From the NCBI GenBank assembly GCA_003194525.1, contig NBIV01000243.1:40380-104379 (forward strand): a stretch of 64,000 nt of DNA, written 5' to 3'. The notes beneath the pieces are model-generated. The model made no database searches. It saw only the letters and a program-made list of their open reading frames with translations, and was not told the origin of the DNA. Source of the DNA: Gracilariopsis chorda. Taxonomy: Eukaryota > Rhodophyta > Florideophyceae > Gracilariales > Gracilariaceae. How positions within the stretch are numbered: position 1 is the first letter of the stretch; every line of letters starts with the position of its first letter. Below, one piece after another: positions 1 to 64,000 of this stretch. A program made the translations under genes and the position numbers.

Positions 1-718
1 CGGTAATTAGTTTAAGCGGCACTGTCCGTACCAGTTCAGAAAACCAGTCGGTTATTACCAGCAGGTAGCAAATTACTTGGAGTGTCCGAATCAATACACC
101 GAGTATATCAATGGCCACTAATTTCAGCGGAGCGCGAGCTGGGAACAGCACTAACTTCTTTGAGTATTCCCGTAGCTTCACGTTGTTTCTCGCGCATTCC
201 GTACAAGAGCGACGAACTGCATAACCGTCCAACGCCATAGCGGGCCAGTAGATATATCTGCGGAGAGATAAATATAACTTCCTACCCCCTTGGTGTGCTC
301 CGAGTTTCACATGATGAGAAAGGGGGAGAAACTGTCTCTGTAAAGAGTGGGGTACCAAAATCTGTGGAGGAGAACTAACAAACCTAACACGGTATCCCTG
401 ATCGTTCGTCGAAAAAGGTAAGTCATATCCTCCAATGAGGCGAGCGCGAATCTTCGTACATAACGGGTCGCACTGTTGCTCGCGAATAAACAATTCAGGA
501 GTAATAGGCGTAAAGGAGCCTTCGTTCGGAGGCTCCGAAGTTTGAGAAGATAGAATATCATCACAAATATCGTCTGACCAATCCTTTGTATTCCATTCAT
601 CGTTCTCAACTACAAAACACGGTACCTCAAGATCCTCGACCGGTTCTGCTTCAGCAGTGGCTCCCAGGCGGGTTAGCGCGTCGGCTTGCGTGTTGAGGAT
701 TCCCTTTTGTAGAGTACT
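1..718 (-). pseudogene. Ty3/gypsy integrase, N-terminal and start of core (partial)
   Basis: One open frame of about 239 codons runs from 718 to the window edge, with no stop. It begins with the end of RNase H (NTQADALTR, typical of the RNase H/integrase junction). It then carries an acidic spacer, the H2C2 zinc-binding domain (LSHHVKLGAHQGG, then CTECAR) and the first part of the DDE core. The first catalytic Asp is in VAIDIL and the second in VITDWF. The last catalytic Glu and the 3' end lie outside the window. Integrase inserts the element cDNA into the host chromosome. This is the best-preserved open segment of element I. It follows RNase H through a one-base frameshift near 710. Confidence 0.9.
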
Positions 719-2053
719 TCAAAATCTAATTCCGAAAGTCAAAGGTGCCAACGCGTGAGGCCTCCCGATGTTTTGGCAATCTCCATGAGCCATCGGAGGC
801 AAGAATGATCGGTATGTAGATTAGAATGGGTTCCCATAAGACATGGTCGAATAATGGCAAGCGCCCAAACAACGGCGAGACGCTCTATTCCAGAACCTAG
901 TGGTCACGTTCGTGCACGTTCAATTTCCGAGACCAATATCCGATTGGGGATCGTTCACCGTCTTCGGCACTTGAAATAGCACAAAACCGACCTGGTTATC
1001 CCTGCCATCAGTAGCCACTTCATAGGGTAATCCAATACTTGGCAACGCCAATATTGGCGGAGACGTCATGGAGTTGATGAAAGCCGTGAAGGCAGACGCT
1101 TCTGCGTTGCCAAAAGTTTCCAGTTGAGCTGGTTGTCCCTTCTTAAGGAGAATATTTAGAGGTGTCACAAGCTCCGCGAAATTCGGGACAAACCGACGAT
1201 ATAAGTTACAAAGTCCAAGAAATGATCGAAGTTCCGTTTGCGTAGTCGGATGTTTCGCGCTGGTCAGTGACTTAACTCTTACCTTTTCTGTCGAGAGCTT
1301 CCCAGGGTGGATTATATGTCCAAGATGCTTCACCGAATCCGTACAGGATTTGCACTTCTTGAGTTTCAGCGTAATCCCTGCATCTCGCAGCACACGCATG
1401 ACGTTCCTCAAATTGGTTATGTGATCCTCCAAGTTGTTGGAGAACACGCTTGTGTCATCGAGATACACCAAACAGGTTGTCCATTTGAACGTGTCAAATA
1501 GAATACGTATGGCACGTCAAAACGTAGCGGGTGCATTAGATAACCCGAAGGGCATTCGTTTAAAACGACAAAGTCCTTGGTGACACAGAAACGCAGTTTT
1601 GTCACGGTCCTCTTTACTGATAAGCAGATGCCAATAACCCCAAATGGCGTCAAGAGCGGCGAACACCGTAGCACTCCCAAGTGAGTCGATTTACTCGTCC
1701 ACCCGAGGTATCAGGTAAACTTCTTTGACGGCAACTATGTTGAGATTTCGGTAATCGATACAAAATCTCCACGATCCATCCGACTTCGGAAAGAGCACTA
1801 TAGACGAAGCCCAAGGTGATTGAGCGGGTTCAATGACGCCAGCGCGTAACATCTTCTCGACTTCGGAATTTTCCTCTTCACGGGCTGTTCGTCCAGCCCG
1901 ATAGGGATGCTGTGCAAGTGGCTGAGTGTTCGGTAAAAAATCAAAACGATGCTTCTTTATTCCTATTCTTCCAAGGGAACCGTACCACATAGGGGTGAAC
2001 TCACGAAGCATATCCCGTAGTTTCTCACGATGAGAGTCAGGGACATGACTCAA
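708..2053 (-). pseudogene. Ty3/gypsy reverse transcriptase and RNase H
   Basis: A single minus frame covers 2053-920 with two in-frame stops (near 1692 and at 1517-1519) and no frameshift. It shows the RT fingers (FCIDYRNLN), palm motif A (LDAIWGYWH), the RMPFGLSNAPATF block, the YLDD active site (LVYLDD, intact), the thumb and connection (FLGLCNLYRRFVPNF) and the start of RNase H (ATDGRDNQVGFVLFQ). RNase H continues in another frame at about 900-708 with E-LAVVWAL and TDHSCLRWL. The enzyme would copy the element RNA to DNA. All catalytic Asp residues that can be located are kept, so decay is by stops and small indels. Confidence 0.92.
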
Positions 2054-3144
2054 TCCAACCTGTCGAGCTCCTCCATAAGATTCGCCTGTTCTGAACCAGG
2101 TAGTAGTGCAAGGGCTTCCGTAGTTCGTTCACTTTCGAGGTCGGGATCCCAATTACGCTCAGCGTTGTTAGAGTTTTCGTCCCCCTCTTTAGTGTCATCC
2201 ACTCCCAGGACGGCAGCCACTGGAATGTTCTTTGGCACGATTACCCGCGGGTATGAGAAAACCGAACCCATGACGTGGTTTTTGACTAACCACTGAGTGA
2301 TGTTGCCAAAGGTTGCAACCAGAACCTTAAGAGGAACATCAGGGATGATAGAAACGACTCCGTTCGCAAGTGCGAGTTGACGCTGGTCGTACAATGACGA
2401 AAGTGGTTGAAGCATATGTTATCCACTCTGCTTGGGAACAACTGTGAACCAGACTTGGGAATCGGATGGTACGGGAATTGAATGAGCGATACGAAGCTTC
2501 GTAGAAACGGGATCTGTGTTCATGATTTTCTGGGCAGCTGGTATCGGTATACGCTTCTGTGTAGCACGCTTGACCGGCTTCCGTACAATAGGTACTGTAG
2601 AACCGTTTGCCATCTCAATGGTTTTCGCACGGTGGTGAATTGCTTCGACAAAGCGATCACAAAAGTCACAATCAAGAATCACTGGTGCCACTAGTTTATT
2701 GCAAATGACGAAGTCCAGTTGAACTATACAGGTACCCAATCTCACGACGAGAGAAACGCATCCCACGGTATTCAGGGGATTGTTATTCGCGTCAGCGATA
2801 TCCAGGCGTGGTCCACAACGAATGTGAGACCTAAGAGCCGAGGGTACTAGTTCAGAGATGGTAAGGTTGGGCGCAGCCCTTGTATCTAAAACAGATAACT
2901 GGCGAACTATATATTGGTTGGACAGGCCAAGATCGGCATAAAATTTGTAGTTTCTCTTGGCCATGACCAGAGCTCTATCCAGAATACGGAAATTACGAGT
3001 AAGTATCAACGGACGACGTAGAACCGAGATGTTTTTCGAGCTCACGTTGGTTTTAGCCATTTTCCTAGTAAGGATCTTGACAGCGGGGGAGCGGAGCCGT
3101 ACCGCCTCGGGCATCAACCTCAGCTCAGACGACGCCCCTCCCAT
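2050..3144 (-). pseudogene. Ty3/gypsy retropepsin (aspartic protease) and PR-RT linker
   Basis: One minus frame runs 3144-2050 with a single TAA at about 2419-2421. The protease motif appears as VLDTRAAPN. The usual retropepsin triad is DTG or DSG, so here Gly is Arg, which should inactivate it. It is followed by an ILDCDF motif matching the conserved ILG-D-F segment of these proteases. The linker has the P-x-VLVATFGN motif that precedes RT in Ty3/gypsy polyproteins; element II has the counterpart FRAVVANF. A one-base shift near 2052 joins it to RT. It overlaps the zinc-knuckle frame by 25 bases in a different frame, which could be a programmed gag-pol shift or simple decay. Confidence 0.85.
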
Positions 3145-3533
3145 AGGGGAGACTCCCGAATATAGTTCTTCCAGAAGCGATTCACCGAACTCGGTGTCAC
3201 CATCCCATGGTAGGAACCAGAATTACTCCCATTGGTGGGTACGAACGCATCTACCGGTTGATCAGGACTGGGTTTGACCACAGGAACAACGGTTCGTGCC
3301 AGTGCGGCGTTAGCGAGTAATGCTTCCACCTCTTCATATGAAGTACTTGGAACTCGGTCCCGATCAGCTGGGGTCAGCGTTTCGTAATTCATGCTAAGTT
3401 TGGGCACCTCCTGGAATGTCAAGTCACATTTCGGGGCGATATGACCACAATGGTAACACCTATGACATATAGCCGGTGCTGCTTTATCATATTGACGATG
3501 GCTATTTGTTTGACGTTGCGGTTTCGGTACGAC
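3120..3533 (-). pseudogene. Gag nucleocapsid with CCHC zinc knuckle
   Basis: The minus frame after the stop at 3534-3536 is open for 137 codons. At 3467-3426 it has a perfect C-x2-C-x4-H-x4-C zinc knuckle (CHRCYHCGHIAPKC). Zinc knuckles of this type bind genomic RNA in Gag. Downstream is an acidic, Pro- and Ser-rich tail that runs to the frame change into protease. There is no start codon; the frame is an internal piece of the gag polyprotein. Confidence 0.88.
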
Positions 3534-4252
3534 CTATCTAGGGCAGGTAAGAAGGGTTCCGTTTGACGCGTGAGCAAGCGGAGTGGCCTGCAGCCTTGCC
3601 ACACCGGCGTAGAAAGTGGGGTCTTCTTCCGAGCTCGGAGCCGATGTTGACGGCAAGTCCGTAGTCCCAAACGAGTCTGGGCGAATTCTAGCGTACCGGA
3701 CGTGGTCCATATCCGCAATAGTTGTTCTGCCCTGGGGCAAAGAGATCGATGATGACGATTCCTTCAATAAGAGATCTTTCGCCGACTGGCGTTTCGGTTA
3801 ACTCCGTGCACGGTGCGGTTCTCCCTCAGCCTGACATACTGAACCACTTCAAGGTATGAAATCTTCCTTTTTTCCTCACGGTGTCGCGCGAGGAGCGCTA
3901 GTATTGCGGGATCCAATCCATGAAAGAATATCGTACACCGTGTCTGTGTGGATTACACATTACCACAATGGTGAAACGCTTTATTCAAGCGGGCTGAATG
4001 GACGGTTTCGGTTTCACCAGGCTTCTGTTCTGTATCGCATACGGCGAATATCGCCGTATGAATGGCGTTTACCGTAGCGTATGACTTGAGAAGGTAATCA
4101 ACTGCTTCCAGCCAGCAATTTAATCCTTTTTTGGAGGCTCTTGAGGTTCCTCGAACGGAATTGAACTGATTTTCAGCCATACCCGCTAGGAAATACGGTA
4201 ACGCGAGATACGCTTTGGCTTCACACATGCCAAGTATGTCAGCCTCCTGAAC
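3534..4252 (-). pseudogene. Gag capsid region of element I, 3' half
   Basis: The minus frame 4252-3953 reads as capsid sequence: helical, with an EADILGMCEAKAYLAL segment and then AENQFNSVRGT. The frame then shifts several times before the CCHC knuckle; an Ala/Ser/Pro linker is readable at about 3767-3534. The first eight codons of the apparent minus ORF starting at 4276 belong to the inserted LTR of element II, not to gag. The missing 5' half of gag is at 14276 onward. Confidence 0.8.
4248..4252. repeat. Target-site duplication, left copy, element II
   Basis: The five bases tgaac directly precede the TG that opens the 5' LTR. The bases after the 3' LTR are tggac (14276-14280). They match at four of five positions, which fits a 5-bp duplication with one later change. 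Confidence 0.7.
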
Positions 4253-4829
4253 TGTAATACAGTGGGTACTATTCATGCTCCTAAGGATAGGCTGTTATGG
4301 AAGATTCCTAACGGAGTACTTGTATTATCTAACTGCTGTCACGTGGCACACCACTCCAGAGGAAGTGTTCCAGTGGACTGTAATTAGATTAGGTAGAATA
4401 CCCTAACTTAAAGTTTTAGGTAGATTGTTTCCGTCGAGGTCAGCCCGCGGCACTGTATATAGTGCGCCGCTTGAGCATCACCTCCGGGGAAGTAAACCAA
4501 GCACCCTAGAGGCTTGTTCTAGTACATCTGGTTCAACCTCGTGATACTCACCTTCAGGTACAATATTAAGTCATTCTCCAGGTGTGGTTTCTAAGCCACC
4601 GATACCCGGTGCGTCCCATAGCAGCGTCTGTAGGATTATCGTCCTCCCAGTAAACCCGATTTCCGTTTGGCGTTTGCGGATCTCCTTTCAGGAATCCCCT
4701 GGTCGCCGCACCTATATTATAGTCGCCGCTCCTATATTATGGAGACCACCATCTATTGGAATGCATCTGTTAGGCCGATTCTAAAAGTCCTATTTTACAG
4801 ACGTTTTGCTTACCACTGGCTGTACCAGA
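4253..4829 (+). repeat. 5' LTR of element II
   Basis: 577 bp, starting tgtaatacagtggg. It aligns along its length with 13677-14275. It holds two copies of a 20-bp unit with a TATATTATA core. No convincing tRNA primer-binding site starting TGG was found directly after it. Confidence 0.88.
4703..4742 (+). promoter_or_regulatory. Tandem 20-bp TATA-like units in the 5' LTR
   Basis: Two adjacent copies of tcgccgcacctatattatag, the second with two changes. The 3' LTR has three units at 14131-14188. A TATA-like core in an LTR is a natural candidate for the element promoter. That role is inferred from position and sequence only. Confidence 0.5.
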
Positions 4830-4985
4830 ACTGTTCTCATGATCTAGAAGATTCGTTCTCGACGGTGTGTCTAACGGAACGTGGCAGAGAAGTGCTACAC
4901 TCACAACGACTGGACCCCCCCCGTAGTGGAATCCTTCCTTAAGCTGATTCAGAATTGAAAGCAAATCACCCAGTCCTACTCCTCT

Positions 4986-6755
4986 ATGGACCCGCAAGAA
5001 CCTGTCTCGGAATCCCCCTTGCAGGCTCCTCAGGCGCCGAGCTCCCGGGGTGGACGCAGCACACGCTGCGCCCCTCAAGGACCCATCACCATGCTGGATG
5101 ATCCTGAACGTCTCCTACGGAATGCCGGCTCCAGTTTCGAACGGTTCCGACAATGCCTAAAAAGACTACACGACGCAAAGACAGCGTATACCCCCACCAC
5201 GCTTCAGGAGAATGCCGCAGTGGAAGTTGAAGAACCCCAGACGGGGTCACAACCGCCGCCTCAGGAGATCCAGGCCCAGAGCGCAATAGAACCGGATACA
5301 CGTATCGAGTCTATGGCATCAAGCCTCACCAATTGGCACTCGCAAGAGCTCGCTGAACGGGTTTCTGCAGGTCTCGAGGCGCATCTTAAATCCCGCCACC
5401 ACGCCCTAGTTGAGGAGATTGTGAATGAAAGTACGTACCGCGCGGCAGACGGCCTCCTGGACTTGGATGCTTTCCTAGACATGATTTCTGATGTTATCCG
5501 AGCGGAGGTTTGCTCCCAAACTGCGCAGCCACCACTGGTAGCCGCGTTTCAAAGAGCACCTTCCGTACAGGAGAGGTTCCCTACATCAAGTCTTAAGGTA
5601 ACGCTGGGCAGAGGAGAACAGGATACTGGCATTCCTCGCGTCGGAGAAGGACAGAATACCACCACAAGGTAACGTGGAAGCCTCAGGAATACCGTTATGA
5701 ACCGTCTCGACCTGATACACCATGGAGGAGGACAGGATACCGGTGGCGACAAAGTTCACCTTCGGAGAGGAGGACAGGATACACCGGTGGTGAATCACGA
5801 TAACGGAGACCTCTTCAGACCATTAGAAACCACTCAGGAAAGACGAAGCCGAAACTAGACGGAAAAAAGAAGAAGTAGAAGACACCCCGATCCGGAGAGT
5901 AGTACGGGCGGTGATTCCGAAAACAGCTCCAACTCAGAGGACGACGCGTCTTTGAAGTGGAAACGACCAAGGGTCAGGAGTGTAGTCCCATTACACGATC
6001 TATTCGCCAAAGTGGTGGATTATGAAACCTACAGGTTGAATGATCGCTCCACTGTTCACGACACGCCGGTCACTAAACGACTTACAAAGATTCAGCGCCT
6101 AATGGATATTCAAGTGAAGAAATGATTGTTTTCAGGTAAAGACCCCATCTCAGTGCGGAACTTCCTTACACGCTTCCGTTCGGCGTGTAACACCAACGGC
6201 GTGCATGACGGTGACGCCATGTGATGCTTTCAGTTCTACCTCACTGGGCAGGCGCACTCCCTCGTGCAACCCCGCCTCAGAAAAGAAAGCGCCATTATGG
6301 ATGATCCTGGAACGGAAGGCCTGATGACGTACCCCGAGGTGGTCAACGTCCTCCTCAAACGGTACGCCACGGACGAGGTGATTGCGGATGCCGACGCTGA
6401 CGTCACATCCCCCCGGCAGAGCACGGGAATGTCCAAAATGGAGTTCTACCAGAAACTCTGGAGCAAGGCCATAAGGTGCGGAAACGTGTACTCCGAACAG
6501 CGGTTAAAGTGGCTGTTCGTCGAGGGAGTCCTCTTTTCGATACGCGCGAGGGTGCGCAACCATTTCACCATGCATCCTCGGACCACCTATATGGAGTTAG
6601 CGCGCTTCATGGAATCCCGCGAGGAAACCCACCGCGCTGTAAGGCGAAGCGACGCTCCACTTTCGGACAAACTCTCCGCCTCAAGGAACCGCAAGGCTAC
6701 GGCCTTTACGTTGGACACCAGCGCCTCAGGAGACGCGGAGGATCAAACGATCTAA
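4986..6755 (+). pseudogene. Gag of element II
   Basis: An open N-terminal piece of 228 codons starts at ATG 4986. It is Pro/Gln-rich and then helical. After frameshifts near 5670-5900 a second frame runs to 6755 with an acidic Ser/Asp tract, a basic patch and a capsid-like region (SVRNFLTRF, FYLTGQAHSLV, RNHFTMHPRTTYMELARF). It has in-frame stops at about 6125 and 6223. Order and composition match retrotransposon capsid. No zinc knuckle could be read in a good frame between 6755 and 7446, where several frames are mixed. The product would package the element RNA in the cytoplasm. Confidence 0.8.
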
Positions 6756-7445
6756 CAGGAGCAGGACGCCCTTGATCTGAGCTTAGCGTCACCCCAGGGT
6801 GCACGGTCCCGTTCACGGACGTCGTCGTCACCCACCTCATACACCTCAGCGGGATCCTTTAGGAACGTCCGCTTCGCAAATCCTTGAAGTTTCTCACCAC
6901 CTTGTAAGATTTGTTTGTCGCGAGAACCGGTGCACTGCACCACTCCCACCTCGGCATTGAGGGCCGCCATCCTTCAGGAGAGGGAGAAGAATTTCCAGGC
7001 AGCGAAAGACACCTATTCGGAGAATGATAATTACCATACCGCTTATGACGATTTCCGTTCCCCCCAAGGACGTTATGAATACTGCACCCCGTTACGGAAA
7101 ACCGCTCAACCGGTCCAGTACCCCCTACGCAGGGACCAGCTGCCCTAGCTGCAGCTGGCGCTCTCGCAAGGGCATGCTGAGACCCCAGTTGCACCGCTGC
7201 AATCGCATGCAGCGCCTGGAACGCCGACATCTTCCACTCACGAAACAGATCAGGACCGCGCGTAGAGGCTCCGCGTGGCTCCTTTCCATCGAGCCTCAGT
7301 CCAATGGAAATCGCCTCTAGGAAATGGGGGGAATTCGTGTGCCAAGTTGCAATGGAATTGGTGGACCCCATGCCAAAATGCAACGAAATCACTGGATCCC
7401 CCATTTTCAGCGGACATATCCACCACCTTCGAGTAATCAGTATAT

Positions 7446-7940
7446 TTGCTCCGACGCAAGAAACATAAAGTACTTGTTTCCTTAGCATGCCATCATTTCG
7501 CATCAACCACCGCACGTGCCATCTTGGACACAGGCGCCGGTCCAAACCTGGTACACGTCTACATGATCCCCAGGTCGGCCCTGAAATCCTTAAGGACGGA
7601 CAAACTACCAACGGTGCGCGAACGTTGAACATCCTCGGAGCTCTGACTTTATATCTCCGTGTCGGATGCCTAGAGGTGAGAATGTGGTTCCTGGTGGTGA
7701 CAAACTTGGCCGCGCATACTGGGACTTCTTTTGTATACCGGTATGTGCGTGCCATTCATCTACCCACGCCTGCAGAAAGTGACTTTTCATAATGCCGCCC
7801 CTGTAAGTATCGTGTCCGCAGCTCCGGGAGGCGACGCAAATACGCGTCAAGTGGGTAGAAGTACGAAGGAGACGCAGTCAAACAAACTCTGTGTGGTGAA
7901 AACTGTTTAGATATCCGCGAGGCGCCAGGCCAAAGATTGG
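7446..7940 (+). pseudogene. Retropepsin of element II
   Basis: The frame at 7446-7628 carries the active-site motif ILDTGAGPNLVH, an intact DTG. This contrasts with DTR in element I. The rest of the domain is readable only in pieces, shifting to the 7487-7792 frame and then on to the linker. Retropepsin would cut the Gag-Pol polyprotein. Confidence 0.82.
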
Positions 7941-9165
7941 GTGCATTCATCCACCTCAGGCTTGTCATTCTTGCAGAAGAGCCATCACCTTACTACAAGG
8001 CAACAGTCCATGTTGACGAATAGTTTCATGGATATAGTGCCAACCCTCCCCTTCAGGGCTGTTGTTGCTAACTTTAAGGAGTCTCCTTTAAGGCTCCACA
8101 AGAGCACTGTAGTGGGGATAGCTCTGCCCGCTCCTACAGGAGAGGCTCAGATCCCGCCAAAGAAATACCTTGCAGTACATAACACTGTCAGCGCAATGGA
8201 AACTCCCTCTTTACCATCGCCTCCTAAGGAAACTCCCCCTGCCCCATGGCAGGAGAGGCTCCAAATTGGTGAAAAGTTTGTAAAGTACCGCCAAAGGATA
8301 ATAAAAATGATATCGGCCTTTGAGGATATGTGGTCCGCCCGTTTGAGTCAAGTGCACTTGACCAAGCACCGGATCCAGTTAACACCTGAGACGAAACAGT
8401 TACATCAACTCCCAAGGATAGCTGGACCCCATGCACGCGATTTCGAGCGTGAGGAGATCAAACGTATTTTATACAAGGACGTGATTGAGCCGTGCACCTA
8501 CAAATGGGCCTCCCCGGTGGTGTTCTCCAAGAAAAAAGATGGATCTCTGAGGTTTTGTATCGAATACAGGTGCCTGAATGAAGTAACCATGCGGGATTCC
8601 TAACCGATACCCCCTATGGATGAATGTATCGACTTCTTAGGCAATGCGTCGGCATTTTCTACTCTGGACGCTAATAGTGGATACTAAGAAATCGAGATGG
8701 ACGACGCCGATAAGGAAAAAACAACGTTCACTACCCACTGTGGCATATTCAGATTCCGAAGGATGCCTTTCGGATTGAAAAAACGCCCCCGCCACATTCC
8801 AGCGGGCAGTTGACAGAATCCTGTCAAAGGTGAAGTGGCAATACGCCCTGGTATATATCCACGACGTCATTATCTACTCATTTATCGTGTAGGAGCACCT
8901 CACGCATGTGAGACACGTGTTCCAACTCCTGAAGGATGCTGGCCTAACCCTGAAGCTGGAGAAGTGCTTCTTCTTCGAGTCCTCTGTGGATTACATGGGA
9001 CATGTAGTGCTCTCCGGTCGCCTACAGGTATCAAGCAAGACTCAAGACGCAATCAAGGAAGCCAAACCGCCCACGGACCGGACGAAACTATGTTCCTTCC
9101 TAGGTTTGTGCAACGTCTTCAGCAGGTTTGTCCCTAATTTCTCCCAAATAGCGGTTCCATTGTAA
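7941..9165 (+). pseudogene. Reverse transcriptase of element II
   Basis: The 7941 frame starts with the protease-RT linker (LPFRAVVANF). It continues through RT fingers (RFCIEYRCLNEV) and, past stops at 8601 and near 8685, through motif A (TLDANSGY) and RRMPFGLK. A frameshift near 8780 leads into the palm and thumb (NAPATFQRAVDRIL, then LGLCNVFSRFVPNF). The catalytic YxDD box reads VYIHDVIIYS: the first Asp is His, which would abolish polymerase activity. A TAG follows at about 8890. Length and block order match Ty3/gypsy RT. Confidence 0.92.
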
Positions 9166-9680
9166 CGCATTTTGGAGAAAGATTAAACCGACACATATTT
9201 GCACCTTAACCGACAGGAAGTATGAAGCTTTCAACACCCTAAAGATGAAGCAGATTGAACCACCGATACTGGTTCTACTGAGACGGCATGGACGCATGGT
9301 TTTAGATACCGACGCCTGTAAGTACTAGGTGGGATACGCTCTTCTACAGGAACAACCGGAACGTGGACTGCAGCCAATACGTTACTGGAGTTGAAGCCTC
9401 TCCCAGGTGGAGCGGCACTACTCCACCTCCGAACGGGAATGTCTCGCTATCGTGTGGGCAGTACTACTATTGTGCCCTCACTTGGAGGGTACTCGCGTCA
9501 CCTTGAGGACTGATCATGCTCCACTGAAGTGGATATTGTGCATGACGGACGTCTCCGAACGCCTAGAAAGTTGGAGGTTGCGCCTGCTGGAGTACAAGTC
9601 TGATATCGTCCACCGCCTGGGCGTGAAACAACAGGCAGTGAATGCTCTGTCCCGTATATCAACCGATGGAGAAGATGCAA
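9166..9680 (+). pseudogene. RNase H of element II
   Basis: In the frame that becomes the open ORF at 9407, the domain starts with LDTDAC, followed by a stop, then VGYALLQ. After a second stop it continues with STSERECLAIVWAV and TDHAPLKWI, and closes with HRLGVKQQAVNALSR. These are the DEDD-type blocks of gypsy RNase H. The domain removes the RNA strand during reverse transcription. It runs straight into the integrase N-terminus. Confidence 0.88.
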
Positions 9681-10240
9681 ACCCCTTGGAGAACACCGTT
9701 CCGCGCCTCACCCTATGTGGCACGGAGGAAGGAAGCGAACATGCAGGAGATTCCGTGGAATACAATAACCCCAGTGAAAAATATGCCGGAATTCCTGAGG
9801 TGATGGCCGTAGTTGAGAAGGAGAAGGAAGTACTCCCCATAACCATGCTGGAATTTTTGAAGGAGCAGAGCACGGACCCTTTCTGTAAGGAGAGCCTCGC
9901 CACCGTTGGACAGACCACATACCTCTTCGATATAGACCGGGATGGCGTGTTGGAGCCTCGCGCAACCCTCGACAGTGCACTCCAAAAGGTGGTCCCGGCA
10001 AGCCTGCGGTCTAGGATTCTGTATCTTTCGCAATATCCGCGCCTCGCAGGACACCTTGGTGGCTCCCGTATGTATTTCACCATAAGGACAGAGTTCTATT
10101 GGCCACACATGGCCAACGATGCTTTCCAAACACTGGCGGACTGCCGTTCATGCGCCGCCACTTGGGGTACCATAGGGAAGCATCGCACTTCCCTAACCTT
10201 CAGATGCACCGCTCTACAGGAACGTTGCCGTTCAGTCTAG
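9681..10240 (+). pseudogene. Integrase N-terminal zinc domain of element II
   Basis: Still in the open 9407 frame. After an acidic spacer comes a bulky LRSRILYLSQYPRLAGHLGG segment and then RTEFYWPHMAND and CRSCAATWG, which is the H2C2 integrase zinc-binding domain. The first His lies where the sequence reads Gln-Tyr, so the set may be incomplete. Soon after CRSC the frame passes into sequence that belongs after the catalytic core (see the next entry). Confidence 0.85.
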
Positions 10241-10611
10241 GGTTGTCACGGATCCCATCAATCGCGATGATTGCCACGCGCGCCACGAGGCACGTTTCGC
10301 ACGGTTCTCAGGCGCCCACGGCAGCCCAATCTAAAAGGGCAACCGTCAGGGGGTATGAGAACGCACTCGCACTTGCAAAGGCTCGAATGACCGCATCTCA
10401 AAGGAAATACGAACAGGATTTTGACCGGAAGGTGAAGCAAAGCCCACACCTGACGGACAGAGAGGACGTCTTCCTCGACAAACCCCAGGAGACGTCAGAA
10501 GAACTGCCAGACGACAATCTCAAATTGGCACAAAACACCTTCAAGGTCTTCGTCACCTATAAGGATACGATCTCCATCGAGGTAGGCGGGCTCCGCAATA
10601 TCGTCTCATGA
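10200..10611 (+). pseudogene. Integrase C-terminal region; DDE core deleted
   Basis: Directly after the zinc domain another frame reads HRSTGTLPFSLGLSR. That motif normally lies near the end of the gypsy integrase catalytic core. The DDE region between (about 130 residues, roughly 400 bp in related elements) is absent. The frame continues through a helical, basic segment (ALALAKARMTASQRKYEQDF) and a short beta-rich tail to a TGA at 10609-10611. This indicates an internal deletion in the integrase gene of element II. Confidence 0.72.
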
Positions 10612-10812
10612 GGCCAGGTGAAAATAGTCCCAGAGCCTCTACCACGGAAGCAAACACAGCAGTCATCCACCGCCCATCCTCCACCGCAGGCCACACTGGC
10701 GACAAAACCGGGCATGCACCGTTCACCTAAGGTAGTATCGGCGGACCCGCATATCTCTTCCATGAATGACGGTGCCCCTGCTCTAGGCAATAATCCTCGG
10801 GATACCCCGTAG

Positions 10813-11016
10813 GTACCCTCGACACCTCAGGGTGGGACCCTACAGACAGTTTACCGCATCGTGTCGCACGGACAAACCCCCTCAGGAATCAAGTACCGCG
10901 TCAGATGGTACGGCTACACCTCGGCGGATGATACAGAAGAGCCTCTGAAACACATCCCGGAGAACTTCCTCAAGCGATACCACCCCAAACTGGAGCGAGA
11001 CCACAACTTCTCGTAG
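10813..11016 (+). pseudogene. Chromodomain at the end of pol, element II
   Basis: A 67-codon frame ending at TAG 11014-11016 carries VYRIVSHG, YRVRWYGYTS and DDTEEPL, then ENFLKRYHP. This is the chromodomain pattern (Y-x-V, then Y-x-VRW-x-GY, then the DTWEP box). The Trp of DTWEP is Glu here, so one aromatic cage residue for methyl-lysine is lost. In chromoviruses the domain steers integration to marked chromatin. It is separated by a stop from the preceding piece. Confidence 0.82.
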
Positions 11017-11031
11017 ACGTTTTCGTTTAAG

Positions 11032-11046
11032 AAAGGGGGAGGGACC
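11032..11046 (+). other. Internal polypurine tract
   Basis: The run aagaaagggggaggg starts 15 bases after the pol stop. It is almost identical to the functional-looking tract at 13664-13674 (aagaaaggggg) before the 3' LTR. It may mark the ancestral 3' end of the coding part, before the extra 2.6-kb tail. Confidence 0.5.
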
Positions 11047-11243
11047 AACAATGGTCTGTCTCCGCTTTCCTCACGTACAGGAGACACACATTTTACTACC
11101 CTAAAGGTTTCTTTCCGTTTCTTTTCGCACCTATGGGGACTAATGATCCCAAGCTAACACTAGCCTTAGGTGCACTGCTGTACCACCTAAGGGATAGCTT
11201 TATTGAATTTACTAACTGGATCCGTACAGTCTATGTCAACCGC

Positions 11244-13338
11244 CTAAGGGTTCCCGCCAAAGCGCGCCGCATACTCCGCATCCAAGCGCGCCTTCGCCAG
11301 AGTGGCCTGGTTATCGATGAAAGCCTTCAAGCTGTCACGCATTGCCCTTAGGGAATCGCTATCAGTACGCGCCTTCTGGAGCTCTAGCAGCCAGCCACGA
11401 ACTCCGTGCATAGCCTCAACGGGAGGAGCTGGTGCACTGATTCCAACCACCGGGCAGGTCTGCACCAACTTCTAAAGGGCGACTGCCATCGCAACGTCTG
11501 GTGACTCGACTGCGGTAGCAATCACCGAAAGAGCTGCGGATACCACCATTGAAGCAGACGGACTAGCCTGGAAGAGAGAATCAGGTCCAGCCACTGAAGG
11601 CGATGGCAATGGAAGAGCCGGAGAAATGACCGCAGGCACCGACACCGGAGGTGAGGAACAAGCCAGCGGTGGCACACTTCTCACTGTGGGCTGCACCGCA
11701 GGAGCCAAAAGAAGTGAGGGCGTCGGAGCCACAGGGGCAAGAGGGATCGCACCCTCCCCCGTACGCAAAACATCCATCCACAACCCAGGTACCGCGGGCA
11801 GCAACGCCGGAGTGACACTGACGGGAGTGGCTGCAGCAACCGCAAGAGCAGGAGAATTATCACTACTAACTACAGAAGCTACGGCTAATCCTCCAACTGG
11901 CGAAAGAACTGGCGCGCGGATCGACAAGCTCTCCACCTTAGGATCATAATGGGAGGCCTGCACTCGTGGCGCCGTAGACGTCTTCTCTTTAATATGGCAG
12001 GGAAAAGCAGCATATGAACGCCCGTCATCGTCACTATTCGGACTTCGCCTAATAGAATAGAACGTATCTTCCCCATAGTCATACCACAAGAAACCCGGGG
12101 TTTCAGACTAATCCACCTGAAGGTTGTATTCAAGAAGAGCCTCCGTTTCGTCCACAATCCACGTGGTTCCTCACAAGGTTCTTGACACCCAACGAGGGGT
12201 TACACCGGATGATGGGCACCAAAAGGGGTAGTAAACGTCCCGGTGTAGGCTGGTATGACGAGCCCCAGTAGAGGCAACCATCGCGGCTCCGCGTACAGGA
12301 GAGGTTATTCTCGTCCGCCGCCTGAAGGTACTCCATAATGGCCTCGACAGCGAACTCCGTAGAGACAATCAACAAAACAAAACCTCTCAGGGAGCCGTGG
12401 GTATCCAGTAGTTCGGAGGTTTGATATGCAAAGAGGAGGGGCGTCGCCACGCTCAAATGAGGGGACACCCAATGGTCGCTCCAAGAGATGACGATGGCGA
12501 CGTAGTATTTGAAACGCTGACATGAAGGCATATCATGGAACTCCGTATTGTGCCATCCGAAGAAGAATCCAAAGGTGTTCCTTATACGGGGTTCGTTCGC
12601 GACGTTGGTACCCCAGCTACTGCAGTCTAACCAATAGAGGCCGTCGTAGGGAGGGTCATAAGGAAGAAACTCCAAAGGAGAGTGGCCATCCGAAATGCTG
12701 CCAGGACGACTCTACGTATGGTAAATGGACTCCTTCTGAAGGGGAAGATGCAGGCGCGACTGTATTTCGCGTTCCTCGATACACCTAAGATAGGGCGTAT
12801 CGCAGTACCTCACGGTTGTCGGAGCGTTATCGCCATGAACCAGAACGTGGAGCCAATGAGCGCGATAGGAATCCTCACGGTTACATTTGCCCTCACTCCA
12901 GGGAGTTTCGGGAACCGCGCGAAAGCGCCCCGCCTGAAGTTATCGCGCGAAATGATGGATGTATTCACCGACGGAGCACTGCAGACTGACCCGCCGATCG
13001 TGGAAAGGCACGAACACCAGAGTGGCGCGATGATCGAGATGCTCCCCAGGCCGGAGTGGCGCAGCAGTAGAGGTGTGGTAGACCTGAGTATTCACGGGAG
13101 TCGAGGATTGATCGTTATAACCTTGAGACATTCTAAAGTAGAAGAAGAAAGCAGGAAGAGCAGGAGACAGGTGGGTGTTGACACCAGAAAAAAAGTGAGA
13201 TACCTGCAGAGGAGTGCCGACGCTTATATGTACTTCAGGAATCGCGGGACCATCACAACGCCGTCGAGTAATTCGTGTGGATAACGTTTCGGAGGACGCC
13301 GGAGCCGCAGGCCGCTCCATAATGCGGAACTGATTCAT
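11244..13338 (-). pseudogene. Antisense gene block in the 3' tail of element II
   Basis: The tail between pol and the 3' LTR is coding-like on the minus strand only. In order: 13338-12940 (132 codons), 12675-12130 (181 codons, aromatic-rich, with WGTNVANEP and FFFGWHNTEF), 12089-11472 (205 codons, N-terminal WYDYGEDTFYS then a long Ala/Pro/Ser/Val-rich stretch) and 11468-11244 (coiled-coil-like, LRAMRDSLKAFIDNQA). The pieces are separated by stops or short frame changes. They look like one decayed protein of about 650-700 residues: globular N-terminus, flexible linker, coiled-coil end. No known family was recognised. Antisense ORFs between pol and the 3' LTR are known in some plant Ty3/gypsy lineages; homology to those was not tested. 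Confidence 0.5.
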
Positions 13339-13663
13339 AGTTCCGCGTTCAGGCCTTTCTCCAGGATATAAAAGTCGCCCACACGAGGGAGAGGAAAAAT
13401 GAGGCTGAAATGCACCCGATCACCAGAAGGAGTTACACCTGAGGTGTGAGCGGACGCGGGTGTATACGCGTGACGTTAGGGCCGATTGTTCGCCTTGGAG
13501 GCTCCGAACGGATGCCGCACGGAAGGAAAGCGTATGCGAGGAGAGCACCTGCCACGGACGTAACAAGACTCACCGCTGCAAGGAGCGCCCCGAGCGAACT
13601 CGCAGACTCACCGAGAGAGACGTGCAATTACGCATGATGCACCTCGAGGACATGGTGCAATCC

Positions 13664-13674
13664 AAGAAAGGGGG
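13664..13674 (+). other. Polypurine tract of element II
   Basis: The tract aagaaaggggg stands two bases before the TG that starts the 3' LTR. This is the expected place for the primer of plus-strand DNA synthesis. It also fixes the orientation of the LTRs as plus. Confidence 0.8.
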
Positions 13675-13676
13675 TA

Positions 13677-14275
13677 TGTAGTACAGTGGGTATTATTCAT
13701 GCTCCTAAGGATGGGCTGTTACGGAAGATTACTAACGGAGTACGTGTATTTTCTAACTGTTGCCCGGTGGCAAACCACTCTGGAGGAATTGTCCCAGCGG
13801 ACTGTAATTGGATTAGCTGGAATAATCTAACTTAGATTTTTATAGGATACAGTAGATATTGTCTGTCGACGTCAGCTCGGGGCACTGTATATAGTGCGCC
13901 GCAGGAGCTCCACCTCCGGGGAAGTAAACCCAGCAACCTCAAGGTTTGCTATAGTTCGTCTGGTTCAACCTCGTGATACTCACCTTGAGGTACACTATTA
14001 CGTCATACTCTAGGTGTGGTTAGCCGCCGATACCCAGCGCGTCTCATAGCAGCGCCTGTAGGATTATCGTACGCCCAGTGAACCCGCTCTCCGCTTGGTG
14101 CTTGCAGATCTCCTTTCAGAAATCCCCCGGTCGCCGCACCTATATTATAGTCGCCGCACCTATATTATAGCCGCCGCTCCTATAATGGAGACCACCATCT
14201 ATTGGAACCAATCTGTTATGCCGAATCCAAAAGTCCGATTTTACGGGCGTTGTGCTCACCACTAGCTCTACCACA
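13677..14275 (+). repeat. 3' LTR of element II
   Basis: 599 bp, starting tgtagtacagtggg and ending in ctctaccaca. It is longer than the 5' LTR mainly because it has three rather than two of the 20-bp TATA-like units (14131-14188). Confidence 0.88.
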
Positions 14276-14280
14276 TGGAC
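14276..14280. repeat. Target-site duplication, right copy, element II
   Basis: tggac, one mismatch from tgaac at 4248-4252. Removing element II and one copy of these five bases leaves the gag frame of element I open across the junction. Confidence 0.7.
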
Positions 14281-14445
14281 GACCCTATGGAGGAAGGCAA
14301 GCTCCAGAATTGCATCTTCTCCTGAGAAACTACTCGATTGAACAGTAATGTTCATGCGTTTGATGCAATCCTTAACCTTGCCGGTACGTCGTACAGACCA
14401 GGTAGATGAGGAATCATACAATCGATAACAAAGATACGATAACAA
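14276..14445 (-). pseudogene. Gag capsid region of element I, 5' part
   Basis: On the minus strand 14445-14276 reads SVRRTGKVKDCIKRMNI, then FSGEDAILELAFLHRVV. The FSGED-x(2)-LELAFL pattern is typical of the start of gypsy capsid. The frame continues without break into 4252-3953 when element II is removed, which shows the two pieces are one gene. Inside the LTR the same frame becomes meaningless. Confidence 0.82.
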
Positions 14446-16129
14446 TTTCCGGTAGAGCGGATTTGTAGGCTTTCACTCCTTGAGTCCCAGGTGACGTCTA
14501 CCTTTCCCAGTGAGGCAGGTTGATACGCCAAGGATTCTCATTGGATGCGCACTGGATACATTGTTGTAGAAATGGATGCGCCGCTGATGTGCGTATGATG
14601 AGTTAAAAAATACAGCGGGAAAAATTGCCGCCTGCCAGATGCACATCGAAACTGGTGCCGGCATCACAGGGACAGAAGAACTCAGAGCCGTTCAAATGTG
14701 GCACGACCAAACTTATTCATGGACTTAGACCCAATCTGTCCAAGTATTTGACCAGTATGTGCCGAGAAGAAGCCATCGGACTCGTCAACGACTATGGTGC
14801 CCTTGCGCTCAACGCAACCGAGCTGCCAGTTCTGTAACATGCGATCAGCGTTATTACTGACCTCTTGCATCGCCGATTTTATGATGTGGTTGAAGGCTTA
14901 GAGGCGAACGTGATTTGGCGCGTATGCCGTGCATTCCAACCGAACTCAAGGGAAGCATCATTCGTGTACACGGTGTGTCGTTTTGTTACCATTTTATGAA
15001 AGAACTCTGCACAGCACTGCCTCATAAGAATGGCTGTTATTGGAATCTACTAGGGTCAACTTCAGTTTTGCCTCGGTGCGTTGGAACCACCACGCTTTCT
15101 AATACCGGAACGAATGCGACTGTGGCCTTTAACGTTACTACCAGACGTTTGTCTTCTTCGAATTGCGCTGCGCTGAGGAACATTTTGCAGGTGCGGTTGT
15201 CCAGATATACTACAGAATTCGATATTTGGCTGAGCTACAGGTATATATTCCGTTGCAGAATGAGTGATTGAACCTCTACTCTCAGCTGGCACATGCCAAT
15301 TCGGTACTTCAAGTTGAACTGACTCTCTCTCTTCGGTCAGCAATGGAACAGATATGGAGAATACAGGTGTTATCTCATCTTCGTCATCGTTTTCAATCGC
15401 ACAACCTCTAGTGCTCTGCTCAAGATTTCGATGAACTGGCGGCCTGATAGCTCCTGCATCGTCATTCTATTCTCGTCGCAGATGAGAGGCGGTATCTGCC
15501 CCTTGTTGAGTCGAATTGATTCTGGGAACTGCACCTTAGAGGTTACCACTGGGTCGTGCTTCCAGACGTGGAACACTACGACCAGTATTGTAGCTCGGGT
15601 CCCGCCTGAGGCTCTCTTGTATGAGCATTTTTACGGCCCATTGACCCTCCGCCTTCCGAAGAATCCGATAATGTCTTTCGATTTTGAGTCGCAGCTCTAC
15701 CACAACACTTGGGTGATTTCTAACCAGTGAACGGTAAGTCAGCGTGCCGGTATCTGTTAAGTTACTTGTGCAATACAGATACTCCCTTATACTTCGCATT
15801 GCAGCAAACACAAATTCTTCGGAAAGAGGATAATCAGGACGATACTCACGACATTCCAGAACTGCCATTTTACGGTTGAATACCTCCCGCATGCCTTTCT
15901 GTGAGCCTTTACTTTCCACACCAGAAATGTTCCTTCGTCGGGACTCGGCCGGAGTAGGAATTGAAAGAACGCCTTCCTCCCACACTAGAGTGGTGCCGGC
16001 TGGGCTCGGTTGCGGGTTTTGAACGGATTGGTTAGGGGGTGTCATCAGGGTTGTCGATGTTCCAGACTGTGAGAAACAGACGTGAAATCTGTAGAAGAAG
16101 CAAGGAGTGGGAGACCAACATGCCTCCAC
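14446..16129 (-). pseudogene. Minus-strand coding remnants upstream of element I gag
   Basis: Short minus frames occur at 14667-14473, 14870-14682, 15343-15062, 15576-15370 and 16129-15536. The last has 197 codons, starts with a Ser/Pro/Thr-rich stretch and then becomes charged and helical. They have the same orientation as element I and lie where the gag N-terminus and 5' leader should be. No diagnostic motif was seen, so assignment to element I rests on position only. No LTR could be delimited here. The last 195 bases before 16325 hold nothing recognisable. Confidence 0.35.
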
Positions 16130-17101
16130 ACAACTGTGAAATGGAGAAGAGAGGGGCTGGTATCGTTCCCGTCGTTGGAAGTGGCGTATTTATACATTTT
16201 GGATGAGTACAGTTTCGTTTCGGAAAGGCGGGAGTCCTTATTTCACATGGCCTATAACTGATTCATGATATCCTGAAAAGTATGTGCACTAATTTTGACT
16301 TCATATTTGCACGTTCCCTTCTCTAACCAACGTAACCTGTAATCACCTTGCACGCATGACGTCTAGGCAATGCATTAGTCAAAATGCAGGTACTAGAGCG
16401 TCTGGGAGTGCCTTTATTGGCCTGGAAGTTTGTCCTGGGGAGGAAAGTGCAAGCAGTGAGCAAAACTGTTCATCGAAAGGCAGTTGTGAGAGATGAAGAG
16501 CAACAGGTAACAAACACAGTGGAGGTCCAGGTACTCAGGTCGAGCAGCATTTTGATTCGTTGCCTACACCGTCGAAGAGAATGAAAAGCACAACATCCTT
16601 TGCAAGACCTTTTCAAGCGCTGGAAACAGACCACGGGAATTCTTCTTGCCCGAAATCAAATAATTGAAAAGAGAATTCATCGAGTTATCCGTCACACGTT
16701 TATGATTGTGACCGTAGCCCTGGCCCCGCAAGAACCCGTGATATTATTCGTTACGATGAAAGACAAAACCAGACTGGCCATAGAGCTCTGCAACAGCGAA
16801 AGGACCACGAATACAGTGTTATCGAACCCATGGATCGAGAAATCATAGTTTGGGAAAACGATGTGGCCCAGCCACCAGCACAGGATCATTAGAGTGCTGA
16901 AGACCATGCTGGAAAACGTTTAGATTGTCCTATATGGCGCAATTAGAGACTGCACGTAGTGTGGATGTTGACATGCACAGAAATGAAACCGAGGAAAACG
17001 TTCTTTTGCGTCAAAAAAATTAGGATGTCCCTGAAACATTCATGGATTAATGTACCCAATTCTCGGAGCCACAGCAACTCCGTCTTCCGACATGGGAGCT
17101 C

Positions 17102-18960
17102 ATGACATGTAAATTTGTTGGCGGTCGTCTTTCTGGGCACATGGATGACCTGGAGGAGGCTGAGTCGAAACAGTTGATGGAAGTACTGTTCATAATCGAA
17201 TTTGGAGGACTTTCCCAAAGTCAAGCACGGCGACTTTTGCGAACAAGTTTGATAGCTTCCAAATTTAGCTATGATGTGATCTGTCGGTATAATAAGAAAA
17301 GAGCAGGAGTGTAAAGATGCTTTGGAGCTATGTGCCGCCATGGTCATGTGCCAGTGTTCGGACGACCTCTTCATGATGCACAGTGCCCAAGCTTTGGTTG
17401 TGACAGTCGCATCACCGTTCATCGAAAGTATTGGTAGCGATTGATCTCAGAGCAGCTTTCAGCGTTGTGCAGAGAGCTCAATTTTTTTGAGTGCCTTATG
17501 AACGGATGCGTACAAGCCTATAACTCTATTGCTAATATCGAGACTGATATGCTGTATGTCGACTATTACAGTGGCGAGTACTTCCGAGATAAGCACGGAG
17601 ACCAAATGCTATCTTGAACCAGAGATGAAGAGCTTTACATTTTCTTATCCTTCTCCACGGATGGTGTCAAAGTGTACGGAGGGCGAACGACGACACGATC
17701 TCCGTGACCTCTGATGTTCACGGTTTTGAATTATCCGCCTGAATATCGTTTTCAAGCTTCAAACGCTCTTCTTTCGGATTTGGTTCCTGGATTTCATGAT
17801 ACAAAGAACTTTGGCTGTTTCCTTGGGCCACATGTTGAAGACCTACAGCAACTCGAAAAGGGGGTACCTATGCTTTGTCATGATGGAACGGTGAGAACTG
17901 TATATGCATGGCTTCTCTTCATCTCCGCAGATTGGCCCGCTGCCAGCAAGATTCTTAGCATCAAGGGTCATAACGCTGAGGTCCCGTGCCGAAAATGTCA
18001 CAAGAAACCCCGAAGAGTATCTGGTGCGGGAAGCAACCTTTGACTACTTCCAGAACGAGTGTCCATGGCAGCAGAGCCACACTTATCACCAGATTACATC
18101 CACTCAGAGTGCCCTGTACCAAGAACAGGAATAGGTATGAAGCTTGTATGGAACCGGTTGAATGCCACCGTAAGTAAAGCAGCTCGGGATAGAATTGCAA
18201 AGGAAACTGGAGTGAAAAGGGTCCCACTTCTGAAAAACATTACGGTTGAATTTGTGAGAGTCAACCCGTATGATCCAATGCACTTATGATTCCTTCGATG
18301 GGTTAAGCATCTCATCTCTCTTTGTACCGGTACACATCCAAAATGCTTTGAAAGGACGTACTCGTTTGTACTTGATGAGCAGCTCAAATGGTATGTTAAC
18401 GATGCTCTTGCAGAGGGTTACAAGGGAATCCCAGAAGTATGGGGAAGACCGCCAGAGTAATTCAGGTACATTGCTGGACACAAGGCGGAAGACTACAAAA
18501 ACTTCGCTCTCTCCTAAGGATGTTTATTGTTTCGCAGAAGGACAATTGAAAGACTTTAAATATCGCTTTGTAATTTGACTTCAAGGATTACATTCATTTT
18601 TTTCGACCCCACCACCTCCAAGAATGAGGAAAGGAGGCTTTCAAATTTGGTGGCGAAGGCCCATTCTCTTTTCATCGATATGTATTACAAATCAGGATCA
18701 AAACGCGTTTGTGCTAACCCCTACAACCCATGCAACTCTCCATCTTCCGGAAATGTTGCGGGATTGCGGACCGCTACGAAACATGTCTCAGTTTGTTGTA
18801 GAGGGAGTTGCTAGAACGCTGAGTGAAATGAGGAGAACTACTCAGTGCCCTGAGGCAAACCTCTTTCACAAGACGCATGATTTGTTTGCATTGCGAATGA
18901 TAGGTCGTGGAATGAGACAAGGGGTATAGAGCATTTCACGAAACCCAGTTTCTGGCGCCT
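17102..18960 (+). pseudogene. Tnp2-like transposase, copy A
   Basis: 17102-17314 is a charged helical N-terminus. Next comes a Cys/His cluster (CRHGHVPVF, then C-x5-C). At 17640-18043 is the Tnp2 core: FSTDGVKVYG, FTVLNYPPEYRF, a GVPMLCHDGTVRTVYAW segment, ADWPAASKI and a C-x2-C pair. At 18059-18290 is NPYDPMHL, matching the DPMH box of Transposase_21. At 18680-18930 HLPEMLRDCGPLRNMSQF matches a DUF4218-type domain. At least four frameshifts and several stops are present. Such enzymes cut and paste CACTA transposons. Copy B supports every block. Confidence 0.72.
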
Positions 18961-19041
18961 CACACGGTTCGATGCACAGCTCGAAGTCTGGTGGTTCAGA
19001 AAGTATGCACGTTTCAGTGATGAGTTCAATTCGAAAGTACG

Positions 19042-19572
19042 TTGAACGTGGCCACATCCCTAACGCGTGCGTCTACATACTCGATACACGTATCTGGAAG
19101 GAGCTATGTTGTAGGTGGTGTCGAACGCTTTAAGGATGTCACAGAATACGTCCAAGGCTACCTCCCTGTCTCTGCACACGACATCCAGATCGCTGAACTC
19201 CAAATATTTCCGTGCGCCACCATAGCTAACGGAGATCAAAGTTTGAGGCTTGAGAGTTTTGCTGAGTTTCAACGTCGAGCCAGGCAGGAGCGCCACCGGG
19301 TACGTCAAAGTTGCTGGACAGCTGCTCACTTTATGAAAAAGGAATCCTTTGCCTCTTTGGAGGCGGGAACACAACTGTTTGAAGTAAACTATGGGCGTAT
19401 TGATGAGATTTGGAAGACAAGGGCAACGTATGGCAGAACAGCGGAGCAGTTGACGATTGTGGTAGAATTTCATCTCGTTCGAGGTAATTGGATGTACGGA
19501 CTCCGGGTTGATGAACATACTGTACAAGCATTTTCTGATCTCAGTGGAACGGAGCGAAGGGGGTCATTGTGA
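19042..19572 (+). pseudogene. C-terminal part of the CACTA-type protein, copy A
   Basis: A 176-codon plus frame with NYGRIDEIWKTRA, TIVVEFHLVRG and NWMYGLRVDEH. In CACTA proteins a domain of this kind (DUF4216-like, pattern FGRI-x-IYEL) follows the transposase core. Copy B carries the matching piece at 36459-36760 (YVSILGLYEV, LKFVLVEWQDG). This helps confirm that the surrounding frames belong to one gene. Confidence 0.6.
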
Positions 19573-19815
19573 GACATTGGAAGGACCACTGAAGACATTT
19601 CCTGCGTAAACCACCTCATTGGTTTCAGGGAGTAAAACGGCAGACGCACATTTCTTGACTCAGTGCGGCTCGAATCTCAAAGTGACGAAGGAAGAAATTG
19701 AGTTCTAAGAGGAGTCATTGGGCAAGTTCGTGGAGGTACGTGACAATCCGGCTGGAGATAAGGTAAAGTATTGTGCGGCAGATTGCCCAATCTTTGGGGT
19801 TCTACCAGACTTGTA

Positions 19816-20289
19816 AATTCTTAATCGTAATGATTAGCAACAGAATAGGGATGCTAACTCTAATGTGTACCTAAATCAAATTCTGATTTCAGGTACAGCT
19901 ATATAGGATGTACACGGGTGTCAAATAAAAGCACCCGAGTGGTTGTCACTGGGCAAAGTATCGTGCCTAACTGGACAAATATCAAATCATTATACATGTC
20001 TACTGGATATCATCCGTATATCAGCGAGTACAGTTTTGTCAAGAAACGATTCACATTCAATGCACACATTGTCGTTCATCATATGCACATCACATGGTCT
20101 ATTGATGGGCATTCTTTGCGCATCAAGACCGTGTATACTTTGGTTATCTCAAACATAGCTATGGTAGATCCAATGAACATCAACGGAACATATATAACCT
20201 CTTCAATTACCGTCATATGTAATATATGTAACCGCACATCTTACGGATATCCGTGGCGCATCCACCTACTTTGCTGGGTTTCTCGCGAG
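19816..20289. other. No gene recognised
   Basis: AT-rich stretch. A 126-codon plus frame at 19918-20298 has no motif and unlikely composition for a protein. Nothing else was seen. Confidence 0.5.
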
Positions 20290-21048
20290 AGCAAATGACT
20301 CCCTGAGTAGTATAAGTCGCCTTTGACTTCGTCGCACGGTACTTCCTGCGTTTGTAGTCGGAATCGGATTAGTCCGATGAGGATTCAGCTGCGCTGCGAT
20401 GAGAGCTAGAATCTTACGAACCCAACTCAAGGTAGTGTACATCCTTTATGGGTTCACGAGCCTGTCGTTTGTCGAGCGGCGAATTGAATCGATAGAGACG
20501 ATCTCTTTTTCCGCTTTCGGAGGCACGTCTGTATGCATACGGATGGTTGCTTTCAGCGTATCCGAACGAACGTGCACACGTTCCAAGGCCACCTGAACGT
20601 CATTGACAAAATTGGTGTAGTCCTTGACAAAGGTACCCGGGGCATCCAGGCATTCCAAAATGGAGTTCAAGTCTCGACATAAGAGTCGGATATCTCTCGA
20701 GACATCCTGAACTTGGGCAATATCAACGTTTTGACGAAGCTCGTTTACCTCTTCAAGGAGAGACACATGAGCCCCCTTAGAGATATTGATCCTCGACTCC
20801 AGTCGAGCAAACTCAGCTGATTCCATACGAGGGTAAGCGGTAGACGGCGTCTTGACCAGTGGCGGTGGTACCGCCTGGCTTACAGCGTGTGGAGCAGACG
20901 CAAACGGTGGCGTTCTTCGGGCATTCCGACCAACTTCATTTTTGTCCAAACGTTCCGTAACGGATGTCCGCGTGCGCGGTGCACCATGCGAGGGTATACC
21001 AACTGCATCGGTAGAACCAGTTCGAGAATTGGGAGTCGGTGGCAGCAT
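20290..21048 (-). pseudogene. Gag-like N-terminal fragment
   Basis: A 200-codon minus frame from 21048 to 20446. It starts with a Pro/Thr/Ser/Arg-rich stretch and continues as a long helical, coiled-coil-like region (LLEEVNELRQNVDIAQVQDV, then DLNSILECLDAPG). A further frame at about 20430-20290 gives an acidic Ser/Asp tract and then a basic patch. This layout resembles the Gag N-terminus of element II (4986-6000), suggesting another LTR element. No sequence identity was established. It ends about 180 bases before LTR-X copy A. Confidence 0.4.
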
Positions 21049-21225
21049 ATTGCATGCCAGTCATCCGAGTGTTCGGAACTTCAATGAAATCGAATCAGAT
21101 GTTTCCAAAGAACTGGGGCAAAACAAAGAGCTTGATAGATTTTTCTAAAGAACTAGAAGAGCAAAGAAAGGCACAAAGTGATCATACCAATTGTTGGTGA
21201 CCCGGTTCTAGGTCAGGAGACTACT

Positions 21226-22170
21226 TGTGGAGCAATATTGTTAGGTGGAAAATCCGTCCAAGGTGTTCGCAGCATTGCTCTCTTGTGAGGTAGGCGCGGC
21301 GACAGAGCCCTCCGTACCACACAGTGTTCGGGTGTAAAACAGAGGTGACGCCCGGCTATACTGACGGAGGTGACACCAAGAATCGGGTTACCAGCTTGTC
21401 AACGTAGTGCACAGGTCCGTGTGAGCGGTGTTCCGGTCCACGGAGAATCCAGAAAGGGAAAAGGGGAAAAGGGGAGTAATCAAAAGGGAAGGTACAACCC
21501 GGCGGCTCGTGCAGAAAACCGATAGAGACCCAGCGGTGGGGAGGTGTTGCTTGTTCAGCCAGGACGGCAAAACTCTATACTGAGTCGAACGGCTATCTGT
21601 TCCCACAATAGAAAGTAACTAAAACGGTAAAAACGGTGAACACTGGGCGAACCCACGGGGTAAGACAGATCAGCGGTCCTTGGTGATACTGTGCGGGTGA
21701 GTATAACGAGATCGAACGCGGTGAAACCCCAGCAGGTGTTGGTCACCTTGCACAGGCGATAGACTCAGAGCCGAGTCACAGCTTGTATTTAATTCATGGT
21801 GAAACGGCAAGGCCGCCCTGCCTTAAGTACTATTGGGTCACAATAGAATAAGAATACTACTACTGTACTGTGCCACACTTGTGGTCCACACACTTGTGTC
21901 ACTTGGAGGCATTGCTGGCCACGGCGCAACACGACACGTGTGAGTCATGCCAACCATGAATAGTATCCGTACGCTTGCCAGGCGTCACTCTGTTCCAAAT
22001 ATCAGAGAGATCACCCACGAGGGTTCCAAAACTACCAATTAAAGTTCATATCGAATCTCACCCAATATTTCCGAGGGTTCACTCATACCAGAGTTGAGCC
22101 GATGCCACGTCGGTATTGAATCATTTATGATCCACTTCGCTTAAATGGTATGCGCGCACGCATTTCTGTA
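21226..22170 (+). repeat. LTR-X copy A
   Basis: 945 bp, from TGTGGAGCAATAT to tctgta (the other copies end tctaca). It aligns over its whole length with copy D (minus strand) and copy C. It contains a purine-rich run (gaaagggaaaaggggaaaag). What follows it matches the flank of copy D, not the internal sequence of copies B and C, so it is a solo LTR. The left flank (ctact) does not repeat on the right (gaaag). Confidence 0.85.
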
Positions 22171-23990
22171 GAAAGAAGTCTTGTAATTACATCAAGACAG
22201 AACGAATGGGAAACGAGACACCTGGGTATGATGAACATAGCAACGAGGGCCATAATATCGTACCAAACAACCTCAAATTTCTACTGGAACTAAGCGCAAC
22301 ACGTCTCCGGCCATTTCCTTTGCTGGAGAGGAGAATGAACATCAAGAACTGGTGTAAGTACAGAAGAAGAGTGTTTGGGAAGAACGACCTGCGTCAGATG
22401 AAGTTACAACATTGAAAGAAACGAGACCTGTCAGGTCACGTAGTGGGCTGGCCACGCCATCAAATCTGATAGAGAACATTGACAGGCTACCTGGATCTTC
22501 CAGCCACTCAAAGCGTCATATTAACTGCTGTGCTTTACCTTCAAAAAGCAGCAGGCACCCAGACAGTCAGCTCGAAACGGAAAACAGAAGAATGTATCTC
22601 ATACTAAGATGCACCTGACAAGCCCCTGCCAAATATCCACAAACTGCAAGAAACTGTAAACGAGAGTTCTGCATGCCCCACTAACGTGACACTTCCTAAC
22701 GAGGACCTCATGTTATTGTCAGGGTACAATGCGGAAGCACTGAAGACGAAAGCCTTACTGATTCGTAGGCATAATGCCGGTTCGAAAGGTTCGCCGGAAG
22801 AGAAAACATCAAATACGTCTAAGAAAAACAGCAGGAGTCCGTTCTATTGCTAGACCGCATCAGCGCTCACTTTTCAAGAGCTCTCAACATACAGAAGCGA
22901 ATTGTCCGAACAAGTGGGAGACAATGATAAAAACTTCAGAAACTTGCGCTTGCCTCAATAAACACATCGGTTTCGTACGCGTGCAAAAGCTTACGGGAGA
23001 CAGATTTATATAAATAAAGTAATTCTTCTTCTTGTCTAACAGCAGTAAAGATCTAGTACAAGAGCTCTATAGAAGCAAAAAAGCCCAGGCGAAGCTCCCC
23101 GAGCAGTCCCACCGTGGCAGTGTTCACGATATACTGGTTGCGGGTCTTTTCGTATTCGCTTTGCCATGTAGGGCAAGAGCGCCACTCTTCTTCACAGAAG
23201 AAAGTACGCGCTCACTTCCAGAGTGCCATGCATTTAATGGCAGCGAAAGAAGTGCACCAAAAAATCGCTATTTATACGTGACGGAAGTGCACATGACTCT
23301 CCAGAACTCCCGGGTCTGAGTTCGAACCAGATTTATGGTGATTTCTATTCCACTCATATCAACCATCGTCATCTGTGGTAGTTCATTCAGCTTGGGAACT
23401 CATGTCCGAGTACTATAGGTTGAAATCGCAGCATTTTCGTCGGACAAGTAGAGCTAATGTTGTGCAAACGGTCTTCACTACGCGGATGCGATTAGGGACC
23501 AGCATTTTGTGCAAATGCGATGTGCGGATCTACTCAGTTTATTTCCCTATCACCATTAGTTTTGTAAATGGAAAACAAGCAAATCGGTATAGGTTCTTAC
23601 TTCTACAGGTAGTTGGCTCTAGCAATTTCGCTCATTTTCGTTTTCGTCGCCTGGGTGTGGGCCTAGTTTTTCTTCCAGTATTACTTATCATCAGATCACA
23701 GAGAGAAACGAGCGCAATTCAAACAGATTCACTTACGGAAGAATCATAACAGGACAGATGGGTCTCGTCGGGGCTGTGGTCCCTACGATGGTATTCGCTC
23801 TCGTCCGGGGACCCGCTGTATCGATGGCCGGCAGCAGTATATCCGACCTAGGTAGAACTATACTATAACAGATGGATGTCACCTACGTTACTGCAGCACC
23901 GTTACTCATACAAGGCTTGCGTTCATAGCATGAAAAGGGAGTTGAAAACCTACAATCAGTTCCGCAGAACAGCCTCTCCAAGCTAGATTG
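22171..23990 (+). other. Arm segment with short coding-like frames
   Basis: Both arms keep similar frames here: an N-terminal GNE-P-YDE-piece at 22206, a Lys/Ser-rich piece near 22610-22860, and a 124-codon frame at 23375-23749 (TSRANVVQTVF, then VGLVFLPVLLIIRSQ). The last is 93 percent identical at protein level between arms, but DNA identity is about 98 percent there, so this is not evidence of selection. A TATAAATA-like box lies near 23270 on the minus strand. No family was recognised. Confidence 0.4.
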
Positions 23991-24099
23991 CACAATAGAC
24001 ACCGTGTGCATTGGTAGGATGTTACGATATCAAATCGTTTTGTCACTATCTGGATTAAGCCTCTCACGGGTCAGCTGAAGCAGTTAATTGCCCTGAAAC

Positions 24100-26640
24100 G
24101 AAATCCAAAGTGAAAGAAGCGCGCTATCCTTATTATTTGCGGGTTCCTAACCTCCATTTTTACGATAGGCCAACAGCGTTGTTAAACGTTCTAAACTCTC
24201 TGTCAAAAAGCTAAGGTCAGAATGGATTGGCTCTCGTGACACGAGGAGAAGTTGAGGGTGAACGTGTTTCTTCTAAGACTATCAAGAATGTCGAGCAAAG
24301 TTACGGAAATGCTTGGATCAGATTTGAACCATCTCTGGGCATCATGAAGGATCCATTCCTAGTGTTGCTCGACAGAGGTCTCGCCCCTCACCTTTAGTAT
24401 GCTGCTTTCTATGGATGCTTGGAATACGATATATGTTGTGATGCCATGAATCACGTTGGGACACATAGTACGTACGAGTGGTTACCATCTAGCCCTCTTT
24501 GGAACAGAAAACAGATCTGGTCTGATATTCTTGCTCATAGTTTTCCCAATTTGTACGTTTAACCCGCCAACTTCCTGAGCAAAGGTTCATTTGCGACGCG
24601 AAGAGAATATGCAACGTTTGGTTCCCGCAACGTACCCTCATATGCCCAGTCAGGTTTATACGGACACCTAGAAGAGAAGACGAATTTGGTGTTGGGGGTA
24701 AATGAACCCAGGCAAATGGGAAGTCCAGAGGAGAAACTCAAAGAAATTCAGATTCTTCTCGCTGATAAGATTTTTACGTCAGGTCTGAATGTAAATATCG
24801 GGATTGATACAGATGGGTTATCGGTAAGCACCGATTATATCGCAGGAGTCCTTTTTTATGTCCAAGCCCTCAAGTTGCAGCTCTTTTCATCGGGTTTTCA
24901 TGTCCTCTAAAAACCTCCTATACGTCAAGAATCCGTCTCATATGTGCAAGCAAGCATCCGCGAGGACCCGGAAAACAGTCCAGAAGAATGTCGTGGGGAA
25001 CGTGCTCCTTGCCTTGATGCTTTAGTGATGGACGTCTCCGCAGCTCCTATACTAACAACTGGCCCGCATTAAACTGGTGGAAGTATCATCAACGCCCACG
25101 CTAAACTAGGACTACAGATGCCGTGGTGGTGCTACGGTAAACTAATCCGGAGCACGCTAATATTTTCTGAGGACTAGATGCCAAATACATTGAAGCCATT
25201 CTAGCCGGTGATGGGCTTAATGATGAGGCAGATGTCTTGCTGATAGGAGCAAATATTTATGCGGTAAACTCTTATCAACTTTCGCTTTCAGCCACGTATG
25301 CTCCAGGCAAAGAGACTACCGAACGAAAAAAAGGCTCATCAAGATGAGCACATTGGAGCATACCTCGAACCTTTGCCCGCACTTGTGTCAGGACTGGGCA
25401 ATATCAAAGCCAAAGGAGAATCGGTCAGAATCGCGGTAGGATGTCTGGAAGCTGGACTCGTGCTGGATCGGACTGGGCGTGTGAAGCGTTTCGATCTAGT
25501 AAAACTGGAAGAACATGGAGCAACAGCCAATAGATGTCTTGCTCGCCTTGATTTGAATCATTCGAGGCTTCTTTGAACACGCTGTTTATCTTCTTAAGGA
25601 TGTCTCCCAACGGGCAGCAGAAGCTGATGATATTTGTGGAAGACATTTGATGGATAACACGCCCACCGCATGGCAGAGACCGGCGGCATATGTAGACACT
25701 AGTCCTTGCCCTTCCTCGAACCCTCCTATGACTATGGTTCTATGTTCAGCGAATAGATAGCAGATGCGACATAGAAAAGTGGTGTTGGACCCGCCAAAGC
25801 TTTTTTCAACTGAAAGGCATACATTTACGGACATGAACAGGATGGGAAACGTGATTATGGTACGTTCAGGACTATGTTATTTTAGTTTTTAACTGGGCTG
25901 TTAAAAGGATTAACAATTTGGAACACCATTTGGGCGATATTCATGTACTTTATGCTAACAAAGATGCCCTGCTACTTGCGGTCAGAGAAAAAAGCAAGAA
26001 TGATATTATTAGAGCATCTAGTAGATTTTCTTGGCATTGCAGGAGACGCGGCTTCAGAGCGAAAGCCGAAAGGTCGTGAAGCAGTACTTTGTATGGAGTT
26101 ATGAACAAGACGGTTCAACCCATAATGGGCGGTAGTGACGCTCCAGGACGGTGCAGGAGAAGCATTTGAAGTCTCCTTCAGAATGATATCACTGATGGAA
26201 TGAGGTGGAACGGAGTGTCATGTCGACAAATATATGTTCTAACAAACGACAGAGCGCTACGTTGTCGATGAGCATAACCGCAAACTTCTAAGCACGTAAT
26301 CAACAGTGGCGTTCAAGTACATATCAGCATTACTTTTACTCACGACATGAAGGTAGAAATGTGTCATATGGTGTTGAATTAGATACTGACTAGAGATGAA
26401 GAGACTTCTTTTCGAAGTGCAAGGTTTGTTCAAGATTCTTGGAAGCCGTAGGCCGCGTTATACGGAGCGATCCGAACAAAGAAACTTTGAGATCGATTTG
26501 AGAACAGCTTGATGCCATGGACTGAGAAATCGAAGGTGTGTTGCGTTGATGTTGAGAAATTCTACAATAGTGTGCTTATAGAAGTTCGTGTCTTTTACCA
26601 AAAATGAAGGGATAGTACACGGGCAAAAAAATGGACTGTA
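24100..26640 (+). pseudogene. Unknown gene of the inverted arms, left copy
   Basis: Plus-strand coding-like blocks: 24110-24560 (YPYYLRVPNLHFYDRP, then YEWLPSSPLWNRKQIWSD), 24575-24908 (KEIQILLADKIF, then NIGIDTDGLSVSTDY), 25180-25580 (YIEAILAGDGLNDEADVLL, then SVRIAVGCLEAGL), 25590-25880 (FEHAVYLLKDVSQRAAEAD) and 26100-26550. Frames shift and stops occur between blocks. The right arm (46040-48590, minus) has the same blocks, often without the same stops, so the ancestor was one long protein, perhaps 800 residues or more. No known family was recognised. Confidence 0.5.
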
Positions 26641-26728
26641 TCGCCTTTTCTATATATACGCAGAAACACCTGGAGCTCAAGACAAAGATTATGGCCACAT
26701 TATCCAGAGCCCACTTCTTCCTGGTGTT

Positions 26729-27632
26729 TGTGGAGGTGCTGTTTTGTGAGGCAGCCTCAGAAATGGAGCCATGAAAACCACACGATGTTCGATTGTAAGA
26801 CCGAGGTGAATAGGGACTTGTCTATGAAGATGATACCAGTAATCGGTAACCTAGAAGGATAAAATCAGGTGCAAAATCGTCTAATTGGTGCCGTTCCCCA
26901 GGAGAAATCAAAGGAAAAGAGAGGAAAAGCGAAAAGGACGAGGGGAAAAGGTAACAACCCGGACGTCGTTCGGAGAGCCGAAAGAGGTTCGACAGTGAGG
27001 TTGATGCGTATTGAGCCAGCGCGGGAAACCAAATACTGAGTCGAACAACCATCTGCATCCAATATAATGAAGAGACCCAAACCGGTTATAAAAGCTAAAC
27101 ACTGGGCAAGTCCACAGGGTAACACAGATCAGATGTCCTGGATAACACTGTGCAGGTGATTATAACGATACCAATCACGGTCAGACTCCGATGCAAGTCA
27201 GCAACTTCGCACAGGCGATAATCTTAAAGCCAAGTAAGAGCTTCCATTACGTTCACGTCAAAACGGCGGAACCTTTCTCTTTTAAGGGCTATTGGGCCAT
27301 AATAAACTATAAATACTAATTACTGTACTGCTCCACGCTTGTGGTCCACAAATTTGTGTCCCTGGATGGAAAAGCTGACAACGGTGCAACAAGACACTTG
27401 TAAATCACGCCAGCAGTGAATAGAAGCACGCGAGTTTGCGATTCGTCCACCTGTCCCGGGTATGAAATACTGCACCTATAATAGTCCCAAACTCCCAAGT
27501 AAAGTTCATGCTGAGCGTTACCCAAAATTCCAAGGGTCCGCTCATCCCTGGCGTGAACCGATCCTACGACATATATGTCATCATTCTTGACTCACATCGC
27601 TCAGATGACATAAAAGCCCGCATTGCTCTACA
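26729..27632 (+). repeat. LTR-X copy B (5' LTR of an old X element)
   Basis: 904 bp, from TGTGGAGGTG to gctctaca. It is much more diverged than copies A, C and D but aligns with them throughout. It is followed by the same internal sequence as copy C. Confidence 0.72.
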
Positions 27633-29043
27633 CATCTCTCTCCATAGACAAAGAAATATCTCAACCAAAACAAGTGACCAGCAGTTAGAAAAGGAGACAA
27701 AGAATTCAACCCCTCATGGGTGATACTAACATTTATCTGGTTCATGTCATAAACCGCATAATAAGCACAAGAAATGACGTTCACTCCAATACTGCATGGT
27801 AGCAAACGAAGTTTAACAATGCCAATCAGAACAGACCCGGAACGGGTGCTTCTCAAACTGAGAGTACCGCTCCTTTGTCCTCCCAGGAAAGCTGGTTTCG
27901 TACGACTTTGTTGCCTCAGGGTCACTATTTGATAACAGTTTCGGCACACATTCGCGCGTGGAACTTTTTTCAGGGTACTGCAGTCCACATTAAACAACTC
28001 TGATGGGATCACAGTGTATCCCTGGGAGCACGACATCCGTTACGAATTCCATCACTTTATGCCAGCACTTCTTTATTTCACCATTCTCAGGCTTTCAAAT
28101 TGCCACTGTTGCAGTGCTACGAACACGATTGCTTTCTCATATGTGTGATTCTGCTAGATTCAGTCATTCCTCGCGATTGTAGAGGATGCATTGCTTTAGA
28201 CGCAAACTTTTAAATAAAAGACCTCCGCCGTTGAAAGAACCTGAACAGGGCAGGAGAATCTATGGCACGACGTGCATACAAACAGCTTTTGTGTACTCCC
28301 AGTCAGCATCGAAGTCCTACCAAATACGACTTCGACGTCTTGGGTTATAGCAAATGTAGCGGAGTATCTTACGGGGGTCGCCTGGCTCAGTTTGATACAG
28401 GTCACGTCGACACTGCAACGCCGGTAACCATCAAATCCTATATGCCGTTTGTAAAAGGCGCATCATCTTTGCGAGGTCTCTGTCAATCAGACTTTCCAAA
28501 ATACAAGAAGTGTTCTCCGAGCAGATTCGGTTTGAGCTGAAGGCACGTTTCTGACACGTGTATCTCATTCCGTATACACGTATCAAAACCGAAAGGTATC
28601 TCCCGCAAATCTTTCAATCAGTTCGCAGCATTAACACCATAGTGGCCCAAGGCTCAGTTACCCGAGTGATTTTTCCATGAACGAACTTCAGGTTTGACTT
28701 AAGTACTTTCCATCATCATTGATGATTTACATTCCGGGTATTGGTCACTCATCGCCGCAGACTGGGGTCCCGAGTGGCAGCATTCCTTCTCTGAGAAGCA
28801 TAGGAAAACTACTGTTTCTGGTTCATACCTCAAATGGTTCGGAACATTATTAAACAGGTCAACCTTTTAGTCCCATTTGGATTCAAGGACCACGTGAACG
28901 TATTCCGGTACATCTTGGATATAACTAGCGAGTTCAACTGTTGTACGGTGCCATGATATAATCGTCGTAAGTGTCCAAGAAATCCTTACGGCAGGTCTCC
29001 AGATCGCTGGCATCCAACTGCGGGAGACTTTGTTTGTTACGAC
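27633..29043 (+). mobile_element. Internal region of X element, copy B (decayed)
   Basis: It aligns with 32420-33860 behind LTR-X copy C. Matching points include a QHRSPTKYDFDVLGYSKCSG piece at 28300 and a final catccaactgc-gggagacttt segment. The similarity stops near 29043, where an unrelated minus-strand RT remnant begins. Reading frames are heavily broken. Confidence 0.6.
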
Positions 29044-29271
29044 TCATATTTTGGTAAAACAGAGTTTCGTGCCCACGTATTCGAACATGATCACATGGGT
29101 TATGTGATCATCAAAGTTGTTGGAGAACGCGATTATATCGTCAAAATTCACGAAGCAGGTTGTCCATTTTAACCTGGCCCATCGAACATCTATTGCATTA
29201 TGAATTATGGCAGGTGTATTACATAACCGGAAGGCCATTCGTTTGAATCCATATACTGCTCGGTGACACAC
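29044..29271 (-). pseudogene. Ty3/gypsy reverse transcriptase palm remnant
   Basis: 75 codons on the minus strand hold the palm blocks FKRMAFRLCNTPAI, then FVNFDDIIAFSNNFDDHIT. They match RMPFGLSNAPA and VYLDDTSVFSNNLEDHIT of element I. The YxDD box reads FNFDD. Only this part of RT is present, abutting X copy B. Confidence 0.8.
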
Positions 29272-30101
29272 AAAGGCAGTCTCGCTGCAGGTCTACTTGC
29301 GGAGAGGGGCATTGATTATTTAAGGCGGGGGAGAGAGCCACGAAATTTCCGAGATAGGTGGACTTCAATCTTGAATACACATGAGTTGGGGGCGACTACC
29401 CTGTTGGGCGGGTAGCCGCTAAGCACTGAACGCCATGCAATAAATGTGCAAGTATGCAATCTGCCCATGGCCAGGCTGCTAACCGTCGAAGACAATCTGC
29501 CTCAATCCGGACCTGATTACTCAATCAGATTGCACAGAGGTTATCAGCTCGTTCCACCGCCACTCCTCGCAGCTAGTTGAAAACATCTGTCGTCTAAGAC
29601 ATAAAACGATTTTGCATGCCATCACCATATATCCTTTCAGTGGGAATTCTGTTGGTGTGAAAAGTTGGTAATTTTTTTCAAACAAACGCACACTGGTGCG
29701 TTTCAACAATTATTAATGACTGTAAATTGCAGTGCAACTGTACGCATACTTCAAGATGGTTTGATGGCATCTACAGAAGATGAAAGGTCTTCTAGTTTAC
29801 TTGTCGCACCGTTTACAATGAATTGGAGCGAAATGGTCGAAATTGAAAGGATTGCCAGTGCTCTGATGAGCATTTGTAAGAAAATTGTTTTGTGTGGAAT
29901 GTTCAGGTTCGTATACATCACTTAACACACTACTTCGTTTTGTTATCTGACAGAAATCGACTTCAATTGTCTTTACGATCTCCGAACCATGAAATGGTTT
30001 GCCATTTTCGTCGAAGCCGCCACCATCTGGCCCAAGTGCTTCCGTTGGGTGTTTTAACATGAAACATAATCATTTAGCAGCCGACATCGGCGCACTAGTG
30101 C
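29272..30101. other. No gene recognised
   Basis: Short frames in both strands, none with a motif. Nothing supported. Confidence 0.5.
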
Positions 30102-30858
30102 ATAACTCACTGCGACTCATTACGAGGATCATTTTAGGTGGGAAACGGATGCTCAGAGGCTGACGACTCTGTTGAACGCCGTTGCCGAGACCTGGTGGTC
30201 TTCTATTTCTCAAGACGGGGTGTTATTCGAGTTTCCAGTACCTCCAGGAGTCACGATATGCAGCGCTCTATGCCCTGTGCACAATGTAAGATGGACGCGT
30301 ATGCATCTAGGGTGCGACTGGGTAGTCTTCAACGCTGTTTGAGGGACATTGGAAATACCTGAAATATATATTTTTGGCGTTTCCAAAGAAATGGAACTCT
30401 TCATCAAAGTTCCGCGAGCGAATCAAATCACGCCGGTGTTTACTGGACATACGGTCACCAAATCATCAGCCCCGACGAGTGCTCTGCTCCTGGCTTCCTG
30501 GCGGCGCCAACAGGTAGCAGAGCTAATGACGGGAGTGGATGATATCTACATGGAGGTTGCTCCCCCGGCCAAAAGACCCAAGCTCATCTCAGTGCCCGAA
30601 CTGATACCTATGGAACGAGCGGGCGGCTCCAGCGCACTTCTGGATGCCTCAAAGGCACTTCGAGTGACCGACGTCGCTGAAATTTAGGCTTTGGTGGACT
30701 TTTCATCTTCGGCCATTGCTGACTACTATCCCTCGACAATGTGCTTCTGCTTCAGAGGAACCCCTTACTTCTTTAAGTGGCAATACCGCCTCTGGTAGGC
30801 CGAGCTCTGCCTCTCAAGACGATCTTATCAATATTGATGAGAACATCAGCTCTTAGTC
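30102..30858 (+). pseudogene. Broken gene of unknown function
   Basis: One plus frame runs from about 30102 to the stop at 30687, with a single TGA near 30340. It reads AETWWSSISQDGVLFEFP, then WTRMHLGCDWVVF, then after the stop EIPEIYIFGV and the nuclear-signal-like APPAKRPKL. A shifted frame continues to 30858 with a Ser-rich acidic end (SSASQDDLINIDENISS). Together they give about 250 residues. The order (folded part, basic patch, acidic Ser tail) is coherent, but no family was recognised. It could be a retroelement ORF or a host gene. Confidence 0.4.
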
Positions 30859-31472
30859 GGAAGAGCTATGGTCTTTTAGTAAAGTAGTTTTAAATTCAAA
30901 AACCTTGAAATTAGACTAGCAATAGTACGAGCGATGCGCACTCCAGGTCCAGAAAAAGACAAAGCCCCTTACATACTTGTCAGAATTTGACACAGTCTCC
31001 GCCGGATCCGGGGTTTTCAAAATCTTTTCGCCGCTCACGTAGGGTAAGGGAGGGTATGCACACCATCATGGGTGCTGACGACCCCTCCTGCGAAGCTTAG
31101 CGTCGGTTGCCCGTCACTGTGCGACTTCATGGGAAGCTTGGAGAGCCTTACAGAGCTGCCCAGAAGACCAGATAGTCTTCTGTTCGGGCGTTTGCGTCAA
31201 CGCCTCCTTATAGAGCCGCCAGGCCCCAGTATATAATTTGGCGATGGTTCACAGATACATGCTTTGCGTGCACCGGGGATGAAGCCCATCGTTATCTTCT
31301 TTCGGGGGGCAGTACCCTCGTTAATCTTTCTAAACTCCATTGGCTTTCCAGTCGACTAGTACTCGAGTTTTCGTGCCACGTACGCCACGGTTCTTAAGAC
31401 GTGAAAGTCCACCGAAGCCCTCGCGCTTGTATTTGTTGATCCCCACTTGTAGAAGTAGGGATGATCCCTGGG
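30859..31472. other. No gene recognised
   Basis: Contains short frames only. It ends at LTR-X copy C. Confidence 0.5.
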
Positions 31473-32419
31473 TTTGGAGCAATATCCTTAGGCGGGAAAT
31501 ACTCCCAAGGTGTTCGCAGCCTTGCTCTCTTGTAAGATAGGCACAACGACACGGCTCTCCGTACCACACAGTGTTCGGATGTAAAAAAGAGGTGGTTTCG
31601 GGCTATAAAGACGGAAGTGTTACCGAGAATCGGGTTACCAGCTGGTCAACGTAGTGCACAGGTCCGTGTGAGCGGTGTTCCGGTCCACGGAGAATCCAGA
31701 AAGGGAAAAGGGAAAAAGCGGAGAAACCAAAAGGGAAGGTACAACACGGCGGGTCGTGGGGAAAGCCAAAAAACACCCGGCGGTGGTGGGTGTTTTCTTG
31801 TTCAGCCAGGACGGCAAAACTCAATACTGAGTCGAACGGCTATCTGTTCCCACTATAGAAAGTAACCAAAAAGTTAAAAACGGTGAACAATGGGCGAACC
31901 CACGGGGTAAGACAGATCAGCGGTCCTTGGTGAAACTGTGCGCCTGATTATACCGAGACAGATTAAGGTGAAACCCGAGCAGAAGTTGCCCACTTCGTGC
32001 AGGCGATAAACTCAGAGCCAAGTCACAGCTTGTCTTTACTTCAGGGTGAAACGGCAATGCCGCCCTCCATTAAGTATTATTGGGTCACAATACAATAAAA
32101 ATACTACTACTGTACTGTGCCACACATGTGGTCCACACACTTGTGTCACTTGGCGGCATTGCCGGCCACGGCGCAACACGACACATGTGAATCATGCCAA
32201 GCATGAATAGTATCCGTACGCTTGCCACGCGTCCCTCTGTTCCAGATACCACAGAAATCACGCACGGAGGTTCCAAAACTAGCAATTAAAATTCATATCG
32301 AATTTCACCTAATATTTCCGAGGGTCCACTCATACCTGACTTGAACCGATGCCACGTCGGTATTGAATCATTTATGATATACCTCGCCTAGAGGGTATGG
32401 GCGCACGCCTTGCTCTACA
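31473..32419 (+). repeat. LTR-X copy C (5' LTR of an X element)
   Basis: 947 bp, from tttggag (TGTGGAG in the other copies) to gctctaca. It is followed by an internal region shared with copy B. The matching 3' LTR was not found in the window. Confidence 0.82.
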
Positions 32420-33960
32420 CATCCCTCTCCTTAGACCAGGGAACATCGCAACGAAAGCGAGTGACGCGCAAGCGGAAAAGGGTATAACGAATCCAACTCC
32501 CCATGAGTGATACCGACCTTCCTCCGGTTCAACACATAACGTGAAGAACGAATACTAACAACATTGAAACCGATTCTTTATCTCCGTTAATGAACTCAAA
32601 GAATCTCAACCAACACAATCCCGGAGCGGGTACTTCTCAGTCTGGGAGTATAGCTCCTTCATCCTCCGGACTGAGCCGGTTTCCTATGGCTCCATTGCCT
32701 CAGGGTAGCGTTCCGATAGCCGTTACGGTACACGTTCACGCATGACACTCCTCTCATGGTACTCCGGTTTTCATAAACCAACTCGGGTGGGTCCACAGGG
32801 TATCCAGGGAAGCACGGGATCTGTTACAGAATCCTTCGATCTATGCCCACGCTCCTTGGTTTCACCCGTCCGAGGTTTTCAACCTGCCACTGATCCAGTA
32901 CTACGCACACGACGGCGTTCTCCCTGTTGGGCGTCCACTTGACGTGGTCACTCCACGCGATTGGCGGGGACGCATTGCGTTGGATCCTAGCCTTTTAAGG
33001 ATTGACCTACGCCGTGGAGAGATCCTAGATAGGGCCCGAGAAGAGTGACGCGACTCGCGTATAAACCGCTCATGCGTACGACAAGTCAACATCTGATTCC
33101 CAGTGAATACGAATTTGACGTATTGGGGTGTCGCACCTATGGCGAAGTATCCTATGGGAATAACCTGGCCCAGTTCGATACGGCACACTTTGAAACCGCA
33201 ACGAAGGTAACTATCGACTAAGATATGCTCTGTTGGGTGAGGCCCATCATCTCAGCGCAGCTTTGGTTCTTCCGACGTTCTGAAACGCAAGCGGCGTTCT
33301 CTGAGAATATGCGGTTTGAGCGCAAAGCGCGTTCCGGACATGGGCATTTGATTCCATACACCAATATCGAGACCGAATATATCTCCCGCAAACGTTCAGG
33401 AGTCGCTTCGCAGCGTTACGACCGTAGTGACGTCAGGTTGAGGTACCGAAGGGGTGTTTCCCGGAACGTCCTCCCTGTTTAACTTATATAAGTTCCCACA
33501 TCATTGATGATACGAAATCTGGTTGTTGGTCACTTATTGCCGCAGACTGGGCTACCCGCGTAGCGGTTTTCCTTCTTTAGGAAGCCTATGACCACTACCG
33601 TCTTTGGTTCATACCGCCCATGGTAACAAACATCATCAAACTGCTCGACCTGTTAATCCCATTGGGATGCCAAGACAACATGGAAGAAGTCTTATACATC
33701 GTGGATGTGATCGACCAGGTCAACTAGCATACCGTTCCATGGGATAACCGTGGTCAGGGTCCAAGAAATCCTTGTGACAAATTTCCGGGTCACGGGCATC
33801 CAACTGCTGGAGACTTCGTCTACTACGGCCCGTATGCGTGTGCAACGGTGTCCGGTGCTCATGCATTTGAGCAAAGCAGTTTTCCGTGGACCCGCAATGG
33901 ACATCTGATAGATTGGTTTGGTACTACTTCGATACATTTTGTGTGATATGTTTCTGATAT
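32420..33960 (+). pseudogene. Internal region of X element, copy C: gag-like coding sequence
   Basis: From about 32590 a plus frame starts SKNLNQHNPGAGTSQSG, a Ser/Gly/Pro-rich N-terminus. It leads to PWFHPSEVFNLPLIQYYAHD and DVVTPRDWRGRIALDPSLL up to a TGA near 33047. Later blocks in other frames are SEYEFDVLGCRTYGEVSYG, FERKARSGHGHLIPY and a segment ending GHGHPTAGDFVYYGPYA. Position after an LTR and the layout suggest Gag, but no capsid or zinc-knuckle motif was seen. The sequence ends with no pol, so the element is truncated. Confidence 0.5.
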
Positions 33961-35370
33961 TATTTGGCGACATACATTTGATACACTGTGGATAGAGGTC
34001 CGATATTTAGCGAAGAGGATATATATATATCCGGCATAATTAAGATATAGTTTGGACAGCAGGGGGACAACTCTCGTATATTAATGATGTTCAAATTTGA
34101 TGCACCTGTTAGGGTCGGAGAGATACGATATGGGTATAACGTAATTATTGATAATACAATGCCTAAGAAGACAGCGAAGACCACAAAGATAAATTCATGA
34201 TAGGCCATGGATATTATTGTTACGAGCTCTCTACATAAATAGATGTGATTCAAATGTTCTAGTGTTACTGTATGGTACAGCTCTTGTAGCCAATTATGTT
34301 TACTTCCTCCAAACGCGTCTGGCACTCCCAACTGAGGGCGGGATGATACACTGTTTACACCCGTAACACGTAATAGAGTGCTCACCCGAATATTCTAGTG
34401 CGCGTTAGTGCGCACGTAGTATGAAACGACTTCAATATACTGGCACTCCCACTGAAAATGATCAGTGTCTTGAAACTATCCAGATTCGATACAAAATTCA
34501 TGTGTTCAATTGGTCACAGGTCCAAGCAAAACATCTCAACTCCCGCAAGCAACCCCAGTAGTATAGATTAGCAGTCCCTCGCTGTCCAAGAGAGCCCAGT
34601 ATACCGCTTCTCATTCTTTTGCATGACAAGCGTGTGCTGTCAATATCGTTCTTCCGAGTTGAGGAAAACCCACAGCAGCAGGCAGTCCATTCACACCTTT
34701 TCATCTGTAAAGCGTGGGATGTACACGTCAAGGCGTCGTCAACGCCTCCCTCGGCTTCTCCATTCTGGCATTCATTGCATGGCGCCATGGACTAAACTGC
34801 CATTAAATTATTATTGATCACATCCTACTAGCCATTCAGATCGAACTCATCCCTGAACCAATGATATCTGAGAAGAGGTCCTGCAAAACAACAACACCGG
34901 TCCTCTGGACATCCACTTAAGTTCCACGTGCAGGTTTCGATGAAACAATACTAGGTTTTGGCGTTAGTGACCTCTTCTTGAAAGATCTTGATTCATAGAA
35001 CCATTAAGTATGGATAGTGGCTTGGAGATTGTGCGAAAGGCGCAGTTGACTGCACTAGTGCCAGCGTCATTACATGAAGTGGTTGGGATCTTAACAGCGT
35101 AACCAATTGGTTCTTGAACAACAAGATAAGACGCCTGATGCCGTGTCAAATATTGTGTTGCAACGATGAGAGTCGAACGTGGCGTTTTGGATTGGCCGAA
35201 ATGACCACTTGTTGCTTTCGGGAAGGTAGAATGTAGGGAAGGATGTAGAGACAGTTTTCCACGCACTTTAGTCGATACTGCTGCTGTAGTAACAGGTAAT
35301 GCATTCGCAGATCCCACAAAACGCGCGTCAACATGTTGCTACACGACTGATAAAGACGACAAAGTAGTGT
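33961..35370. other. No gene recognised
   Basis: Includes a short AT dinucleotide run near 34021. Minus frames at 34788-34498 (Cys-rich) and 35317-34964 have no recognisable motif and were not called as genes. Confidence 0.4.
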
Positions 35371-35649
35371 GAAGCGCTAGCTGCGTTGGCCGTACATTTG
35401 ATCGGATACGAACACATTGAACACGAGCTCGCGTTCGAGAGTGATTTTGAAAGGGCCACAGAGGGCTGCGTTTTCATCTGCGTTACAGCCAAAGCTGCAC
35501 AATTTGAGGACGGCTGCAAGAAGATACGGATTCCATCACCATTGCTGACAGAAGCACCACCATTCACAGAAAGTTTTAAACAAATTTATGAGCGATTGTT
35601 CGAATTGCCCACATCCATGAGCCGTGAAGAAGAAGACCAACGGGCATGA
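35353..35649 (+). CDS. Small coding-like fragment, unknown
   Basis: A plus frame opens after a TAG near 35360 and ends at TGA 35647-35649. It reads LAALAVHLIGYEHIEHELAF, then GCVFICVTAKAAQFEDGC and a helical Glu-rich end. Composition is protein-like, but there is no good ATG and no match to a known family. It could be a last exon or a gene remnant. Confidence 0.3.
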
Positions 35650-36458
35650 AGCGGTGTCTGCGCGAGGAACACAAATTGAAGGGAAGAGACGTTGGAGTGA
35701 AACAGGGAGGGGAAGGAGAAGAGGAAGTGAGAAAAGGCTGGAGGGAGTGGATAAATGCGAAGAAATGACGCAAGAGGTATGACTTTTGCTGAGGGGGCCC
35801 AGCACCAACTGAAAGATTGTAGAGAGATTTCCTTGCGTTTGAAGGGCTAGATGGCAGACATTTTCGGTGGCGCGGTGCATTGTGCCGTGAGGATGACTCC
35901 CTCTTCAGCTCTCGTGCCAAGTTTTCATTCTATGTTTTGAAAGGCGGCTTAGTGATAGGTACTGAATCGTGTTGCTCTTCGAAGAGAAGAAAGGCAGAAT
36001 TCTGTTCGAAGAACGTGCTTGACTTGCATAAGTGTACATTTTTACATGTTATCACTCCTTCCTGCACAAGTAGAGCCCGCCCAAAACATTATGCTTTACA
36101 TTCCTATTTGCCTTGCAAAGTTACTTGTTGCAAAACCTCAAACATGATGTGTCATAAAAAAGTCACTAGATCTGTCATGAGGCAGCACATGCTGCTCTGG
36201 TTTGGATGCTGATGTTCACTTCTAAGTATTTTCCATATCTCCTGCACAGCAAATTACAGTCAAAGTGGTTGGCATTAGTTTCATTTAATGCTCCCAGACG
36301 TTCTTAGGCCTTGCCCAAGACGCTGGCCATGGAAGTTTGAGACGTTCAGAATACAAAGCCATAGCATATGTCAGACAGAATTCACCATGAATTTGGAATA
36401 ACCATTCTCAGAATCAAGATGAAGACCTCCTAAGGCATGTGCTATATGCGGAAAACAT
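35650..36458. other. No gene recognised
   Basis: Purine-rich stretch at 35690-35760, otherwise short frames only. Confidence 0.4.
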
Positions 36459-36937
36459 TCAACAACGTCCCTTAAAAATAACAGAGCCGTTATCGAATAC
36501 GCATCTCTGTACATCATTTAGAAAGTAGCGAACACCTGCATCGACAAAGTATCCAATCTTTCGATCAACACAAGATATATGCTCGAAGACGTTGTACATA
36601 CCTAGGATAGATTTTGTCTGTGTGCCTGATTTCAGTTCTGTTGAAACCGTCTCGTTTCTTTTATGCACGTGACGTCCATCCTGCCACTCGACAAGAACAA
36701 ACTTGAGAGGCGGAACCTCATTTTTCGCGCATCCAGACTTCTCGAGATAGACTCCGACTTCGTAGAGACCCAGAATGCTAACATAATAGGTTTCAGTAAC
36801 TCCTTCATCAAAATCCGATGCATAGTTTGCTGCGATTCAATGACTTCGACGAGCCACGAATCGTTTTCTAAACAATTCTCTATCTCGTCTCCGGAATCTG
36901 GAGAAAACTTCAACAGAGAAACAATGATGGGCATCAT
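36459..36937 (-). pseudogene. C-terminal domain of the CACTA-type protein, copy B
   Basis: Minus frames read YVSILGLYEVGVYLEKSG, LKFVLVEWQDG, then YNVFEHISCVDRKIGYFVD. This is the DUF4216-like arrangement that also occurs in copy A at 19384-19520. The reading frame changes once, near 36660. Confidence 0.55.
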
Positions 36938-37075
36938 GTAAAAGAGCGCGGTCGTACGCTTTAACCCATTCTATTCGAGACGAAACGCAGTCTGGAGAGA
37001 GCGTGGCTTGAATAGATTCAACGAGATCGCGTGGTATGTTTTTGTTGAAGTATTCTTCGCCATTCCAGTGAACAT

Positions 37076-38969
37076 CTACATCGACTGTTCAGTCGAACCG
37101 GAGACTTTGGCTAGCGAGCGTGAGCTAGATACCCGTTCCGTTCTGCTTGAGGAATTCTCTGTGTCGGTTTCATTACTTCGAGTTCGATACTCCTTGTCTC
37201 CAGAAAGGAACGCAGAAGAAGTGTTCCCTGTATGTGTTACCTCTCCTCTTCGAAAACCGAAAAAACGCATGCCTGTTCCAAAACTATGTTGGTATTCGTT
37301 CAAGAGATTGGTTTCAAGTAAGCAGGGGGACTTAGCGTAACGAACTAACTCTTCAATTACTCGCTTGGGAAGAAACTGCGACATATTCAACAACGGACCA
37401 TTCTTCTGCAACATTTCAGGCAGGTGTATGAAATCATGAGATGTCGGTGTGAAAACAAAAGAATGGTTCTCGTTGGGAACAAAATTCCGTGTGTAAAGAG
37501 CATGGAGCTTCTGAACAAGCAAAGTGATAACTGAAGGTGAGTCTGACCAAGGCGTATGATCCAGCACCATAAACAAAACCCTGCGCATAGTGATCCACAT
37601 ATGAAGCATAGAACGATTGCAACATGACTTTGACAAAAATTGGAATGGCGTAGTAGAGTGCGAACACTTTCATCGTTTCGGCCTTATAGGAAGAATAATT
37701 ATCAAAGGAAAGCGGGTACCGGCCCCAGTCAGTTGAAAATCCAGACAAGCAAGCACCAACAGAGCTGTTGATCTGCAGTACTTCATAATCAGGTATTACA
37801 AAACAAGATGTACATCATAGGTTTTCGTGCATTACAAACGTCAGACGTATCATCATAGAAACCAATTCGCTGAAGCACAGGTGCATAGTGTCATACGGAA
37901 AGGCTTGCCCGAAATCAGAAATAACGCGAGCTATTAACGGTTTTCGCTTGATTCCTGTGGTCCGCATAATCCTTAGACTTGAACCACAATCACTTTTGTT
38001 GTGAGCAATACGAAGGTTCTCCCACACGTTTCTTATCGAATCGTTCGTAAGCAGATTTGGATACTCCAAGTTAATCCACCCGTAGTACTCATCCATCCTA
38101 ATTGCACGGCGTCGACTTCGCCTACCACCACACGGCATAGGAGCTCCGCTGGTGCGTTCCCTACTGCAGTATCGACAGCATCTTTTCCCTTGATGTCCAA
38201 CGAACCCGCCAAGCTTCGTGGCAGCAGGCCAGTCTGCTACCACAAAGACTACAAAGACATAAACTCTTCTCACAAGACCATCCCAACAAATCATACCCAC
38301 ACCACGTTCTAACCGTTCCAAGTCGTTGAAAATGGGCTGAAAAAAAGTTCCAAAGTAATCTCCGTCATTAGAACCGTGTACGATAGCTGGGATAAGAACA
38401 TTGGATCGTTCGAATCTCAGAGAGACATCTAGATTCAAAAGAGAGAACATAATTGGCCAGCAGGATCGATTTGTGGACGCACTACGCTGTCTTATCTCCA
38501 CACCGTCTGTACTTATTGAAATGAATATGTAAAGTGGTTTTTCTTCATCCTATAAAAGAAGTCTTTCTTTATATTGTGTACTAAACTAACATCCATCACA
38601 TTAGTCAAACGTATGAGAGGTATGGCCAGTCTGCATGGCGTGCCGAGCTCTTCGACATCCTTCAATGAGTTCACGAACAGAATCCTTTTCCATGCACATT
38701 GCTCGGGAGAGTTGTGTCGGGTACACGTACTTAAAATGATTGACGATGCCAAGAGGTTTCAGGCAACCATGAACAATACAGTTTTGGACATGCTTAAATT
38801 GACCCGTTGCAGCCATGTGTCCGTCAGGACAGACTTTGGTAGACTGCAGCTCAAGTCCAGTTCGCAATACCATGTAGCATTTCATACTATCATACGTGAG
38901 GTTTCCGTCTCCATGCGTTAAGCAAAACACTTTCCGAGATTCACTACGAAAGCACTCACTATACTGCAA
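37076..38969 (-). pseudogene. Tnp2-like transposase, copy B
   Basis: 38969-38601 carries a Cys/His module (CPDGHMAAT, then C-x4-C). 38501-37815 is a 228-codon core: NRSCWPIMFSLLNLDVSLRF, FFQPIFNDLERLERG, VVADWPAATKL, CCRYC and finally FPYDTMHLCF, the DPMH-type box with Pro changed to Thr. 37636-37076 holds FTPTSHDFIHLPEMLQ and NMSQFLPKRV, the DUF4218-like part, then a Ser/Glu-rich tail. Three frame changes interrupt it. In the Tnp2 family the core catalyses transposon excision and insertion. Copy A matches each block. Confidence 0.75.
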
Positions 38970-39721
38970 GACATCATATAGCGCTACTAAATCACGTGCT
39001 TCGCTTTCCGGTCGAGGAATGCAACCGAATATATTTTCCCAAATTAGATGTACACGCTCAAATGCAGCCGTCTCGTGTCCTCGTGGATCTTTCAGAGAGC
39101 TTGGAAAGTCTAGAAGAGGAATTAAATGGCTGTAACGGTTGGCGGGATGGTTTGCTCAATAATTCTAGACTTTAGCAGTTATTTGTGGTGTTCGGATAAC
39201 GCTTTTTGTCTCTTTGCGACGTGAAGGAGAGGAACTGTTTGGTTGAATTTGTTGCCAGAATGGAAGCTTTTGTCTCTTCCGCGGTCTAGTGTGACATTCC
39301 TCAACTGAATTCAAGTCTTCATCACTGTTATCAAAAGCAGAGAATGGGACATAACTGGTTCGTATGGGGAATCTTTCCATGTCTTTGAGCCCTTCCGATT
39401 GAAGGTGGGGGGAGCTAAACAGCAATGAACGTGAGTAAGACGATAAAGTACGTGAGGAAACCATGATTGTTGAGACTTTGGAGTTGAATACGTGCAAACA
39501 CAGATCACAGATGAAAATGTAGAAGATTGATTCTCTGCATATACTAAAATCGTGACAGATAGCCTGTCTTCCTAAGCGAAAAGTAGTTCAAGATTTCGTT
39601 CCGAAAGAAAGGTAAACCTGCAACAGTCCACCTGTCTGGGTTCTGAACACCCTTCCAGCGCGGGACATCTCTTCTGCTACACCAAAGACGCTGTACTAGA
39701 AAGGTTCTTCAGTCCGATCCT

Positions 39722-41052
39722 TTGGATTCACTTCTTTCACTTGCTCCATTGACATCCTCATTTCATCTAATCCATGAACTGAGGATGGCACAGCCACGCC
39801 AGAACCCGTCGTGCCGAGTTGGAAGGATCTCTGTTTCAACTGAAGTACGTATCCATAAAAACGCTGGAGAGCTGGCTTACCCATGTGCATCGATCCGGCC
39901 CCTCAAGAATGGGGCAGGAAGTCAACGGTCTGCGGCTGAAATATTCAATCTTGCACATGCTGCATGGAAGAACCTGTCCTACGACTCCTCTTACATTATT
40001 ATATCGAACAAAAGAGCTCGCCGAATCTGCCTGCAAATCCGAAAAGCTCTGTACAGCGGTGGCTCTGAAGACGAATGGACAATTCACAAAGGTAAGCTCA
40101 GCTACGAGGAGGCTGACACACGTTACTACAGGAAAATGCAAGGGCATCGTAGAAAGCTCAACGCTACATTCACTTTCTTGCAGATGGCTGAGGTCTAGTG
40201 GGCAGCCGATCTTTTCAATCAAGATGTTTTCAAAACCGACAAGACGTACAAGAAGGCCTCAGAGGATTGGGTGCATCCCAGCAAACGTTACCAGCAGAAG
40301 CCTAAGGAATGAGCAAAGGTGTTTGAACGCCATAATATCTGGTGTGAGACACGTGAAGATGCAACTGAGAGCATAAAACATCTTGAAAAGCATATTGAGC
40401 GTCCAGAAATTGAAGGTGATAGACCGCTGCTCACAGTGGAGAATCTGAGGCAGCCGTCTAAATTTCATTTGAAAGCATCAAAAACCAAAGAATCTGACAA
40501 AGACACAGTCGATGAAGAGACTGTTGGCCTGCCAGATTCTGATGAAAGTGACGGTGAGATAGTGCCGGTGTTTCAAACACAAGTAATAGGCTGCAGGAAG
40601 GATTCCAAGCGCAAGGCAGATCTCATAGATGACAAGTTGGTGATGAAGATATCACCCCAATGCATCCCATGGCTGGGAACTTTCATCAAAAGAATGAAAT
40701 TTCTACACCGGGTCTTCTGACCGAAGATGGAATTACCCCTGTGTACAGCAGAGAAAGAAAGCAGCACATGAGAAGGAAAAACGTAGCAAGCAAGTTCGGA
40801 GGTAGAGTGCGAGGCATCGAAGAAGGCACAAATCAGAAATGCAAGAAGAAACGCCGAATGGTTCCAAACAATGAATGCAATCTCGATGGCTGCACTTTGC
40901 CAGGTCCAACCGCACAAAACTGCCAACTATGTCATACTCCGATGCATAATCTTTGCAGCATGCGCGTCTTTGGCGAAACGTACACGGATTGGCAATGTTT
41001 GTGCTCTCTAACATGCGTTGCTTGCCGAATGCCTCAGCTGACTACCGAGTGA
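39722..41052 (+). pseudogene. Unknown gene with a Cys/His-rich C-terminus
   Basis: A plus frame runs 39722-40720 with only two stops (40196-40198 and near 40309), then shifts to the frame ending at 41052. Features: a helical charged N-terminal half (SYEEADTRYYRKMQGHRRKL), a WCETREDATESIKHLEKHIE segment, an acidic Asp/Glu/Ser tract, a Lys/Arg-rich patch (KCKKKRRM) and a C-terminal cluster C-x4-C-x9-C-x2-C-x4-H-x2-C followed by more cysteines. A cysteine-rich end of this kind is seen in several transposases, such as piggyBac, but no DDE core was found, so no family is assigned. It lies head-to-head with CACTA copy B. Confidence 0.45.
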
Positions 41053-42282
41053 GGACCAAACATCCCAATTCGTACTTCAATAATTTCGTAGCATAACGTA
41101 CAGCGTGTAAAATCCCATGTATCAGTGTCATTCATGTTAAAGATTCCATTCTCATTAATATCATGATGTAGATATCCCTTCATTGTTTGGAGCAGATGAG
41201 TTCTCGTCCGAGCGAAGAAAATCGGCAAACCTGAACAAGCAGTTCGAATGGTAATAAATAGGCGTCCGAGTGATGGTAGGGAAGAAATCCAAAACGAAAT
41301 CAACCTTACGGTTGCAGTACATGAACCCAATCATGTAAAAATTTTCTGGTAGAGCTAGAAGAAGAAAGGGAAGGAGACGGGAGAAGAAAAAAAAACGAGA
41401 ATGCGAACTTTCAGCCGCAGAAACATTGCACGTCGTCAGGAAATACCCATCGTTGTCAAAATCGGAACCATCTTTACCGCGGGTGTATCAAGCGGTACAT
41501 TTTCTGGTTTGGCCGTCTCCTACAGAAATTTAACTTGGATGCAAACTTCTCTTTTTCAAAGCACCCCGCGGTGACTAGTGATTCCGCTAGTTATCATCAG
41601 TTTGATGGAGTCCGGTCTATGTACGATTCCAAAAGCACGTATTTGGATGCATGTTAGAAGTGAATAGAGTCTTGGCGGTAGGCCCGCTGGCTAGGTGGTG
41701 CTGCTGGAGTCTTGATGCACGACAGAAGAGGCAGTGATAGCGGTGACGGTTTTCAAGACATAAAGCCTGCTGTTCGAACATTTGGACGAGTCGTACCAGC
41801 GTCGGTTGTTGCATGGCACTGAGAACGGAGCGGGTGGAGAGAATTAGAAACAACGGTGGCAATGTAATTCAACTGCGGCTGCAATTTGTAGGGCGGATCA
41901 TGAGTTAAGCCGAGAGGAAGCATGTGCTGTTGCCAATGCACTTCGGCTTATGGGAAGAAATGCATCAAAACGTTCAAGGGGGTGTGCGTGGTGAACAGCG
42001 GGATGAGAAATGCGTTCTGGGAGATGCAAAAGGCCTTGGCGTTGAAAACGAACGAGAGTTCATGGTCTGTTCTCCTCATGACGACATATGGTGCAAAATA
42101 TATTAGGGTATTTGGGCAAACAAGTATATTTGCGAAAAGCGTAGGCGCGCCGCCAATCCAGCGTCCAGGCTCACCTGGTCCACCGGGCCCAGCGCATTTT
42201 CCCAGACCATCTACAAACGTACACGAGGTTCCTTGACGCCAAAAGTCAGAAATAATCACCGTATTTATCCAATGTGATTCTG
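41053..42282. other. No gene recognised
   Basis: Short frames in both strands. A plus frame at 41922-42236 ends in a Gly/Pro-rich stretch (PGSPGPPGPAHF) but shows no other motif. Confidence 0.35.
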
Positions 42283-42711
42283 AAACCCATGTGCGATCAC
42301 TCGTGTTTCATTTGAGTATAATATCACTCGCATCTCTAAGCTGTACAACCCGGCACAGGCTCGTTTCGGTCGTGATTTCTTTTCCATCGACCAGCTTATA
42401 GCTCCTGGAGTAACGTACGTCCTTTCATTATTGTATCTAGGCCTCACAGCGTATGTAAAGAAGCGCTATCCCGAGGATGCTGTTCACACTGCGATTAGTA
42501 CACATGTCGATCATGTGCCAGGCACAGTGATCAAAACGACGATCTACAATTTGAGCAAAGCACATGCATTGTTATCGATGGACGGTGGGTGATAGTGGGA
42601 GCAATCGGCAGTGACAGATACAGCGGAGAGGTGTATGCATACAAAATAGTGACAGAATCGGGTGATCCGCCTTCTCATTATTTTGCGACGCAAAAACGTA
42701 CGTCGTAAGGA
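42283..42711 (+). pseudogene. Coding-like segment, unknown
   Basis: Without a start codon, the plus frame after the TGA near 42280 is open to TGA 42590-42592 (RFGRDFFSIDQLIAPG, then AYVKKRYPEDAVHTAI). A second frame overlapping its end is open to about 42709 (FEQSTCIVIDGRWVIVGAIG, then DRYSGEVYAYKIVTESGD). The change of frame suggests one decayed protein. The FSIDQ-then-Y-G-V-Y layout vaguely recalls DDE transposases of the piggyBac type, but this is weak. Confidence 0.3.
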
Positions 42712-45700
42712 CACGAAAATGCGTACAGAATGATATGCGTGAGTTAAGAGTGGTGGGAAATGGATTTGTGTTTCATGCGCTATGCGAAAGGATGGTTTGC
42801 GGCTTGTCTTCGGAACACCTGGACAAAGAGTTTACGCAGTCATGATGTCCACCCAAAAGAAGTTGAGACTGGGAATGTCGGCTACAGCATTTCCAAGACA
42901 ATGAAAGGAATCTAGAAAAACCCTCGAGATAAGCACAGCCTGACTCTTTTTTAGCCCAACTTACTGACCTAGTTCCTAGTTCTCTCCATCTTAACATATT
43001 GCGATTGGAGAACCTTAACGATTCAGGAAAAACTTCTGCCAAACTGCTCATTTAAAGATGTTACTGGCGGTATTCAACACAATAGAGCGTTTGAAATTAA
43101 CTCACGCGTTCTTTTTATCTGTCCAACGGAGCCTCGACATTTTTTGCAACACATACTCCGTGTTGTGTTCCATCCATTTCACATAGTCCGCAGCATCTGC
43201 GCCTTTTCTTCTTTGAGACTTTTGAAGATTCTCTTCACTACATCTCGCCAATGAAACATGATCCAGAGTTGAACTACGCAGTGCACGTACTCGTCCAAGC
43301 ATGGTTTTATCGGCAACATGAAGCACTCGGTATCTAAAAGCATTGATGATCTCAATGTCCTTCACCAGTTGTAGCTATCATCCAGAAATTGTGATGCACA
43401 CAAAAGTTCCACAGTGAGTTCTATTCGAGGCATATCGGTGCCAAGACTAATCTTTCTTGCGTCACACCGCAAGAAAGCGAGCCCTACATGACCTTTGAAT
43501 ATGTCTAGGATCAAGTTTGTCGGCCTAAGTGTCTTAGAATCCAAGCAAAGAGCGTGCTATGCCAGGAATGGCAGTTTTGGCAATGATTTGAGTCCAGTAC
43601 AGAGCCAATGGTGGCCATTCGAAACGGGTCCTATAATGCGAAGATAGAGTTGGGGCATGGGCGCTGACTGGATTTGCTCTGAGAGAGCCGGGCACGCCAG
43701 CAAGACTGGGGAAAAAAGTCCGAGAAAGAGAGAGGGAGCATATGGCGACAGGAAGATTGAAGATGGTAGCGAGGAAGATGGGTGGCGACGCGCCAGTGAA
43801 CCTCATGAATGGAGGCGGGAAACAGCAAAAGATCGTGTAGATTGAGGAAGAACGGGATGCGAAGGAGTCACAGAAGGAAAGTGAATTGTCTTTGAATCGG
43901 TGGAAGACAACGCCGGCAGAAGCAGAACTGCTCACATGTGACGCGAAACAAAAAGCGAGTGCTCCGCTGGCATCGAGGCACAAACGGTGCATGCTGCGTC
44001 ATGCATCGGTGCCGTGTGTGGTGCAAGCAACGCAAGAGAGAGAAGGGCGAGTGGCAACACGTGTAAAACTGGTCCGAGCGCTGAACATACGTTGTGCGCA
44101 GCGCAAACGTTGGCAGCGAGGCGTGCCGTGGTGCGATGTTGCACGCGCGAAGGTACAGGGGCCAACGGTACCAAAGGTAGCTACCATAAAGCCCGTGTTA
44201 TGAATAAAATTTTCAGTACTTCGTGTCGAACAATGTCTGAGCACAATGCCATATATTTATTAGTAGGTCCTCCTGACAGAAGATATACAAACGTATACTT
44301 AACATTATTTACTTGATAATGGCTTAAATAGATCGTCAAAGTGTAATAGATTTTTGTAGCACTTGGCCTCATATAAGCTGCTGGTTTTGGAATATACGAG
44401 CAGACGTTACAAAACGTGCCGGGAATATCCCGGCATTGCAGTCGTAGAGTAGTGACGGCTACGCCCTGTTCGTCTACAGGCTGATGAACCACAAGTTTGG
44501 GACGACCACACCCCTTCCGTACATTTCAAAAATATCAAAACGGGGCAACATCTGAAAAATCATTTTATCCAGTATCACCCAAGCCTCGAACCCGTGGCCC
44601 CCACAGTCGGCTCAACGGCAGTTTGCTGATCAACAGCTGCACTATAGGCCTCTGTATCATGCGATGGTCATAGCTACCTGACTGGCCAGTGCTTTATTTA
44701 TATTAGTTTCAAGATGGTGAAGTGCACAGGCTTTCCTGGAAGTCGATGATCCGATAGGTCACAACCAGGTAGGAGGGAAGCTTGGCTCCTACCCTTCGTA
44801 GCCACGGTCTGCTCTTTGTCACAATTATCCATGACAGTTTATGATGCTCCGGCTTTTGGGTAGCTTGTACCACGCTATAAGTTTATCAACCATACCCCTC
44901 TTCACACTCGTCTCGATTACGGTCATAGCTTGACACAGCTTTGCACGTGACACAAGCTCTCCGCAACCGTGTCGAAGTTAGATGGGGACAAATCATTTGA
45001 CCTAAAACTCTTCTGCCATACAAGGCTGGTGTATTGGCGGCCATGGAAACAACGTATGGACATGGGGCAGGGCCAAAAACCATCACCTCGGCCGAGCGTT
45101 TGCTGACACAGACGAACAAGTCCTAGAAATGGTTTGGTTCAAATGCGTCCCGGTAAGAAAAGCTGCTTGTGGTCCTACTGCAGTGTTCTGGCTGGCGATC
45201 GCTGGTTCGTGTTATTTTACAATCAGTAGGGATAAATTGGTTTGGGAGATCGGGTGAAATGCCTGTCATGGGGTGTAGGGGATACTGAAATGCACATAAT
45301 CTACGGTTACAGGACAGTTGCCTCTCAGAATCTGTCGCCGTCATTGCAAGAATGCCATATTTCACATTCGGAGGAAGAGCTCGGGACTTCGGATAAGGCG
45401 TCGAGCTTACGACAATTCCCAGTTCGTGGCGGGAGCTAGTATGATTCAAGGTCTAAGTTGATCGAAAAAGTGGTGTCTCATCACCCTTAACATTTAAATC
45501 GCATGATCAGTCCCCCCGAGGTTCCCTGACACCCCATGTCTATGAGTTCGGCCGCAGTAACTGCTATCATTATCAACTTCACAGATGATCCTAGTCCATA
45601 TTTCTGCCTTTAGGGGGACTTTTCACATGTGCGCTGTTGCTTGCTCAATCTTTGGATTCCCAGTGAAGGCTGCGAATCTGCGGTAGATAACGCTGGACTG

Positions 45701-46039
45701 GCGTTGCGAGGCTGCGCATCAAAAACTTGTTCCCCTCAAACCATAACGGACTAAGTAAAATAAGTTCATAACAATTTCGATGCCTCTGAAACTCGAATAC
45801 CCCAAAAAAAGTATTGTATTTAAGGAGATGTCAATCCGCACCTAACGCTTTCAAGATTCCCCCATCTTTGCAGTGATGTTGTGTCATACATTTTGCTTCT
45901 ATCTGAACCAGTCATTGCCTAACTAAAGCTCAGTATCGAAATATGTCCATGATCTCGTGTACAATGCCCTATTGTCCATGACCTCTAGTTATACATCAAT
46001 GTTCCAGACCACGCCAATAGTTCTATATACGAATTGTAG
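42712..46039. other. Region without a supported gene
   Basis: Minus frames at 43365-43102 (YRVLHVADKTMLGRVRALRS) and 43544-43362 are protein-like but unassigned. 43640-44200 is GC-rich with Arg/Ala-rich or Ser/Phe-rich low-complexity frames on both strands. 44200-46039 shows only short frames. No repeats or RNA genes were seen. Confidence 0.4.
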
Positions 46040-48590
46040 GAGTAAACCGTTTGCCCTTTTTCCTTTGCTCGTATACTATCCCTTCGTTTTTGTCAAAAGA
46101 CACGAACTTCAATAAGCACACTATTGTAGAATTTGTCAACAACAACGCAACACACCTTCGGTTTCCCAGTCCATGGCATCAATCTGTTCTCGAATCGATC
46201 TCAAAAATTCCCCATCGGGATTGCTCCCCAAAACGGGGCATGTGGCTTCCAAGAATCTTGAACAAACGTCTTTGCACTTCGACAAGAAGTCTCTTCATCT
46301 GTAGTTAGTATCTCATTCAACACCATATGACACATTTCTAGCTTCATGCCGTGCCGAGAAGTAATGTTGATACGTACTTATACGCCGCTACGATTACGTG
46401 CTTAAAAGTTTGCAGTTATGCTCATCGACAACGTAGCACTCTGCCGTTTGTTTGAACACAGAGTTGTTGACATGACCTGCCATTCCACTTCACCCCATCA
46501 GTGATATCATTCTGCAAGAGACCTCAAATGCTTCTCCTGTACCGTTCTGGAGTCTCACTTCCACCCATTTTGGGCTGAACCGTCTTGTTCAAAACTCCAT
46601 ACGAAGTACTGCTTCATGACCCTTTGATTCTCGGCCTGCACCCCCGTCTCCTGCAACTCCAAAAAACATCTACTATAGATGCTCTAATATTATCATTTAT
46701 GCTTTCCTCTCTGACGTCAAGTAGCAGGGCACCTTTGTTAGAATAATGTACTTGAATATCGCCCAAACGGTGTTTCACACTGCTAATCATTTTAACCGCC
46801 CAGTTAACTCCTAAAAAAACATAGTTCTGAACGTACCATGATCACGTTTCCCATCCTGGTCATGTCCATAAATGTATGCGTTTCAGTTGAGAAAAGCTTT
46901 GGCGGGTCCATCACCACTTTTCTATGTCGCATCTGCTACCATTCGCTCACCATAGAACCATAGTCACAGGAGACTTCGAGGAAGGGCGAGATTTAGTGTA
47001 TACATAGGCCGCCAGTCTCTGCCATGCGGTGGGCAGGTTATCCCACAAATATCTTTTCTCCCAGCTCATCAGCTTCTGCTGCCCGTCAGAAGACATCGTT
47101 TAGAGGATAAACAGCGTGTTCAAAGAAGCCTGGAAATATTCCACTAAAGTTTAGCAACACATCTATTCGCTGTTGATCCATGTTCTTCTAATTCTACTAG
47201 ATCGAAACGCTACAAACGCCCAGGCCGATCCAGGACGAGTCCAGCTTCCCGAAATCCATTACGATTCTTACGGACTCCCCTTTAGCTTTGATATTGTCCA
47301 GTTCTCACACAAAAGCAGGCACAGGTTCGAGATACGCTCCAATGTGCTCATCTTGATGAGCCTTTATTTTTCGTTCGGTAGTCTCTTTGCCTGGAGCGTA
47401 CGTGGCTGGAAACGGGAGTTGGTAAGAGTTCGTCGCATGAATGTTTGCTAATATCAGCAAGACATCTGCGTCATCATTAAGCCCATCACCGGCTGGGATG
47501 GCTTCAATGTATTCGGCATCTAGTCCTCGGAAAATATTAGCCAGCTCACGATTAGTTTACCGTAGCACCACCACGGCATCTCCAGCTAGACCTAGTTTAG
47601 CATGAGCGTTGCTAGTACTTCGACAAGTCCAATGCAGACCAATTGTTAATATAGGAGCTGCTCAGACGTCCATCACTGAAGCATCACGACAACGAGCACG
47701 TTCCACACAACATTCTTCTGGACTGTTTTTCAGATCCTCGTGGATGCTTGCTTGCACATATGAGACGGCTTCTTGACGTATAGGAGAGTTTTAGGGGACA
47801 TGAAAACCGGATGAAAACAGCCGCGACTCGAGAGCTTTGACATGAAAAGAAACTTCTGCGATATAATTGGTGCTTACCGATAACCCATCTGTATCAATCC
47901 CAATATTTAAGTTTAGAGACGTAACAATCATATCAGCGAGAAAAATATGAATTTCGTTGAGCTTCTCCTCTGGACTTCCCATTTGCCTGGGTTCATTGAC
48001 CTCCCACACCAAATTCGTCTTCTCTTCTAGGTGTCCTTATAAACCTGACCGGGCATATGAGGGTACGTTGTGGGAAACAATCGTTGCATATTGTCTTCAC
48101 TTCGCAACTGAACCTTCGCTCAGGTAGTTGGGGGCGTAAACGTACAAATGGGGAAGATTACCAGCAAGAATATCAGACCAGATCTCTTTTTTGTTCCAAA
48201 GAGGGTTACATGGTAACCAATTGTACGTACCATGTGTCCCAACGTGATTCGTGCCATCACAACATATATCGTATTCCAACAATCCATAGAAAGCAGCGTA
48301 CTAAAGGTGAGGGGCGAGACCTCTGTCGAGCAACACTAGGACTGGATCCTTTATGATGCCCAGAGTTGGTTCGAATCTGATCCAAACGTTTTCGTAACTT
48401 TGCTCGACAGTCCTTATAGTCTTCGAAGAACACAGGTCACCCTTAAGTTCTACTCGTGTCATGAGAGCCAATAAATTCTCGCCTTAAATGTTTGACAGAG
48501 ATTTGGAACGTTTACTAACGCTGCTGGCCTATCGTGAAAATGGAGGTTGGGAACCCGCAAATAATAAGGATAGCGCGCTTCTTTCACTTT
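46040..48590 (-). pseudogene. Unknown gene of the inverted arms, right copy
   Basis: Counterpart of 24100-26640. 48282-48097 reads EYDICCDGTNHVGTHGTYNW and LWNKKEIWSDILAGNLPHL without the stop found in the left arm. 48012-47791 has NIGIDTDGLSVSTNYIAEV. 47560-46860 repeats the AGDGLNDDADVL-like, DDICGRHLMDN-like and related blocks. Stops and shifts differ from those of the left arm, so the two copies decayed separately after duplication. No family was recognised. Confidence 0.5.
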
Positions 48591-50521
48591 GGATTTCGTT
48601 TCAGGGCAATAAACTGCTTCAGCGGACCCGTGAGAGGCTTAATCCAGACAGTGACAAAATGATTTGATATCGTAACAGTCTACCAATGCTCACGGTGTGT
48701 ATTGCGCAATCCAGCTTGGAGAGGCCGTTCTGTGGAACTGATTGTAGGTTTGCAACCTTTTCATGCTATGAACGCAAGCCTTGTATGAGTACCGGTGCTG
48801 CAGTAACGTAGGTGACATCCATCTGTTATAGTATAGTTCTACCTAGGTCGGAAATACTGCTGCCGGCAATTGATACAGCGGGTCCCCGGACGAAAGGGAA
48901 TACCATCGTGGGACCACAGCACCGACGAGACCCGTCTGGCCTGTTATGATTCTTCCGTAAGTGAATCTGTTTGAATTGCGCTCGTTTCTTTCTGTGATCT
49001 GATGATAAGTAATACTGGAAGAAAAACTAGGCCCACACCCGGGTGACGAAAACGAAAATGAGCGAAATCGCTAGAGCCAACTACCTGTAGAAGTAAGAGC
49101 CTATACCGATTTGATTGTTTTCCATTTACAAAACTAATGGTGATAGGGAAATAAACTGAGTTGATCCGCACATCGCATTTGCACAAAATGCTGGTCCCTA
49201 ATCGCATCCGCGTATTGAAGACCGTTTGCACAACATTAGCCCTACTTGTCCGATGAAAATGCTGCGATTTCAACCTATAGTACTCGGACATGAGTTCCCA
49301 AGCTGAATGAACTACCACAGATGACGATGGTTGATATGAGTGGAATAGCAATCACCATAAATCTGATTCGAACTCAGACCCGGGAGTTCTGAAGAGTCAT
49401 GTGCACTTCCGTCACGTATAAATACCGATTTTTTGGTGCACTTCTTTCGCTGCCGTTAAATGCACGGCACTCTGGAAGTGAGCGCGCACTTTCTGCTGTG
49501 AAGAAAAGTGGCGCTCTTGCCCTACAGGGCAAAGCGAATTACGAAAGTACCCGCAACCAGTATATCGCGAACACCTCCAAGGTGGGACTGCTCGGGGAGC
49601 TTCCCCTGTGCTTTTTTGCTTCTATAGAGCTCTTGGAGGTGATCTTTACTGCTGTTAGACAAGGAACAGAATCACAGTATCTATGTAACTATGTCTCATG
49701 TAAGCTTTCGCACGCGTACAAAACCGATGTGTTCATTGAGCCAACCGCAAGATTCTGAATTCCTTGTCATTGTCTCCCACGTTTTTGGACAATTCGCTTC
49801 TGTATGTTGAGAGCTCTTGAAAAGTGAGCGCGGATGTGGTTCAGCAATAGAACGGATTCCTGCCAGTGTTCTTAGACGTTTTTGATGTTTTCTACTCTGG
49901 CGAACCTTGTGAACCGGCGTTATGTCTACGAATCAGTAAGGCTATCGTCCCCAGTGTTTCCGGATTGTACCCTGACAATACCATGAGGTCTTCGTTAGGC
50001 AGTGTCACGTTATTGGGGCACGCAGATCTCTCGTTTCCAGGTTCTTGCAATTTGTGGATATTGGGCAGGTGCTTGTCAGGTGCATCTTAGTATGAGATAC
50101 ATTCTTCTGCTTTCCGTTTCGAGCTGACTGTCTGGGTGCTTTCTGCTTTTTGAAGGTAAAGCACAGCAGTGAATATGACGCTTTAAGTGGCTGGAAGATC
50201 CAGGTAGGCTTTCAATGTTCTCTATCAGAGTTTATGGCGTGGCCAGCCCACTACGTGACCTGACAGGTCTCGTTTCTCTCAATGTTGTAACGTCATCTGA
50301 CGCAGGTGGTTCTTCCCAAACACTTTTCTTCTGTACTTGCACCGGTTCTACATGGTTCTTCTCCTCTACATCAAAGGACATGACCGGAGACGCGTTGCGC
50401 TCCGTTCCAGTAGAAATTTGAGGTTGTTTGGTACGAGATTATGACCATCATTGATAGGTTCATCATACTCGGGTGGCTCGTTTCCCATTCGTTCTGTATT
50501 GATGCAATTACAAGACGTCTT

Positions 50522-51467
50522 TGTAGACAAATGCGTGCGCGCATACCCTCTAGGCGAGGTGGATCATAAATGATTCAATACCGACGTGGCATCGGTTCAA
50601 CTTAGGTATTAGTGGACCCTCGGAAATATTGGGTGAAATTCGATATGAATTTTAATTGGTAGTTTTGGAACCTCCGTGGGTGATTTATGTGATATCTGGA
50701 ACAGAGGGACGCGTGGCAAGCGTACGGATACTATTCATGCTTGGCATGATTCACATGTGTCGTGTTGCGCCGTGGCCGGCAGTGCCGCCAAGTGACACAA
50801 GTGGGTGGAACACAAGTGCGGCACAGTGCAGTAGTAGTATTCTTATTCTATTGTGACCCAATAATAATTAAGGGAGGGCGGCCTTGCCGTTTCACCCTGA
50901 AATGAAGACAAGCTGTGGCTCGGCTCTGAGTTTATCGCCTGCGCGAAGTGACCAACTCCTGCTGGGGTTTCACCGCGTTCGGTCTCGTTATACTCACCTG
51001 CACAGTATCATCAAGGACTGCTGATCTGTATTACCCCGTGGGTTAGCCCAGTGTTCACTGTTTTTATCGTTTTGGTTACTTTCTATTGTGGGAACGGATA
51101 GCCGTTCGACTCAGTAATGAGTTTTGCCGTTCTGGCTGAACAAGCAACACCCCCCACCGCCGGGTCTCTTTCGGCTTTCTGCACGACCCGCGGGGTTGTA
51201 ACTTCCCTTTTAGTTTCTCACCTTTTTCCCTTTTCCCTTTCTGGATTCTCCGTGTACCGGAATACCGCTCACACGGACCTGTGCACTACGTTGACCAGCT
51301 GGTAACCCGATTCTTGGTATCACCTCCGTCGGTATAGCCGGAAGCCACCTCGGTTTTACACCCGAACACCGTGTGGTACGGAGGAACCTGTGGCTGCGCC
51401 TACATCGCAAGAGAGCAAGGCTGCGAACACCTTGGGAGGATTTCCCGCATAGGGATATTGCTCCACA
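50522..51467 (-). repeat. LTR-X copy D, solo LTR with perfect target-site duplication
   Basis: 946 bp. On the minus strand it starts TGTGGAGCAATAT at 51467 and ends gtctaca at 50522. The five bases gtctt stand on both sides (50517-50521 and 51468-51472). This is a clean 5-bp duplication and marks it as a solo LTR left by LTR-LTR recombination. Confidence 0.9.
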
Positions 51468-51514
51468 GTCTTCTGTATAGCATACATAAGTTGTTCTGCC
51501 GGCATCATTATCGC

Positions 51515-51711
51515 TCAATGGTTCGGCGTTTGAGAAAAAATAGCAAGTTCCGGGAGCCGAGCAGCCTCCTGTATCACTTGCTCAATTCTCTGTCGGCTTG
51601 TGTTGTATATCTCATTCCAGCGCTTCGTCTCCCATCCTTTATCAAACCGAAATCTCATTTCACTTTCAATACTTTTCATGGCCTCGAAGTTCAGGCATGT
51701 ATCATTGATAC
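51515..51711 (-). pseudogene. Coding fragment beside the solo LTR
   Basis: A 65-codon minus frame between two stops, strongly helical and charged (ESEMRFRFDKGWETKRWNEI, then RQRIEQVIQEAARLPELAI). It continues after the stop as AIMMPAEQLMYAIQKT up to the LTR-X insertion. The LTR may have landed in or near this gene. Unknown function. Confidence 0.35.
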
Positions 51712-52921
51712 CAGATTAAGACTATAAGTATAGCGGGTCACAAGATTCTCCCCTGAGACGAACATGTTCTTCTTTCTTATCATTTAGACGCCAAATGACA
51801 TCTCCCCCAATATCTTCACGACGTTGCTGCTCCTTATCATGTCCTTCACTTGTACTGGTCTGGGTATTGGCTCCAGTTTTGGACAAAGAATGAGAGCAGA
51901 AAAGTTCTTCATGGAAGCATCTTAAAATACAGAGACTAAGCTGGGTGAAAAGACACCAGAAAGTCTAACAATGATAAACTGGTAGAGATAGACAAATAAA
52001 ACATTCTTTGGACTACAAAGAAGCAGATGATAATTGTAACATCGTCTCAAGAGGTTTAATATCGCACTGTGATGCTCTACAAAATCCATGACATAACTAA
52101 AGAGATTCCTTTTAGAACTTATGAATAAATCCATCTCACAAGATGAATAGAAACAAATTTATTCCCAATCGATATTTATTGGTAACACCACAGCATTATC
52201 AATTGTTTAAAATGCCCAAACTGCAAAAAGAACAAACAAATTGATTTAAAGTCCAACCATGTGCAAGAAGTGGTGAGGCAAGGTACGTTTTGCATTAAAT
52301 ATATACAAACTGAAAGGTACTCTTTTTCAGTGTTGAGTAAGTCGTTGAAAAACTTGCCTACAAATATGTGATTTGTTGTACAAAGTAAAATGTAACTGCT
52401 AGTTTATTTTTAAAACTATTATAACGATTTTGTTTTCCTTTTATGGCTTTTAATTATTTTCCGCTTTCGTTACAGAAAGGTGAATTTGTATTTGTTTTGT
52501 ATGGTTTTGGCTAATATGAGGACTTTTGTACCTTATCATTTTGGTGCAGATACTTTTTACAGGGCCTTGCTGCGCAAAGAGGTTTTTAACGGTGGCAGCT
52601 TTGGTCAATTGCTCGAGATAGATACTAGTAGTACGCAATTATGATACTTTGTTCATAACTGCGAGGGACGGTGTGAATGGCTGTGCCAGCCGATAAGTGA
52701 AACGTGTAGACGTACATGTTTCACTGAACCTGACAGTCAGATTATCAATAAAGCCGCCGGCGGCTCTGGCTGACCTCGTGTGTCGGTCAAGCCGCAAGGC
52801 ACCACCCCCATGTTTTTCAAGATAGAGGGGTGTGGTAACGATATTTGGGGGTATACAGCGTACTTTAAGTATTATTTATGTTAAAAACTTCGAAAATGAA
52901 TGACCCATTTGTTGGTACTTT
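51712..52921. other. AT-rich stretch without a gene
   Basis: Markedly AT-rich from about 51900 to 52640, with only short frames. Nothing supported. Confidence 0.5.
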
Positions 52922-54330
52922 ATGATAAGAGTGTTGTTCCCTGGGACGACGCCGCTCCCATCGCGCCCGCACTCGCGCCTCACCTCCGCCACCCCCACCT
53001 CCGCTGCTGCCTCCGCCTCCGCCGCCGTTGCCGTTCTCGCGTGTAGCAGCAACCGCCTCGTACCATGGCCCTCCCCCACGCGCCCCGTTGCCACCGTACT
53101 GGACTACTGCGCCGGCCTGCATAGTGCGCACAATGCACAACAAGCTCCATCAATTTGACCACGCGTTGCGCAGGTACGCCGCGAATGGACGCCAGTGTCT
53201 CGGCCTCTCTCTCTCTGACTGCATACCTCGTTCAAACGCTCCAGGAAAGCCCAGACGTGGCGGGGCTCGCTGTGCTTTTGGGCGCCGTGCGCCCCCTTCG
53301 CCACGCGCCCAGTGCTTGCTTGGTCGTGCCGCATATCCGCTAGAAGCCTATGAATATATCGCGCCCGCCGCCGCCGCTGGCGGGTGATGGTACGCGTTCC
53401 TAATTTGTGCAGTCGTTTCTCGTCGATGTGGATCTTGTGATGGTGTGAAATGCGCCGCTCTGAACGAAACTGTCGCTATAGCGACAGCTCGCGTGCCGTC
53501 TTCCAAAGGGTTGGGGCGAAAACCCACATGGTGTGTCTAGATGTGCGTGAGAATGGTCAAGGCGATCTTGGTCGTGACTATGGACGACCAGTGTGGCGTT
53601 TCAGACGCGTTGTCGGGAGAGGTGTAAGACCTGTGCAAACTCATCTCGCTCACCAAGCACTACATTGAGCAGGGAGCTGACGAAATCTTCTTTCTGAATA
53701 TCACTTCGTTCCGCGGGGAGCTACTGGGAGAGGCAGCAATTGTGGAAGTGCTGCGCCAGACGTCGTACCATGTGATTGTGCCGCTCTGCACTGGCGGCGG
53801 CATCGGGGGTTACACTGACGGCGTGGGACAGCGCTGCGGTGCGTTGGATATGGCGGCACTTTGCTTTCGCACCGGTACGGATAAAGTATCGGTGGGCAGC
53901 GACGCCGTGTACGCGGCTGAGCGTTTTGGGTCGGGCGGCGGCGTGACATCCGGGTCATCTTCTATCGCGCAGATTTCGAATCTGTCCGGCACGCAAACAG
54001 CGAGGGTTTCAATCAACACGCGGCGCGTGCGTGTGGCAGAGACATGTTGCTTCGACACCATCCAGAACGCGGACGGGCGATGCTGTTGGTAGCAGAGTAT
54101 GGTGAAGGGTGGACGCACGTCGATGCAGCTGGCACGGGCCGTGCAGGCGCTGAGCGCCATCGAGGTCCTGCTCAACTCGATTGCTTCGACCTACAACTAA
54201 TATGGCTGGTATGCCACATGAAAACGACCGGGACCGTCCTGGTGATCGGCAGTTCCTCAATTCCTGGGAAATGCCACTATTGCGTGTCGTTCGCTGCGTA
54301 CATACCCATCAGGTTTCATCAAAGCTACTT
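52922..54330 (+). pseudogene. HIS7: Imidazole glycerol phosphate synthase (fused HisH-HisF), decayed copy
   Basis: In eukaryotes one protein carries a glutamine amidotransferase (HisH) and a cyclase (HisF) for histidine synthesis. Here an Ala/Ser/Pro-rich N-terminus at 52922, possibly a transit peptide, leads to the HisH start VATVLDYCAG (about 53090). After a gap come ALRRYAANGRQCLG (53160) and, in another frame, ESPDVAGLAVL and LVVPHI (53245-53343). The nucleophile Cys motif GICVG is lost. HisF begins at VCLDVREN-GQGDL (53530), shifts to VVT, has a stop near 53627, then is open from EQGADEIFFLNITSFRGE (53665) through PLCTGGGIGGYTDG and KVSVGSDAVYAAE. In VSINTRRV the catalytic Asp of VSID is Asn. 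MVKGGR, FDLQLI and VLVIGSSS blocks follow in shifting frames to about 54300. The HisH middle (about 60 residues) is missing. Confidence 0.85.
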
Positions 54331-55789
54331 CTCTAACGCAAGAGATAAGCAGCCCTTCAGATACACCTCCTAAAGCATTTTGCTGACTCAAGAGGCGTTT
54401 AGATCTACACATTCAGCGCATGGTCAGGGGATTTCCAAGATTTGCTAACCGCTCTCTTAGTACAGCTATATGTGCGATCCATTCGTCCTTGCTCGTCTTC
54501 AATGCTTACTCAAGGAATCGGAGTTCTCGGTCTACTACGGAAAGCAAGGGATTGTGCAGACCCCATACAATCTTATCAGGCTACCCGGTGTGTGATTGAC
54601 AACTTATTATGGATAAGAACACTTCACAACTACGTGTAGGTATAGGACAAATTTGCTGACGGTAAGCCGTCGCTGCCCTACTTGTCTTTCGATGCTTGGA
54701 CGATATCTACCCTTTGGTAATACGTATTGATGCGTACCCACGGGCAGCCAACCACAATCGTGACGGTACGATCTCCAGAAAATATCTTCACTTCGAGGCT
54801 CTTACCATGTGGTAGCCGTAATCTTCTCCCCGCCACGCACCGATTTCTTGATCGTGCAAAGCGCGTCTTCTTTTCTGCCTCTTACAAGCAATTGCTCAAC
54901 GCCGGCACTCCTCGTCGCCGAATTTCTATCCCTTGTTCACATACTGCGCAACCCACCCTCTTTGATTTCATTTGCGTCCGCTTGCCTCCGAAGCAATCCC
55001 GTGGGCAAAATGTGCAAGTTTAAGACCATGGTTACGAGAAGTGGGAAAAAGTACCTAACGCACATCGATTGTGGGAAGTCTAGCTGTCTGGACTCAGCGA
55101 AATACAAGCCCCAACGCAATTCAAGAGCTTAGTTTCCTTGGCTTCCTTTCCTCACACTACAACTACGGTCGAGAAATTCGCTTTTGAATCAAGAATATGT
55201 TCGATCTCGATCCTTTAGGTACCCACGGTCCTCTTTTCGGTACTGATTTGAGAATCGAGCAATTCAGCACAGGAAGAGTGGCGAGTTAATGGGTTTACTG
55301 CACTTGCTTGGCGGTAAGGTTTCCTGCGGAGGTCCATTGACTCTTGCTATTTCGAAATACGTACATCGTCTGTGCCATAGTTCATTCGTAACAATTTGAA
55401 TCTGAAAGAAACTCTGCATGAAACTGCGGTCAATAAACATTTAGCTCCAAAGTTCATTTACACTGAACACAGCTATTTCTTCATCTTCATTGTAGGTCCT
55501 TGATTCCTAACGACGACAAAGATATAAGGGTAAAATCACTTAGTCAAAGTTACTTTTCTCTCCACAGGAAACCAAGGAATCTCTGCGGCCACTCTCTGAT
55601 ATGTCGTTGACGGACTTACCTCTTCGCTCGCGCAAACTTGGCGAGTGTTCTCTCCTTGCTTGCTTTGCCAACTGATTTTGTAGTACGTAGTGATCAACGT
55701 CCGGCTTTGCCCTGCAAGAGCAGTTGCACAAAGTGCTATTTCATTCTGTCAACGTGCTGACGCCCGCTGGGCCTGGCTAATTCTTCTCT
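54331..55789. other. No gene recognised
   Basis: Plus frames at 54727-55132 overlap each other in two phases and show no motif. Nothing else was seen. Confidence 0.4.
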
Positions 55790-57052
55790 TCATACGACTC
55801 CCGAGAGACCATAAATGTAAGGTCTCGTGGAGACGAGAGCTTCGGTGTTCTTCGGACGTTCGAGTGGAGGTCTGAAGTCCAGTTCGTGGCTGCACCAGAC
55901 ACTACCAACCTCCGTAAATATCGAATCAACGCTTCTGAGATGTCTCATCGCATACACGCGGAACATATCGAAGTCTATCGTATCTCCCAATATATCACGA
56001 AGAACAGTTTCCAATCGGTTTATGAGAGCGTCCATGACGTCCGGGAGCGGCCGTTTGAGCATCCAAAGTTGTATCTTTACCCGACTCCTCCCGTTCCCCT
56101 CTTTTCGCCCATACTTCCGACAAGCTTTTTTCGTGCCATCAATAACAGCACCATGAGCGACACCGAGTGACTTTTCAAGACAAGAGGCAAGACAATCAGA
56201 AGAAAGCTCCGCCATTGGATCCCAAGAGTCGAAGCGCAATACTTTGCGGTTCTTGCAGTCTCGGTCAACCTTTATCCGGCTCTCAACGAAAGACAGGAAA
56301 CAACTTGCTTCATCTCCTGCGCATGCACTTGCTTCTTTGGCTTGATACGCACATCTCAGTATATACTCGGATATAGCACACATATGAATAACAAGTTCTT
56401 GCATTCTTGCGAGTGTATTGTCTTCAAACCACTTCTTTGCAATTGTTCCGTCGCTTCTGCCCGGGCTGAAGAGAGCTATTGCATTCTCGGGCAAGGAGAA
56501 GCGATGTACCCTCCTATCGCCAACCACCATATTTCGTCCATACAACAACTTTAAACCGCTGTAGACGATCCTAGAGGAGGGATAGCGAGACATGGCGTCA
56601 AAAATGTTCCTTCCCCGGCCTTCTCCTGGGAGTTTCGCCGACAGGGCACAAACGTTCTCCCACATCCTAGTCTCACCCTTCCAGTACTTCGAGCCATTCA
56701 TCAAAATGCGCACGTCGTACTGCTTGACAATCTTTTGAGCAAAGGACCGCGCGTTGTAGAAAGACTTTGTGTTCTGATTTCTCAAGAGGCCATGCGCCTC
56801 TTCAGTTTCTTCGACTTCCGCATCCATACGTTCTCGTACCCAGCGCACAACATCTGGAATCGATTCAGAAAGTACTATCTTCCGTGGTTGCAGTTCTTTT
56901 CTAGCTGCGTTTTCACGAACCTTCACATTACTGATGATCCTCTTCCTACCACTCTTTGTGATCTTCTTCGACACTCCTTTCCAGGCAGTTGCACCTTTCG
57001 TATCGCTGTTTGAGGCCCTTGCTCTTTCTTGTGCCATGCCTCTCTTCCTCAT
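55790..57052 (-). CDS. Orphan protein of 420 residues, intact
   Basis: One uninterrupted minus ORF from ATG 57052 to the stop at 55790, without introns; open length far above the local background. The first 60 residues are basic (KKITKSGRKRIISNVKVREN), suggesting nucleic-acid binding. The rest is mixed helical, with several Cys (HMCAISEYILRCAYQAKEAS) and a C-terminal FDMFRVYAMRHLRSVDSIF segment. No transmembrane segment or signal peptide was seen and no family was recognised. It is divergent from the tyrosine-recombinase gene at 59274, with 2.2 kb between. It could be a partner protein of that gene, or a host gene. Start choice is uncertain, as the first in-frame Met was taken. Confidence 0.7.
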   Translation of the reverse strand: MRKRGMAQERARASNSDTKGATAWKGVSKKITKSGRKRIISNVKVRENAARKELQPRKIVLSESIPDVVRWVRERMDAEVEETEEAHGLLRNQNTKSFYNARSFAQKIVKQYDVRILMNGSKYWKGETRMWENVCALSAKLPGEGRGRNIFDAMSRYPSSRIVYSGLKLLYGRNMVVGDRRVHRFSLPENAIALFSPGRSDGTIAKKWFEDNTLARMQELVIHMCAISEYILRCAYQAKEASACAGDEASCFLSFVESRIKVDRDCKNRKVLRFDSWDPMAELSSDCLASCLEKSLGVAHGAVIDGTKKACRKYGRKEGNGRSRVKIQLWMLKRPLPDVMDALINRLETVLRDILGDTIDFDMFRVYAMRHLRSVDSIFTEVGSVWCSHELDFRPPLERPKNTEALVSTRPYIYGLSGVV

Positions 57053-59230
57053 GTCTAGACAATGGATTGCAGGACTCCTTTCTTATCACTCTGAACAAGT
57101 CGACTTCCTTCATGCCAATGAATTGCTCGGTTCTGCACATCGTGAGCGCTATATGACATGGGAGGCTGTGGCTTTCAGCGAATTACGAGGAGCGTGCATA
57201 TCTGCAAGGCCTTGCGAACTTTCATAGAACGCCCCTTACGGGCGTATAATTTGCGTTCGAAATGTGATGACAGTTCAGTCCCAAGAAGCTCAGAAAAAAC
57301 TCAAGAAAACGTTCGTTGGAGAAATGATGCCGGCCAGCCTGTCCCAGCAATTTTTCAATGTATGTGTTGGTACGGGGCGTGATCAAGAGGTGTTGTTGGA
57401 GATGGTTGAACTGGCTCCAGCCACCTCCCAAGACCCCCACAGAAAGCGAGCGGTACGCACTAAGTAATGCCAACGTCTTTCTCTCTTTACCTCTCGGCTG
57501 GCTCGGACATAAGCGGAATGCTTCTCGAGAGTTCGTGGTCCCAACCCTGCCCCAGACATCGCTCAATATAGCGGCTGGAGCGCACTGTCTTGCGGTACAC
57601 TGCAGTGAGCCGTAAACTGACGACGCGCAGCTGCTAGGTCAAAGGCTCGGTCTGACCGTCCCTTCCTTGCACTGGATAAAGCTTTATCATGATGATGATC
57701 ATCATCTACCTATCGATAACGATTTTGCAGTGATGAGGAGAATGCAATCATGATCTTCTCAAGAGCAGAGCGCATTTGGTCGTAACTTTCTTCGATGTCC
57801 TGCAAGCAGGTGAATGAGAAGGACGAGAACAGTCAAACAAGAGACAATTGGGGATGATTGTCGATAACCAATCCCGATCACACCGGAGAGTATTTTCAGG
57901 ACATGACTCTTTCTCATTATGCCGGAATTATCATCATCATGTTCAGTAACTGCTCGCCGTTTCGCCTCCTCCAAAGGGACACTATTTTCATGTCAACTTC
58001 AAAGCGGTATGGTTTCGCGTTGAAAGCGTTGACATTGCAGTGCCTGTGATGGGGTACCCGGTAGTACAAGGCTCCGTGTTGAAAAATGAGCAGTGGTCAG
58101 TTAAGCACCACAAGTGCCAAGTGTTGACATGCGACCAACCCGCGTGGTCTCTCACTGCAGCCCCCTTTTGCTTCCCTTTAGAAGGGCCGTGGCTCCCTCG
58201 TTCACGAAAGTTCCTAGCAATCTTCGCGGGAGAAGCAAGTCATTTCGGAAAGGGAATACACCTACTTTCGTTGGAGGTAGAGGGCTAGCCGTGGCCTCTA
58301 GGGTTGGTGTACGGCACATGCTTTTCTCATCGTCGGGTAACGGCACCGTTGGTACCGACGGTACCCTGGGCACTGGTAATGAATTGAGGCTGTTTACCTG
58401 TGCGCAACTCGTGCGATCAGAATGTGGTGATGCGGTCACAACGTGGTATAATGCCACGTGGTGATGTGGAGAGCCTTTGGTTGATGGAGCCACCAATATA
58501 CAGCTAGCTGTATTTCGCCAACGCAGGATAACTCGCGCGTTCTATGTCCTAAACCGCCCCCTTTGCTACGAGCGTGCTGAAAACGTGACCCTCGTGGAAC
58601 AAACTCTCGTGCGTGAGGAACAATCGGCCAAATCACTCACAAGCAGAGTTCATACTGTCATCAGGCGACGCTGCGCAAGGAACAAAACGCTCTGAGCTTT
58701 TTGTACTGCATCATAAAGGAGCAGGATTAGCGTATCCGTCATCTTTTCAGGGGCTCCCCAGATAAACCATCACTTTCTTGGCATCCCGAGCGGGGATGAC
58801 AGTGGCCCGAAAGGTTGGACGTATCAGTTGCTGTGCATCAAACGCAACGACGTATACTCAAATGCATTGAAGCACTTTTGAACGCGTTCTTAGAAGACTT
58901 GTATGGATCATCTTTGATCTCACGCAAGAGCTTTTCCGGTGAGTGCACGTTCACACCCACTAGGGTTGCTCTCTCTGACGCACATGGGAAGATTCTACCG
59001 TTGCAACAAGAGCCCGACGCAGCTTTCTGCTACAAAGTGGGGCTGAATTTGTGTGGATCCATTCCGACGCTCCCAAAATAGCACATATCAGGATACTTTT
59101 TAACCAATACTTGTGCAGTTGCTTCCGAGTGAAGATTTTCCGACAGGTGCTTTGCCGGGAGAGATCAAGGTTCAGATATTGCCATGGCATATCACGTGTT
59201 GGGGGGGCTTCGTGAAGAAGTCAACCTCTC
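57053..59230. other. Intergenic region between two divergent genes
   Basis: Only short or shadow frames. A gat/cat-rich palindromic run lies at 57690-57710. It may hold regulatory sequence for one or both flanking genes; only the TATA box at 59231 is recognisable. Confidence 0.4.
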
Positions 59231-59238
59231 TATATAAG
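59231..59238 (+). promoter_or_regulatory. TATA box of the tyrosine-recombinase gene
   Basis: The octamer tatataag ends 35 bases before the ATG at 59274. Transcription starting about 30 bases downstream would give a very short leader of some 10 bases. The close spacing supports 59274 as the start. Confidence 0.6.
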
Positions 59239-59273
59239 CGTTCTAGTGCAAGTCCCCACGCTCTCCCGTATAG

Positions 59274-61085
59274 ATGGCTACCCACACTGCCCACGAGATC
59301 CTCGATCATTCCAAGAGACTGTCTTGTTCGTCTTCAACACCAGCCCACATTTCTCCTGTTCACTTTGCAGGCATGGACGCCATATCGTTCGAGGAATTCA
59401 AATCTGTGCATGATCTGCCTCACGAATATGATGCAGCTACCCCTCAACACAGTTTGCGCTGCAGGAGCACAGAAGCTGTCACCCTGAGATCCGTTGGGGA
59501 TATGAAGCTACGTATCCGCCCACAACTCAGGAAGAAGTCATCACGGAAGAAGCTGTCGAAGATGTCGAATTTATGCTTCAGGTCTACCAAAGGACTCACC
59601 TCAGACACCACCGACCTTGTCCACGAAGAGCACCAAACGGTAAATGGCAGCAATGGAGGCGATGTATTGCTAGATCACCATGATGATGATGAATTTATAT
59701 CGGCCGTCGCTGAATCGGAGGGGATATCATTGTATGCTGAGTTGAAGGGCACTTCTCTTCTGGAGAGAAGCTACGAAAGTCGTTGGTATGAGCAACTAAG
59801 GCATTTGGAAAAGTGTCATCCCAAGTTGTTTGAACTTCTTGAAGTTCGTGATGCGGGCCCCGGGACATTCTACTTCAAGGGGATTGGAGCTACTGTGAAG
59901 AACTGCCTTGGACTGCGAAGGGTTTACGAGACATACTACAAACCAAGGCTGCAGAACAACGGAAAAGGAGCGGCAGCGTTTACGCATCTCTCGACAACCG
60001 TCTCCCAATTTTTGAGATGGGCTATCTGTACTTCTACGTGCTCGAGAAAAGACGTTTGGAAGGAGCATGTTTTATTCAGAGCTTTAGCAGATCAGAAGGT
60101 TGTTAACAGATTCATCGAAATGTTTATGTTGCGAAGCTCCCCAGGCACAGTAAAGAACAGAATTACGTCTATGAAAAGAGTTTGCGACGTTGGGGTTATA
60201 ATATCAGGAGACACAGCAATTGGAATGAGGCTCAAACTGGTTTTGATCGTTCTGCAGCACATGGAAAATGCGTCCAGGTGCGCTTATCGCAAACGCTGTC
60301 AAGCAAAAAAGGACTTGATCAATCGATCCGTGCCAAGACATCTCGATCTCATCAAGAGGCGAGCTCTGGGCGCGCTTAATTTCACGATGCGCTCCTTCTG
60401 GCATCGTAAACAAAGGAGCGGTACTGATGCGGCCAGGAAAAGCATGCGCTCCCACCTGCAGATCTGGAATATGAATTTCATGGGCTTGATTATGCTGGTG
60501 TCAGGCGGACAGCGACCGCAAGTCTTTAGTGGACTTCAACTCCCGAACGAGGAAGAATTCCAGCAGCTGACATTTCAAGCCGAGCAAAGCTCATATATTG
60601 AACTAAGAACTGGGACTGAGAAACGCCCTCGCTATATTGACCTACCTTTCATGATTTTACCGGTAACGGTAATGCCCTACTTAACCTTTCATGTCAAGTA
60701 CATGCGCCCTGAGATTCAAGAAGCGGCCGGAAGAAGTGATGAAGGTCTGTTCGAACCACTCTTCATTGATAGCAAGACTGCTTTGGGTTTCAAACCTTCG
60801 CAAGTGACTAGAAGACTGCAGTTGTTTTTGTCATCTCACGGGATTGAACGTGGTTGCGTTACCTCGATGGACCTACGCAGAGATTATGCGACGAGAATGC
60901 TGAGAAACTACCGTCAGAAGTGTATCTTCTCTAATCTTACTGAAAATGCGTTCCTCGAAAAGTTGGCTCAGCAGATGAATACATCAGTAGAGCAGCTCAA
61001 ACGAACGTACGTAGCTCATTCGTCGAAGATCATCTCTGAAACCGCGGAGGTAGTTAAGTATTGGGGCGCAGTTTTGGATAGCTAG
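59274..61085 (+). CDS. Tyrosine-recombinase-like protein, 603 residues, intact
   Basis: One intronless ORF. Residues 1-165 are low-complexity, acidic and Ser-rich with a basic patch (KKSSRKKLSK). About 170-350 is a helical region like a SAM-like core-binding domain (LSTTVSQFLRWAI). About 395-600 is the catalytic domain: SGGQRPQV with the first Arg at 414, a possible beta-strand Lys at 450 (TEKRPRYIDL), MDLRRDYATRML with Arg 535, and KRTYVAHSS with the nucleophile Tyr 579. In most family members the box-II residue at 532 is His and box III is GH; here they read Met and Asn-Thr. It is homologous to the broken gene at 62410-63946. Such enzymes move Crypton- and DIRS-type elements, but no RT or terminal repeats were seen here, so a Crypton-like or domesticated gene is more likely. 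Confidence 0.78.
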   Translation: MATHTAHEILDHSKRLSCSSSTPAHISPVHFAGMDAISFEEFKSVHDLPHEYDAATPQHSLRCRSTEAVTLRSVGDMKLRIRPQLRKKSSRKKLSKMSNLCFRSTKGLTSDTTDLVHEEHQTVNGSNGGDVLLDHHDDDEFISAVAESEGISLYAELKGTSLLERSYESRWYEQLRHLEKCHPKLFELLEVRDAGPGTFYFKGIGATVKNCLGLRRVYETYYKPRLQNNGKGAAAFTHLSTTVSQFLRWAICTSTCSRKDVWKEHVLFRALADQKVVNRFIEMFMLRSSPGTVKNRITSMKRVCDVGVIISGDTAIGMRLKLVLIVLQHMENASRCAYRKRCQAKKDLINRSVPRHLDLIKRRALGALNFTMRSFWHRKQRSGTDAARKSMRSHLQIWNMNFMGLIMLVSGGQRPQVFSGLQLPNEEEFQQLTFQAEQSSYIELRTGTEKRPRYIDLPFMILPVTVMPYLTFHVKYMRPEIQEAAGRSDEGLFEPLFIDSKTALGFKPSQVTRRLQLFLSSHGIERGCVTSMDLRRDYATRMLRNYRQKCIFSNLTENAFLEKLAQQMNTSVEQLKRTYVAHSSKIISETAEVVKYWGAVLDS

Positions 61086-62409
61086 TTGAGCATTAATCTC
61101 GAGCTGAGTAAATTGTAACCCTTTAGCTACGAAAGCAGAAGCTTATGCGTTATCATCCGCACAGGTTCACTCGCTGACCTGCTGAAAATCATGAACTATC
61201 ACAACACTTGTTACCAACAGAAGAAAACAGTCAGGAACGAGTGAGGAGAAGAGTCGTATACGAACTGAAGCAGTCGTTCGTGATTGAGTATCCGTCAAGC
61301 CAAACCTTTGCCTTCAGATATTCTGATCCGTTTCTCAATCATGACCCCCTCCGTAACACCGCTTCGTCTCCTGTTAATACTACGTGATTTCATGCTACCA
61401 AGGGTAACTTCACCAGTAAAAGCATGCGAACGAAGCTGTAGTATTTCGGATTGCCAGAATTTGCATTCCACGAAGTGTAGTTTCTACGAAGGTAGTTGGG
61501 CACGTGCACCTCGCCTTCACGTGGTGTGCCTGACTCCGATCTCTCTTCACCGGGCGGAGCGAAATGAGAACGCAGACGGATCTCCAACGGAGGCCAAGGA
61601 CGGATGTGAAAAGTTCAAAATCGGAAAAGCAGACAAGCATACGCGTCTTGCAGCTCAATTGCCGCGGTCTTCTTGGCGCCGCCAAACGCGCACAGCTTTA
61701 GAAGCAGGCCCATGTCGTTTTTCGATGCCCGCGGACGAATGCAGCCCGTAGAGATTTGTTAGCTGGTCTCCCAAGGAGCGTAAGAAAAGTATACAACAGT
61801 TAATTCGACATGAGCCACAGAAGTTCTTGGCCTTCCTGAAGAGAGAAAGCTTTTACTGAAAGCTCTCCTTCAGCTTAGTAATAGGAAACTGTTGACCACA
61901 ATAAAGAAGAAGAACGAAGGTAGTTCCATACAAAACTATCGCACACCGAATACCCCTGTGAATTGGTTTCCTACTTTCGAAAACATACAAATGCGCAGAA
62001 TGACGCTCACCTGTCATTATCGAGGAGGGCTCGAACAAAATCAGACCTCCAAAATGAACATGACACATCAGGGTTGCGCTTCGTAGCTGGCTGCGAATCT
62101 GTCATATTGAATGTATGTATCCACACGACCTCAAAGAGCGCACAACCTGCGAAAGCGTGGCGGAAAGGCCCATAGACTTCGTCATAGACCAATCATGTCT
62201 CGAATATCGTACATACGTCCTCTTTGGGAAGCCGGTCGGGTGTCTATGATACCCCGAGACCAAGCCGACGATCGATATTGAACCGATGTAAAGGGTTCTC
62301 GGAAAGGGCTAAACGGATACCCCAAGGGTAGTCGCTCCCATGCCATGCACCAACGGTAAACGGTACGTGTACAACTCTAAAAACCATAAAAGACTGAATC
62401 TTCAACATT
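61086..62409. other. No gene recognised
   Basis: Space between the convergent recombinase genes. A 155-codon plus frame at 61284-61751 has no motif and was not called. No inverted repeats were noticed by eye. Confidence 0.4.
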
Positions 62410-63946
62410 TTAGATCTTCTCTAGACATCTGGCAAGCTCGCTCGCTATAGCTTTATGCTCGGCAGAACCACGAACTCCAACGCACTTCTTCACCTGTGTC
62501 GATGTGGTGTTCAGATGTCGGGCAAGCACGTCGAGAACTTGCCCTTCTGTATGACCATGAAACAGTTCGTTTTCACGAAATCCCTTCAAAAAACGCTCAT
62601 TGCACTGCGTTTTAACGAACTTAGGGAAACAGAAGACATTTCTGGACACCTCTGATCTGCGTACTTGTGAAATTCGTAGGATACATGCCATGGCCTCATA
62701 CGCATACCGCTCCTCGTGCTGACTAACAATGGTCTGGATGTTCCTGTTAGTTGCACTTCATGAGTCAACGATGATATAATTGGAAGTATCACTTTCACTT
62801 GAAATCGAATGAATCTCGCTGACTTGGCCGTTAAACTCACCATAGGAAGTCCTAGAGCCGCTGCTCTTCTTCCGCGAAGCGACTCAAACTGCACTGATCC
62901 GGCCGTGGCAGCGTTTTCAAGAATCCCCTCCAGTTCTTCGTCACCCGGTACTTCCATCTCCGAAATGGTGAGCGGGTTTTGCCCACCTGACCCAATAACT
63001 ACGTACGCAACGAAGGTACATGTCCATTTTGAAACAAAGTTAGCCAATGCGAGACTAGAATATTCAGGGTCGCGGCCGCTTTCGGAGTTGTACTGAGCTA
63101 TCATATCGTTGAGGTCAGCATGAGCAAGCCGAAAGCAAGTCTTAAGCAAGTGCAAGGAGTTAGTCGGTTTCACTTTCTGAGGTGGACGCTTCGCTCCAGT
63201 CTTTCTTAGATATGCACTGATTACATCATCCAAGTATCGTGAGACTCGCTCAAGACTGGCAGATCTACTCATTGATCTTGCGAGTCCGGAGGCAAGCATG
63301 CACACTTTTTTAAGGTGCCTTGCTTTCCGTTGTACGGTTCTCGGGGAGAAACATTCAACATGAAAATCTACGAAACGTTGCACGACTTCTAGAACCGCCA
63401 CAGTGCCAAAGAGAGCATCCATTTGGTATGCATCATTACTGCGGCACACGCCACGAGATATACAGAGTCTTAGAAACTGCGACACAGTGTTTGATAGCCT
63501 TCGGAACACGTCACTACCTTGGGAGAGGTTCCATTGCTCTTTGGGCTTCCAAAACACGTCATGGATCTTCCAAAGCCCTAGGCAGTTATCCGCGGTTGCG
63601 TTGACGCCTTCATATTGCTCTCCATTGCCCCACACTCGGGACAAGCGTGAGAGCTTGGAACTACTCTTGAGAAGAATCTAGGCTGAGATGAGCAAATGCT
63701 CTGCAGATTCTGTAGCCATAAACGCTGTGCTTCACGAGCTCTTGCGTTATGCTTAGAAATCCCCGAATCAGTTTGAGTCTCTAAGCCTGCTGGGCGTTCG
63801 AATTCAGCGCTTCGTTGTGATCGTGTGTTTCTTTCCAGGCTGGCGATCTGAACCAAAGCCGTCTCAACATGCTTCTTGAGGCACTTTCGAGATACCGATA
63901 CCTCATATTCAGGACGTTCTTCAAACCTTCTCTTAGTGCCACGCAT
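62410..63946 (-). pseudogene. Second tyrosine-recombinase-like gene, inactive
   Basis: Three minus frames join into a homologue of the 59274 gene: 63946-63578 (N-terminus, ending NMKAS), 63644-62586 (NCLGLWKIHDVF, SNTVSQFLRLCI, core domain) and 62691-62410 (C-terminus). Two frameshifts separate them. Key residues are gone: SGGQNPLT has Asn in place of the catalytic Arg, and VKKCVGVR lacks the nucleophile Tyr of KRTYVAHS. The box-II region reads SLSSLKRSAMSVF. The N-terminal piece has a CPECG motif absent from the intact copy. It is convergent with the intact gene, and overall similarity is clear but low, so the duplication is old. Confidence 0.78.
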
Positions 63947-64000
63947 CAGCCTGTTGGTATCGTTGGGATCACCAATGGGTAATCGTAATAGCTAATAGGA

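Follow-up and report, generated by a model that had tools for sequence, protein, structure and literature searches.

The open reading frame at positions 59274–61085 (+) of a 64,000-nucleotide stretch of DNA from the red alga Gracilariopsis chorda (hereafter, the window) probably encodes a catalytically plausible tyrosine recombinase (YR) of a divergent red-algal family, which would be the recombination enzyme of a mobile or formerly mobile multi-gene unit, with two of its own relatives as regulators. We refer to this gene as A, to the two relatives as B and C, and to the remaining genes of the unit as D and E. The unit was seen at about a dozen places in the genome, some of which may be pieces of one copy. 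The fold and family of A, its active-site residues, its copies and paralogues, and one exact inversion of the segment that bears it are supported by the evidence presented below.

Sequence, predicted fold and active site of gene A

The genome searched was the 91.3-Mb assembly, made of 1081 contigs (here indicated with C followed by a number), in which the window is C243:40380–104379; C243 ends at the window end. The assembly has seven matches to the phycobilisome linker family PF00427, all seven above the cut-off, which point to a red alga as the most likely host, although a glaucophyte would also fit this result. As read from the sequence, gene A has 603 codons starting with the ATG at 59274, and a TATA box that can be read directly (TATATAAG, 59231–59238, +) lies 36–43 bp 5' of the start codon. 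All the codons are open and the match with the paralogues is not interrupted by any intron, in full agreement with the preliminary description, in which the gene was considered intact, intronless and provided with a TATA box of its own. The frame cannot be ascribed to chance, because five intact 603-codon copies are present in the genome, the window copy included.

The structure predicted for A, whose model confidence is modest, displays the two-domain fold of YRs, with the core-binding and catalytic domains extending over residues ~205–587; an unrelated fold, which would have spoken against the original assignment, was not seen. When this model was used in a structural search, the top 42 of the 50 matches listed belonged to a single superfamily, the YRs, with MrpR/YopR and SroF (named as a repressor in its PDB title) among them at rows 22, 28 and 40–42. 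Profile comparison, in which A matches YRs at box II, agrees with the predicted structure in supporting the assignment of A to the YR superfamily.

At the level of family models the picture is different. No recombinase model from Pfam, NCBIfam or PHROG matches A, which shows no match to Phage_integrase (PF00589) at E ≤ 10, and PDB sequence searches with A and with the A alignment returned nothing relevant. Some matches below the cut-off were set aside, namely Geminin for A (Pfam, E 0.037), QueF for B (E 0.009) and an unknown PHROG for one row (E 0.0067). Tyrosine-recombinase genes matching PF00589 do occur elsewhere in the genome, at 13 places (4 above the curated cut-off), for example at C111:13886, C235:19901, C1:536086 and C417:3379; none of the 13 is on any contig with listed A-family matches.

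The catalytic Arg, Lys and Arg and the nucleophilic Tyr are found in A in the order expected for a YR (R414, K450, R535 and Y579), and Arg 414, Arg 535 and Tyr 579 are precisely where they had been placed before. Conservation was evaluated in the alignment over the eight A-type rows spanning both boxes, a count that left out B (L012), C (L018), L030, whose frame ends before box II, and L027, whose frame matches A only from residue 434, so that its residue under R414 is not a true alignment. Because L026 and L029 are 99.7% alike, the eight rows amount to seven nearly independent ones. R414, K450, M532 (at the His position of box II) and Y579 are kept in all eight rows and R535 in seven, the exception being L031, with R535→L in a shortened frame. 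The box-III position 567 is Gln in seven rows and His in one (L033). The motif order R-K-MxxR-Y is conserved among the A-type paralogues, and R414, R535 and Y579 do not vary freely among them, at ~30% identity. Since Met is present in 8/8 rows and box III is devoid of His in 7/8, M532 and Q567 are features of the family and not the result of decay. The earlier remark that A has Met in place of the box-II His and no His in box III is correct, but these residues should not be called unusual.

It might be argued that A is not a recombinase at all, and that it is a helical DNA-binding protein whose likeness to YRs is due to chance. This would account for the lack of a family-model match and would be compatible with the modest confidence of the model and with the warning carried by the structural search itself, that helical proteins may score high Z by chance. 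Nevertheless, we regard it as extremely unlikely in view of the single superfamily that fills the top 42 matches listed, the conserved R-K-MxxR-Y order and the profile match at box II.

Comparison with known recombinases and elements

Xer and Cre recombinases have a two-domain fold and catalytic residues in the order R-K-xxxR-Y. Compared with XerC/XerD, FimB/FimE and Cre, A has the same fold as Xer and Cre and the same order of residues, but two His are replaced by Met and Gln. To our knowledge, the kinds of YR elements in eukaryotes are few, namely Cryptons, DIRS/Ngaro elements and Starships.

Cryptons are YR-only DNA transposons with terminal direct repeats of 4–6 bp and a circular intermediate. 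Like them, A is a multi-copy eukaryotic YR gene with no reverse transcriptase. However, the Crypton R-H-R-Y tetrad is not found, the His position being Met in all eight A-type rows; A gave no Pfam match to either DUF3504 or GCR1_C, nor did seven relatives match these Crypton domains; and, unlike a Crypton, A is accompanied in its multi-gene unit by two paralogues, one dead and the other truncated. According to excerpts of one article, CryptonS and animal Cryptons likewise lack GCR1_C (PMC3212892). In the Starships of fungi, a YR captain is the presumed mover of a multi-gene unit, as stated in a portion of PMC12134995. The unit of A also has several genes and a YR as its presumed mover, but A has no Pfam match to the Starship domain DUF3435 (PF11917), and its host is not a fungus. 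Starship captains are at the 5' end of the element; in the stretch of the unit delimited here, A lies between D and B. As for DIRS/Ngaro elements, no reverse transcriptase match was obtained for A, B, C, D or E (all the unit frames of at least 200 aa). Judged from these sequence comparisons, A is in the YR superfamily but fails the tested features of Phage_integrase, Crypton, Starship and DIRS.

No description of an A-type family was found in the literature searched. Pattern matches to A were 40 in a collection of viral contigs and 56 in a collection of (prokaryotic) genome contigs, and in neither collection was any relative of A confirmed.

Organization of the repeated unit

Where the copies reach far enough, the order of the genes in the unit is D (420 aa), A, B (512 aa), C (387 aa) and E (261 aa); in none of the copies seen are all five open together. 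The part of the unit contained in the window is 51484–64000, where the contig ends, and C and E lie in the continuation of other copies.

Gene B (62410–63948, −; limits obtained by offset from C458) is broken in the window copy, as well as in C518 and C375, and is open in C243 (left end), C458, C702 and C453. A and B are paralogues over 426 residues, with ~26% identity, and in the four intact copies of B the residues of the active site are changed (R414→N, K450→R, M532→S, R535→K and Y579→V).

The ~1.17-kb stretch at 58433–59603 (+), composed of 841 bp 5' of A and of the first 330 bp of A, is repeated as the promoter and N-terminus of C. This second copy, which is outside the window, is whole in C518, C243 (left end), C458, C702, C453 and C375 (left end), and is cut by the contig start in C835. 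The 841 bp preceding the start codon and the first 111 codons are common to A and C (94–95% protein identity in the 4 open copies). Past this shared part C has diverged from A as a paralogue, and it terminates where residue 335 of A would be, short of the catalytic domain. Open frames of C are present in C453, C375, C709 and C458, the gene being broken or cut elsewhere. For C709 and C375 (right end), the forward segment can be followed from the left end as far as codon 110 of A, where it gives way to C; this structure is explained by exchange between the two direct 1.17-kb promoter repeats. These repeats could keep the promoters of A and C alike. In addition, in the 88% copy at C276:98241–99566, the upstream region of A resembles that of C for ~156 bp beyond its match to other A upstream regions, a pattern suggestive of an old exchange between the two promoters.

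Searches with ORF D (55790–57052, −; 420 aa) against Pfam and PDB gave nothing with a named function reaching E 0.1 (best E 0.14 and 0.27), and its predicted model (pLDDT 49) is too poor for a structural search. Homologues of D outside the unit are present on 14 contigs, 3 of which (C232, C422 and C479) also hold homologues of A; in C232 the two are ~530 bp apart, C422 and C479 being alike. Gene E is kinase-like (Pfam Pkinase, E 7.8e-12); it is located at C458:10653–11438 (−), and is present in C709, C453 and C243 (left end) as well.

The left border of the unit, at ~51468–51484, adjoins the common end of a high-copy repeat. In the window, a 5.4-kb repeat at 46064–51467 is 89% identical to 21226–26627; it has its common end at 51467, and occurs again as a shorter copy at 31475–32419; genome-wide, there are 320 first-look candidates for the end of this repeat, which may be a 5'-truncated non-LTR retroelement. 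The left flanks of the unit are of three types (6 copies) and the right flanks of two types (7 copies), and their combinations differ. Beyond the right border, in one flank type, C458:12435–14525 (+) is an open frame for a 696-aa piggyBac-type transposase (DDE_Tnp_1_7, E 2.9e-29), and a similar frame, from C709:13999 onwards, remains open as far as the sequence was examined. At the unit borders examined, no clean termini, short terminal direct repeats, target duplications or empty site were found. The proposal that A was recently inserted is not borne out, as no empty site was found at the two borders and two breakpoints searched, and gene conversion may homogenize the copies.

Copies, paralogues and selection

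At the DNA level, full-length matches to A are present in at least six places, five of which are intact and one broken (C453), and the broken place C276 matches part of A at 89%. The protein search with A gave at least 78 matching stretches over the whole genome, copies and paralogues together; these counts of matches are lower bounds, and where a place is at the end of a contig it may be only a part of a copy that is counted elsewhere. Paralogues with ~30–35% identity to A are spread over many contigs, and their open frames reach 961 codons. On each of C104, C173, C70 and C299, A-type paralogues occur twice, ~7–17 kb apart, and these pairs may represent two-recombinase elements.

A had initially been considered the only recognizable enzyme gene in the window left open among wrecked transposons. 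This must now be revised: A belongs to a repeat with at least seven copies, five of them intact, the open frame adjoining it in the window (62586–63677, −) is a degenerate paralogue of A, and the number of matching stretches in the genome excludes that A is a lone survivor.

Selection was evaluated as dN/dS. In the distant A2 group, whose rows were stop-to-stop frames, the values for the close pairs L026/L033, L026/L028 and L033/L028 were 0.16, 0.19 and 0.21, respectively, pointing to purifying selection, while the other pairs were saturated. The five intact copies of A gave dN/dS of 0.58–1.44 where defined, with 0–12 changes per pair, too few for constraint among them to be measurable.

Two alternative explanations are best considered at this point. 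According to the first, A and its relatives are a domesticated family of host recombinases, that is, algal genes with a cellular role and not transposon genes. Purifying selection in the A2 group and the promoter-like TATA box of A would fit, and the loss of catalysis in B would parallel that of Crypton-derived domesticated host genes, whose catalytic residues have been lost according to a part of PMC3212892. Yet the genes are in many copies, some of them broken, on scattered contigs and with adjoining repeats, and no single conserved locus could be recognized, which makes this explanation very unlikely. In particular, domestication as a single-copy gene is disfavoured, because A has five intact copies, nearly identical to each other, and the multi-gene unit that contains it is itself repeated.

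The second explanation is that of an inert segmental duplication in concerted evolution, where a recombination-prone repeat was propagated through ectopic exchange and A would be a relic, its copies looking intact only on account of their young age. The left and right flank types, which are reshuffled among the copies, the structure of C709 and C375 (right end), which exchange between the 1.17-kb repeats can explain, the neutral-looking differences among the copies of A and the several genes that are broken in several copies could all be accommodated in this way. Still, we consider it unlikely: open frames of A, B, C and D are present in 4–5 copies each, purifying selection acts on the distant A2 group, and the catalytic residues are kept across deep divergence.

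Inversion of the segment bearing A

YR-driven inversion of a DNA segment is known from fim. In the unit of A, a 4,929-bp segment containing A (57358–62286) is inverted with respect to the matching flanks in 5 of 11 places, as seen at both junctions in C702, at the right junction in C453 and C375 left end, and at the left junction in C476 and C276. The forward orientation is seen at both junctions in the window, C243 left end, C518 and C458, and at the left junction in C709 and C375 right end. An assembly artefact was discarded, because the C702 contig spans both junctions and four other places have one inverted junction.

The inversion is exact, with no base lost or gained, and its junctions share only CA (57356–57357) and TG (62287–62288). 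Ten inverted-repeat pairs of at least 12 nt are present in 56900–62700, none of them at the breakpoints, and the nearest flanking pair (57051–57062/62417–62428) is ~295 and 129 bp outside the breakpoints. Because no such pair is found at the breakpoints, it is unlikely that long inverted repeats recombined by homology or that classical recombinase arms of 11–13 bp are present. Inverted sites of the 2-micron/FLP or fim type of at least 12 nt were not found at the ends of the segment, which have only CA/TG.

When C702 was compared with the window, the left flank showed 15/146 differences in the first 150 bp, 4/146 in the next 150 bp and 4/396 at 300–700 bp (Fisher p 2e-6), and the right end of the segment showed 8/151, against 10/661 further in (Fisher p 0.01). 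In the right flank there were 5/150 differences, then 0/150, and 11/701 at 300–1000 bp (Fisher p 0.06, not significant alone), while no excess was present at the left end of the segment (1/151 beside the breakpoint). Hence, divergence is clearly in excess only in the left flank and at the right end of the segment, which adjoin each other at the left junction of the inverted copies, where C702 and C476 are identical, so that the argument for the age of the inversion relies mainly on one junction. In addition, five differences within 150 bp of right flank tell all 3 inverted copies apart from all 4 forward ones. Two copies that are more distant, C276 (85–88%) and C476 (93–95% near the breakpoint), are inverted, and for this reason a single old inversion suffices. 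As far as the sequences allow one to judge, the simplest account would be one old inversion, with the inverted state first, and later exchange levelling much of the rest, although support for this is uneven. Frequent phase-variable inversion was rejected, as forward and inverted copies differ beside the breakpoints, on evidence that is uneven by side.

It is possible that enzyme A made the inversion. A further proposal would be that A is a site-specific invertase, flipping its own 4.93-kb segment as a switch between two short sites at the breakpoints. The exact ends sharing only CA/TG, the location of the recombinase inside the segment and the presence of both states (6 forward and 5 inverted places) speak for it, as does the confinement of clearly raised divergence to the left junction of the inverted copies. 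However, there is no inverted repeat of at least 12 nt at the breakpoints, differences between C702 and the window are concentrated beside the left breakpoint, the right-flank differences divide inverted from forward copies, and one old event is enough to account for the distant inverted copies. On balance, a switch of this kind appears distinctly improbable.

Proposed function of A, B and C

Coming back to the probable role of A as recombination enzyme of the unit, whether this is still mobile or no longer so, we infer catalysis, transposition and regulation as follows. A would bind DNA as a tetramer through its two-domain clamp (~205–587), and Tyr579 would attack the DNA backbone with the aid of R414, K450 and R535. 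Two sites would be cut and rejoined in this way, resulting in excision, integration or inversion. The suggestion that A may be active can be maintained in these terms.

A precedent for B is offered by MrpR/YopR. MrpR of phage SPbeta has a YR fold, has lost its recombinase function and is a DNA-binding repressor, as reported in a section of PMC10516654; MrpR is phage-borne, and a comparable role for B would be deduced by analogy. Most likely, B, which has lost the active site, and C, which retains only the core-binding half and has a copy of the promoter of A, would compete for the DNA sites of A or for A itself, so regulating A. It is plausible on these grounds that B and C are negative regulators of A.

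Because A adjoins a relative without the active site and a relative without the catalytic half, these data suggest that A belongs to a mobile element of a kind not described so far, and is not a gene that has survived alone. A bolder reading would see here an undescribed superfamily of eukaryotic multi-gene YR elements, characterized by a His-less R-K-M-R-Q-Y site, in which an active recombinase would be accompanied by two built-in repressors, one a full-length dead copy and the other reduced to the core-binding part and placed under a duplicated promoter, and would have inverted its own segment by site-specific recombination; taken as a whole, this is rather doubtful.

The A family was missed by the domain models tried, has both active-site histidines replaced, and carries apparent dead and truncated regulators. 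If active, it would add a lineage to YR biology and test how far the active site of these enzymes can change, and it would explain part of the repeat landscape of the algal genome.
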